Of a stretch of DNA of 64,000 bases, positions 1-64,000 are shown one piece after another. The notes under the pieces are model-generated. The model ran no database searches and was not told where the DNA came from. It worked only from the letters and a program-made list of their open reading frames with translations. Location: the NCBI GenBank assembly GCA_033002965.1, contig JAURVB010000835.1, positions 1-64,000 of the forward strand. Reading direction: 5' to 3'. Position 1 is the first letter of the stretch, and each line of letters begins with the position of its first letter. The position numbers and the translations under genes are program-made. The DNA comes from Piper betle. Taxonomy: Eukaryota > Streptophyta > Magnoliopsida > Piperales > Piperaceae.

Positions 1-2025
1 GTCATTATAGAATTGACCTTAGTTGAGTTCACAGGTCATTTCCATGGATTTTTATCATGATATCAAACTTTTTAGTTAGTTAGATGTGTGCAGGTCATGT
101 AGTAGTGCTCACAGAGGTAGGATGGGTATTAGATCCCATATTATACCAGATCCGGATATAAGCAGATGTCAGTAAGAATCTGACAGGCATGTCATGATGG
201 GCTTACAGACTGGCTGGTTCCTTCCATTGCATAAGAGATTTGGATGAGTCAGGATGTTCACATGTTAGGGCAGTTAAGATTGAATTGGATGTAGACCAGG
301 TATCTGTCTTTTGCATATTACCACATTAGTCCTGCTTCTATGGGCAACAGTAAGGAGCTTGAAATGTGGAGATAGTGGCAAGTTAGTTAACACATGAGAT
401 GGACCACCAAGATCCTTAGACAAATCTCTAAGGATGAAGGCTATGATTATGCCAATGGAGCCATTGAAGTACAAGGAGCATAGATGAGAGTTTGTGCAGA
501 TGACTTGAGGTGGACCACTTCCAGAAGATAGTGATGAATGAGGATGAGTAGCGAGGCGGATCGAATGTCTAATAGGCACTTCACCGCATCCCCCCTCTTT
601 CACTAGTTATGACCATACTGGTAGTAATTTTGGCTTCTCTTTGCCAGACAAAGGTCTTGATATAATGAGAAAAAGATCAAGACCATCATTGCCTACAAGA
701 TCAAATATTTGACGGGATTCTACCAGAAATAAGGCACCAAATCAGTGATTGCCATTTGAGGGCGAGTCAGCATTGATAGAAACTTAGCCAAGATATGTCA
801 GAGATAGTAGTGGATTACAATGTATACGACCAGGATTAGATTTTTGCACCTAGAGTGCATAACCACTGACCGAGTGCACAACTACCGACCGAGTTGCACA
901 TCCGCCGACCAAGTGCACAACCGCCGACCGAGGTGCACAACTGTCGACCGAGTTGCACAACCGCCATTCGAGGTGCATAACCGCTCGTCTGAGATGCACT
1001 ACCATTGACCAAATACGCACTATCGTTGTCTATGTATTGCTCAACCGCAGACCGAGTGAAGAAATTAGAGCTTAAGTCATGGCTAAGTTGTTGTCGCCCC
1101 ACATGAGGACAACTACTTGGAGAATTTTGAGCCTTGCCTAGTGACTGCATGTCACAACTTTTAGAGCCAAGTAGGGCCGGAGTTTGAGGAATTAGATATA
1201 GCTACAGTGGTATCAGCAAAACAGAAGAGAGTTAGGAAAATTGATGTTATTCTGATGAGATGGCATAGGATCCGACTTCATCAGCTCTCTTGTATTCATT
1301 GTCTTGACCTGACACCCTTGGGTCAGATGAATATTGCAAGATAACCCCATCAAAAACTGTTATTGATAGTCTCATAAGGATGTACATGGATAAAGTCAGA
1401 AAACATGATAGTACGACCTCCAGATGCGATAGCCACAGTGAACATTGTTCAAACAATATTATAGTACATCTATGGGCCACAACTAGCTTACATAGATCGG
1501 ATGGTTAGTAGATGGTCACACATGTAGTTTAACCCATTTAGTGATTGGCCAGTCAGTGAGAGAAGTTTGACTTGTGTTAGAGTATTGGGCATAAATAGAG
1601 GGTTAGTGAGGAAGTGTCTTTTAGAAGGATAGTGATTCCCTTGTGTTTCGCCAGCATGATTAGGTTCTTACCTTAAGATATGGGATTGAGTCTTGCCCTA
1701 AGTATAGAGGTACCTTCATAGTACTAATTAGGGCTTACATTGCATGTACGTGTTTGTAGACCGATGTTATGATGACGATTTAACCCCAGCTTGAGAGTGA
1801 CGTAGACATGGACTTTAGATAAAACAGATCATGCTGACCAGATAGAGTGATACCAGTGTATGCTCATCTTGATTGATAGTTTTGCTTGAGAGTCTACCAT
1901 AGCGGTAGTAGTCATGTGAGTCAAGATTAGTGCTACAAATCGGTACGGGATGGCAGGTCATACACTACTAAAGAGTGGACAAGACACATGTCAAAGCTCA
2001 ATATGAGTCCCTGTAGACTTGAGGG
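1..2025 (+). mobile_element. Decayed internal region of an old LTR retrotransposon (part 1)
   Basis: No reading frame here resembles a recognisable gag or pol domain, and only short ORFs survive. I assign it to a retroelement by context. It adjoins a solo LTR at 2026, and the same kind of decayed sequence resumes at 4921-5882 and 8923-9338, where it ends in a polypurine tract and an LTR start. It also contains a short-period minisatellite (855-1060). The assignment is inference; it could be other unique or repetitive DNA. Confidence 0.4.
855..1060. repeat. Minisatellite, about 19-20 bp unit, roughly 10 degenerate copies
   Basis: Direct reading shows a repeated unit of the form GTGCACAACCGCCGACCGAG with point differences between copies. 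Both strands are open across it, which creates short spurious ORFs rich in His, Asn, Arg and Pro. The spacer and unit lack the constancy of a CRISPR array, and the host is a plant. Confidence 0.75.
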
Positions 2026-4920
2026 TGTAACACCCTGTTTCGGCTCACCCGTGAACCGACCCGGAAATGTCACCGGCGACCGAACCGTTCGCTAATGTAC
2101 TGGTTCGGTTAAGCCGACCCGGATCTGCCCTCGGCGTCTTAAGATGGGGATGCAACCATGAGATGCATGAATGGGAACAATTGGGTTCTAACGGAGTCCT
2201 ACATGCATGTGATGATATGCAAGCAAAACAAAACCATTCAACAAGCAAGAAATTTAAATAAAAATTCATTAATATTTACAGAAAAACGGACAGAATCTCC
2301 CCTAAAAGTGCAATAGGGGCCAACCTGTCCACAACAAGGGTATATAAATATTTTATCAAAATACAATAAAACATAACAATCTACTATGGCATTCAGTCAT
2401 TATCTCTTTCGTTTCATCTGAGCCGAGTCTGAACTCCAAGGCTCCCTACTCATTCACAATTATCCGCTCGTCTCATAAGAAGCAATTTATCAAGACAAAA
2501 ACATTCTAATTATCATTCACACAGCATTAACACACCATCATTATACATTACACGCGGCAGGTACATGTGTGCGCGGTTCCGTGCTGCTCCTCCGCAGTCC
2601 CGACAGCTTTCATCGCTCGCATTCCTCACCTACATATATATAGAAAAACCGTCAGTAACGAGTGTTACCAGCCCGAAAAATAACTAATATCAATCTGGCA
2701 CAGGAGAGCAAACTCTCCTGTTGAATGAAAACCATATACTTCCTCAAGAACTCTCATCAGGGCACATATGGGAGCCGTCGCCCTCGGGTCGACAGCGTCC
2801 CCTTTCTTTCTCATTCTCATACCTTAGCCATTTCTCTATCGCTTCTCGCATCAAATCTCATTCCTTTTCGCCCTCTACACCTTCCATATTACTCCTGGCC
2901 TTGAGCACGAAGGCCGAGCACTCTCAGGCAGTCGCCTTTAGTACCCTTTGAAACCACAAGTCTAGACATGCGCTGCATTGCAGTACCCGTGAACCTCCAC
3001 ACTTCTCCGGGTTTGAGGAACTCAAAGGTGGAGTTGTCAGGATCCCTCGGGAATGAAACGGCCCGCACACCATTCCAGAGCCCACTATCGACTCACACGT
3101 GCCCGCTCGCGTAGCACGGTAGTCGGATTTCCCTCATTCAATCTCTCACTGAAAACGCGAAAACTATACATATATATATAGGTCTAGGTTGGGATTTATA
3201 CAATAGGCCTGAAGGCATCGTGAGCTGGATCTGATGTTTGAAAACAAACTCGAGGTATCTCATCCTCGAGGGTTATTCATTCGAAAAATCGTTGGCTAAA
3301 TGGCCCGAGTTAAGTGGGATCCGATAAAACGCCACTTAACTCTTCCTGCACATGATAAATCAAATACACAATAGAGTAGCGTAAAAACAGAGAACGAGTC
3401 CTAAACTGACCTGGTAGAAGCTCCAAACGGGTCCACGCGCCTAGGCGGCGAGCTCCTACACCGTACCTACACAATCAAGCTAAAAACTAACGCCCGCATG
3501 ATGAATCACACATCCTATAGCACGCACACACAATCAACACAATCACGCATCAATCAACACACATCAACCTATATCAATTCTAGCAAGTCTACTTAGGCTA
3601 GTTTTCATTAGATCGTGATCATTACCTACTTACCCTAATTAGTTTCTTAGCCTCCATTTTTAACACCACTCAATCAAACAAATTTCATATTTTATCCTTA
3701 ATCAAATCTACATTTATATATATTATTAGACCACACAACTCACCAATCCTAGCATGCAATTCTAATAATCAATACTTTCAAATAATTAAGTTAAAATAAA
3801 TTATACCTCTGCAAGGTTTCCGTTTCGTGGCTCGAAACTCGAATTTGGCACCTAGCGGCGTTCGAAGTCCAATCAGATAGGACCGAGTACGTTCGGCGGA
3901 TGATCCGACGAATTTCCCATGAATCCAATTTTTCCGGCGGTTTTCCGGCGAGTGTCGGCAGTTTTCTAGAGGATTCCGGCGGTTTTCCAGCGATGTTTTG
4001 GGATGGGGCAATCAGGGGTCTATCGGCACCAGCTCGATGAGCTTGGTCTAATGGTGGTATCAAACAGGGTAGCCGGGGAGGTGATGGCTGTCGGCGACGG
4101 TGTCGAAAACGGGTGACGACGGCGGCATGCTCCGATCCGGACTACGGCTGGCCTCGACGGCGATTGGGATGATGGGGGAAACGTCAGCGACAGCGAGGGG
4201 GTGGTCGTCGGGGTCACAGCAGCGGCTGCGCGGCCCAGACGGCGGCGAATCGACGAGGGAGGGCGTCATGGCTTGTGGGGCGATTTCGGCGTCGTGGCGG
4301 CGAGATGGTGGCCGGGGTTGGTCGTGGCGGCACGCGACGGCACGGCAGAGCGGGGCGGCGTCGATCGGCGGCAGTGTGACGTCGGCGACGGCGGCGGTGG
4401 CAACGAGCACAAGGTGGCGGTAGGGTTTGGGTGTGGAAGTGTCGGGAAAGGAGGTGAAATACTCCAATGGCAAAATCGTAAATAAGTATTGACTCGTTTC
4501 TAACTTGAGTCAAAATAATAACTAGTTCGTAATAAATTCTAAAAAAAATCTAGAAAAATATGAAAAAAATCCCATAAAATAAAACAAACACAACAACATC
4601 CAAATGACATGCTCTATAACTAATAACCCACCCGAATATAATCCAACGTGTCCTAATACGTTATTCGGCCTAAAACTATTTCTACGATCAAACATATAAA
4701 AAGAAAAAAATACTGCATACTTTCATATATTCTGATAACTCATTTCTCACCATCTTCTCGACGTTATCATCATATATTCTGGTACACTTGACTCTCATCG
4801 CTCATAACTCACAGTTGGCCTCGACTCAGCACGCGGTTCATGAACTGACTCGACTCGAACCAACGGTCGAACTGACTGGTTCGGTAACGTAAAACCCTGA
4901 CTCGAGTCACAGGTTTTACA
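2026..4920 (-). mobile_element. Solo LTR A, Gypsy-like family with about 3-kb LTRs
   Basis: On the minus strand it starts TGTAAAACC at 4920 and ends GGTGTTACA at 2026, giving TG...CA termini. It corresponds in reverse complement to LTR B (5883-8922). Shared blocks include the terminal ACTCGAGTCAGGGTTTTA segment, a CCG-rich block, a segment around CCTCGAGGATGAGAT, and one around AAGGCGACTGCCTGAGAGTG. No primer-binding site follows the LTR and no polypurine tract precedes it, so it is best read as a solo LTR. The flanking pentamers (GAGGG and ATGGG) match at only three positions, so any target-site duplication has decayed. It carries a GC-rich segment (about 4060-4440) open in several frames that I do not consider a gene. 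Confidence 0.75.
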
Positions 4921-5882
4921 ATGGGAGACAGTGGTTCTTTAGGTCGTTTGAACCCCGCCGGTTTAGAAGTACATGACTAGTACGGTATCGAGAAATACGT
5001 GCCTACTAGTAGTTGATTGAACTAGAGCCACTTATGAGCCGTTTTTGAGATTCTTTAGTGATTGACTATTCCAAAGACTAATCACCTGTAGCATAGTGAA
5101 TCGTGGTGATCTTAGAGACAAGTCCATAGATCTACTAATATTTTCGCCACCCAGTTCTCTACACAGGGATTTCATCTCCCTTTCACTTGCATGATACCTT
5201 AATCTTACTATAGATCAGAGTGACATACCTATGTAGTATATCGCACATGTGAGGATGAGATGTCACTTATTGAGAGTTCTTGAGCAGCGTGATTCGATTT
5301 TCACTAGATCAGTCTCCTTTCCTATAATCCAGAGACGTCAGACAAAGTAGAGTTTTCGTTTGAGAAATTCTACTCACCCTTCTAAATATATCAGTTCTAT
5401 TATTAGTTATCCAAATGATTGAGATGATTAGATATTGACCAGAACGCATGTCACGGACTAGATGCGGATTTTTTAGTTCCATGCAAAGTATGTTTTCATA
5501 CTCCTTGAGACATGTTGTGCATGTACATGTGTTCTCGCCTCCATTCCGTCATAAATAGCTCCTTTCAGTAGCAATTAGTGGTTGTATAGATAGTCACTAG
5601 AGCCATAGTATATAGTAGAGTCATAACAGCTATCATTGTTAGCTTCTAGAACAGAGTGAGATACTTGACTCAGGACCAAGTCAAATAAGACCTGATGAAC
5701 GGTCCAATTCCTTATACAGTGACACTAAGAGTTGGACCTAGACTGGTAACAGTGAGCCATGCAGCTCAATAGCCTATACACCAGTACCTAGTAGGAGACT
5801 CATAACACACCTTAGGATGGCTATAGGACAAGGAATAGAGTTTCCTGAGAGTACATGTAGTTGACTTTTCATATAGATGAGG
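4921..5882 (+). mobile_element. Decayed internal region of the old LTR retrotransposon (part 2)
   Basis: Lies between the two oppositely oriented solo LTRs. No ORF above about 60 codons and no recognisable retroviral domain. Its right end (TGAGG at 5878-5882) is duplicated at 8923-8927, so before LTR B inserted this segment was continuous with 8923 onward. Confidence 0.4.
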
Positions 5883-8800
5883 TGTAAAACCCGCAACTCG
5901 AGTCAGGGTTTTATAGTCGTTAGCTGGTCTGTTTGACCGTAGTTTGAGTCGGTTCAGTTTTCAGAACATGTGTGTGGGGCCGAGGCCGACCATGCGCACG
6001 TGCTATGAGGGTTTATGTATACCCATGTATCGATGATAGCGTCAGATACGCATCAGCAAACTAAGTTATCAGTAGATATGAGAGTATAGAGTTGATGATT
6101 TTATTTTTTTTATGTTGTGACCGTAGAATTTGTTTAGGCCGAATAACGCATTAGGACGCGTTAGATGGTATTCGGGTGGGTTATTAGTTATACGACATGT
6201 CATTTGGATGTTGTGATATTTTGTTTGATTTTATGGGATTTTTCCCTATTTTTCTAGATTTTTCTAGGATTTATTCCGAGTCCGTTATCATTCTTGACTC
6301 GAGCCGATGTCGAGTCAAGTCTTATTTACAACTTTGCCACCCCCTATACTTCTCATCTTCCTCCCCCAACCCGCATTTTCACCGCCGCCGCCCTTGAGAC
6401 TTTGCCACCGCCGTCAACGCCGGACAGCCACCGATCGACGCCGCCCAGCCCGGTTGTACCGTCGCCTTGCCACCCCGATCACGCCTGGCCACCGTCCAGC
6501 CATCGCAACGCCGGAAATCGCCCTCGATTTCCTGCCGTTCCCGACGAGATTCCGCCGCCGTCTGCGCCGGACCGCCGCCACCAAGACGCCGGAGCTTCTC
6601 CCCTCGACTTCCCCTACCTTTCCCCCTGCTTAGCGCCGCCATCGAGGCCAGCCGTGGGTCTGATCGGAGCGGCCGACCGCCCCGACCGCACTAGACGCCG
6701 CCGTTGGTGGCCATCGCCGCCGCAGCTGCCCTCGTCGTCACCACCGTTAGGTCTAGCTCACCGAGACGGTGCTAACCCCTACCTCCGATTGCCTTGCCAG
6801 AACAGCCACCAGAAAACCACTGGAGCTGTCGGAAAACCGCCGACTCGCCTTCACCGCCTTCGTTCGTCGGCACCGATTTCAGCGCCGATCGCAAGGTGGT
6901 TCTTCCTTCTTTTTTAGAATTATTACATACATGTTGTGGTCATAGTAGCATATTAGAATTAATTTTATTAACTTCATGATTTTAGTTTAATTAATCGTGA
7001 TTATGATAAACATGTGATGATTAGCGTAGATTGTGTTGTATGATGTCAATGCTCACTAATGAAATTGTTAGTAAACCATTGAATAGTTAATTAGATGCTT
7101 GTTAACTAGTTAATTTATGAAATTGTATGAATTAGGTTTTGCATGCTAGCATTAAGTTAAACAGATTAAATTGATTAAACCATTGTCACCTAATTAGAAT
7201 AGGTATGCTTTGAAATTGGAATTAAAAGTGCTAGGTAATAAGTAACATATGAGATGATAAAATTATTAACTTGCTTGACAATTAGAGATGTAGGGTAATT
7301 GTCGAGATGATTGTCATGTTTGATTAGATGATTGTATGCATGTGGATATATTAGTTATATAGGCGTGCATCATATATGTATGGGCATTAGTAAATAGTTA
7401 TGTTCATGTACGTTCGTTGCAGGAGCTTGCCGTCTAGGCACGAGACTGCGCTTAGAGCTTCTGACAGGTCCGTTAGGACACACTTCTCAGGTTTTATCAC
7501 TCTATTCTATCGGTGATTTGATTTATTGATTGTAGGACGTGTCAGGTGGATGATTTATTGGACCCCACCTAACACGGGTCACCTAGTCGATGTTTTTCGG
7601 AATTAATAACCCTCGAGGATGAGATCCCTCGAGTTTGTTTTCGAAAATAAGATCCACCTCAAGTTGCCTTCGGGCCTATTATAATAAATCCCGACCCAGT
7701 CCTATAAATAGTTTTATCGAGTTTTTAGTGAGACAAGAGAAGATGAGTCGACTGCACGTACCATGAGCGAATGTCGTGCCAGTCAAAGCGGGCTCTGGAT
7801 TAGTGCCAGCGGACTGTTCCATTCCTGATGGATCCTGACAACTCCGCGTTTGAGTTCCTCACACCCGGAGGATGTGGAGGTTTACGGGTATTGTTTAGTA
7901 TAGCGCATGTCCGGACTTGTGGTTCAAAGGGTAATAAAGGCGACTGCCTGAGAGTGCTCGGTCTACGTGCTCAAGGCCAGGAGTAATATGGAGGTTCTGA
8001 GAGGGCTTAGGATAAAAGTTTTACGTGAAGTACTGAAAATGAAGTGTCGTGAGCGGCACAGTACCAGATAGATTGGGATGCTATTGAGTCAGCTGCTCGA
8101 CGGCTCCTTTGTAGTTGCCCTTATGAGAGTTCTTGAGGAAGATATGTATGATGGTTTGCTTTCCATGAGAGTTTGCTCTCATGTTCCAATTTGATATTAG
8201 TTATTTCCGGACCAGTGACACTCGTTGCTGACGTTTTTCTACTATATGTAGGTGAGAATGATGAATGGTGTATGCCGGCCTTGATGAAGGAGTAGCGCTT
8301 GCATTGTACACACAAACCTGGTGCCGCGCCGACTTTTGCGTAAGATGTGATGTGATTGGCTTTTGTAATAGATTTACATATTAGTATTTATGCATGTGTT
8401 TGTGAGGCTTGTATGCCATGCTTTAGAAATGTGTGGAAATGTTTGAGAAAAGCTCTAATGATGTGCTATCCTGAAATGAAAAGGAACCAAATAAGCTGAG
8501 TATGAGATTGCAGGTGGGCTAGACCCAATTATAGTATGTGTGGATGATTTGAAGTCTATTGCGATATAAATTATTGTTTTATATATATACTATATTGTGT
8601 CGTATTTTAACAGGTCGCCCCCTTATTGCACTTTTAGGGGAGGTTCTGTCCGTTTTATTCCAGGTTTTATGAAGTTTGTTGCTATTTTAATTATTTTGGT
8701 GTGTGGTTTTTATCATGACATTCACGTAGTATCCTTTTAGGGTTTTGCATCTCATTCATATATTGTTTGTGCATTAGCGGCGTGCTCCATTTTGAGACAT

Positions 8801-8922
8801 CGAGAGGGTTATATCGTAGCCATTTAGGTTTTGGGTCAGCCAACTTAATCGGTTTACGAGTAGTTTGATCCTTTGTAACAGTTCTGGTCCGGGTTGAGAG
8901 TAAACCGGACTGGGGTGTTACA
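5883..8922 (+). mobile_element. Solo LTR B with perfect 5-bp target-site duplication TGAGG
   Basis: Starts TGTAAAACCC and ends GGGTGTTACA (3,040 bp). It is flanked on both sides by TGAGG (5878-5882 and 8923-8927), the signature of one insertion followed by LTR-LTR recombination. Same family as LTR A but in the opposite orientation. A CCG-rich stretch (about 6370-6890) contains a 207-codon Pro/Arg/Ser-rich frame (6294-6917). Neighbouring frames are also open there, as expected for GC-rich DNA, and I see no domain in it. The perfect duplication suggests this is the younger of the two insertions. Confidence 0.88.
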
Positions 8923-9338
8923 TGAGGATCATAGGGACATGGGTAGATATTAGTAGGCAGGCCTTGCCCTCGACGTAGTATGTCCTCATATAGCTCAGAT
9001 TAGCACTTGCAATACTATAGAGTATTTGCTTGACCAACCTAGTAGGCTGTAAGGGTGACCTGGGATTTTTCTGTCTAGTTAGCAGTAGGGATCAGAACAG
9101 AAGAGAATGATGATGGTAATGTCAGAACTGGCACACATAGATTGGAATCAGAATGTTTGATATTGACAGCATCAAAAGCATAACTCGCCATGTTGGCGCA
9201 ACTACAGTTAGTAAGGATGTACATCAATGTTGATGTAGTAGAGGATACAACTGATGTGTATCTAGCTTCTAGGTATTAGTTTCAGTAGAACCTCCTTGAA
9301 TTAAAATTTCGAGGACAATTTTTATAAAGAGGGAAGGT
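8923..9338 (+). mobile_element. 3' end of the old element's internal region with polypurine tract
   Basis: Ends in AAAGAGGGAAGG (9327-9338) directly before an LTR start, which is the expected position of the plus-strand primer. The preceding text (AATTTCGAGGACAATTTTTATAAAG) resembles the end of the pol region in Gypsy chromovirus-type elements. No coding frame survives. Confidence 0.6.
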
Positions 9339-9640
9339 TGTAAAACCCGTAACTCGAGTCAGGATTTTATATTCAGAACCGGTTGGTTCGACCGTTGTTT
9401 TCAGTCAAGTTAATTTCAGAACACGCATACTGAATCGAGGTCGGTCGTCTGTTATGAGTCATGAGGGTCATGTGTACCCAAGTATATAATGATAACGTTA
9501 TGAATATAGCAGAAAAGAATAAATTATCAGAATATATGAGAATATATCAGTTTATTTTTTATATATATATAGTAGATCGTTGAATTAGTTTTAAGCCGTT
9601 TACCCCATTAGAATGTGTTTTAGGCCGTTTACTGAATTAG
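9339..9640 (+). mobile_element. Truncated 3' LTR of the same ~3-kb-LTR family
   Basis: Begins TGTAAAACCCGTAACTCGAG, nearly identical to the start of LTR B, and stays alignable for about 300 bp up to the TTTAAGCCGTTTACC-type segment. It then stops abruptly near 9640, close to the 3' flank of the protease gene. The missing 2.7 kb indicates truncation by deletion. The downstream boundary is approximate. Confidence 0.7.
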
Positions 9641-9683
9641 TCAACCAATGCAACCCATTTCACTTGAGAAACCATATTTTTGT

Positions 9684-9703
9684 TCATTCATTCATTCATT
9701 CAT
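9684..9703. repeat. (TTCA)n microsatellite
   Basis: Five tandem TTCA-type units seen directly, in the 3' flank of the minus-strand protease gene. Confidence 0.7.
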
Positions 9704-11379
9704 GTATATATGTGCTATTCATATAATTGCAACAAACACATCTTCCACAAATTGCAGCAAGATTTGACGCAAATATCAGATTTACATATATGTCAGAAAG
9801 ACGCAACAAAGCTGGTCATGATATATAGTGCATAGTTATTTACATGGATCTAAGGTGTTGGATAAGAAGCCTCCATAGCAATTCCACAAAGTCCTTCCTT
9901 AGCATCCACATCCCTTTGCTTCCTAATATACCCATTCTCACCCCAATTGCTACCCCATGAATTCTTCACTAGCCAATACTTGGTCCCATCCTCATCCTTC
10001 CCATAGCCAACTGCTGTAACACCATGGTCCAAACTTGTGCCACAAGGTCCAGTAAACACCCCACCTGAGTAGAATTGGAAGGCCAAGCCGCCGGCATCGA
10101 TGGCGACAGAGATGGGCTGGTTTGCGACGGCCTTCAACAGCGCCTTTTCGTTGTTGGCCGGCACATCTTCATGGCTTGTGATCTTGGCAGCATCGTTGGA
10201 TGCCGCCTTAGTGTTGCAGCTATCATCAGTTCCCACGTATGGATAGTTAGCTTCGGTGGTGAGGCCACCATTTTTTTGGCTGAAATTGAAGGCGTCGTCC
10301 ATTAGACCACCATTGCATCCTTGGTCTTCTCCCTTGGTGTCACAATCTACAAGCTCTTGCTCAGACAAAGAGATCAATTTGCTGGTCTTTAGCTTGTGAA
10401 TTCCTTCCATGGCTGCAACAGCCGAAAATGCACAGCAACATCCTGCATTAAATTAAGAGTACTGGATTATTTGCCCATGTTATCAATGTTAATTCATTAG
10501 CTCACAAATGCAAGTCTCTTGAGCACTTAGACCCGCGGGACAAATTATATATGACACTTGAAAACCCTGCTATTATATGCACTTAACTTGTTGGAACATA
10601 TATTCAACATCTAACAGAATCATGGGCGGAGGTCAATATATGAATGGAAGGGATATATAACATGTGGAAGACAAACCTTCTCAAAACAACTAGTTAGCCA
10701 CTTTTGGGTTAAGAGGCTCATTACCTTACACTTCAATAAAATTAGCGTGTAAATGTGTTAATTCTATTTCGAGTCCCTCAATACAAGAAAAGGCTTTAAT
10801 GAAGAAATTTTGTCGCGGGAGCTTCAAATTCTTCGCTTTTATTATCACTCAAGCACATTTTTTTGTAGTGCCTAAATAGTCAGTGATGTGTGAACTATTG
10901 GAATAAAAACATCTTGATCACAAGCTTCATAACTCATTGTAATAAGTTGTAATTGCAAAGATTTGAATTAAAAGAATATAATTTTTCTAATTATATTTAT
11001 GATGCTTACCACATTGGCCTTGGTCCTTGACAGGAGTGACTGCACCCTTTTTCCTCCAGTCCATAGCAGGGGGTGCAGTCACATTTTCATACATGAAGGA
11101 AGATGTAGAACTATCTCCTGCTCTAATTTTAGAAGGTATAAATCCATTGCGAGAGAACTTGAACTCCTCATTTGTAAGGTCTGCAAACTCGTTCACAGCA
11201 AGCACAAAAGAATTGCTTCCTGCTTTGTTGAATGCTTCAATGTATTCAACATTGCTCTTGAATATCTCCAACCTTCTCTCCCTTTCAGAGGCACCCGGAT
11301 ACACTCGCCCATACTTGGACATCCACTGTTCATGCCTCTCTACCATGGCAGTGTCATGTAATGTCCGGGCATTGACATT

Positions 11380-13018
11380 CCTAGAATTAGGTTATTTTAT
11401 TTAGGGTTTTATAAATCTTAACCGAACCATAAATAATATTTAATTAAATAAATTCTTAAGAATAAATATCATTTATAACACATTCGTATTCACTTAATAG
11501 TAAGTTTTTGACTTTATATTATCACACAAATGATACAATAATGAGTGATTACGTTCTTTTATATAAAATTTAATGTAATGACTTCTTAAATTCTACACAT
11601 ATTACTAAAATTTAATATAATGACTTTTTGAATTGCACACATATTATTTTATATAAAGGAGAGTTCTATTGTTAAATAAAACATCCTCTAGATAGGTTGT
11701 GAGCACATTTGACACACAAATGGGAAGACTTTAGGATTATTTGTTATAGTTGCGGGTTCTTCACCAAATTTTCAGCCTGAGCTCAGATTCGATCACCATG
11801 CACTGAGTGCAACCAGGGTCAAGGAATTGACTCAGTCTGACACAAACTATACCCTTCATAATCAAATAATGGACATGTCAGAATGGACCTGACAGCCATA
11901 ATACAATAAATTGGACATAGTAGATTGGACTCGCCAGCCAATTACAGAAATGGTAGACTAACCCATCAGCCAATAGATGGACATTGTAGACTGACCCATC
12001 AGCCAATAAATTAGACATGGCGGATTGGACTTGCCAGCCAATTACGAGCATGTCAGATTGGACTCCCCAGCCGGTAACGGACATGGCGGATTGGACTCCC
12101 CAGTCGGTAACGGACATTGCGGATTGGACTCGCCAGCCGGTAACGGACATGATGGACTGACCTATCAGCCAATAAATTGGACATGGAGGATTGGACTCGC
12201 CAGCCAATTACGGATATGGTGGATTGGACTCACCAGCCGATAACGGACATTGCAGATTGGACCGCCAGCCGGTAATGGATATAATGGACTGACCCATTAG
12301 CCAATAAATTGGACATGGCGGATTGGACTCACCAGCCAATTATGGACATGGTGGACTGACCCATTAGCCAATTACGGACATGGTGGATTGACCCATCAAC
12401 CAACTAACGGACATGGTAGATTGGACCCATCAACCGATAACGGACATGGTGGATTGGACTCACCAGCCATTAACGGACATAACGGATAAAACTCACTAGC
12501 CGATAATGGACATGGCGGATTGGACTCGCCAACCGATAATGGACATGATGAACTGACCCATCAGCCAATGGATGGACATGGTGGACTGACCCATCAACCA
12601 ACTAATGGGCATGGTGGACTGAACCATCAGCTAATAAATGGACATGTTGGAATGGTCACAACAGACATTATTATAAATAATGATAGGGAGTTTATGGACT
12701 TGTTTTATTTAATTATACGGATTAGTGTTTTTATTACTAACGCAAAATTGTCTCCATAGGTATGAACATGGAAGGATGGGTAGAGTCGGGACAGCTGGAG
12801 GACTCTATTATTGGACTATTCTTTTCTCGAGATTGTTTACATGGCAGTGAGATTTTGGTTCGGTTCATAGGACTTAGATTATTTCGAGCATTTATATATT
12901 AAATTTATTATTGTGGAATTATTAAAAATCTTGAAAATTAATAAGAAATTAATTTATGAGACACTTAGTTTCATATAGTAACGCTTGGCTCGTGGCTCGA
13001 AACGGGCGGGTTGTTACA
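11380..13018 (-). mobile_element. Solo-LTR-like insertion (about 1.64 kb) in the protease signal-peptide codons
   Basis: On the minus strand the insertion begins TGTAACAACCCG (right end 13018) exactly where the signal-peptide reading frame breaks. The protease frame resumes at 11379. Comparison with the intact paralogue, which reads Ala-Asp-Asp-Val-Met-Ala-Arg here, shows that the flanks rejoin as Ala-Asn-Asn-Val-Asn-Ala-Arg. A TG start, no coding potential and an internal minisatellite fit a solo LTR. A canonical CA end and a clean target-site duplication are not resolved at the left end, so that border is uncertain by about 10 bp. Confidence 0.65.
11871..12655. repeat. 33-34 bp minisatellite, about 22 copies, inside the LTR-like insertion
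   Basis: Units follow the pattern GGACATGG-(C/T)-GGATTGGACTC-(A/G/C)-CCAGCC then a short variable tail (GGTAACG, AATTACG, AATAAATTG). A second subtype reads ATGGACTGACCCATCAGCC. Because 33 is divisible by three, the repeat stays open in several frames and gives spurious repetitive ORFs on both strands (for example 11878-12207 and 12025-12243). It lies wholly inside the inserted element. Confidence 0.9.
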
Positions 13019-13170
13019 TTATTGGCCCAGACACCTAATATGGAGAGAACCAGGAAGGTAAAAACTTTCATTGTAGACATGAGCTAGAAAGTTGTATGAG
13101 ATTAATGCTATGACACTACTCGAATATCATTGTAGTAAAGGTGATGAATGTAAACCTTGGTCATATGCAG

Positions 13171-13178
13171 TATATATA
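13171..13178 (-). promoter_or_regulatory. TATA box candidate of the disrupted protease gene
   Basis: TATATATA on the minus strand about 100 bp upstream of the ATG at 13071. The spacing is close to that of the TATA-like motif of the intact paralogue, which supports descent of both promoters from one ancestor. Confidence 0.45.
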
Positions 13179-14442
13179 GGTTTGGTACTTGGTATGTACG
13201 TGCCAAAAGCAGTAAAATGGGAAAAGAGACGTCCAACGTTCCGGTGCCAAGATACTTATTAGGATATGCAAACATTTATATACGATGCAGAGCTAATTAC
13301 TTAATGTAGGAATTAGGATTGTCGATAGAGTTCCTTGCACGTCAAATTCGTCATATATATTTGGAACTTTTATAATTTGGCTATCTAGTCTGTAAATACA
13401 TATAGGAGAACCTGATAATAGTCTGCATGCAAGCTGACAAGCAATCGACGTCGCAAACATTGGAAGAGATAGAAGTTTGGGGGGTAAATGACATTGGAGG
13501 AGGAAGGACGTTGTTGATGAATTAAATAATTCAGAAGTCATAGCTTGTTGCCTGTCCAATATTTGTTCTCAATCCATCCATGCATTCCTTTAATTTATTA
13601 TTATCTTTTTTTTGGAGCATTGTAGGTGCAGGATGGATGAAACACTTTATTTTGAATGTCTCATATTAATTAATAACGGGTAAGATACCTTGTCAATACG
13701 GGCGATTTATATTACAGAAAATTTTTTTATAAATAAACTATTGTTAAATAATGAGATAAACTATATTTTGAATATATATTTTGGTTGACTTTTACTTCAA
13801 TGATAGATCCTAATTGTATGAAAATATAAGACTTTAATAATTTTATTTAATTTTTTTATTTTTGTTGTGTTATGATTATTTGGTTAAATCTCATACTTTT
13901 GATTAAGTTTTCCTTCTATTAATAAAGAGTAGATGATAATTTGAGAATTTCTAACACTTAGAAAATTCATTTATGGCAATAGAAGAAAAATGTTCATGCA
14001 ATGTTTATAATTTTGACTTCAAATTAGACTGATTAAATTAATGAGGGTGGATTTGTTGTTTCAAGTGATGCATCCAACACACTCTGGCAATCTCCTTATT
14101 CGCTCAATTCACCATAATTAGTGGATTTTGAAAAATATAACCACAACAAGCATGAGTTAAACTCGTCTAATCGTGATAATTTACACGAACCATAGAATTG
14201 AACTGCTATAGCAAATCCAATTCCATACCTCTACTGAAACGTTCATAGTTCGAAGTATGGTAATGGACAAAATTAGTCCATTGCCGTTGGTCTGTCCGCA
14301 CCACATCCATTAAAGTGGAATGACATTATCTTTTGGTCTAAGGCAAGACTATGAATGCAGTGAACTCTATTTGGGACCTTGTCCATTATAGCTTGGCCGT
14401 GTCCATTATTTTGTCAGCTTCATGCCTATCATCTATAATATA
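13179..14442. other. Intergenic, no gene seen
   Basis: AT-rich sequence upstream of the disrupted protease up to the Copia element. Only short unsupported ORFs (for example 13293-13559 minus). No recognisable domain, RNA gene or repeat was found by eye. Confidence 0.5.
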
Positions 14443-14623
14443 TATTAGAGATATTAGAGATGAGAGCATGCAGATAATGAAAAGAATGTAACTTTTCAGT
14501 TTTTCAAGTGTTACTGTAGCAACGGCTGTTTTCCTATTTTGCTTATTACGCAAGCATTCTAGATCATTCTTAATTGTATGGCTTAATGCCAATGTGAACA
14601 CAAGTTTTGCACAATTCTCAACA
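14443..14623 (+). repeat. 5' LTR of the Copia element
   Basis: 181 bp, ending TCAACA immediately before the primer-binding site. It differs from the 3' LTR by scattered substitutions and by lacking a short TACATATAAA-like segment. The two LTRs have therefore diverged since insertion and the element is not recent. Confidence 0.9.
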
Positions 14624-14708
14624 TGGTATTAGAGCTGGTGAGGGTTTGGCAATAACAATCTGATCAATTGTTCTTTCCAAATTCCTCTGTGTTTCTTTGT
14701 TGCGCCAG

Positions 14709-15779
14709 TGATGTGAAAATTATAACGCAAGTGCACGTGCCGAATCATAAAAAGTATCGTCCCACGATGAATTATTACTAGAATTTTTTATTAATCAAAA
14801 TTAATTTAATTAATTATACTTAATTGAAAGAAAAATTTAAAGAGTGATTTAATTATAAACTAAAACTAAACTAATCTAAAATGTAATATTTAAATCAAAT
14901 ACTAACCTCAAGACGACAAACCTAGGATTTTAAATATCACCTAAAATAGATGAACAAAGGCTATTTTATTCATTGGCAAATTTAATCTTTCTATCTCTAG
15001 ACAAGATTAAATCTGTAGATCAATCAATAGGTGATCAGGCTAATGATAGCATTAATGCATAGAATAAAATAGATAATCCAACATCATAATCACATAGATA
15101 AAAATTAATATCTTTGATTAATCCATGCACTAGTTGTTATTGAAAATCCTAGAAAAGAATTACTCCATAAAGTTTTCGATTAAACACAAGAAATTCATTT
15201 GTGATATGAAAGACATCGTTTAACTACAAAGAAAAGTAAATCAAAATAAAGAAAAACTCTTTTGGAGAAAGTGTCTTCTTCTTCTGATCCAAATTCTTCG
15301 TCTTCCTTCTATTGTCTTTCGTGCCGTCTCTTAGCCATCTAATGTTGTTCTCTTCCTTTTTTCACAAAAGGACGTCCCCTTATATAGAACTTCTCTATGT
15401 TTATCCACAACTCTAAAGATAATTAAGAATATCTTACGAAGATCATGCTTATCCCTAACGTCCAAGGATATTCTTATCTCCAAAGATCTTTACATCATAT
15501 CTTCATAAAGATCACGCTTATCTCTAAGAAGATCTCGCTTATCCTTAAAGTAGTTGCTACAAACTCCCATTAGTTGGCTAAAGATCGTCTTCTAACTCTT
15601 ATACCCTTTTAGAACAGCATTAATTAGCACTTTTTACAGCAAAATCACAATAATTTCTCACATTATTAATAATATCTAATAAAATTCTAAACTAATAACA
15701 TTGATATATAAACAACTCGAAACACGACAAAAACTCAATATAAAATGCAAATAATAATAACTCTTTTCTAGAATTATCA
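14709..15779. mobile_element. Nested 1,071-bp TG...CA insertion (probable solo LTR), TSD GCCAG
   Basis: Begins TGATGTGAAAATTATAACGC and ends CTAGAATTATCA. It is bounded by perfect GCCAG duplications at 14704-14708 and 15780-15784, and sits in the untranslated leader of the Copia element. There is no coding capacity. The start contains a GCAAGTGCACG segment that I recall from common plant repeats. TG...CA ends plus a 5-bp duplication fit a solo LTR or a non-autonomous LTR element. Orientation is not determined. Confidence 0.8.
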
Positions 15780-16184
15780 GCCAGCATCTTCATCGCTGCA
15801 AGATCAATTGCTTCTGCTGGTGATCAATCGCTACAAGATTAATTGCTTCATCCTCAATTTGATGTCGACAGCAGGATTGTTGCATAGTAAAGGAACTTTG
15901 GGAGGGTTTGGTGTTCTTACTCTCCTAATCTGTTTGAACTACTATTGTCCTGTTTGGGGTAAATCTCTGTTTCTTTGTGACAATTCAAGTTCACGGTTGT
16001 CACTTCATGAGATTGCTTTATTTGAGTTGTTTGCATTGTTTTTGTTTCACTAAATAGTAATGGCAAATGATCAAGTTGATACTTCCACTCATGATAGTCA
16101 GAATGGAAATTCCTCTGAATAAAACACTTTGTCGATGTTGCCTAATCTGTTAAGATTTCATGTTGATCCATTATTGCAGCGTTA

Positions 16185-19100
16185 ATGGCAAACAATGTTT
16201 GGCAATACAAAATGTCCAGGTCAATCATTGGCATCAAATGCTATGCTTTTAAACTCTTCAATTCGTTATCCATATCCAATTCATGTTCATGCTCCTTCAT
16301 TTGTAACAATTTGGTTGAATGCAAAGAATTTTTTGCTTTGGAAATCTTAGATCCTGAATTTGATCGAATCACACAATTGTATTGGATTTATTGATGGATC
16401 TGTTCATTCTCCTCTACATATTGGTTCTTCTAATTCCATTGGGGTTAATGGAGAATTTTTGGCATGGAAAAGGATTGATAAATTGATAAAGGGATGGATA
16501 ATTGGATGGTTGAGTGAAGCAATTCTTCGTCAAGTTGTTGGACTGAATACAGCTGCAGATGTGTAGAAATTATTAAAGTAATATTTCAACAAAAAGACTA
16601 TGGATAGGGAGTTAGTATTACATCATCAGCTGAAAACATTACGAAGAGATAATTGTGAATCTCTCGATAACTACCTTCTGAAATTCAAAGCAATTTGTGA
16701 TGACCTAGCTGCAATCAACAAGCAACTTATGGTTAATAGAAAGTCATTTTGGTTACTGAATGGCCTAGGAGAAAATTATCAAATGTTCACTTCTATGACT
16801 TTGAGGCCACCATTACCTAACTATATTGAATTGTTGTCAATGTTGCATAGTTATGAATCCAGGATTTTACTTCATGATTCAAATTTGGTGGCACAAAAAG
16901 TTGCACTTGCTGCAAACAAGTATGAAAAGGCAAAAGCAAATGTTCAGAAGTTCACTTCAGAGAATCGAGGCTTTGAACCTGCCGCAATGACAAATTCCTT
17001 GACTTCAGAACTAGCAAACAAGCTCACTATTAATGCTGATGCAAACAGATTTGTTTTCCAACCTGTCAAGTCTGATGAAGAACTCAAAAAAGCTTTACAC
17101 AAATTTAAAACTGTCTGTCAAATTTGTCGCAAGCCATGACACACTGCTTTCAAGTGTTTCAAACTAAACACAGTATTCAAGGAGAAAAAGTCATCTGATG
17201 AGGTTAAGCATGCTCAGAATGCTCTGAGTGCTTTCCAGGCTCAGAATGTTGATGTCAATCCATGGCTACCTGACTCAGGTGCGTCCTCCCACATGACTGG
17301 AAATCTCCTCTTATTTGATGATCATGTGTGCTATGATAAATCAAATGTTGTGTTTATTGGTGATGGAAAACAATTAGATATTGAACACGTTGGTCTTATT
17401 AGTATATATACTATTTCTAGACCAGTAAAACTAACAAATGTGCTGCATGTACCTTCTTTACAACAAAATTTGTTGTCATTTAGTTAGTTCACCTTTGACC
17501 ATAATTGTGTTTTTCGATTTAACTCTGAGGGATTCTATGCGACTGACAGAAGGTCTAGAAGAGTAATTCTATCTGGCACTAGAACATGCAACATATACAA
17601 TATCACGTTTGGAAAACATATTGGTCTTTATTCAAATCGACAAAGGAAGACATCATATTTATTTTGGCACTTCAGACTCGGTCATTACTCTTTTGATACA
17701 CTTAAAGTTTTGAAGACACAAGGACACATACAAACAACATCTGAGAAGTTTGATTCTACTGTTTGTAGCTGTCAACTAGAAAATCTACCAAATTACCTTT
17801 CTTAGACAGTGATGCTAGATCTAATGTTCCTTTCCGTAAAATTCATTGTGATTTGTGGAGACCAGCTCTGTCAACTAAAAAATTTAGATATTTTTCTACT
17901 TTTATTGATGATTGTACTAGGTTTATATGGTTCTATCCATTATACAATAAATTTGGCTTCGTTATTATCTTCAAATTATTTGAGAAACTTGTTGATCAAC
18001 AGTTTTCTGCCAAAATAAAGTGTCTTCAGACTGATAGAGGGGGAGAATTTACAAGCCATGTTCTTCAAACATACTTGGCTGAGAAGGGAATTTTGCATCA
18101 AGTAACATGTCCTCATACTCCTGAACAGAATGGAGTTGCTGAACGAAGTCATAGATCCATTGTAGAGATTGGTCTAGCTCAGTTATTTTACAGCAAAGTG
18201 TCAAGTTAATTTTGGGTACATAGTTTCCAAATTGTTGTTTATGTGCTCAATAGGAGGCCATCATATGTTTTGCCCAACAATTCATCTCTATTTTTCAAAT
18301 TATTCAAAAGAGAGTCTGACTATTCCTCCTTACGAGTGTTTCATTGTAGGTGCTATCCATGTCTTTGAGCATACAACACTAATAAGTTTCAGCCACGTTC
18401 TCATCCATGTGTGTTCTTAGGGTATAAGACATCCTATAAAGGTTATGTGTGTTATAATCCTCAAACTAGAAATTTTCATTTATCAAGACATGTGATTTTT
18501 GATGAACAAGTTTTTCCTTTTGTTGTCACTGGTCATAGTACTTCAGCTCCATCCTCTCAAGCAAGTTTTAATACTTATTTAGACTTTGTTCCTTTGCCTA
18601 ATATGCTATCATTTACAACCAGACAAGATGAAGCATTGTTTTCACCTGTTCAAGAAAATTGACTTGATCCTCATGACTTAACTGTTTTCACAATCGATAG
18701 TAATGAAGAGAATAGTCAATTTTGCATTCAGAGTGTGATGCTTCAATTCCATCTTCTTCTAAGTCCAAGAATGTTGAAGGCCACTCAATGATTACTAGAT
18801 CCAAAGCATGTATTCTGAAACCAAATCCAAAATATGCTTTGATCACAAGTGTTGAAGCTATTACCGAACCTAATCCAGTCAAGGCTACACTTTCTCATCC
18901 TGGATGGTTAAAGCAATGCAAGATGAACTAGCTGCTTTGGAGGAGAATGATACATGGGAGCTGGTTGATAGGGACAGACATATGAATATCATTGGTACAC
19001 AGTGGATTTTTAAAGTAAAATACAATGCTGACAATACTATTGAGAGATTGAAAGCTCGACTAGTTGCAAAATGTTATAATCAGCAATAAGGTGTTGATTA

Positions 19101-20361
19101 TTTAGAAACATTCTCACTTGTTGTCAAGCCATCAACTGTAAGACTTGTTTTATCTCTTATTGCTATCAAAAATTGGTTTGTGCACCAAATGGATGTTAAG
19201 AATGCATTCCTTAATGGTGAGTTGTAAGAAACTATTTACCTTTCTCATCCACCAGGGTTTAAGAATGCATTGTTTCCAAATGCTGTTTGCAGACTTAAGA
19301 AAGCTTTATATGGTCTTAAGCAGGCACCGAAGGCTTGGTACAACAAGTTCAGCTCGTTCTTATTTTCTCAGGGGTTTCTGTCCTGTAATGTTGATTCTTC
19401 TTTGTTTGTTTTGAAACAAGATGATAACATTGTCGTTCTTCTTTTATATATTGATGACATGTTAATTACTGGAAATACATCAAGTCTATTAGACAAGTTT
19501 TTGATTCAACTTCAACAGGAGTTTACTATGACGGATCTTGGACAGGTTCATCATTTCCTTGGTATTTAAGTGCAAACTTTAACATCAAGTTTTTTCTTAT
19601 CTCAAAAGAGGTATGCTCTCCAGTTACTCCAGAAAGCAAGGCTACTGTATTGTAAACCATTGTCCATGCCAATGGTTAACAAGCTTACTATTCAAGAGAA
19701 TTCTCCTCTACTCTGCAATCCAACTTTGTAGAGGGAATTAATTGGTTCATTGTAATATCTAACATTTACGAGACCTAATATTATGTTTGCTATTAATTGG
19801 GTATGTCAGCATATGCATAACCCTATTGAATTTCATCTTGCTCAAATGAAGAGAATTCTGTGATATGTAAAGGGCACTCCGGAGTATGGGCATTTTCTTA
19901 CATCTAATACTGATTTTCAGCTTTCAACTTACTCTAATGCAGATTGGGCAGGTTGTCAAACTACACGAAGATCTACTAAAGGATACTGCACTTTTGTTGG
20001 TGCTAATTGTATTTCATGGTCTTCTAATAAACAACCGACTATTTCTAGATCAAGCACAGAAGCTGAATATCGCGCCATGGTTGTTGTTGCAGCTGAAATA
20101 AATTGGATCACCTATTTACTCTAAGATCTTCACATACTTCAATCTAATGTTCATGTGCTCTATTGTGACAATCTTAGTGTTTTGTTTCTCTCTGTCAATC
20201 CTATTTTCCATGCTCATACTAAGCATATTGAGATTGATTATCATTTTGTGCAAGAACAAGTTGCTCTGAAAAAGATTGAAACACGACATCTCTCCACAAC
20301 AAAACAACATGCTGATATTTTAACCAAGGCCTTATTGTATCAACCTTTCTTCAGAATTTTG
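16185..20361 (+). pseudogene. Degenerate Copia gag-pol polyprotein
   Basis: Translated segments in order: a gag-like region (about 16300-17110), a CCHC knuckle (17116-17160) with a TGA inside it, aspartic protease motif DSGASSHM (about 17272), a GAG-pre-integrase segment (about 17660), and an integrase core (about 17840-18200, with DRGGEF and the PEQNGVAERSH segment). Reverse transcriptase follows (about 18905-19570, with [24 protein letters not shown] and the catalytic YIDDM near 19447). RNase H is last (about 20040-20340, with SRSSTEAEYRA and HADILTKAL). In-frame stops and frameshifts interrupt gag, integrase, reverse transcriptase and RNase H, so the element is not autonomous. Confidence 0.92.
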
Positions 20362-20402
20362 TGCAAGCTTAGAATTGTGGCCATGTCCAGCTTGAAGGGG
20401 GG

Positions 20403-20591
20403 TATTAGAGATATTAGAGATGAGAGTACGTAGAGAATGAAAAGAATGTAACTTTTTAGTTTTTCGAGTGTTACTGTAGCAACAACTATTTTTCTATTTT
20501 GCTTGTTGCGCAAGCATTCTAGATTGTTCTTAATTGTATACATATAAAAGCTTAATGCCATGTGAATACAAGTTTTACACAATTCTCAACA
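20403..20591 (+). repeat. 3' LTR of the Copia element
   Basis: 189 bp, bounded on the left by the polypurine tract GAAGGGGGG and on the right by the ATATA target-site duplication. Same termini as the 5' LTR. Confidence 0.9.
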
Positions 20592-21075
20592 ATATATAGT
20601 TTATTTCAATCTCTAAACAACTTTTTCTTATCATTTTAGTGGTAATATTTACAACTTTTTTAGGAAATTTTGCTGTCTAGAGAAGTTAAGATATTGGATG
20701 CTTTTAAGAACAGATCAATCAATATGGGCGTTCGTCTACGAACGTCCGCATCCGAGCCAGACGATCGACTAGGTACACTTCTTTTACTTGCCACCTCCAT
20801 GGCATGACCGCCTGTTACTACCCCTGCACATTATACATAACAATGCTTAATTAAGCCGATACTATACATGGCCGTCTTCAAGTACGATCACACAATTAAT
20901 ACTAGCGATATATGTTGCAACGACTACCGTGGCAAATGAAACCAATATTGGTACTTGCTGCTTTGTTGTGCATAGTTCATATAAATTCAGTGACATCAAT
21001 GCTTACATTTGATTTACACAAGATTTACAGATCACAGGCCGGCCACTCTGTAACTTGCAAGACTACAAGATTTAG
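20592..21075. other. Intergenic, 3' flank of the intact protease gene
   Basis: AT-rich, no ORF of interest. It should contain the 3' untranslated region and poly(A) site of the minus-strand protease ending at 21076. No other feature seen. Confidence 0.5.
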
Positions 21076-22225
21076 CTAAGCAGTTGGGTAAGAAGCCTGC
21101 ATGGCAATGCCACAAAGTCCTGCCTCTTCATCCACATCCCTCTCCATCCTTATATACCCATTCTCCCCCCAACTAGTCCCCCATGAATTCTTCACCAGCC
21201 AATACTTGGTCCCATCCTCATCTTTGCCATAGCCAACCGCAGTCACACCGTGGTCCAAATCGGTGCCACAAGGTCCGGTGAACACCCCACCTGAGTAGAA
21301 CTGGAAGGCAGAGCCACCCGCATCAATGGCCACAGACACGGGCTGCTTTGCCACTGCCTTCAACAAGGCCTTCTCGTTGTTGGCAGGAACGTCTGCGTGG
21401 CCGGTGATTGCCGCGGCATGGCTTGATGACTTCTTGGTGTTGCAGCTATCGTCTGTTCCGACGTATGGATAGTTGGCTTCGGTGGTGAGACCGTCGTTTT
21501 GCAGTATGAAGTCGAAGGCGTCGTCCATGAGCCCTCCCTCGCATCCTTGGTCTTCCCCGCTTGTGTCACAATCTACCAGCTCTTGCTCCGACAAAGAGAT
21601 CAGTTTCCCGGCCTTCAGCTTGTGGATTCCTTCCATGGCTTCGACAGCCGAAAAGGCCCAGCAACATCCTATGTATTCAATCACAATAAAATCATCACAA
21701 CATTGTTCATCGATTAGAAGATATATATATATATAAAAGAGTAATCGGCAGAAAAATGTTATAAGATGCATGTTATGGCCGCTAGTTGTTGGGATGTTTA
21801 CCGCATTGGCCTTGATCCTTGATGGGTGTGACTGCACCCTTCTTTCTCCAATCCATGCTTGAGGGTGCAGTCACATTTGCATGAGTGAAAGAAGATGTCT
21901 CCGTTTTAAGCTTGTTAGAGGGTTTGAAGCCATTGCGCGAGGCCCTGAACTCGTCGTTGGTAAGGTCTGCAAAGCCATTGACATCTAACCTGTACGAGTT
22001 GGTGCCAGCCCTGTTGGATGACTCGATGAACTCCACATTGTTCTTGAAAATCTGGAATCTTTTCTCCTTCTCATTAGCGTCGGCATAAACTCGCCGACAC
22101 TCAGACATCCACTTCTCGTGTCTCTCTCTCAGGTATGTGTCTTGCAGTGTTCGGGCCATGACGTCGTCGGCCAAGGCAGCCAAGATGAAGAGAAGCGCGT
22201 ACGAAAAGATTTTTACGTAAGCCAT
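21076..22225 (-). CDS. SAG12-like papain-family cysteine protease (intact)
   Basis: Two exons, 21802-22225 and 21076-21668, give a 338-residue pre-pro-protease, close to the usual length of SAG12-type enzymes (about 340). The ATG at 22225 opens a hydrophobic signal peptide. The prodomain (about 30-120) has an ERFNIN-type helix and a GNFD-like region, and the mature domain starts near the [13 protein letters not shown] segment. Catalytic residues by position are Cys144 (in GQCGCCWAF, the intron falling inside the GQCG codon), His281 (LDHG) and Asn302 (KNSWG). There is no C-terminal KDEL, so a vacuolar or secreted rather than ER-derived ricinosome role is expected. The family degrades protein during senescence and programmed cell death. 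The other copy at 9850-13071 is a disrupted duplicate. Splice phases close exactly (1,017 nt). Confidence 0.93.
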
Positions 22226-22315
22226 GAAAGTAATATTGTCTGTAGGAAACTGATTTTCACTCCAGTGCTGATCAATTGGTTTAGATTTAGTGAAGAAGGC
22301 AGAACCATGTTAGAG

Positions 22316-22324
22316 TTTATATAA
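22316..22324 (-). promoter_or_regulatory. TATA box candidate for the intact protease
   Basis: TTATATAAA on the minus strand, about 92 bp upstream of the ATG at 22225, an ordinary spacing for TATA plus a short 5' leader. Confidence 0.55.
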
Positions 22325-24292
22325 GTCCCATGGTGAGAAAAAGGCCATAATTAATTAATAGTAATAATAAGGATTTGATATTTCAACGTTCCGTAGCAAA
22401 GACACAGACTAGGACGTCAGGTTCGGATCTCATGTAAATTAAGAACATAAAATATTGTAGATAAGTAGAGTTACGTGTACGTAGAAGTTGTCTTTGTTTA
22501 ACTTCTCTTACCGTGAGGAATAGTCAGAAGTAATGTGAAGTATCGTTGTGAGAATCGTTTAAATCGGTCTAATTAGTTTAATTTAGCCGATGCAACTCAA
22601 CTTTATTAAAATTTAATTTAAAAAAGTATATCTAAATTGAATTGTTAGAATCAAATGGGTCTTTAAAGTATCCGATTCAAACTGAGTTCTACCTATTTAT
22701 AAACAATTCATGTGCCAAGGAGTTTCAACCGGTGCATGCGGTACTTGTGGTGCTAAACTCAATAAGTTAACCTAGCGATCATCGAGAGGGGTGTATGAGT
22801 TAGCCCTAGTGACACTAATAAGAAAGGTTTTAAAATTTTAGTATGAAAACGTTTTACAATATTTGTAGTGAAAACAATGAATGTATAATATTTGTAGTGA
22901 AAACAATGAATGTATGATATTTGTAGTGAAAATAAGGAATGTCACACGCAAGTGGACTGCAAGCAAAAGATTACCAACGAAAAAGGCCACGTGCAAATGG
23001 CAAGCAAAACTCCAATAATGATCATCGTCAAATAAAGTCAACGTTCACATTTGATAGTGATCAATAGCACGCATTATTAGTTTAGGAATCATCATTTTTA
23101 TTAGGTTTTATATATTATAATATTTGGTAACTATACAATAAATAAATGTACAATATATATATAATATAAGAAACCTCAACTTATGGTATTCTTATTATCA
23201 ACGTTTTTGCTTCATCTATTACATTTACTATTTTAAAATTAATTGCTTAATAAAATTTATTTTATAGTAAAAAATAATTTGTTAAAAAATTTTACTTCAA
23301 TATTATTTTTAATTTAATTTTAATACCACAATAAACTAATTTCCAAACGAACATATATGTACTTTTATTAATTTTACCTATTCCAGATGAGTCATGAACC
23401 GATTTGAATCGGTGATTCAAAGTTCTTAAGAAATCCAATTCAATTACTTATTCTAATTTTTACAACAATGGTAAGAAACCAGCTTAAAATTTATTCCTGC
23501 AAGATGACACGCAAAGTCTATAACTTTGAATCAGGCCGTTGAATATGGTCGAGTTTTATTAGTTGTTTTCTGTCAGCACGATATATTGATATATGTTCTG
23601 TCTGCTGACTGGGACCTCCAGAGAGATTCCTCTTGCTATTCACCGTTCTTTAATTTTTAACCTCATATGCAAGCCTCCATATTTAAGTTTAATTATCATT
23701 GTTTTAGAAGAAATATATACCCTGTTTAGAAACAAGGTGGTGCACCCGACTAAGAAACAAATGAAAAACATTACAGATGGATAAATACATTCCAAATATA
23801 TATGTACAAATATAGGTTAGTAGCCTACTTATCACAAGAGTCACAACAAAGGTTAAAAAGAAAAAAGAAAAAAATTGATCAATCCCTCATTTACAAACAG
23901 GATAACTACCATGTTTTTACTCCCAAGCCGGCCCACCAGGTTAAGAGAAGAACTCCCCAGTAGAAGAGAACGGGCTCAAGATGGTAAACGTTTAACCTCT
24001 TGGAATGACACATTTACAGCAATAAACACGAAAACAGTAATCTGCCACCAAAATGAAATATAAGCGTCACAATCAAATAAACTACCAATAATTAAAAGTA
24101 AGGTTGGACAGCAAAAGTATCCTATTGCTGTCCATGTAAATCAGTTTGACAAAAGGCAAACCATACATATTGATGTCCTCAATGAGCCTCGGTTACCCGG
24201 GCCTCGAAAGGCAGGAGCAATCGCATTCACAGAGATGAAAGCATGTGCCCAGCTTCATCTTCATTTTTTCATAACACGGACATTCCAGCATA
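22325..24292. other. Intergenic, protease upstream region and CofD-like 3' flank
   Basis: AT-rich DNA with no gene recognised. It holds a threefold 29-bp direct repeat (22858-22944) and short unsupported ORFs. The right end should include the 3' untranslated region of the CofD-like gene that terminates at 24293. Confidence 0.5.
22858..22944. repeat. 29-bp tandem repeat, three copies
   Basis: Three successive copies of ATATTTGTAGTGAAAACAAT plus GAATGTATA, seen directly. The third copy is diverged (AATAAGGAATGTC). Confidence 0.8.
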
Positions 24293-27200
24293 TCATGACG
24301 CCTGGATGTTATTGTATTTCTCAATCAATTCAGAAAGAGGTTGTATTAAAGACTTGGGTTCAAATATAGTTCCTACTCTTGGGTCATCTATTGAGTCTAC
24401 AGGGATCTGAAAGAAATAAAAAAACATTGTGTAAAAAAATTTTCAATCAATTACACTGAACAATAATCCACAATAAAAAAAGATTTAAGTCAATTGGTTC
24501 AAAAGGAAATTAATAATAATTCATTAAAAAAATATTTAACTGTATAAAATCTAAAACAAAATTATGCTCTTGTAAAGATATGTATTTTTTCACAATAGCA
24601 AGGCATGAATCTCTTTAAATACGTTTTGGTAATAATGATGCATCTAATAGTTATGAAGGAAAATAATACGAGGATATACTGTTAGAATTATTGGTTAATT
24701 AGGATATGTGAGCTCTACTACATGGGAGATTCCTTGCGCTGATAAGGAGTCAAAACATAAAGGAATCTTGCCTTTCCGAGGAACAATCAATGCGTTGACA
24801 TAATCTCTAGGCTGCACAAAAGAAAAACCATTCAGCACTCATATACTAATATTACTAATCTTCATTTTCCTACTCATAGTTAACGTTGTGTACAAAGCAT
24901 AATAGTAGCTCTTACATTTGTACATTAATTGATAAGCATGACTGCTCATCAGAATTCAGGAAACAATAGTTCCAAAATAATGAAGAGACACTGTTTACTT
25001 ACAAGGTTGCTAAGAGAATTATGCGGCTCACCATGAGTTCTATTAAGAGAATCTATGATGGCAGCAACAAAATCTAATGCGTTTAGCCCAGAAGTTTCTC
25101 TATCTTGTGAACCATTCAGTAAAAGTACCTGCATTGCATACGTTTTGGTAGATAATCTGACTCCAGTATAAATACTACTTAACAATTTTAAGACAGCATC
25201 ACGTACACATAATTCATGAAGTACCTTTAAACATGACCTAGAGGCAACAGCCTCTCCAACTCCAAGCAAAACCTAAAAAAATTAAACAAATGCAAACATA
25301 TTGGCACTCAGTAAGCTATAAGTTGAAAAATAGAGTAAAATGTAAATGGCATATTGCTCATGGAGTTATATGCAGTTTTGCACAAAACTTGGTGCCCATC
25401 CTTTAACCAAATACATGATTCATATAACTGAAGCTAGAATCATGCATTACCACAGAGTTTAAACCAAAAACACATAGCTCATAACAAAAAAACTTAGGTC
25501 TTCAACTTACTAATGGGGGACAAATGGATGTGAAAAGAGATCCCATTGCATAAACAATGCAGTCCACCCTACGCAGCTCTTCCAGAACTGTAGGATTAAC
25601 AACAGGAAAAACCTAGCACATACAAAAACACAAAGGGTAGAAGTAGTCATTAAACACAACCAAAGACACTAACAAAAAAATGCAAAAGATTGGGGCCTAT
25701 TAGTGTTTCAAACTTAATACTCTTATGCTACATTCCAACAGTCAACCACCAGATAAGAATGCATAAAATAATGCCCGTGACATTATTTTTTTAATCCAAT
25801 TTTGTTACCATAAGAAGTGCAGCACATCAATTAACATTATACAGTTATAGGTCACAATATGTAAGAGATAAAAGTTGTCTTTCACAAAGTGAGTAACTAC
25901 AAGTTTCACCTCATGCAACAAGTTCTTGCCCTCACTGGACATGTAAAACACCCGCTTTATTCTTGAAGGAAGATCTGAAAGAGATGAGTATACCTGATCA
26001 ATATGAGAAATTAGTGCAGAAGGAAGTCAAAAGATATATAAATTATTCATTAAACAATCCATACGAAATATATAAATCTCTTTCGCGTCTAATTTACCTT
26101 AGTTACAGGAGCCAAAGACCCATTACTTGGATGAGAGATTTCATTTTGACCACGTACTACAGTTCCATTCTGGAGGAAGATTGTGAGCGCCAGTAAGTTA
26201 TGTGATATGTCTAAGAAAATATGTTAGCTTGAGCTAAAAGCATCCAGAGGAATTATAGGCCTACTCAAAGCAATAATGAAAAATGTCCTTCTGATTTTGT
26301 AAATCGAAGACAACAGAAGTAAAAAAGAGAATGATATTTACAAAGTAAGAGCCAATGGAAAGCCATACGAGAAACTGCCACAGAGTTGAAAACATGGAAA
26401 CTTGTAACTAAATATAAATAATAACAAAAAAACCATGTTCACAGTCTTCTTATCTTACAGTATTCGCCAGATGAGAAAAGTGTTCACATTGATCATATTT
26501 GTCGTAAGTTATCTATATAACATATTAGGGGCCAAAGCACGCATATCTGAATGTTTTTCAAAGAATGCAAATGTGTATATCAGATACTATCAAATATTCT
26601 CAAACTAGGGTGAAGCTCCAAAAGTTTTTTGCCTACTTAAACCTTTACTAGTAAAATCAAAACTAGTATGGTGGGTACGCAACATAACATGATCATTCCT
26701 TTGATTAGCGTGTAAAAAATAGAAAATCTGGCATGACATACCCACCCATAATTCACAACCAAGTGTCAGGCGATCATTAGTAGAAATAGCTGGGAGGACA
26801 GTGCTCTCAGCAGGGATCTCAGATACACGTGACAATAAAAAAATTGCAGCATCCAAAGACTGGAAGAATCTGCGAGCACCAGCAAAGAAGAAGTTTCCAC
26901 TGCTACAAGCAAAATGAAGATAATTTGGCAGTTGACTTAAAAACATAACCGGAAAAGAATTTTGATTAAACAATACAAGTAAAGTAGAGAGAGGTCATTG
27001 ATAATTTGAAGGAATAAAATGTTCAATTTTTCAAGATAAATCACTTCTGGATCTATATAATATCTGCTTCTGAATAACACATTTTTCAACCAATTCATCA
27101 TACAAAGAATCAGTTAAATGCAAATATACTATGAAAGGAAAGATTTAGCTGACTTGGCTGAATTTCATGAACCAAACAAATATTAAAATTGATATTTGTG

Positions 27201-28646
27201 AATACCTCCCATTTCTGAAACAAAAGGACACACTTGCATGCCAAAGAATCTGCAAGGTAAAAGGTTATGAAATGCTCTAGTCATAGTCAGATTAAAAAAG
27301 ATTTAAGAATGCCTAAAAGGCTCCTATCGAGATCTTAAAAACATCAATTACTTTAAAAAAATGTTGGTACGTTTAAAGACATCCGCATACTCTTTTAGAA
27401 AATTTACAGGAAACTGACATTCCTGAATACTGCATATTCTCATAATTGTGTTTTTCATGTAAGTCTGATATCCATTTCATGTAATATGCGACAATCCAAT
27501 ACTAATTTCTCGAAAATGACACGTTTAATTGGTCATTTATATATGCACAACTTGGTTATAAAATACACGCTTACCAATCAGCTTATGCCTGACCAATTGA
27601 CAAAAGTACAAAAGAAAATCTCAGATATGGGGCTATTACTCTTTCCAATTAACGGTAAATCAGAAAACTGATAAGTCAGAATGTTTCAAGGCCATACAGT
27701 TGCACAGACAGAGACTAATAGCAGGAATTCTTACAAAACATGCAAAATAAATAAATAAATAAGTAAATGAATAGCATGATTCAAAGATTATCTGACATTT
27801 TTGAGATAGATAATTCCAAATCCATATCAACAATATGCACATTCTAAGCAATTTTATTATAATTGTTCACTCCTTCACAACCCCGGACTGCCATCATTGT
27901 CAATCAAACACTTCATTAAAGAGAGAGAGGAGCATGGATAGAGAGCGGAAACACAGGAAGCACCTCATTCTGAAAGTAAGCGAGAAAGGCACGAATCGTC
28001 TCCCGATAAGGCTGCGACACCCCACTCCAAAGCGAATGCCGCCCCTCCACGATACTATACCTATCAACGATCCTCAACCATTCAGCACCTACAAACAAAT
28101 TCTTCGATTCCAACCTCAAATCAGGATATCATGCATTAAACAGACCATAACACTCCGACTTCGCTTCCAGCGGATCGAGCGGGAGGCGGTGGCCGAGCAG
28201 CGTCCTGACAGCCAGGCTTTCGGAGGTGCTATCGTCCGCCAACCTCAAGCATCTCGACCGTATGTCCCCCACCGCCGGCCCCCCTGCATCAAAACCATCC
28301 ATCACCCCCACCACCACCACCATCAACAACGACGACGACAACAACAACAAAGAGAAAAGAAGACAATGCGGGATGCAATGTGGTACCAAGAACGCGGACA
28401 ATCTCGGCGGTGCTGCCGCCGTCGTCGGAGACGCGGAGGACGTGGGCGACGCGGGTGGTGAAGTGCTTGAGGTCCTCCACGACGCCGTTGAAGGCGGTGC
28501 CACCGGAGAAGACGAGGATGGAGGGGGGGGAGGCATGGCGGGTGGTTGCGGGGGCCGGGCCGAGGCGTGGGAGGAGGAGGGAGCGATGGCCCAAGGGGGA
28601 GGCGCGGAGAAGACGATGGAGTCGGAGATGGCATCAACTTCGCCAT
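24293..28646 (-). CDS. CofD/YvcK-like protein (UPF0052, gluconeogenesis-factor family)
   Basis: Twelve exons deduced from splice sites: 28387-28646, 28146-28283, 27964-28088, 27206-27249, 26746-26899, 26098-26169, 25910-25993, 25511-25612, 25225-25272, 25003-25128, 24719-24811 and 24293-24406. About 452 aa. The N-terminal core has VFSGGTAFN then SDDGGSTAEIVRVLG, the nucleotide-binding signature of the CofD/YvcK fold. GPAVGDIRSRCLRL, NFFFAGARRFFQ and STNDRLTLG follow, with a C-terminal PRVGTIFEPKSL segment. Bacterial YvcK binds UDP-sugars and archaeal CofD transfers phospholactate; the plant substrate is unknown. The frame from the ATG at 28646 reaches the core only if the G8 run at 28523-28530 is one base shorter, so exon 1 as given is frameshifted. 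Codon phases of the other exons close exactly. The donor of exon 2 is the least certain boundary. Confidence 0.88.
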
Positions 28647-30283
28647 TTTTTTCGCGGCGGGTCTGCGACTCACTCACCAACTCGCCTCTTCCTCTAAAAC
28701 TCACCCACTCACAAAAATATTATTTTTTTATCAATTTTATTATTTCATAAATAAAAAATAAATAAGCATGTAAAATATTATTTCTTTTTTTTCTTTTTTC
28801 TCTTTTTTCTCTTTTTTCTCTTTTATTTTCTTTTATTTTCTCTTTTTTTCTCTTTTATTTTCTTTTATTTTCTCTTTTTTCTCTTTTATTTTCTTTTATT
28901 TTCTTTTCTTTTTCTTTTCTTTTTCTTCCTAATGTAAGTTTCTAACCAAGGATGCAACCAAGTTAAAAAAAAGATATATATGCATGTTGAGTAATTGACA
29001 AAACAAAAAAAATTATTTATGTAATTAAATTTAAATGATTATGTTTTTAGCTTGTCTTCTTGTTTTTTTTTTGGGCTTGATGTTAAAAATGCCAAAGATG
29101 TGGAACTGTATAATTATAAATGATAAAATTTTAACCTTAATATTTATTGGTCAATTAATGCACGATAATAAAATATCAAATTTAGAAAAAAATAAGTGTA
29201 AAAAATTAAACAACTGATAGTAAGATTTGATTTATAGATTTAGCTGACGATTCAACATAAGTAACACCAAAACAAATCCAATCAATATAAGTTTTTATCT
29301 ATGCTTTTTGTTTTTATGAAATTAAGCCAAAAAATTCTCTATTTAAAACTTTTTTTTAAAAATGAGTTATTTACAATTAAAGGGTAGTATGTAGCCTTAT
29401 TCATGATTCAATAAGGGTATTTGACTAATTTTACGACTCAAAGGTATTTTCTTTTATAATGTTTTAATTACTACTATACTTGAATAATGAAATCAATTTA
29501 TTTTAAAAAAATTAAACAGTCCGCCTTCAACTAATGACGAGGGTCAAATCTAACTATTGCAGGCCCAAGGTAGCGGCAACGACAATGGTGACTGGATAAT
29601 TTTTTATCTTGAAAACACGATATTGGTTTGCTTTGGTCTAGTTAATTTTTAATATCAACCCACATATTATTAAATTAAAAAAATTTTCTAACTCAAACCA
29701 AGGATTATTAAGTCATTATAAGAAAAAAATATCTTTGAATCTTGAATAAAATACACAAGGCAACCTTTAATTGTAAATACCATATCAAATCACCCTCTAA
29801 TCGAAAGTTTCTAAAAAAATAAGCTTCGTCATCATGAATCATTAGATTTATTTGCAATCGGTTTATCCGATGAAAATTGCAAAAAAAAATCGGAAGCAAA
29901 AGCTGTAACAAAATTTTGAAAAAGAAAGCATCGGCTCCTACAGCTTTAGTCCGAGGTTTCAGAAGTGAGATTGGCTGTCACCGTCCACCATCAATAACAT
30001 CAAATGGCGATGACCAGTTGGATGGCAAGTATTGGCCGAAGAAACTCATGCTCTCCAACCAATATTAATCCAATGAAATTTAAAAAAAATCAATCCAATG
30101 AAATTTAAAAATAAAGAAAAAATCAATCCAATGAAACACGTAGGGACCATTATGAGTAAGGGGCTATTCATCGTGTTCTCAATCTTTCCTACACTTGCAT
30201 TCTCTTGTCAAACTATCAACTAAAGGTTTCAGTGATAATTGATGGTACATCTATTGCAAGCCAAAACAATTAAAATGGACAAT
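28647..30283. other. Intergenic, upstream of the CofD-like gene
   Basis: Contains a long pyrimidine tract (28781-28928) near the CofD-like start, then AT-rich DNA with only short ORFs. A short triplicated AATCAATCCAATGAAATT-type repeat lies at about 30066-30138. No gene recognised. Confidence 0.5.
28781..28928. repeat. Pyrimidine-rich low-complexity tract, (CTTTT/TTTTC)n
   Basis: About 150 bp of almost pure C/T on the plus strand, in imperfect units of CTCTTTT and TATTTTCTTT. It is therefore A/G-rich on the sense strand of the CofD-like gene, ending about 135 bp upstream of its ATG, within its probable promoter or 5' leader. Confidence 0.85.
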
Positions 30284-30415
30284 TTAGCATACCTGAGTTT
30301 CACCACTTAAACAAAATTCTCCGGCAACAAGAGCATTACTGACACTGACCAAAGAGATTGCCCTCTTGGTAATGATGTAACTCGTAAGAAAGTCATATAA
30401 ATATCGGATTCGCAT
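30284..30415 (-). other. Unassigned exon-like ORF, 43 codons
   Basis: A short minus-strand frame from ATG 30415 to TAA 30284. It reads as well-formed protein (RIRYLYDF, then ISLVSVSNALVAGEFCLSGE) and is followed by CAG-GTATGC, a good donor site. The frame is also open upstream after a TGA (STVYSFPQDFL). I do not recognise the family. It could be a relic exon, an alternative 3' exon of the neighbouring gene, or chance. Confidence 0.25.
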
Positions 30416-30798
30416 TCACAAGAAGTCTTGGGGGAAGCTATACACAGTGCTCATGCTCAATGAGCTTGATTCAATGATCTAGAATTTGATGTTCATATAT
30501 ATAATATAACACCTGAAGGGCAGCTTGAACCTCATGCATGCGCAGAAATGTTCCATGGTTTTTGTCTGACAATCAGAATTTACATCATAGGTAAGAATCT
30601 TCTTAAACAGAAATAAAAATAGAAGGCACGATAGTGGAGTTGAACTGTCAGAATTGTTTGTAATGATGCAGTATAAAGCCATGTTCCCGTCATTCCTGTA
30701 ATATCTCAGCATTAAAATCCCGATAAAACATGCTGTTTTACCTGGATGCAATTCCAAGTTTTCCCTACTTGTGCATGGTGTCTTTTCTTTTTAAATAT
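30416..30798. other. 3' flank of the unknown plant gene
   Basis: Downstream of the minus-strand stop at 30799. It should include its 3' untranslated region. Only a 92-codon unsupported minus ORF (30479-30757). Confidence 0.45.
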
Positions 30799-32796
30799 TT
30801 AAAGGAGTTCCCAGTCTGCTTCACAAATGTTTTGATTTGATGGTATCTTTGATTCTCTTTCACCTCCAAGAGTAGGTTTTTGAGAACCTTCTTCAACAGC
30901 ACTCTTCTCCAAATTACCATACATAATTTCAAGTTGCCTGTAGTCTTGTTTCTTGGCTGACCGTAATTTTGAGAGGAGAGCATCTCGTAACTTTTTCTAC
31001 AAAAAAAGGATCAGATCATAATAGAAACAAGTCAAAAGAGAAGTAAATTTTTAACACCCGAAAATGGTAATCTACAAAGCATTCGTACCTACCTTATAAG
31101 ATTTTGGCACTGCTACTTGGTGGCAAATAATAGAAATATCATTATCAAGCTCCTCCTCTCCAGCATCCAGGTAGCTTTCTTCCAGTGTAACATCTTCAAA
31201 GTCTTCTATATCTTCTTCTGTTGAATCACACAAGTCCTTGGACTCATATTGTTCATTGCAACGAAACTTATTGAATGTCCCTGCAAAGGCTGGAGTCTTA
31301 AGTAGAAAGTTGTGAAACAGAAATATATTTAGCTTCAAGGGGTCCCATATGTCCATGTTTTTCACAATTAAAGCAACCAAACTTTCAAAATTATCTATCA
31401 TTTCAAAATTGGTCTTTTTCTATGCTAAAAGAATAAGAGATTAAAATAGAGTTGTTGCTGTTGATTTGGGCAAAACCAATTAGGTAGGAAATAAATCTTG
31501 TTCTCGTATCAAATAACAAACTTTAGATACTTTTATATCAAGACAAGAAAAATCAAGCATATAAAAAACTATATAAAGAGATTTATATTCATACCACTGA
31601 AAGCAGCAGGACAGGATGTCAAAGTGACAATTGATGCCACACCTGATGTCCCTGCTCCGTTTGGAGAGCTCCCTGTTACAAAACCCCCACACGGTGTAAT
31701 CAGTCTGAAAACTACTGCATCCGAATCTAGTTAATGTAAAAAGTCTAACATTGCCAAAATCAAAATACCAGTAGAAATGCTTGATATAGCCCTTGTAGAG
31801 AGACTTAAATGACCGGCAAGACACTCTGAAGGTAAAGCAGAGCCGGAATCAGATGCGTGGGTAATTGTGGACTCATCAACAGATGTGGTATCCACCGAAA
31901 GGGTTATTGTGGACTCATCAACAGATGTGCTTTCCATTGAGACACACTTCCAGCATTCTTCACCTCCCTCGGGGATAATACATTCATTATCAGCTGGGCC
32001 TGACGAGTAGTTTTCACTCATTGGATTGCATGTATTTTCCCCATCATTTGAGCCAGCAGAAGCATCATTTACTGATTCCAAATTGGGGATATTTCTAGAT
32101 GAATCACTGTTCAAATCAGCATCTGAGATTTTGTCAGACTGTGGGCTATCCTTGACAACTTGTTCTTTCACTGCGTCAAAGCCATATATGAGTGATAGAT
32201 CAGAAAGAGGGCCCTTGACTGAATCAACAGGCGGCAACAGATCTTGCAGAACTTCATTATAAAAGCACTGAACATTTATACCAACCGATTCCACTTGTTC
32301 CTTGACAAATTTAGAGTGCTCCTGCAAAACAAAATAGTGGGATGAATCAAATAAATTTTTCACTCAAGTGCCTGATCCTTATTAATGCCGACATAAAATA
32401 GGTAGCATAACCCCATTCGTCGCATCAAAACCATTTCAAAGCAGAAGCAACTATTCTGTGGCAAAGCTCAAGAATAGCATAGATGCTAGAGAATCGTGAT
32501 ATTTATTTGCTTGTTCATATTTATTGAACACCCAAAATGTTCTGTTTCTCCTTAAAACATGCACAAGCACATAAAGATTACAGGCAGATGGTATAAGCAA
32601 AATTTGAAAACAATATATGTTGTAGCATATTTGTATAGCAAACTCTTTGGAATGAACATTAACCAACTAAAGCCATTAGAAATAAGCATACCTGAGCGAT
32701 ATAATTGTCCATCTCCTGACAGACATCTACACACATTGTTTCAAGTTTTTGGTACATATTTCCAACCAAACTAATTCCTTTTGATGTCAAATCCAT
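30799..32796 (-). CDS. Plant protein of unknown function (376 aa)
   Basis: Five coding exons: 32692-32796, 31814-32321, 31595-31726, 31093-31280 and 30799-30996. All phases close (1,131 nt). The N-terminus (MDLTSKGISLVGNMYQKLE) and the helical segment HSKFVKEQVESVGINVQCFY resemble a plant-specific family that I recall only as uncharacterised. The middle is acidic and Ser/Asp/Glu-rich with two near-identical VDESTIT repeats. The C-terminal third has an acidic stretch, then a conserved basic helix (KLRDALLSKLRSAKKQDYRQ) and the terminus DWELL. No membrane span or catalytic motif is evident. A 5' noncoding exon is likely: an acceptor at 32862 precedes the ATG by 65 bp, and a GC-richer block at 33780-34020 could hold the first exon. 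Function is not inferred. Confidence 0.82.
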
Positions 32797-33089
32797 GTTC
32801 AATGATGCAAAAAAAATGGACGAAAGAAAAGGTAAAAGTAAGTGATTTGAATGTAATTTACCTGAAACAGAAGAGAGAAAATTGTTAGATGTGAAATACA
32901 ATAATCCATGATGCAGCAGAACTTAAAATAGTCGCTAAAGGGAAGAAAAAGGCCAAAGCTTTCAGACTATCGAATCATACAACAAATTAAATGGCCCAGC
33001 CTTTCTAAGCTGATTGTGCAAGACAACGGACATACACATAGACGGACAGCTTTGCATGAATAGAAAGTCGCCAATCTCACAATTACAGT

Positions 33090-33093
<4 letters not shown>

Positions 33094-33120
<27 letters not shown>
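33094..33120. repeat. (TA)n microsatellite
   Basis: Uninterrupted TA dinucleotides, probably inside the 5' untranslated intron of the unknown plant gene. Confidence 0.85.
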
Positions 33121-33121
<1 letters not shown>

Positions 33122-33779
33122 CAATTACAATTGCAGTACTACACTACACAAAAACATACGAGTCAATCAATGTATGCTCCTCTAAGCATTATAATGGCAC
33201 ATTGAAGTTGGCCTCATACAAGAATAGATGCACTTGATCATTTCTTTTCCCTACCAATGAACAAAATTTAAACCTCACTAAGAACACACATACACACACC
33301 ATTCGACTCACTTGTGGCGTTGCTATTCATTCATATAGCCAAAATAGCATCATCATAAGAACGGCGCAGTCACTCAAGCTAAAGTAAACTCGATTCTTCA
33401 GAAAAATAACATGAATCAGTTCAACAACGTCAGACCTAAAAATAGGCAGAGAACAGGCACATACAGCAAAAAAACATTCCTATATCAAAACATTGACACA
33501 CAAAGTGCGTACAGTAACATGAAACTTAGAAGCCGTAATTCAGCGATCAAGATGTAAATATTCAAACTTTCCACCATCCCAATGCCAGAAAAACAACGCG
33601 AAACAATCAAAACTCAATTTCTATGACATCAACACAACATCGACAATCAACAAAACAAGATAGAATAGTAGTCACAGACAGAACTTCAAAGCCACACATA
33701 TTCACATACAAACAACCATAAAATATATCCAGGACAAACCATCATACCGAGCAAACGAACAACCAAAAGAGACGCCGTG

Positions 33780-34020
33780 CAAAAGCTCAAAGGTGCGGAA
33801 CGTACATCACCGAGTACAAGACAAGGCGAGAAGTCGAAGAGCGGAAGCTTCTGAGACGGCCAGAGCAGGAATCAAAAGTGGGTTTGGAGGGGTATGGATT
33901 GAAAATTGGAGGGAAAAGGTGAGAGCTTTGGTGGGAGGAGGAGAAGTTTGGAGAGGAACAACAGAGCAGAGCAGAGAGACGATGAGGAAGAGGAGTCATC
34001 GGTCGAGAGGAGAATGATAG
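33780..34020 (-). promoter_or_regulatory. Probable first (noncoding) exon and promoter region of the unknown plant gene
   Basis: This block is GC-richer and CT-rich on the minus strand compared with its AT-rich surroundings. It lies about 1 kb upstream of an acceptor site (32862) that precedes the ATG. Such a leader exon is common in plants. Inference only; no TATA motif was singled out. Confidence 0.35.
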
Positions 34021-35286
34021 TTATCTGGGTTGGTTAAGCATAATGGGGCCTACAAAGAGAAAATGGTCATTTTTTTAAAAAAAATTGTTTTAATATTATT
34101 ATTAATATATTTATTTTAAAATTTTGTTTGTCCTTTCTTATTGATATTTTCTTTTAAACGCGAAAATAATAGATTTTATTTTTCAACATCACGCTAATAA
34201 TAGGTAGATTAGTAGAAGATAAAAAGATAAGTAGAAGATAAGAAAAAAATAGATAGATAAATAGGAGATTGATTATACTTATTTATATTATTGTATTTAT
34301 GCCCTTTTTAATTGTGAATAGTTATTATTTGTCCCTCTTCTTCTAAATTTTTTAAGTATAGAATTTTTAAGCTCTCAAAATTTGTCCACTGTTGTTTTTA
34401 TTTTTTATTTGTGGAATGTTGAGGGTTAAATGAAGCTCAGTTTGGCTTTCAGTCCATAAAGCCTTGTTCAAGTTTGATTTGACTCCAAAAAGCAAAAATA
34501 AATCTGTATGTGCTCAACTAATTTAACTTGAATTTTAAGTATTTTGTTTTTTAAAAAACTTTTAACAACTCATGCTAGATTTTCTATGTAAAATATAGCA
34601 AAAATAATAAAATAATGGAATCAATTTTTAATAAGAATCTAATGGTTCAATATATTAATATTTTACACGGTACATAATATAATGAAATAAAAGAGAATAT
34701 GAGATTAAAACAAATTTGACAAACTAGCAACGTAATCTAAGATTACTAAGATTGTTATCTGGTAGAGTTCAACAAAATCTGGTCAATACCTTAATCCCTC
34801 AACCCAAAGCCTCATGTAATGTTGTTTAACTAAAACATTTTACCCTGAGCATCCTGTATCAAGCAAAAGCCTTAAGCCCATCAATGTCAAAATTATATAG
34901 GGTTGTCAAAATCTGAGCCTTGACGTTCGTCAACACACAAACAACTGAAAATGTCCAGACTCCAATTAGATAAGCTTTACTTCCTCTGAAAGAAAAATTG
35001 TAATCACTAGAGGTCTGATACATGTCCATTCAGACTCTGGCTAGTATCTACTTTTTCTTGCACGTATCCATTTGTAATAATAATAACATAAATTGTAATC
35101 AAGAAACCTAGGACAGGATTTATATCCCCTACAACTTTTCAGTCGGAAGAAGAATAAGTATTATATATTTTTATTTTCTATAGAATCGAGACATTTACAC
35201 TTAAAATGTCATAAATAATGGATTAACGAGGCGTATAAATAAAGTGGCTAGATACGGTTTATTCCCCAAAAAAATTGCTTTGACAG
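34021..35286. other. Intergenic, no gene seen
   Basis: Strongly AT-rich DNA between the unknown plant gene's probable promoter and the 3' end of ATG7. No ORF worth reporting, no repeat structure recognised. Confidence 0.55.
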
Positions 35287-37613
35287 TTAAATATCTTCAA
35301 GTTCATCTCCTTCATCCACCCAATCTAACTCAACGGAGTTGGCGTCTGTGATCCCAGTGAGGTCTTCCAAATACGTTGGCTGGTTTATGGCCTGCAAGAC
35401 AAACTCCATCCCTCTTTTCCGATATTCAGATATCACCTGAAAATTTAACATTTTAAAGTCCTCAGTACAGGCACAGAAATAGAACACTGACAAAAAAATA
35501 GAGAAGAATCGTAGTCCATGTGCATTGATGCCGAACTTCATAGAATTGATTTCAAGAATTTTAATGAACATTATACACATGAAGCAATGGAAGCAGTCTC
35601 CAAAATATAAATCTAAACGGTGTTTTATCAGCAAGAAGCTACTTACCCTGCTGCAGCATGCTGTACAACTGTTAGATGAATGGCCTATCAAAGTAAGCTG
35701 AGAGAACTGGGAAAGGGAACCTCTGATTTGATGAGGCAAGATACCAAGAGGCTGCTCACTGCTGCCACCCATGGAACTGCTTAATTCTCCTGGGGCGTTA
35801 ATCCTAAGTAAAAATCATGATACCAGTCAGGCCAACAACTGGTGTGTCAATAGACATCAATGCCAACTAATATTCCAAAATAAAATAAGAATTTGTGAGC
35901 AAAGAATATGACTTAAAGAAGCCAAATATTACCCATCAGGGTGATGTAAAATTCCCACAAGCAACTCCACTGCAAGAGCTGAAGCTATTAGAGCAAGCCC
36001 TGGGCGTGTCACAGTGCATTGTTGGTCCAAAGTGCGGTTGGAAGTTGACTGGACGTATAAAAAAATTTTCAAGATAATTATCATAATGTTTATCTTCTCA
36101 AAGTAAGGGACTAAAAATGTCTACTAAAACAAATTACATCAGTTGGAGCAACAATGTCATTGCAGAAGTAACATCCTAGACGTTGAGGCTTTTGGATATC
36201 AGTAATTGACAACTTGTCCATTTGCACGGTTTCTTCAGGTGCAGCTTTGCCACCTTCGGGACCAGGCCCATGGCGCATGACAAGGTAGCTTTCAAATCCC
36301 AATGCTGCTGTAATAGCAATCTGAAAGCAAAAAATTGGTTTGAGGAAAAGGGCCACACTTCAATGTGAGTAAACTTGTCATGGCAAGGGCACATAACTAT
36401 AAAACCAACCTTGTTAGATTTGCACAAAAAAGTGTTGGTAGCCATCGACTTTCCCTTGTATCAGTCAACAAAAAATGACGTCATGGGATGCAATCATCCT
36501 TTCAAGATGCAGACAGTCTTCAACAATCTGAGTTGCTTCTTGAGGAGTCACAGGATGTCCAGGCATTGGTATTGCCATAGTAATACCTTCTGCTTCCTGC
36601 AAATTGCGTTTTGGAGCTAAAAATCAAATGTCTTCAGAATTTAGCCTGATTAAACGCTAAACATGTTTGCACTTACAACAGCAGGAAATATATTTTTCAA
36701 ACTTTTGACTGCAGCATCCGACTTCAGCTCACCTCCATTTAGACAATTTTCAAAGGTGTAAAGAGATTGCCTTACTGGATTTGACATAGCCACCCGCACC
36801 ACTATCAAGCAATGTGATCTTTTGGACACCCCAAGCCTGCAAACGGCCCAACAGAGAGTTAAATGCTTTTGATAGTTATGAGAAAGCATATATTTAAGAA
36901 ATGTTCAAATTCTCACCATAAGCATTCGAGCGACCTCACAGCCAAGAGTACCAGCCCCAAGGAGAAGGCACTGAACATTAGACAAAATACTCAAGTTTAA
37001 CAATGGCAAACTACGCCATCTCATTAGCTTCAGATTCAAGTCTGCAGCAGATATTGCCAACCTGAGAGCAAGATGTGTCAATCATCCAGAGTTGAGGCTG
37101 TATAGGTCCATACATTAGCTTTGACATCCATGATGAAAATGCATGTACTCAACATATCAACAGTTAAGTCAACAATTAACAAAAATTCTTTCACCAATTT
37201 AGTTATGTAAACTTTTCAATCCATCTTATGCCTTCAAAAGGGCTCAAAAACAGAATTATGCCTCTATTACCTAATTCAAATCATAGATGGTAAATAAAAT
37301 TAGAGATATAGAACTTGGAATTTATCATTTATCTACTTATGAACTGTAAATATGAGTATGCTACCGTCGGGTATTTAAATCAAAAAATTTTTCCCATGGC
37401 ACGTTTCAAAGCAACAGATCATATAGCATGTGATAGGAGAACATCTGTTTTAACAAAAATATCCATACGCCCAGAGTCATTTTGTTTCTTTTGTTCATCT
37501 TTTCATAAACTCAAATAAAATGATACATACTATGTGGCATTATGAAGACAACAAAAGACAAAGTAATGGCACCCCAATACATGGATATCATTGGTTTTTT
37601 AGAAGGAATGATT

Positions 37614-37651
<38 letters not shown>

Positions 37652-40324
37652 GGGGGGAGAAATTGAGGCGAGCTACACGTTATATAGCTTACATGAGCTG
37701 CATATCTAATTTGAACATTTTTTAGAAGGTCCCACAGAGTACTATTTATACGTATTAAAAGTAGAGTGTACAAGTAGGAGGTTAATAAAATTTTATATTT
37801 TTTTGACATCATTATGAACTACTTTAGATTTTTTATTACAATTACTTTGATAATTAAAATGAATAGGTTAGAAGCATTGATTGAGTTAAAAATTTATAAT
37901 TACCCTTATTATTTATATTTTCTGTTTATCAAAGTGGATTTTGGGTGGTGGGAGCCACTAAATTGCTCTAAATAAAATGTGTAGCTCATATAAGCTTCAT
38001 GAGGTGTACCTCATGTACATAAGTCTCTCTCTCTCTCCCTCTCTATAATATATATACATATATATATATATATTATAACCTGAAAAAATGTATAATATAA
38101 AAAGAAAATAGCAACAAAGTGTACTCATTCCATACCTAGTTGGATCCATGGACTCGGCAAGGTTGATACACCTTACAGCAGGTTTCCGCTTGTTAAGCTC
38201 CGCTCCCGACACATTAGGAACAAAACTAGGATTCCTCCACCCTAAACAAAGATATTTTTCAGGCAAACATCCAGCCTCAATCCAGTAAGGTTGCTATCAT
38301 AAACAAAAGACAATGTATAAACAGAAAAGTGCATTTACCCATTTCCTGAATTGCTACCTTCAGAAGCTGAAATTAATGCTTCACCAACAAGGGACAACCC
38401 TAGGTCTGCTAAACCATGCTTCTCACGGTAGCAAAAGAAGCAAACTTTCTCAAGCTCCCATCTGGAAAAAATAAGTGCAAGAAAATTGCGAAGAGGCCAC
38501 CCTGGATTGGTCGGTAAATGGCAAGGGTCATAAAATCCAAACAGAAACTGCAAGCACGAGGTTGTATCCATCAATCCATAAGACAAGTTCCCTATAGCAA
38601 TCAGATACCTACCCATTTGTACAACTTCAATGTTCTACATATATTAGATGCACAGTAAAGGAAACAAGGATACCTTTCCACCCTCTTCTTGGCAATTTTT
38701 CCAGTCCTTCAAATGCCTAATGGTGGCACGTGAATTTGAAATAGTCAAAATAAAGAATGGAACCTCTGAAATGCCAAAAAATCATGCAAAAAACATCATA
38801 TATCAGCCTGAAGTTTCTTATAAAAAGACAGGAAATTATGAGCAGCATCGTTAAATATTCCAACCTGCAGTTGCTCGAGTGCTACGCCATTCATTGCAAG
38901 CTGCTGCTACTGATTCTCCCTATTAGAAACTACAATAGTGTCATGTTGCGGAAAGGAATCATATCATCTAACATAGATATCCAAACAACTACACATAATG
39001 GAATACCTCAGCCAGGCTGAACCATTGCGAAGCTGGGCATAAATTAGTTAGTTCTGCCGGGGGATCAAGCACTAAAGCAGGGAATGCAAACCAGTAATGA
39101 AAGCTCCACTTTTTCAAATCTGCAAATGAGATTAGAAGGAACCTCATGAGCAATGCACTGTCTTCCTCTGCTCTCCCCGAATGTATGTCATCCCAAACCT
39201 GAGGTTAGTAACCATTGATGATGGTGTAAGAAAGAAATCTGATTGCACAATCTTACTCGTTGAATATAGTATATAACTATGAAAACCTAATACTTCTTCA
39301 AGGCACTTTAGCATCAAATGGAAGCGCACAAGATAATCAATCAGAGCTTACAACTATATATTTTACCTTCTTCGCTTCAGATTTGAGTAAGCCTGTTCTA
39401 TCGAGAGTTTTGAAACTTTCTAAAGTATTTGTATTGCAAACAATGCCTGGAATAGGGCATTTGTTTCTATTCCCAGATCCCAGATCCATTGATGTCTCAC
39501 TCATGTCAGAAGGAAAAGATTCAGCTAAAAGTGTCAAGCGATTAGAAACCTGTGCATGGGAGCAAGGAGCATAAAATCCTGCAAGGATGTAAAAACCACC
39601 ATAAAAATACAAGCAATAGCAAACAAATCATATCAAAAACAGATAAAAGGTCTCGAAGGCTAACAAAATTAAATTGCAACGACAGAATCAAGTGTTTACA
39701 AACAAAAAAGGAGTAATATGATTTTCTTCTTTTCTTCATTGGCAATCAAATCATGAACAACATTGTCACAAACCCTCAGCATCAGAAGAGAAAACAAACA
39801 CTGGCAACATTAGAATATCAGTAAAATCCAAACAGAAGCGATTATACTTGGAGCTGCATAAACATGGCCATGCACACAAACTAAGGCCATATAAACCTCA
39901 TTCTTCCCAGCGGCGTAACACATAGAAACCAAGCTACAAGCTTTTACACACAACCCATGGATATTTACAGACATGACATAGCTCCCACAACATACAGAAA
40001 CACCAAGTCCATGCCAACAACAACCGCACCAGGCAAAAACGCCATAAAAAAGGAACAATTTTGCAAACAAACAATCAAAAAGGAAACGAAGTGGGAGGAG
40101 AAGACCGGACCGGCGATGGGAATCGGGGACTGGTCCAGCCCCAATTGGTCGAGCTTGAGAGAGGAAAGCTTCCGCCAGAACCCCTCGTCGACAGTGCACT
40201 GCATCGGCGCGAAGACAATTATAGGGTGCGAAGGGCTGGGCGACGAGGATGCCGGCGATGGGGCGGCGGAGGTCGCCGGCGATGGGGCGGCGGAGGTCGC
40301 CGACGGCGAGTCGTCGTCGGCCAT
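35287..40324 (-). CDS. ATG7: Autophagy-related protein 7, E1-like activating enzyme
   Basis: Fourteen exons: 40111-40324, 39367-39578, 39007-39198, 38865-38919, 38674-38765, 38358-38547, 38136-38241, 36917-37061, 36677-36836, 36410-36596, 36138-36320, 35933-36048, 35647-35803 and 35287-35436. This gives about 719 aa, near the usual plant length (about 700). ATG7 activates ATG8 and ATG12 for conjugation in autophagosome formation in the cytosol. Visible hallmarks are the N-terminal FAPMQ...VDEGFW start, the ATP-binding [11 protein letters not shown] in exon 8, the catalytic cysteine in [11 protein letters not shown] in exon 12 and an acidic C-terminus. Three single-base indels break the frame as given. 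One extra base lies in exon 9 after LLDSG (near 36804-36808). One base is missing from a T run in exon 10 (near 36470), and one just before the exon 10 donor (near 36417). All other exons are clean. Confidence 0.93.
37622..37650. repeat. (GT)n microsatellite followed by a G run, in ATG7 intron 7
   Basis: An uninterrupted GT repeat running into GGGGGGG. Located in the largest ATG7 intron (37062-38135). Confidence 0.9.
37665..38016. mobile_element. MITE-like inverted-repeat insertion in ATG7 intron 7
   Basis: Left AGCTTACATGAGCTGCATA (37686-37704) pairs with the reverse complement of the right segment (37978-37996), AGCTTATATGAGCTACACA, at 16 of 19 positions. Further weak pairing lies outside this, around GAGGCGAGCTACAC and GAGGTGTACCTC. 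The interior is AT-rich and noncoding. The size (about 350 bp) fits a small non-autonomous DNA element. No target-site duplication was confirmed, so a chance fold is possible. Confidence 0.35.
38023..38078. repeat. (CT)n and (TA)n microsatellites
   Basis: TCTCTCTCTCTCCCTCTCTA followed by repeated TATATA, seen directly. Intronic in ATG7. Confidence 0.8.
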
Positions 40325-41385
40325 GGATCTGTTGGCGGAGGAGGAAGAGAGTCGCGATGCGGCACAAGCTCGGAACTTGAATGGCTTTTATCGGACTTAA
40401 TTTATACTTACAACTCTTTGATGGTTGGATTATCATAACTTATTATTATTATAACAAATATATTTTTTCCAAAGCTAAAAACTCTAAATACTTCGATAAA
40501 TCTAACAACTTCATTTGTTAATTTGAGTTATAAATTTAAATTAATCGGCTAATGAGATTAGTTTTAAATGTGAATTATATTCTCGTAATTTTTATTCCAT
40601 TGACATTTCAAACCCTAAAAATACTAAAAGCTTATTAATCGGATTATACACTTCTTACTAATGTAAATTAAATTTATAAATTTTAAAATTTTAAAAATGA
40701 AAGATAAAAAATGTAACAACAACTTAACTTATATTATTATATATAATTTTTTTTGTTTATTTCATATTATAGAATCAAATATTTAAATAAAAGTAAATTG
40801 AATTGGATTGCAAAGGTGGAACATAGTTTGTTACAATATAAAACAAGTTTTTTATATAATGATATAAAAAAAATTTTATATAATAACGGTGAAGATATTG
40901 ATATTTGGATCCGAAGAGAATTGAGTATTAATATAATTTTTTAAAGTTTTCGAATTTATTTATAAAGAATCTCCCAAAAATATAATTAGTCATAATTTAT
41001 TTTAGGATGATATAATTTAATTGCGTGAATAGTATATATTTCTAATGTTTATTATTATGTGCTATATATAATTGTAATTAGTGTTATGTTCAGGCACTAC
41101 AAATATAGTTGACAAAATAAATAATGATGGTATAAATTAAATATTAGTTAATATACATTTTTTTCAAAGCAATTAATATGCATGTTTATCTCTTGATTTT
41201 GACAATAATAGTTCGTTTTTTGTTTTTAATTACTGAAATGGCAAATATTAAAAAAAGTATTAAATCTTAATATTTTTATTAAAATGATATAATTTATGTA
41301 TCCGAAGTGATCAACATTGTTCCAAGTTGGTCATCCGACCGTGTCCGACCGACTTATACCTATCCTCGTAACCATCTCTGTTCCG
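40325..41385. promoter_or_regulatory. Shared head-to-head intergenic region of ATG7 and the MORF8-like gene
   Basis: The two start codons face away from each other, 1,061 bp apart, so this region must contain both promoters. It is very AT-rich in the middle (about 40440-41290), with a 63-codon ORF at 40753-40944 that I consider chance. I could not assign a TATA box to either gene with confidence. Confidence 0.6.
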
Positions 41386-42784
41386 ATGGCGGCGGCGGCG
41401 GCGGCGACGGTGTCGGCGGCGCACCGGAGTCTGGCAGGAAAACCGAAGACGGCGGCCAGCTTTGTGCCCTCTCGGGAACTCCCTTCTCTGTTCCCGCGAC
41501 TCCATCCCGTCTTGCCCATCTCCGGACCTGGCTGCGGCGCCGCCGGCGTGCGGTGCAGCTCGTCGCGGCCGACCTCCTCGCCCCTCAACGACCCATCACC
41601 GAATTGGAGCAACCGGCCGCCGAAGGAGACGATACTGTTGGACGGGTGCGATTTCGAGCATTGGCTCGTGGTCATGGAACCCCCTGAGGAGGACGCCTCC
41701 AGAGATGATATAATCGACAGCTACATCAAAACCCTCGCCCAGGTGGTCGGAAGGTATGCGAACTTCTGTTTCGTTTGTTCGGAAATTTTTGGTTGGTATA
41801 TCTAATTAGATGATGAATCTTACTTATAGCTATATTTTCAATTCTTATATGATTGATTGTTCATAGTTTATTGCTCTGACTATGTTTTGCATTGAGTAGA
41901 CTTCCTTAAGAAGCCTTTTTGCCTGCCCAATTTTTGTATACAGTTGAAGAGAATGATGAAATTCGTCACCTTTTCGGCGTTCAAAATACCAATCTTTGCT
42001 TTAAGTGATACTATGCTTAATATTGGATGTTTCAATGGTGGCTAAGGTTGCCTATTTAGCTTTTTATTGTTTAAGGTTTCCGACTCTTATCATTATTGAT
42101 ATTATTTAGTGAAGAAGAAGCTAGGAAGAAGATTTATTCGGTATCAACCAGGCACTACCATGCTTTTGGAGCCCTTGTATCCGAAGAACTCTCGTACAAA
42201 ATCAAAGGTATGTGTAAGAGTTGCTTCCTCTGCTTGCATTTGATTACTCTTGATTGTATCTTGCCAAGTTAGTGTAGGTAAGTATTTTCTTCTCTTTGAT
42301 ATCAATGCAGAACTGCCAAGAGTCCGATGGGTCCTCCCAGATTCTTACTTAGATGTGAAAAACAAAGATTATGGAGGTGAGATTGGAAAATTAGATTCAT
42401 CACTCACTATTCAAATATTTTTTGGACGAGCTTCTACTGATATGTCATGCAGTACACTGTATTAAAAAGTAGCTTTTTCTTTTCTGATTTCTTTTCTGAT
42501 ATTTAGCACTTACAGTGCATAGGCTTGCATTATTATAGGCGCAAGTTATTATGGAATTTACGATCGTGGTATTGTGTTTGGCAGAAGAAACAAACATAGA
42601 CAATCATTCTTCATTATTTCTTTCCGCAGGGGAACCCTTTATTGATGGAAAAGCTGTTCCGTATGATCCCAAATACCATGAGGAATGGGTTAGAAACAAT
42701 GCGCGTGCAAAAGAAAGAGCCAGGAGGAAGGATAGGCCTCGTAATTTTGATCGTTCCCGAAATTTCGATAGACAGAGGAAATAA
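41386..42784 (+). CDS. Multiple organellar RNA editing factor, MORF8-like
   Basis: Four exons (41386-41753, 42110-42207, 42311-42376, 42630-42784) with closing phases encode 228 aa. Residues 1-60, rich in Ala, Ser, Pro and Arg, look like an organelle transit peptide. Residues 81-180 are the MORF box: [20 protein letters not shown], then [20 protein letters not shown], then [24 protein letters not shown] proteins bind PLS-type PPR proteins and are needed for C-to-U RNA editing in plastids and mitochondria. The box resembles MORF8 (RIP1), which is dual-targeted. The protein ends shortly after an Arg/Asn/Asp-rich tail ([14 protein letters not shown]). MORF8 continues there with a long Pro/Gly-rich region, absent here. 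Start chosen as the first ATG giving a transit peptide. Confidence 0.92.
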
Positions 42785-45026
42785 CTAGAACCAAATCGAC
42801 TTAGTAGAAAGAATTTTCTGGCAGAACATGACATGATGAAACAATGTTGGAAGTTACATTTCAGTTATGTGGTTGTAGACATCCAGGAATTGGCAATGGC
42901 AAAGGGAAGTCATGAGTCATGTCCACTGTGTGTTGTAAAGAATCTTTGTGTTTTAATATAGCCTGAACACTATTCGTTTTGATAACTATTCTATTGGATC
43001 TCAGATTCCGGTACCAATTACTGCTGTATTCTGGACTGTCATGTTGATCTCTTTTTGAAGATCCATGCCAACTCAGTCCAAGAGGGCTTCTTTCAATTGG
43101 ATCTCGGGAGTGGTATTCCTGTATTGGAATTTGATCTTAGAAGTGTTGGTATTTCTAACTTCCAAGTATTTGTGCTTATTTATAACTTACAAAGTTATGA
43201 CTGTGGAATGGTGCCGAAGACCAACAATAGGGGAACTGAGGCTTTTCTACTTTCCCGCTATCCACTCTGGAAGATAGAACTTTACGCTTTTTAGTTTCGT
43301 GTTTGTCTCTCCTCTTGCTTCTTGCTTCACCTACATTATCTTGTTTACTTCCCACTGATGTATATTTGACTGTCTTCCCATTTTGTTGTCTTTTGAGTTT
43401 CGATTTGTTCAGTAGCTACTGAAATTTAATCCCTAAATCCTGTTTAAGTTTTCACTCCTTGATCCTTTATCCTGCCTCTTGTCTCAAGAGTTTATCAAAT
43501 TTATGGACCCTCAAACACGGGAAAACGATCGAAGAGGACCCTTCCTCGTTATCTTCGCCATTTTCACAACCATCCTCTTCTACGATAGTTTGTTCACGTA
43601 GTCTTCCAGTACTACAAGCATGGATCGTCTTCATCTTGTCGACTTCGGCACTTTTAGTGCTTGGTGAGTCGATACATTGGGGGCTTAGTTTGATTGAGCA
43701 TCATCTTCTATGAAAGCTTCACTTATGCTGCAAGTGCTAATCATTGATCTCAGCATTAGTGGTGAATGTGTGCTAGATATAACATGTTACCTACTTAGCA
43801 TTCTCTTTGGTTGTTGCTGCAGCTTGATTTCCACGGTCATTGTGATCGCGTTGGTTGGGGCGGTCACCGGCGGTTGGGGCGGCCGACATCTTCGAACTCG
43901 CAAACATGAAGCCCCATATCTTGAGAGCAGCATTCGTGGGGAAGAAATTCCCACACATACCACAAAAGTGTCTAGTCGGAAGATGTTCCCATGGACGCTT
44001 TGGAAGTGAAGTCTCACAGTGGAAGAGACCGTATTCCGAGGGCTGCATATCCGATAATGCCTGACATGTTTCAACGAATGGGCGAGGCCGAATTGTCAGA
44101 CTCGAGCTTGGATGTTTAGCTGGTAACGAGGAGGATTAAGACAGCCTACTTATATATGATTATTGATTAGGGCAAAGGCTCGGGGAAGAGGAGGTCTACG
44201 TAGTCTGCCGTTGCATGGATGAACTTCGCTCCGGCGCCATTGCAGTGGATGAACAGGGAAATGGAGGAAGAGGTTGAGCTGGGGTGGGTGACGAGGCGAC
44301 CGGCAACGGATAGAAGACAGCGAGCGAGGGAGCCGACGAGGTGGGCAATTACGGAGTCGGGCTTGTGGGGAAGAGGAGGTCGTTGTAGATGTAGCGAAGG
44401 GAGAGGTAGTGGAGGTCCCATGACGCGAGGGGAGAGGTACCAGGTACACAATGACATGGATATGTTGATGTCACGGGATAATTAAATTAGGAATGATTAA
44501 TTAATATTTATAATTCTCGTGATATTAGTGATTTATCTTTTATTATTTTTTATTTTGGATTGCTGGGTTTGAGTTAGACCAAAAGTGACCCAGTTGTATA
44601 ATTGAGCTCAATAATGGCTTCAGATATCCAATTTTTGAAGCTAATTTGAATTCAACTAGATTATATCCGATTTAAAATCATTTTAGATCGGATATGGGTT
44701 TAGACTATTCAGATATATAATATATTTAAAAATATTTAAATCAAATATAGATTTGAGGTGATCTAATTTATGTTATATTTCATAATATTATATTTTTAAA
44801 AATTTAAAAATAATAATTTTATTATTTTTAATATATGTTTATATTAAAATTTATATTAATTTGAGTTATGCGGACAACTCGATATGTTCAAACAAATTGG
44901 CTTCAAAAATTTATTTTAATAATGAGCATAGAAGTATGAAAAGTAACAACGAGAAGATAGCAATCAAAGGAGAGCATTGTATGGCTTTTTTTAAAGAAAA
45001 GAAAAAGAAATAAAATCAAAGGAGAG
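42785..45026. other. Intergenic with possible gene relics
   Basis: The left part is the MORF 3' flank. At 43790-44075 a minus frame includes HFCGMCGNFF, vaguely like a zinc-finger fragment. At 44167-44457 a GC-rich minus frame ends in FIHATADYVDLLFPE, weakly like plant DUF674 proteins. Neither has a complete domain or gene structure, so I leave them as relics or chance. Confidence 0.35.
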
Positions 45027-46411
45027 CTACTTTCTTGTGCTGGCACATCTAAACCAAAGAATAAGAAAACAGAGCAGCCTGTATCCACATATGAAACTCA
45101 ACATCACTCCCAAGTTGCTCCACTTTCGAGATTCTTTCTGCCCCTGCTGTTCTATAAACCCTTCACCATTTAACATACAAACTCCATTGTCCACCTCCAC
45201 ACATCTCCATCTATTCCTATCTCCTCCGTACTCATTTATCATAAAAGCCTCAAACGGGTACTTGGAACAAACTCATATAATGCATGAAAATCCAGTACTT
45301 TCGTGTGTAGTTCTTCCGAATGAAGTACCCGGAGAAGAGGAAGAAAGACCCCATGAAACCCTCAATCAGGGAGTTCCCCATGATAAAATTGGGAACCAAG
45401 GCGCTAAGGTAGGCGACAAAGGAGTTGGCCATGAGCAACACCATCCATACAACCAAGTTGAAGTAGAAGAAACCATCTACTTCTCTTGTAAGCCTCACAA
45501 GCCAGTACACAGTTAGTATATAGAAATGCAACCATCAAGAGAAATGGCGGGAAAATCAGAGTGTTTGATCTAGCATAGGAAGAAACTCTGTTGCTACCTC
45601 TTGACGTTTCTCTCATGAGGATCCTCCTCTCTTGCAAGAAGATTGGAAGGCCTTCTGTGGTGGAAGAGAGCAGAAATGTGAGACTAAATGGAAAGAAACC
45701 CAGCCTGGTTTGTAATGCCACGGGCCCTCCATTACGATCTGCGTTGATGAAGATGGATCCTAGAGCCAGAGCCACCACCAAAGCATGGATTGTTATAGCA
45801 TCGAAAATCTGCTTGATCCTAAATATGTTATTGCAGAATCTCTGCCCAAGTATTAACACCTCTCTGCACCTAGAATTTGCGTAAGAGAATTGGGTTTCTT
45901 CCATACTACTTAATCTATTATGCATACCCACGCAATGTGCAGCCTCTTCTTCTTCCCCGTTACTCTGGAACTTCTCTGCTGCATCAGAATCCGCATTCCA
46001 TAATAACCTGTTACCTATAATTGATTTCTTTTTTACGGCCAAGCTCTCCATGGCATCAATGGCATACTCGAGCACATTAACATGCCGGGGAATGCAATGG
46101 CCGGACGCCCGTAGCTGGGTCTCAAGTGGCTTCAATGATCCATGGTGGATGACACCTCCTTCGGATAGAAGAATCACTCTATCAAAAAGCTCGAGGATTC
46201 TAAAACCCGGCTGGTGGATTGTTAGGACGATCGTCTTACCTTGCTTGACGGCCATGGCCTTGAGCAGAGACATAACACAGTGAGCAGAGGCCGAATCAAG
46301 ACCAGAAGTAGGCTCATCCAGCAGCAACACCGGCGGATCATGCACGAGATCAACTCCAATGGACACCCGCTGGAGATTCCCCTGACGCCGTCACGGTGGC
46401 CGACGCAGGCC

Positions 46412-46621
46412 TTAGTGTTGTTAATTATTGTGCTATTTAAATTACTTGATAAAATTATGTCTGGAGTTGGTTTTTAAGCGGACCGTGTGTCCCACCACAC
46501 TTTCCTGAGAATTTTATCTTTGGGTAATTTTTAGTACAATAGTTTTCACACTAGTCATCTAGGTAATAGTTCTCAAAGTGAACTAGTAATCTTTGGTGAA
46601 AATTACCCAGTTTTCACAACA
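46412..46621 (+). repeat. Truncated LTR of the left foldback arm
   Basis: Corresponds to the 3' part of the LTR at 48348-48823. It begins GTTGTTAATTATTGTGC and ends CACAACA just before the tRNA-Met primer-binding site (TGGTATCAAGAGC, about 46624-46636). The 5' half of this LTR is missing, and ABCG codons abut it directly. Confidence 0.85.
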
Positions 46622-46774
46622 ATTGGTATCAAGAGCAAGGTTTATTTTTAGCTATGACTCAATCGTGGCCAGTTACATTTTAGTTGCTCTACGCTGATCT
46701 TCCACATCAGAAAAATTTCCTTGGGCTACTTGGTATTCTGCATTAACATCTATTAAATAGACTTTATAGCAGAA

Positions 46775-47426
46775 ATGACAGACAACCCAAAAGAATCTAC
46801 ATCGAAGGTCACAGCTTCATCTTCAATTTTGGCAAGAACTACTGTGACAAATGCAAGATTTGCAGTGGAGATTTTTGATGGTACCGGTCATTTCGACATG
46901 TGGCAAAGTGAGGTTCTGGATGCCCTTTTTCAACAGGGTCTAGACATTGCCATTGAAGAAGAGAAACTGGATGATGTTGAGGAGAAAGAATGGAAGACAA
47001 TAAATAGATTGACATGTGGTACCATTCGAACGTGTCTTTCTAGAGAGCAGAGGTATGCATTTTCTAAAGAAACTTCTGCAAGTAAATTGTGGAAGGCACT
47101 TCGGAGGGGAGAAATGCTTGAAGAAAAGCAGTAAGAACAAGCTCTATATGAAAAAGAGATTGTTCCGCTTCAATTATGTTCCTGGTACATCTCTGAATGA
47201 TCATATTACTAGTTTCAATCAGCTAGTAATTGATCTGGTTAATATGGATGTGACTTTTGAAGATGAAGATTTGGCTCTGATGTTGTTGGGATCACTTCCT
47301 CATGAATTTGAGTTTCTTGAAACTACTCTACTTCATGGGAAGGTTGCTGTGTCTCTTAGTGAAGTAGTTGCTGCCTTGTATAGTTATGAATTAAGAAAGA
47401 AAGAAAAGCAAGAAAATACAAGTGCA
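46775..47426 (+). pseudogene. Copia gag fragment, left foldback arm
   Basis: Frames 46775-47134 and 47016-47543 together encode a UBN2-type gag fragment. A few extra bases at about 47100 (CTTCGGAGGGGAG against TTGGAGGAG in the other arm) cause a frameshift. It stops at the arm tip, so no knuckle or protease follows. Confidence 0.85.
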
Positions 47427-47472
47427 CTTGTATTTTCGATCAGCCTCTATCCACAACAAGAGCTTCTGCTTC

Positions 47473-48121
47473 TGCACTTGTATTTTCTTGCTTTTCTTTC
47501 TTTCTTAATTCATAACTATACAAGGCAGCAACTACTTCACTAAGAGACACAAGCAACCTTCCCATGAAGTAGAGTAGTTTCAAGAAACTCAAATTCATGA
47601 GGAAGTGATCCCAACAACATCAGAGCCAAATCTTCATCTTCAAAAGTCACATCCATATTCACCAGATCAATTACTAGCTGATTGAAACTAGTAATATGAT
47701 CATTCAGAGATGTACCAGGAACATAATTGAAGCGGAACAATCTCTTTTTCATATAGAGCTTGTTCTGACTGCTTTTCTTCAAGCATTTCTCCTCCAATGC
47801 CTTCCACAATTTACTTGCAGAAGTTTCTTTAGAAAATGCATACCTCTGCTCTCTAGAAAGACACGTTCGAATGGTACCACATGTCAATCTATTTATTGTC
47901 TTCCATTCTTTCTCCTCAACATCATCTGGTTTCTCTTCTTCAATGGCAATGTCTAGACCCTGTTGAAAAAGGGCATCCAGAACCTCACTTTGCCACATGC
48001 CGAAATGACCGGTACCATCAAAAATCTCCACTGCAAATCTTGCATTTGTCACAGTAGTTCTTGCCAAAATTGAAGATGAAGCTGTGACCTTCGATGTGGA
48101 TTCTTTTGGGTTGTCTGCCAT
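47473..48121 (-). pseudogene. Copia gag fragment, right foldback arm
   Basis: A continuous 193-codon minus frame from ATG 48121 to 47540, and beyond it the mirror of the left arm up to the loop. Same gag as the left arm, lacking its frameshift. Truncated at the loop, so it cannot be a complete gag. Confidence 0.85.
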
Positions 48122-48159
48122 TTCTGCTACAAAGTCTATTTAATAGCTGTTAATGCGGA

Positions 48160-48332
48160 ATACCAACTAGCCCAAGGAAATTTTTTCTGATGTGGAAGAT
48201 CAGCGTAAGCCGCAACCACAGAGCATACTAAAATAAACCAAGAGCTCAAAATGTCAACTGGCCCAAGGAAATTTTTTCTGATGTGGAAGATCAGCGTAAG
48301 CCGCAACCACAGAGCATACTAAAATAAACCTT
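48160..48332. repeat. Tandem duplication, about 91-bp period, two copies
   Basis: The leader segment beginning GCCCAAGGAAATTTTTTCTG and ending CAGAGCATACTAAAATAAAC occurs at about 48171 and again at about 48262 in the right arm only. The left arm has one diverged copy, so the duplication arose after the two arms formed or only in one source copy. Confidence 0.8.
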
Positions 48333-48347
48333 GCTCTTGATACCAAT

Positions 48348-48823
48348 TGTTGTGAAAACTGGGTAATTTTTACCAAAGATAACTAGTTCACTTTGAGAAC
48401 TATTACCTAGATGACTAGCGTGAAAACTATTGTACTAAAAATTACCCCAAGATAAAATTCCCAGGAAAGTGTGGTGGGACACACGGTCCGCTTAAAAACC
48501 AACTCCTAGACAGAATTTTATCAAGTAATTTAAATAGCACAATAATTAACAACAACTATACCCGACAATAGCTATTAAATAGACATAAAAGGAACAAAAA
48601 GAACACTGAAATTTAACGAGGCTTACGTCCTCGGACACTACAAAAATAATATTTCAATAATCAAAGAAATATTACAAAAGAGAGAAAGAAAACAATTTAC
48701 CAAAGAAAGAAGGATGACAATTTTTTGGATGTCAAGAACTAAAGGGGAGGAGCCTTATTTATGAGGAGAGGACTCCTCCCAAACCCACAAAACTTTAGAT
48801 GTGGGACTTGATTTTAGCATACA
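48348..48823 (-). repeat. Complete LTR of the right foldback arm
   Basis: 476 bp on minus, TGTATGC... to ...CACAACA, followed by the primer-binding site TGGTATCAAGAGC (plus 48333-48345 as its complement). Contains an ATAAATAAGG TATA-like motif in its 5' half, the usual place of an LTR promoter. Confidence 0.85.
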
Positions 48824-49857
48824 ATACTTAGAACCTGCTACATGGTCCAAACCGAGCTCAGGTAGCAAGGCCTGCACTCTTGCCGTGGCTTCTCTTTTAG
48901 TGCAACCAAGCCTCAACATGGCACTGTACAATAGCGTCTCCTCCACCGTTAGAAGTGGGAAGAGTACATCATCTTGAGTGAGATAGCCAGGGACCATCCT
49001 AAAGTTCTTGACATCCATGGGCAGCTCATTGACATCCACCACTCCGGAGATCCTACCCTGCAGTGCCACTCCTGAGAGGACCTCAAGCAGCGTTGTCTTC
49101 CCGGAGATAGCCAGTTGGGCCAATGATAGCCAAGACCACGCCGGTGGCGGCGGTGCAAGTGACCCCTCTTAGAATGTACTTGGTGCCACTCTTCGGATTT
49201 TAATAGACAAAATTAATAAATTCTTTAATATGTTTTGACAAAAAATAACAAGAGTTAATAAATATATAATAATTTAATGTGAAACCTCAGAATATAAGAG
49301 AAACCATAAACTATTCACTATTATCAATAATACGTAAACAAATTATTCCCATTGAAAATCCTCACAAACTCTCCAATTAGAAGCAACTCACAATATCTAA
49401 TTGAAACACATTTCAATTAGGAATGACAATTATCTCCAACTAAGATACACATCTAATTGAAAAATTCACAATTCACATTTAAAACGGCACTCTAAATTGT
49501 GTACTCTTTTCAATTCAATTATATCTCCACTTACCTCACAATACAATTACATATATGTAGAAAAAAAATGCAAACTCAAGATACAACTAATTTCGTAGAT
49601 ACGAAGAACCAAACAACAAATACTCTTCATCTTTTATAATTCTACTCAAATTCTTCATACCTCTTAGAGTAATTTTATATCTTTATAATTCTCCATGTAG
49701 TTATATGTCTATTCGCATTCATCATATGATGAAGGACTCCAACACCTATACCTGCACTTGATACTATAGAACAAGTTCTCTGTCTTGACCGTAACTGCCT
49801 CTGATGGCCGGATTCCCGCATCTTCACCAGAAGCTCCATCGATTCAGATGATAGCAA

Positions 49858-51049
49858 TTCAATTGGAGGTGAAGGTGGAGGAATGGCGAAGAAGAGAATG
49901 GGGGAGGCCGAGCTAAGACACTATATCTCTACATGCATGAGACTTGTTATATGTCACTCAACCACCATAAGACTTTCTTATCGGTTACCACCAGTGGGAC
50001 ACCAAACATCATGAACTTATGTTGACGTGTAGAGATTGAAGGCATTTGGAGCTAGTTTAGTGTGTGTGGACGAGGGATGTTTCTGGCGAGAGTGATCAGA
50101 TGTGAAGGAGAAGAGGGTGCAACGTCTTTCGGGTGAGCTGCACATTGACCAAGCAGGAAGGGAGGTGGTTCGGGAGTGCTGTTGTCTATGGACCATGAAC
50201 AAGTGCATGGTTTACCTGTAGAAGAAGTAGTCTTTGAAGAGCTTCTTTGCCATTTGCTATAAGTTTGGGCAATGGTAATCATATATGGTTTAATTGGCAA
50301 CTGATCAGTTTCACGTTGTGCGGTAGAAACCCGAAGGTGGTAAGTTGTGTTCATTCATGGAAATTACGTGAGGGGAAGGAAGTAAGCTGGTGTGAAGTCT
50401 GTGGTGGAAGGGTTACAAATTTCGATTCGCAACAAAACGGTTGATAGCCGCGGTTTAATTTGTCTCATTGTCTGGGAATTTAAAAGCTGACATGCTTAGC
50501 TGCGAGCCTTTGGTTTTACAGTTTACCATGATGAGAAGTTCTCGAGTTATTTAGTTCATTAATTTTTTGGTTCGAGAAGATCGCAAGATAACTTGTTTTT
50601 AGAAATCTTTGCCCATTTTTGTTGTGCCCCCAACAGTTGTGCAAATTTATCACCTCCACTTCTGAAAGTGTCAGACAAATTTGCAAACCCATTGAAACCT
50701 TTCACAAGCTCACAGCACAAACACACTGTAAAAGAAAAACCGACAAGTTCAAGTTGTAATGAACAAATTGCCTTTCACAAGATACGGCACATTGTCAAGT
50801 TCACAAGCACCGACCACCTTTGCCAACCATCACAGAGTGGCAATAGCAACAATCTCCATGCTTCCACACAACTCTAATTTGACAGTACAGAGCATCGAAG
50901 CAAGTCGAGCTCTTGATACAACAACACAAAGCACAACTATAAAGTCGCACACCAAACGTTTATTCACATATATAGCATCACACCATACTTGTAGCATATA
51001 AGATTCGTATTATGAGCTCTAAAGTCTGACCTTCCATGAAGTCCAATAT
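49858..51049. other. Intergenic, no gene recognised
   Basis: Between the N-terminal relic of the ABCG pseudogene and the 3' end of the bHLH gene. ORFs at 50052-50354 (minus) and 50247-50444 (plus) show no domain that I know. The right end should include the bHLH 3' untranslated region. Confidence 0.45.
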
Positions 51050-52505
51050 TCAAGATGATGAGCAAACAGACTCGTAAATAGTAATTCTTCTCCTTTTGTT
51101 CGACAATCCGATTTGTGAGAAGTCTTGTGAAGTAATCTTATCAAGAACAGCCTTCAATGCCCTTTGAACAGTACTTGCATATACCCTTCTTTCAATTTCA
51201 TCATTGTCACCCTCGCAAGCAATGAAGAACACATTTTTTATACGGCCACCCAAGCTGCATATCTCTGCTCTCACAGTTTTCAGTCCTAGTTTCTGAAGAG
51301 TTTGTCTCAGATCGGCGTAAAGCTCTGGACGATCTTCGCAACATAAAGATGCTTTGATGAGGAAACCAGTTTGATTGATACAATTATCGGATTCAACTCT
51401 AACCTCGTCAACATCCGATGGGATCATATAACCTTTACTCAGTTCTGTTGCATTTCTCTTCAGTTCTCTAACCTGGTTGATCACTTCTGCAAGCAGTGCA
51501 GCTTTATCCATCTGCATTACATTTATTAGCTGCTTTATCACTGTTCTATAAAAAACTTGATCTCCACAAAAATGAATGGTAAACAGATGTTTCAAATTGC
51601 CAAGAAATGTAAATTGAACCAATTTCAGCTCACACAAGGGAGTTTTTAGTTTTTACACGTTAAAAGAATTGCCAATAATTTCTCTAATCAAAGTCATTCG
51701 CATTAAAAAAACAGAAAATTGTCACAAAAAGAGCTGTCAGATGGACTTAATTTTTTCTTTTTAAAAACAGTACAATTTAGCATGTAAAAGTCAAGCGAGA
51801 GGACTTCTAGAAGTAAACGATCACATATTTCTAAATATCATACTTCTTCATAATCAGAAAGGCCTAATAATACATGTTCCTTCAAGTCTTACATTAGAGC
51901 ATACCAAAAAATGAATGATTCAACAAATTACAACACACCATTCTTCAGATCTGCACCCAGCAAAATTTATAACATATTTTGTGCAAAGTTTATTTGTTGA
52001 AAGATAAATCAAAGTCTCTTTTTTTAAAAAAAAAGAAAGTCAGAATAACATTAACTTATAATTAACTGGAAACTTATCTTCGCCATCAACAACTAATATG
52101 CCAATCATAAAAATGAACTAAAGTATGTACCAGTAAGAAAGCACTGTGCTGTCAAGATTGAAAACAAGCTACCAAACATTGAGACAAGCAAAAGAAGATA
52201 AATCTGGAAGAAGCCAAAACCTTATCATTGCTAGGCACAAGGCCTCTGAGAGTGGAGAGGTGGGAGTTAATCCTCTCCCTGCGCCTCCGCTCCGCTTCAC
52301 TGTGACTCTTGAGCGCCGCCTTGGCCTTTGCCTCCGCCGACGCAGAGCTCTTCTGCGCCGGGGCCTTCACCAGCTCCCCCTTCTCACTGTCCAGCACCAA
52401 CGACGACGACGACGAACACCCACTTCGCCCCGCCGGCTTCGCACCGAGATTCGAAGCATACCCACCAAACAAGTCCGGGAAATCGCTGTAAGAAAAAGAA
52501 GCCAT
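51050..52505 (-). CDS. bHLH transcription factor, bHLH106/bHLH30 type
   Basis: Two exons (52221-52505 and 51050-51511) separated by a 709-bp intron encode 248 aa, close to AtbHLH106 (about 253). The bHLH domain spans residues about 66-118. Its basic region KSHSEAERRRRERIN carries the His, Glu and Arg expected for E-box binding. Helix 1 is LSTLRGLVPS, and helix 2 (KAALLAEVINQVRELKRN) begins right after the intron. A C-terminal ACT-like domain (about 155-220, LIKASLCCEDRPELYADL onward, then EICSLGGRIKNVFF) and a basic NKRRRI tail match the subgroup. Members are nuclear regulators; bHLH106 has been linked to salt tolerance. The N-terminus is Ser/Gly-rich and probably disordered. Confidence 0.93.
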
Positions 52506-52524
52506 GAATCGTTGAGAGAGGGGG

Positions 52525-52590
52525 AAAGAAGCAAAACGCCGAGCAGGAGCCTTGGGGAAAGAAGCAAAACGCCGAGCAGGAGCCTTTCTT
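52525..52590. repeat. 33-bp tandem duplication in the bHLH 5' leader
   Basis: GAAAGAAGCAAAACGCCGAG plus CAGGAGCCTT occurs twice in direct succession just upstream of the ATG (52505), seen directly. Confidence 0.85.
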
Positions 52591-53004
52591 ATGAACCGGG
52601 AGGCCGATCGGACGGCGCCCTCCAGAAAGGAAATCGTAGTCGGTTGAGGTGGGATTCTTCTTCTATCTCACAGACCAGCCACGCAGTCCTGATCCTCAGT
52701 GTTTCCTCATCCATTAGGCGCATCGTTCCCGAGCTATCAGCAGCACAGAGTTTTAATCTTCGTCCACTTGATCATGAAATCAATCATTTCAAGCGGAGAT
52801 AACTTGGATTTCAAGAGATTTTGCCGAAACAACAACTCTTAAAATCTTAGCTGCACTTTGGAAGCCGGCAAGATTCTTCTTTCTCCGACAAACAAAAAAG
52901 CGAATCCAAAAGGAGGAGAATCTAAAGAACAAACAAAGACCCAGATACAGAATCACAAGTCGGCCACTGCAACTCGAATGAATCGAGTTGAAAGAGCGGA
53001 GGGA

Positions 53005-53012
53005 TTTATATA
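53005..53012 (-). promoter_or_regulatory. TATA box candidate of the bHLH gene
   Basis: TATATAAA on the minus strand in an otherwise mixed-composition region about 500 bp upstream of the ATG. It would put transcription start near 52975 and give a leader of about 470 nt. No better candidate lies nearer. Confidence 0.45.
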
Positions 53013-53630
53013 GTAGAGGGACAAGAAGAGTAGAAGAAGATCTCCGCCACATTTTACCCGCCTTTTTCTGTTCAAGGGTATTTACGTCATTAAAACAGGA
53101 TGAAATAACTATCACGATTTGTACAATATTTGCGTAAGGCTAATGCTTAATAGTGATTAGTGAGTCAAGCTGATATTAACATTCCAATAGATAATTTTTA
53201 ATTAAATATTACAAGTAATGAGTTTTTAGTTTTTTTATATGAAAAACTCAAATCCCTAAAATTTATCATAAGTGTCATCAAGAAGAGTACATTAAAAAAA
53301 ATCCTTATTTAATATGAGAAAGCGTCGTTTAATGAGGGTTTGTTTATGATTATTTTCACTCGCCATCAGTTGACAGATCGAGAAAGGTAAGGCAGACTTG
53401 AACTTGTATATATGTATATGTCTTGAATAAATGCAATGTTAGGTCATGCATGACTTCAAGAGCATGCAAGTTGCAAGAAAAAAATGTTAGTTTTGCATGG
53501 CTTGATTATGCTAACATTTTCCTTTTCGATCATCCCAGCTAGCAATTCCCAAGTGATGAAACTTATATGGCACAGGATCTAAAATTATGAATATAGAAGT
53601 AATTCGTTGGTATAATAATATTCCTACCTA

Positions 53631-53663
<33 letters not shown>

Positions 53664-56600
53664 CTGATGTGAGTCATATAATTGAGATCATGATGAGAAT
53701 GATGATTGTGATAATATTTAGATGGCACAAAACAAGTTAATTATTATTATGTTTCTTTTCCAATCATTTGTATGTATAGATATAGATATATAAAGTGCTG
53801 CTTTAAATTTCTCCATAATCCAGGTATTTGGTAATTAGTGTTCATCTGTTTTTAACAGCTCTGAAAATGCCAATTTTGAACCACTTAAAAAGATGGGCAG
53901 CCGTTGACGAACATGAGTTTGATTGATCTTCCCAGACAATGAAATGGGTATTTTGCTTCCCAATGATTAGTAATTAAAAAATAAATGGATGTCCCCTGGT
54001 GTTGAGCCAAGGACAAATTGCTTCTTGGCTTAAGAGCCATCGGTTTATATATAAATCTATTGTTATATGACCCAATCAAACCAATCATCTTTGTTAGCTG
54101 CACAATTAGGTTGTCCTTCCGCGAATTATTTACCTAAGCCAAAAGAAAAGCAAATTAATTTGGCCTCTACTCGAGCATGCATGTATACATTGGTGGTTTA
54201 CCTCGTCATTTTCCATCTAGAAAAGCTGACCTTGTGCCCATCACGAAACACATATTAAACAAAGACAAGCCTTGTTTAATGTTATTTGTAGACTCATTTG
54301 ATTATTGTTATTTTTGCCCTGAAGGTCTAGATTCATCAGATTAAGATGAATAGGCCTTTGTTAATTGTTTTCCACCATATTTTAACATTTTCTTTTGTAA
54401 CTACGTGTTCCAATAGCAATGTCCGTAGCATAGAACAGGCCAATTTATGTGATAGTATTGACCATTTAGTCATTTTTAAGGAAGATGTAAGGATGATCTT
54501 CTACTCTAATTGGTGAAGCATGATAGATCCCATCAGCATGATTCATATACTTGCCACCTACTATGCATCTCTCAAATAATAGATGCTTTTGAAAACTAGA
54601 AAACATTGTTTAGAAGGTGTTAGGTTGGCTGGGAACTTCTACCTATACATGTTTAGTAGTTTTACAGGTTGCCGACAAGACTTGATGGACAATGAACAAA
54701 AGAGAAAGAACCCATAATCAAATCCCCATTTTCTTCATGATAATATACTTTTTGTTGTTTTTTTCAAAGCCAATGATGCAATACATTTCACACATTTACA
54801 AGTATTTATTTTGACTTACTGGATGCAATCGTTTATTGCATCCAAGTCAGCTGATAAGTAAATTAACAAAAGAGGTTCACACATCTTATCCAAGCATATA
54901 ATTTAAGAGAAATCTGAGCTTCCAACCTTTACAACATGCTATAGGTAGGTAACCTCTCCAATGGCAAGACCAGATCAGAGCTGCAAAGTGGCCATGGCAG
55001 ATAGCACCGACCATGAGCCACCCTTTCTGACTCCATGACAAAGACGTAGTGTTCTAGAAATTGACGATTTCAATACCTAGTTATCGATATGATCTGCTCA
55101 TCCCGTAGCTATAATAGATGAAAAATACCTTAACAGTGACCTAACTAATTAAAAAGTACATGCTCTGTTTGCTACATGCTTTCAACTGCTGTAACTATTA
55201 TGCTCAGAGATATTTTTAGGACTGTTGAAACGGCGCCCATCTGGTTAAAGCATTGAAATTTTAAGTGGGTTTTCTTCCAGCTCCATCAAAAGTCAGAAGC
55301 AATTCCAGTAACCCAAGGAAAAAGAACAAGCTTGCATGAATCAGGGCGGTTCAAGCTTCATTCCCTAGTAAATTGCACTCCTGCACAGTTGCATTACCTA
55401 TATGGTGAAGGCCAGTATGTTTCTTCCCCTACCATAAATAAAAAATGAATAGGGTCAGCTTATCTCTGTATAGCATTGGTTCAACGAGTTGGGAGATTTA
55501 GCAAAACAGGAGCTTATTGTGAGGTGTGGGAGGATGGCATTCATGTTTCATCCTCCAATTTGCTCTGCATAATATATATTGTGGCACCCTTAAGCATACA
55601 CTAAGATGCATACACAAATAAACGTCATTCTTACTGTCAGACTAAAATTTTGAGTATACCAGAAAGCTTCAATCTGGACATAAAATCCAATACTGGCTGA
55701 CACTGGCTACTGAATCTGATTCATTCTAACTATAGAGAGTCCGAGGATCGATCTTATGTACTTAAGAAATACGGTTTTTGCTTTTAAAGAAAAAAATAAA
55801 GAATACAGTTTTTCAATAGAGTACGTTCTTCCAAGATGCTATTGATTTTAGTCCACGGCACTCGGATCCATCTCAGTAACAGAAGAAATATAAGAAACAA
55901 GAGAAACAGCTTTTCTTTATCTGTGTCCATCTCTCCACACACAAAAAACTCCAACCATGCATTTGCAGTGATCAAAATGGACTGCATATATGGGCCTTTC
56001 ATTCTGCAAAAATGGGCTCGAGATAAGCTTGCCCAATTGTACTCTTAATTTTTTTTCCGAGTCAATTCTACTCTTAATTATTTGAGTGAAAAATTTTGCT
56101 TGATATACCAGATCGATCTTCAACAGAAATAAGAAGGATGGCGTTTTGATGAAGAAAACCCTACATTTTTATAAAACCCAAATTATTTCTAGATAGATTT
56201 AATCCCATTTTTTGTATTAATTTTTGCAATGATTTTCTCCTTTTTTCTATCATTGACTAATAAAAAAATCTTACGAGAAAGAAGAAGAGATCCATCTGCT
56301 AGCTTGGGTAAAAAGTAGCGTTCCTTTAACTATTGAGTTTCTTACTAATATTATTTATGTCATCATATTGCCACTTGTGTCTCATGATGGCATTTCTTCC
56401 AAGTTTCATATTATCGTTATTCAACCATGTTGCAAAGTGGTCGTTGTTTTTGTTCACTTTCTGCCGATAACTTGCATATCCTTCAATTTTTTTATTGGCC
56501 TTGTTATCTATTACCTTCTTTCTTCGACGAAGACTTGCTTAGTACACTAATGGAAGTGACTTTCGCTATCGATGGCAATCTCACTTTTACACGAAACCAA

Positions 56601-58369
56601 GACATGATCATTGCCCGTTTGATTGAGTCAAAAGGTCCCAACATCGACCTTTACCTACTTGTTTAGATACAGACTCAAAACCATTTTCTACAGTTTGGAC
56701 GCTGCTGCTAAAGAAACACCACCGCAAAGTTGCTCTTTAGCAAAGGAAAGAAGCCAAATAAGATGAGATTTCACCAGGCACGGCATCTAATTCGACCAAA
56801 CTTTCCATTCCCATGAACAATAAATCTTCATGTATCGAATAAAACAAGCAGCGTGACAAGGTAAATTGGGGCCTCAAAGCTCTGTCGAATTGTATCTAAA
56901 TGCATTGCTTGCCTGCCCATTTGCCTTAGAATACGTTTTCTTTGACCTCATTCTTGAGATTTATCCGTCTAATGCATGTTTTCTGGAGGTCAAAGTCGGT
57001 GAAGATGGGACCTAAACCGACGGGTCAAAAGGATAGTCTGATTTCACCGGCTTCGTTTGTGCTTGCTTGGTAACTGACCCAACCTCCGATCACCTTTCCT
57101 CTGTCTGTATCTTTGAGTACTTACTTACCAGTACACGCATGGCAGATAATACATGCAATATTTCTTTTTTGATTTGTTTTTCACTGTATGATGATGTTCG
57201 TTCCCGACAATGCTGACTGCATAGATTGTTTTGATGGGTCCAAGCCAGCCACGAAATTCCCATTTCACATCACTTTCTTGTGACATTTAAATAAGAGTTT
57301 TCAGTTTCACGAAGATTGTAGATGGAAACCTCGGGTGAATACGACCTCAGACTTATCAGCATGAGCAGCCATTAGTCAAGTGTACTAATTGAACAACAAA
57401 TCCCTTCAGAAATCAGATGACGAAGAGATAGTTATGTTATTTTCAACATAATTGATCACCGAAGTACATGATGACCATTCGGTTGAAGAGGGTGATGTCA
57501 AAGGCCGAATTTTACGGTCAAGGATATCATATAGAAAGGCTTGGGACAGCTGAAAGGAGGCAGGCCGGCATGATTTCCAGGTGACGACTTCCAGAGAAAA
57601 AAGTTGGGCGTAGTTCGAGGACGAGATGAGAAATGACTACCGGCAGGAAAACATAGAAATAACATGATTGGATGCAAAAAGTGGTCACTGTTCAGTGTTC
57701 ACCCTCCCCTCAAAGAGTACAATCTAAAGGCAAATCAATGCTTTCCAACAACCCAGAAAAAGAAGACAAACACAACATAAAAGCAGTGCTGGCTCTTCTC
57801 ACCTCTTTTTTCAACCAACTGTCCTAATCCCCCTTTTAAGAGCTGCCTGATTGTTTGAAATTAGAGAAGAATAACCAGCAAGTGGATTGCAAGTTTTTTT
57901 TTTGAAACAAGTAGATCGGAACTTGATATAAAAGCTGAATTGTTGCTAAAGTGAAAGGGGAGATCAGCAAACTTGAATGAATGAAAAATTTTCCTTCATA
58001 GAAATAAATTGGTAAAATGAAGTACATAAATAAGAACAGTAATATATCACTCAGCCCAGAGTACCAACCAGACACCCTTCATCCATCCATAGCTCCCAAT
58101 ATTGGTATAAATGACAGTCTATATACATCTACATAAATTTCTACCCACCAGCCATCCCCTTGTTCTTTCGAGGCAGTCACAGTTCAATTTTGAAGATCTA
58201 GTTCGAAGTGTACATTAGTTCGTCGTGCAAGGGAGGTCAATTTGGTGGGGGGTATAACAACAGCTAAGGCCGACTGAAGTGGAGAAATTTCACCAGAGGG
58301 ACAAAAATGGAAAGAATGAATATGATGAAGGCAAAAAGGAAAAAGGAAAAACTGGCCGTCTCTCTCTGG
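53013..58369. other. Long gene-free interval
   Basis: More than 5 kb of moderately AT-rich DNA with no coding frame that I recognise. A (TA)n microsatellite lies at 53638-53663. The ORFs at 55784-56123 and 56368-56666 are short and lack domains. It separates the bHLH promoter (left) from the TTL 3' end (right). Distal regulatory DNA or unrecognised old repeats are both possible. Confidence 0.5.
53638..53663. repeat. (TA)n microsatellite
   Basis: Uninterrupted TA repeat read directly, in the bHLH upstream region. Confidence 0.85.
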
Positions 58370-58502
58370 TTCTAAATTTGCGCCTCTGAATGAAAATAGT
58401 TCTTAACAAAGCTGGTTAGGGGCGAAAAGAAGTTTGTTTTGCCTCCATGAACTGAGGCAGCAGAGGTATGGGGACATGATAGTAAAGAATGAAGTAATAA
58501 CC

Positions 58503-61500
58503 TTAAAGGCTGTAGTGCCTGACTGAGTGCTCCAGAACTTGCCGGCTTGGACATATCATTTCCTTCACACGAGCACCATTTTTGTATATTTTGAATGTGG
58601 GAACAATTCTCACATTTTCAGCATTGGCCAAAGACGGGCTCTTGTCCAAATTCACCTTCAATAAATCAGACAGGTTATAGAGGTTGATCCAATGCAATTA
58701 AGAATGATAAAAATAAGAGAAACCAGCATATATGAATAGGTTGTCCAAATTCACCTTGAGAAAATTCACAGATGGATACTTGGCACACAGCTCATCAACA
58801 AATGGGGATATCTCTTGGCAGTAAATATTTGACGTCAGCATGAAGTACACCACAAAAACCCCTGGAATGTATTGTTTGTCATGAATAAGAATGAAGATTG
58901 CATTACAAATAATTTGGCTTTTATATGTGAGGAATGAGACAAACCAGGAGAAGACACTTCCTCCTTGAAAGGTTCTAAGCCAGAAATTTCCTCAACTTCA
59001 CCGCCAAACTTCAAGTTATGTACATCTTCACCACGATATTTTTTTAAAGCCACCTGTGCATGAAATAGAGCTTCGGCAACTTCATTGTCCCTGGGAAGTT
59101 CTTTCCTCAAGATTTCGTAATCTCTAACAGAATCGCCCCATCTCTCAAGCTGTATTTGCAAGACGAGATTTACATCAACAACACATTTTGAAGTGACAAA
59201 ATAACAAGAGCATGCAAGAGTAAAAAGGATAGAAAAATAACCTTGTCATTGCATGCAGCTCGCCTAAGTAGTGCTTTTCTGTAATTCGGTAGCATTCTCA
59301 AAGCTTCGTTGCAATCATCAACAGCTTTCTCCCACTGTCCAAGTTTGTATCTGCAAGCTGCCCTATTGCAGAGAAGAACAGGATTATAGGGATCAAATTT
59401 GAGACCCTCGCCATATGCCATACACGCATCAAGAATCTTGCCCATATTGAAAAGGTCATTTCCTCGAACCCTAGCTCTTGCAGCTGATCTAACATTGTTT
59501 ATAACCATTGTGACTTCAATATTCCGAGAATCAAACTGTTCAGCTTTTCCAGCAGCCTCAACTGCACTCTCAAACCTGCAAACATCTCCAATCCATTGTT
59601 ACTAGCTCAAAAACTCCTCAGCATACGGGAACAAACTGTTTAAGATGTAAATTCACCTTCCCATGGCCATCTCTACTAGTGCACGGACAAAATATGGGTA
59701 GGAATCACAAAGCATTCCACAGAATTTAGTTTGTGCACAAGACGGAGAAGAGATTTCGTATCTGGGGATCTTCAACAGGGCGGAATCCGCTTCAGCAAGC
59801 TGGTGGAGCTTGAGAAGAGCTTCTGCCCTTAATGCATAAAGCTGCACGAGAGTGATTTGAATAAAATCTCAATGGAAAAAAGAAAAAAGATGAGTAAATA
59901 TATTTCTTACACGCAAGAATACTAACTTGAGGAGAAGAGTCTGCACCAGCAGCAATGGCCGCATCACCTTCCCTCATGGCGCTGTTCCAATCTCCAATCT
60001 TTCGAGCATCTACACATTTCCTAATATGTTTTTCCACTGTTTGAAGTTTCTGCAATTCCACAGAATCAGGTAACTGCGTGGAAAATAGATGTCTCCTAGC
60101 ATTCTCAGCCTGTCCAAACCTGGATAGAAGATCGAAACATTGTTCATTTGAGTATACTCCGGACAAGCACAAAATAAACCTAAATGAAGTGAAACCTTAA
60201 TTCCCCCAAAAATTGGAAAACGAAGACAACACAATCGATCCGTTGAAAAGAAAAAAATCAGCAAAAAATAATTTGTCCAAATTGTCGCAGTAGGTTTCGA
60301 ATGGTTTAAACAACAACATTCACTAAGAAAGACTGAACAAAATTTAACTAGCCCAACCAGTTCAATCAGTTTTCATGGCACAAGGCATCTGCATAGAAGC
60401 GCATACTATCGCTTTTCTCATCAATCTACCACCAATTCCCGCAGCGATGAAACTCCCCTCAACAGAAAAAGGAGAATATCCTATTCATTGAAATGTTAAA
60501 ACACAAGGACAAAACTGGAGTAAAAAAAGAGCAATTTTCCGTTTCCAACATCAAACTAAAATAGGTAAAACTCACAGCTAATCAATCTGTTAGAGACTTA
60601 CAGTTACAATGCGGATGAACATCAAATAAGTAGAATAGTAATCAACTACAAGAAACGCTCCACAAATGCGGGCCAAACGCAAAGAATTCAACTTTACCGT
60701 AGATGGAGAGAAGCCAATCTCTGGTGCGCTCTCCCGAAGGTGGGATCGACCCTTAGCGCCTCCTCGCATTCCGCCGCCGCCTCCACCAGCCGCCCTAGCC
60801 CGATGAGCGCCGCCGCCCGGTTGGTCCGGCACGCCGCACTGTCGGGCGCCATGGCAATCGCCTTGTCGTAGAGCCCCAGCGCCTCCGAAAAGTTTCCCCT
60901 TTTGTACTCCTCGTTGCCCACTCTCCTCACCTCCTCCGGATCCCCGCTCATGATCGCCCGCCGCCGCATCACCTCCACCCCCGCCGTCAATATATTCCCC
61001 GTCGCCGCCGCCGCCGGGGTTGGCGCCGCGGCTGACTCCCCCGCCGCCCGCCCCCGCATTACGCTCCCGTGCCCGTAGTTCCCGGTGCCCGACCCGAGAA
61101 CGTCGCACCGCGTCGAGCTCCGCCCGGCCGCAGCCGTCATTGGCGTCGCTTTCCCGATCCGCCCCGGCCGACAAATGTTCCCGCTCGGGAGCACATTGGC
61201 GGCGGTCACCGGGGACGTCGCCGACGAGCTCCCGCCGCCGCCGGGGGAGTAGATCAGAGAGCCGGAGCTGGAGCGGGCGTGGCCGGGGCGGGGCCGGGAC
61301 GACCCGGGTGCCGTCGGTGAGCCGTCGCTGGACCCGGAGAGCTCGCCGGAGTGGCTCTCCGCCCTCCTCCCCACTGCATTGGCGGATCCCGCCCGCCCCG
61401 ACCCCGACGAGCTGGAGCTCGAGCTCGCCGACTTGGTCGCCGGCTGCGTCCGGAGCGGCGAGATCGGCGAGCCCAGATCCAGCTCCTTGAAGTCGGGCTT

Positions 61501-61587
61501 GTCTGCCCCCCACCCCACCGCCGCATCGAACCTCACCGCCAGCCCTTCCAACTCCAGCTTCCGCCGTTCCCCGTCAGAATGCGCCAT
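58503..61587 (-). CDS. TTL1: TPR repeat-containing thioredoxin-like protein, TTL1 type
   Basis: Seven exons (60698-61587, 59927-60119, 59657-59841, 59242-59575, 58945-59149, 58755-58861, 58503-58655) give 688 aa with all phases closing, matching the usual length (about 690-700). The Ser/Gly/Pro-rich N-terminus (1-200) is disordered. TPR repeats start at about 212 ([20 protein letters not shown]) and continue in a second block (about 430-535, [20 protein letters not shown] onward). The thioredoxin fold is C-terminal (about 600-688, [19 protein letters not shown], then [13 protein letters not shown]). The redox CGPC motif is replaced by SNIYCQEI, as in other TTLs, so it is a binding rather than redox domain. 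Arabidopsis TTLs scaffold brassinosteroid signalling and aid osmotic-stress tolerance. The ATG at 61587 is preferred over the longer in-frame extension to 61770, which reads like leader sequence. Assignment to TTL1 rather than TTL3/4 is tentative. Confidence 0.93.
58642..58757. repeat. 17-bp direct repeat at both ends of TTL intron 6
   Basis: TTGTCCAAATTCACCTT occurs at 58642-58658 and 58741-58757, exactly at the two splice junctions (sense AAG|GTGAATTTGGACAA). The 99-bp intron is therefore framed by copies of the exon 7 start. Confidence 0.9.
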
Positions 61588-62010
61588 CTTCCCACTCCAC
61601 CACCCCTCAAAAACGCAATCTTGGTCGCCCTCGCCGTCTCCCAAGGCGCTCAAGCTTCGAAAGAGAGACGGTGTCGAAGAAGGAGTGAGGTAGACATGAA
61701 GAGATGGGGATCCCGTGAAGGGAAGCAAGGAATGAATGTGGTGGGTGGTGTGTATATGGAAAAAGTGCAAAAGAAAGAAAGCAGAAGGAGAAGGGGAGGA
61801 AGAAGAGGAAGGAGGAGGAGAAGGAACAGAGAGAGGTGTGGTTGTCTTCTTCTTCCCAGCTCTCCTCTTCTCCTTCCTCTCCTTCTATACACTCCTCTCC
61901 CTCTTCTTATCTTTTTCTTTATTACTTATTAGCAGCTTCTTATTAATGTCAACATTATTTTTAAAAAGTATTTTATTTCATCTAATCCTCCCCCTTAACT
62001 CTAATTGTTA
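61588..62010 (-). promoter_or_regulatory. TTL 5' leader and proximal promoter, purine-rich on plus
   Basis: The region just upstream of the ATG is CT-rich on the sense strand, with GGA/GAA repeats on plus at about 61785-61826, typical of plant 5' leaders. Several short ORFs on both strands arise from this low complexity. No TATA box could be chosen confidently. Confidence 0.4.
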
Positions 62011-64000
62011 GACCATTTTCCATTCTTGTTTTTAACAGACCGTCAATGTCACAATATCATATAAAAAACTATGACATGAGTTAGTTTATCTCCATGGCTT
62101 CTCAAAGTCGATTATTAGAAAAATAAAATAAAATAAAATAAAACCCTTGTGATGAGTTTTTTATTTATTTTATTTATATTATTACGATGGTGTAGCACCG
62201 GCACCGACAGCGGCATTCGCTTCCACGTTGGGAATGGTAAAACCATGGCGGGGGTGAAAGTTAAACTTTGGAAGTCATTGTACGGGATAATCGTGAAATA
62301 ATGGGGCTGTTTGTAAAAAGTTTTGTATTTTTGTCATTTACAGGTGACTTTTAAATTGTATGTAGGTTTTACTAATTGTATGAACTTTCTATCATTGGAG
62401 GTTACTTTTTTTTTTTTTACTCTTCGTTGCTGTTAAGAGGGGTGTTATTATATTTTTCACATTTTAAAATCGAGAATTTTTCTATATTCTAGAGTCGATA
62501 ATTTTACCCAGCACACTCTTTTATCTCGTCTGTTTCATTTTTTAATTTTGTTAACGATTTACTTACAATATACCCTGTCCGAACTTTTCTCTTTTTGTAA
62601 ATTTATATTTTTCAATTAACTATCATTTTTTTTTTTTGGTTTCCCCTCCCCACCCCTCCCAAAAAAAAAAAATTTTTTTTTAGGTTTTAAAGAATAATGA
62701 GATTGCCTAATGTATAATTATCACATTTTTTTCATAGTTTTTATCCAGATTTAAATCTCAATTTTTGGTACACACTCGGCTTCTTTTTTGTTTATAGCAA
62801 AATTGATGTTTTGGAGATCGTGAAGTGGGTCCCTCGTCCTCTAATTAGATTCCAATTTCTTCAATCAGCCTCGCTCTCTCTCTCCTCTCTTTTAATGTTC
62901 TCAATGCCGGCTGCCGGATAATTAAGAGCATATATAAATGAATAAATATAAACAAGGAGGGAAAGATTAATCTAGTCGGGACACAAAATTAATCGCTTTC
63001 CCTGCTAACAATTTCGACGTGTGATTTGAAAATATACGACTTTTTAAGTTGAGCAATGTTAATCCGGCCTCTAATCTCATGAATTATTATATTCCTCGCA
63101 TGACTGAGATTGCCTACTCAACACGGGGTCCCACGATGACGGTGGATCGAGGGCCGAAGCTGACGTGGCAAGTAGGCCCCAAAAGTGGGGAGGCTTCTGA
63201 TTGGGCAAATCAACAGTGGCAAACATTGTAATTAGGGGGCAGATTGTAGGGCAGAAATGGGTGGGATGGTCCCAACGGAGACAGTGGCAGCTGGCCATGT
63301 GCTGGATGCCGTGACAGCTGGCCCACTCATCGTTCCAGCGCCCCTCCAGCTAAGCTTTTAACGGCGTCTTCTAACGCCGTTTAGTCATCTTCCCTAGACC
63401 TAGCCCTTTCGGCCTACTGTTGTACATATAATAAGGAGTATTGGCCTCCTCAAATCTTACTATTATAATGAAACGAATCTTAAATCATTCAGAATAGACA
63501 GTAATTTTTTTTTAAAAAAAGTTAAATCATTATAATTCATCTGTAAATTTATATATAATTTTTAAATATTATAATTTATCTTATGATCCCATAAATACTT
63601 ATTTCTAAAATTAGAATCTATTAGATCGCACATGGCACATTATTTTTTTTAGTTATATTAAAACTGAGTTTATTATTGGTCGAGTTATTTTCACACCGTT
63701 TGTAAAAAAATTACCTTTTGAGGATAAACTAGTACTTAAGTTTTTCAAAGTAATTGTTTGTAATTTGATGTTGGTTATATTAATAAAGTCTAAAAGTTGC
63801 ACTAAAGTAAGATTTAGGGTAAAAAAGGTCAGGTGTTAGGATATATGTAACATTTTTTACACCCTATTGCTAACCTTAAACTAGCCTAACTAGTGCTCAA
63901 GAGTGGTAACGTTCTGTTGCATATAAGTGGTCACTAATCTGTCACTACAGCCGTTAGGCTGGTAATATCTAAAACATTGTTTCTCTTGTGGGAAATGAGG
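62011..64000. other. Intergenic to the window end
   Basis: AT-rich, with homopolymer tracts (about 62408, 62630 and 62660). A more GC-rich block lies at about 63100-63420 and includes the perfect inverted repeat AACGGCG...CGCCGTT (about 63360-63381). No gene recognised. The block could be promoter DNA of a gene beyond the window. Confidence 0.45.

What the first reader, a model, noticed from the sequence alone, without database searches (positions are those of the whole stretch)
46412..48823. Natural Copia hairpin locus: ~1-kb inverted LTR-gag arms with a 46-nt loop inside a transporter pseudogene
Seen in sequence: the same Copia 5' region appears in opposite orientations, meeting head to head at 47426/47473 with high similarity. 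A transcript through it would fold into a ~1-kb dsRNA, the classic source of DCL-processed siRNAs that could silence related Tork-type Copia elements in trans. The complete LTR on the right arm has its own TATA-like motif and points inward, so it could drive the hairpin. Role in silencing is inference.
Basis: partly seen in the sequence, partly recalled or inferred. Interest (0 to 1): 0.8.

Follow-up and report, generated by a model that had tools for sequence, protein, structure and literature searches.

The report
Palindromic Copia insertion in transporter pseudogene
A plant jumping gene was apparently copied into a mirror-image DNA and inserted in one step into a transporter gene, leaving a site that could make a long hairpin RNA; whether it is read or silences anything is untested.

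Summary
Two inverted arms (46416-47426, 47473-48554) agree at 983 of 1004 ungapped positions, and the right arm continues into a complete 479-nt LTR. New here: the whole is one insertion. A 5-bp duplication, CTTAG, brackets it, and the flanks without it align ungapped to an intact ABCG10-like transporter. So the palindrome probably existed as cDNA before integrase inserted it; two insertions, a later inversion or a fold-back artefact are unlikely. The left end is a cut LTR starting at its only TGTTG, the complement of the LTR's CAACA end, which suggests a cryptic integrase end. The turn holds a 26-bp perfect palindrome, and right-arm gag runs past it, as strand switching would leave.

The right LTR points inward and a transcript would fold into a ~1-kb stem (994 inter-arm pairs predicted), so the siRNA idea is structurally sound. 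Expression, siRNAs, silencing and the Tork label are untested; the host genome could not be searched. Filed as a new variant of a known kind: a composite insertion from aberrant reverse transcription.

The parts
46411..46415 (.). target-site duplication, left copy (CTTAG)
   Evidence: exact 5-bp repeat abutting the boundary of arm homology; of 12 x 16 pairs of cut points tried only this one gave 5 matching bases
48827..48831 (.). target-site duplication, right copy (CTTAG)
   Evidence: only CTTAG starting in 48790-48869; 41 in the whole window
46416..48826 (.). whole palindromic Copia insertion
   Evidence: empty site aligns ungapped to P0122
46416..46621 (+). left arm: truncated LTR (last 206 nt), beginning TGTTG and ending CACAACA
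   Evidence: the boundary is the only TGTTG of the LTR (offset 272 of 479)
46624..46774 (+). left arm: primer-binding-site-like TGGTATCAAGAGC and shortened, scrambled leader
   Evidence: the PBS label is recalled
46775..47424 (+). left arm: broken gag fragment (net 4-nt insertion near 47100)
47412..47437 (.). 26-bp perfect palindrome at the turn
47427..47472 (.). 46-nt spacer between the aligned arms; on the minus strand most of it reads as further gag (EAEALVV..RG), found in the right arm only
   Evidence: compare P0046 and P0004
47438..48121 (-). right arm: gag with Pfam PF14223 (scan of 47552-48121) and a 1-nt insertion near 47552
48159..48330 (-). right arm leader: 91-nt tandem duplication (81-nt copies matched at 96%)
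   Evidence: (D1, spacing 91)
48348..48826 (-). complete 479-nt LTR (TATTG...CAACA), pointing inward
48755..48762 (-). TATA-like ATAAATAA in the inward-pointing LTR
   Evidence: the meaning of the motif is recalled
45030..49827 (-). host ABCG10-like half-transporter pseudogene, interrupted by the element

Best explanation
A Copia element was reverse-transcribed abnormally. The growing strand ran through LTR, leader and gag, then switched strands inside gag at a self-complementary spot and ran back through gag, leader and part of the LTR, on its own or on a closely related template. This made a head-to-head palindromic cDNA with one true LTR end and one end inside the LTR that happens to read TGTTG/CAACA. 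Integrase joined this DNA in one event to an ABCG10-like gene, giving the 5-bp duplication. What is left is a locus in which the inward LTR, or read-through on the host gene's strand, could produce an RNA that folds into a stem of about 1 kb and feeds Dicer-like enzymes. Shown: inverted anatomy, TSD, clean empty site, LTR direction, predicted fold. Inferred: strand switch by reverse transcriptase, integrase use of a cryptic end, any transcription or silencing. I think it most likely that the locus is now a quiet relic that can be a hairpin source but has no regular role.
For: CTTAG abuts both ends. The joined flanks align without a gap to P0122 residues 51-166 across the site, 78.4% identity (the first residues lie in the frame shifted by the Walker A lesion). 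The left end is the only TGTTG among 475 positions of the LTR; plain TG starts 31 positions and 20 of 475 lie within one mismatch of TGTTG. TGTTG is the complement of the LTR 3' end CAACA. The turn has a 26-bp palindrome and an asymmetric gag end; the extra gag resembles P0046 and P0004. Both arms share five gag residues absent from the 13 aligned relatives (P5 in a variable column; T80, C113, L139, I151), so they come from one lineage. The assumed 2315-nt transcript folds at -1780 kcal/mol with 994 of 1062 pairs between the arms, against -544 to -556 for three mononucleotide shuffles and -598 for one neighbouring stretch. Template-switched Copia composites integrated with 5-bp TSDs have precedent (PMC1950507, whole text).
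Against: The leaders differ between the arms far more than the rest and most gag changes lie on the left arm, which suggests two related parents rather than self-copying. The right end reads TATTG, not TGTTG: a mutation, or a natural TA start (TA..CA ends are cited for tomato TARE1 in PMC5659011, passages); no family copy was available. The match at the left end was noticed after the fact. Relatives' DNA past the turn was not available, so the switch points are read from the window and from two proteins only. No RNA, read or methylation data.
Confidence: 0.72

Rival explanations
1. Two broken cDNAs from two related parent elements were joined head to head at their gag ends by host end-joining, giving a palindrome with two U3 ends, which integrase then inserted. 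The left LTR later lost its first 272 nt by deletion between two TGTTGT repeats.
For: Leader differences between the arms and the left-arm excess of gag changes (5 of 6, binomial p=0.22) fit two parents; TGTTGT at the left boundary could be a deletion footprint; the TSD is explained equally well.
Against: The deletion would have to start exactly at the outermost bases. The 13-nt inverted copy at the turn looks more like copying than plain joining. The arms share five unusual gag residues. A TGTTG at the U3 end is inferred: the sequence reads TATTG.
Confidence: 0.2
2. Two separate Copia insertions in opposite orientation at the same place, or one insertion followed by inversion or duplication in the chromosome.
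For: A nested antisense insertion of one Copia family into itself has been reported (EVD in Arabidopsis, PMC11624286, passages).
Against: One TSD brackets both arms; the spacer between the arms is gag sequence, not host DNA; blastn shows no further LTR copies in the element beyond the two arms; the empty site is clean.
Confidence: 0.04
3. A working silencer: the locus is transcribed, yields 21-24-nt siRNAs and silences its parent Copia family in trans, as proposed for Mu killer and MuDR. (This can be true together with the best explanation.)
For: Anatomy: inward LTR with a TATA-like motif, 13 perfect duplex runs of 21 nt or more and 535 positions for perfect 24-mers. Mu killer precedent (PMC3440606, abstract and passages; PMC2725412, passages).
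Against: No expression, small-RNA or methylation data; no family copies could be searched; 2.1% arm divergence suggests it is not recent. For Mu killer, PMC3440606 proposes shorter antisense transcripts as a new model and reports a centre that could not be sequenced. For EVD, PMC11624286 says the hairpin route had earlier been deemed unlikely, did not test its nested locus as a source, and notes that hairpins usually give several siRNA sizes while that plant's LTR siRNAs were mainly 24 nt.
Confidence: 0.2
4. Assembly or library artefact (fold-back chimera).
For: Inverted chimeras occur in some libraries (recalled), and no reads were available.
Against: The arms differ by 21 substitutions and several indels, whereas a fold-back read gives identical arms; the host gene continues in register on both sides with a TSD.
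Confidence: 0.03

Closest known systems
Template-switching complex Copia insertions (Angela, Squiq, Opie; Sabot and Schulman 2007, PMC1950507, whole text)
   Same: Composite LTR-retrotransposon cDNA thought to form during reverse transcription, then inserted once with a 5-bp TSD
   Different: Those hold an internal third LTR and two complete cores; this one is head-to-head, has one full and one cut LTR, and carries only 5' sequence
Mu killer (Muk) of maize
   Same: Natural inverted duplication of part of a transposon, of similar size (about 1300 bp of mudrA in PMC3440606, passages), able in principle to give a hairpin RNA
   Different: Muk derives from a DNA transposon and has shown silencing; its proposed long transcript reads through from a flanking gene; here the source is a Copia element with its own inward LTR and no functional evidence
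Antisense nested EVD insertion in Arabidopsis (PMC11624286)
   Same: Copia LTRs in opposite orientations proposed as a hairpin source
   Different: That arose by a second insertion into the first; here one TSD brackets both arms (passages)
Autointegration products of retroelements (inverted 2-LTR circles, described in PMC4751563)
   Same: Inversion within element cDNA
   Different: Those are extrachromosomal circles (passages); this is a linear palindrome in the chromosome with a TSD
DIRS-1 elements (PMC5633606)
   Same: LTRs in inverted orientation
   Different: DIRS-1 carries a tyrosine recombinase in place of a canonical integrase (passages); here the gag is Copia-type and there is a 5-bp TSD

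Membership tests
Ty1/Copia LTR retrotransposon (as a non-autonomous derivative) | Copia-type gag | tested here: met
   Right-arm gag: Pfam PF14223, E=2.5e-22, 79.6 bits, cut-off 27; the 117-aa left-arm fragment alone gave 0 families at E<=0.01
Ty1/Copia LTR retrotransposon (as a non-autonomous derivative) | 5-bp target-site duplication | tested here: met
   CTTAG on both sides; clean empty site
Ty1/Copia LTR retrotransposon (as a non-autonomous derivative) | Order of integrase and reverse transcriptase in pol | not testable with these tools
   No pol to test: frames of 110 aa or more inside the element are gag ones
Tork / TNT1 lineage | Reverse transcriptase phylogeny | not testable with these tools
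   No RT in the element; several gag relatives carry the source label 'transposon TNT 1-94', which is only a label
Template-switching complex (Sabot and Schulman) | One TSD around a composite element | tested here: met
Template-switching complex (Sabot and Schulman) | Internal LTR, two complete cores, similar outer LTRs | tested here: not met
   No internal LTR, no complete core, left LTR truncated
Muk-like natural hairpin silencer | Inverted duplication of transposon sequence | tested here: met
Muk-like natural hairpin silencer | Transcription, siRNAs and silencing of the family in trans | not testable with these tools
DIRS | No target-site duplication (recalled) | tested here: not met
   A 5-bp TSD is present
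DIRS | Tyrosine recombinase | not tested
   No model of it was searched; no frame of 110 aa or more other than gag lies wholly inside the element

The most novel reading that the evidence does not exclude
A palindromic Copia derivative that carries its own inward promoter: integrase accepted a cryptic TGTTG end, so a head-to-head unit could insert, and the resulting locus makes a ~1-kb hairpin RNA that silences its parent family. If several copies of the same unit exist, it would be a mobile, self-made silencer of an LTR retrotransposon.
Probability: 0.12. Interest if true: 0.78.

Novelty: new variant of a known kind. Interest (0 to 1): 0.42.

Why it matters
How plants first recognise a new LTR retrotransposon is unsettled (PMC11624286, abstract start and passages), and chance hairpins are one proposed trigger. 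This locus shows a route by which one failed transposition event could create such a hairpin in a single step, with an inward LTR. The cryptic LTR end also makes a testable claim about what a Copia integrase will accept. If only a relic, it is still a clean natural record of strand switching in a retrotransposon cDNA.

Tried and rejected
Two-insertion and later-inversion origins: disfavoured because one TSD brackets the whole. Fold-back artefact: disfavoured because the arms have diverged. DIRS: considered because of inverted LTRs, not supported. Other copies of the element in the window: none at E<=1e-3. Relatives in viral contigs: by protein 3 stretches matched a pattern and 0 were confirmed; by an exact 24-base LTR pattern 0. 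tRNA scan of the window: 0.

Dating by arm divergence: K=0.021 gives 0.8, 1.6 or 7.1 million years with three recalled rates; valid only if the arms were identical at insertion, so I do not rely on it. Mismatch gradient: 5 of 496 columns within 500 nt of the turn against 16 of 508 beyond, Fisher p=0.025; the cut was chosen after seeing the bins, and 3 of the 16 lie in the poorly aligned leader. Left-arm excess of gag changes: 5 of 6 by my hand count, which includes the ambiguous A2T, p=0.22: not significant. Transitions between the arms: 9 with A/T on the left and G/C on the right, 3 the other way; not tested.

Paper searches, 10 of 10: among the rows listed I saw no title or abstract start that describes a head-to-head palindromic LTR-retrotransposon insertion with a TSD. 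Lists were capped and the library is open-access only, so this is weak evidence of novelty. Passages seen but not used in the argument: PMC9780303, PMC5668417, PMC13317346.

Full report
What is there. The window looks like plant nuclear DNA. The interrupted transporter is closest to an unnamed protein (P0122, 86% identity over 92% of the query) and then to ABCG10-like proteins of Aristolochia, Magnolia, Tasmannia and Cinnamomum at 61-63%, which hints at a magnoliid-like host (120 of 1669 hits listed, 7994 candidates scored). The finding is real: inverted arms 46416-47426 and 47473-48554, 21 mismatches in 1004 ungapped columns plus indels, blastn 1535 nt at 95.4% with E=0.0. No other part of the window matches the element at E<=1e-3.

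One insertion. The five bases before the left boundary, CTTAG, are repeated at 48827-48831 (the only one of 12 x 16 pairs of cut points tried with five matching bases); this is the only CTTAG starting in 48790-48869, against 41 in the window. Taking out the element and one CTTAG gives ...LDHVAGSKACVGHRDGVRGIS.... P0122 residues 51-166 align across the site without a gap at 78.4% identity; the first few residues of that match lie in a frame shifted by another lesion. Five base pairs is the length characteristic of Copia duplications (PMC1950507). So the palindrome was inserted as a unit. This disfavours two-step origins, and with the arm divergence it argues against a fold-back artefact.

Anatomy of the arms. 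The right arm, read on the minus strand, is a 479-nt LTR (48348-48826), a primer-binding-site-like TGGTATCAAGAGC (recalled label), a leader with a 91-nt tandem duplication and gag from ATG 48121. Its gag matches Pfam PF14223, E=2.5e-22, and 139 proteins at E<=0.001 among 193 candidates (120 listed), several labelled 'transposon TNT 1-94' by their source. The left arm has only the last 206 nt of the LTR (46416-46621), a shorter, scrambled leader and a frameshifted gag from 46775; its first 117 gag residues alone gave no Pfam family. No pol-like frame of 110 aa or more lies in the element.

The left end. The left boundary falls on the only TGTTG of the LTR (1 of 475 positions; TG starts 31; 20 lie within one mismatch of TGTTG). 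The LTR ends in CAACA, whose complement is TGTTG, so the inserted DNA ends in ACAACA-3' on one strand just as the LTR 3' end does. The other end reads TATTG, one base from TGTTG: a mutation, or a natural TA start of the kind cited for tomato TARE1 (PMC5659011, passages); no family copy was on hand to decide. A cryptic integrase end explains why the truncation abuts the TSD. A later deletion between TGTTGT repeats is the alternative, but it must begin exactly at the outermost bases. The match was noticed after the fact.

The turn. The arms meet at a 26-bp perfect palindrome, 47412-47437. Most of the 46-nt spacer is not foreign: on the minus strand it continues gag as EAEALVV(D)RG (reading's sequence; the frame is broken by the 1-nt insertion), resembling P0046 and P0004, and it is missing from the left arm. 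A 13-nt inverted copy next to an asymmetric gag end fits strand switching during synthesis better than plain joining. This is inference.

One or two parents. Both arms share five gag residues absent from the 13 relatives aligned with them (P5 in a variable column, T80, C113, L139, I151; 13 of the 139 found), so they come from one lineage. Against a single template: the leaders differ much more than the rest; G41D, P65L, Q119K and a net 4-nt insertion lie on the left and one 1-nt insertion on the right (p=0.22); mismatches are denser away from the turn (p=0.025, cut chosen after seeing the bins, 3 of the 16 outer mismatches in the poorly aligned leader). Two closely related RNAs are as likely as one.

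Could it make a hairpin RNA. The right LTR points inward, with a TATA-like motif at 48755-48762. The host gene also lies on the minus strand, so either could read through. A 2315-nt transcript assumed from 48730 to 46416 folds at -1780 kcal/mol with 994 of 1062 pairs joining the arms; three mononucleotide shuffles give -544 to -556 and one neighbouring stretch -598. There are 13 perfect duplex runs of 21 nt or more. The start site is assumed. Nothing here shows that RNA is made.

The host gene. ABCG10-like, 45030-49827 on the minus strand, with further lesions relative to P0122: frameshifts at 49110-49129 (Walker A region), 46366-46381 (ABC signature region), about 45515-45522 and 45244-45263, and 551 nt (49194-49744) that P0122 lacks. 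The names of the motifs are recalled. The order of these events is unknown.

What is known. Template-switched Copia composites with TSDs exist in grasses but have an internal third LTR and two complete cores (PMC1950507, whole text). Muk of maize is a natural transposon inverted duplication that silences; one paper on it also proposes shorter antisense transcripts (PMC3440606, abstract and passages; PMC2725412, passages). A nested antisense EVD insertion has been suggested as a hairpin source but was not tested as one (PMC11624286, passages). Autointegration gives inverted circles (PMC4751563, passages). None of these, as far as I read them, is a chromosomal head-to-head Copia palindrome with one TSD; ten searches of an open-access library listed none in the rows shown, which is weak evidence.

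Verdict. The anatomy is confirmed and extended; origin by one integrase-mediated insertion of a palindromic cDNA is well supported; the silencing role is plausible and untested. The genome search did not answer in eleven tries, so copy number and parents are open.

Noticed in passing
49194-49744: 551 nt that the relative P0122 lacks, within the same transporter pseudogene, starting TGTTGGAGTCC on the minus strand; an insertion or an intron; no clear target-site duplication seen by eye.
   Followed up: partly
2620-4920 and 5883-8260: A second, much older-looking inverted duplication: 2620-3495 against 8260-7382 (74% over 902 columns) and 4026-4920 against 6772-5883 (70% over 919).
   Followed up: no
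16582-19569: Open frames that read like gag and pol of another Copia element (naming mine); no blastn match to the palindrome.
   Followed up: no
9850-11391 and 21076-22309: Two papain-like cysteine protease gene copies on the minus strand, 83% identical over 595 nt; the naming is mine from the sequence.
   Followed up: no
11866-12670: Overlapping direct repeats, 71-77% alike at offsets of about 170 to 640 nt, a likely degenerate tandem array.
   Followed up: no
59170-61884: Open frames on the minus strand that look like a TPR-repeat protein (naming mine, not searched).
   Followed up: no
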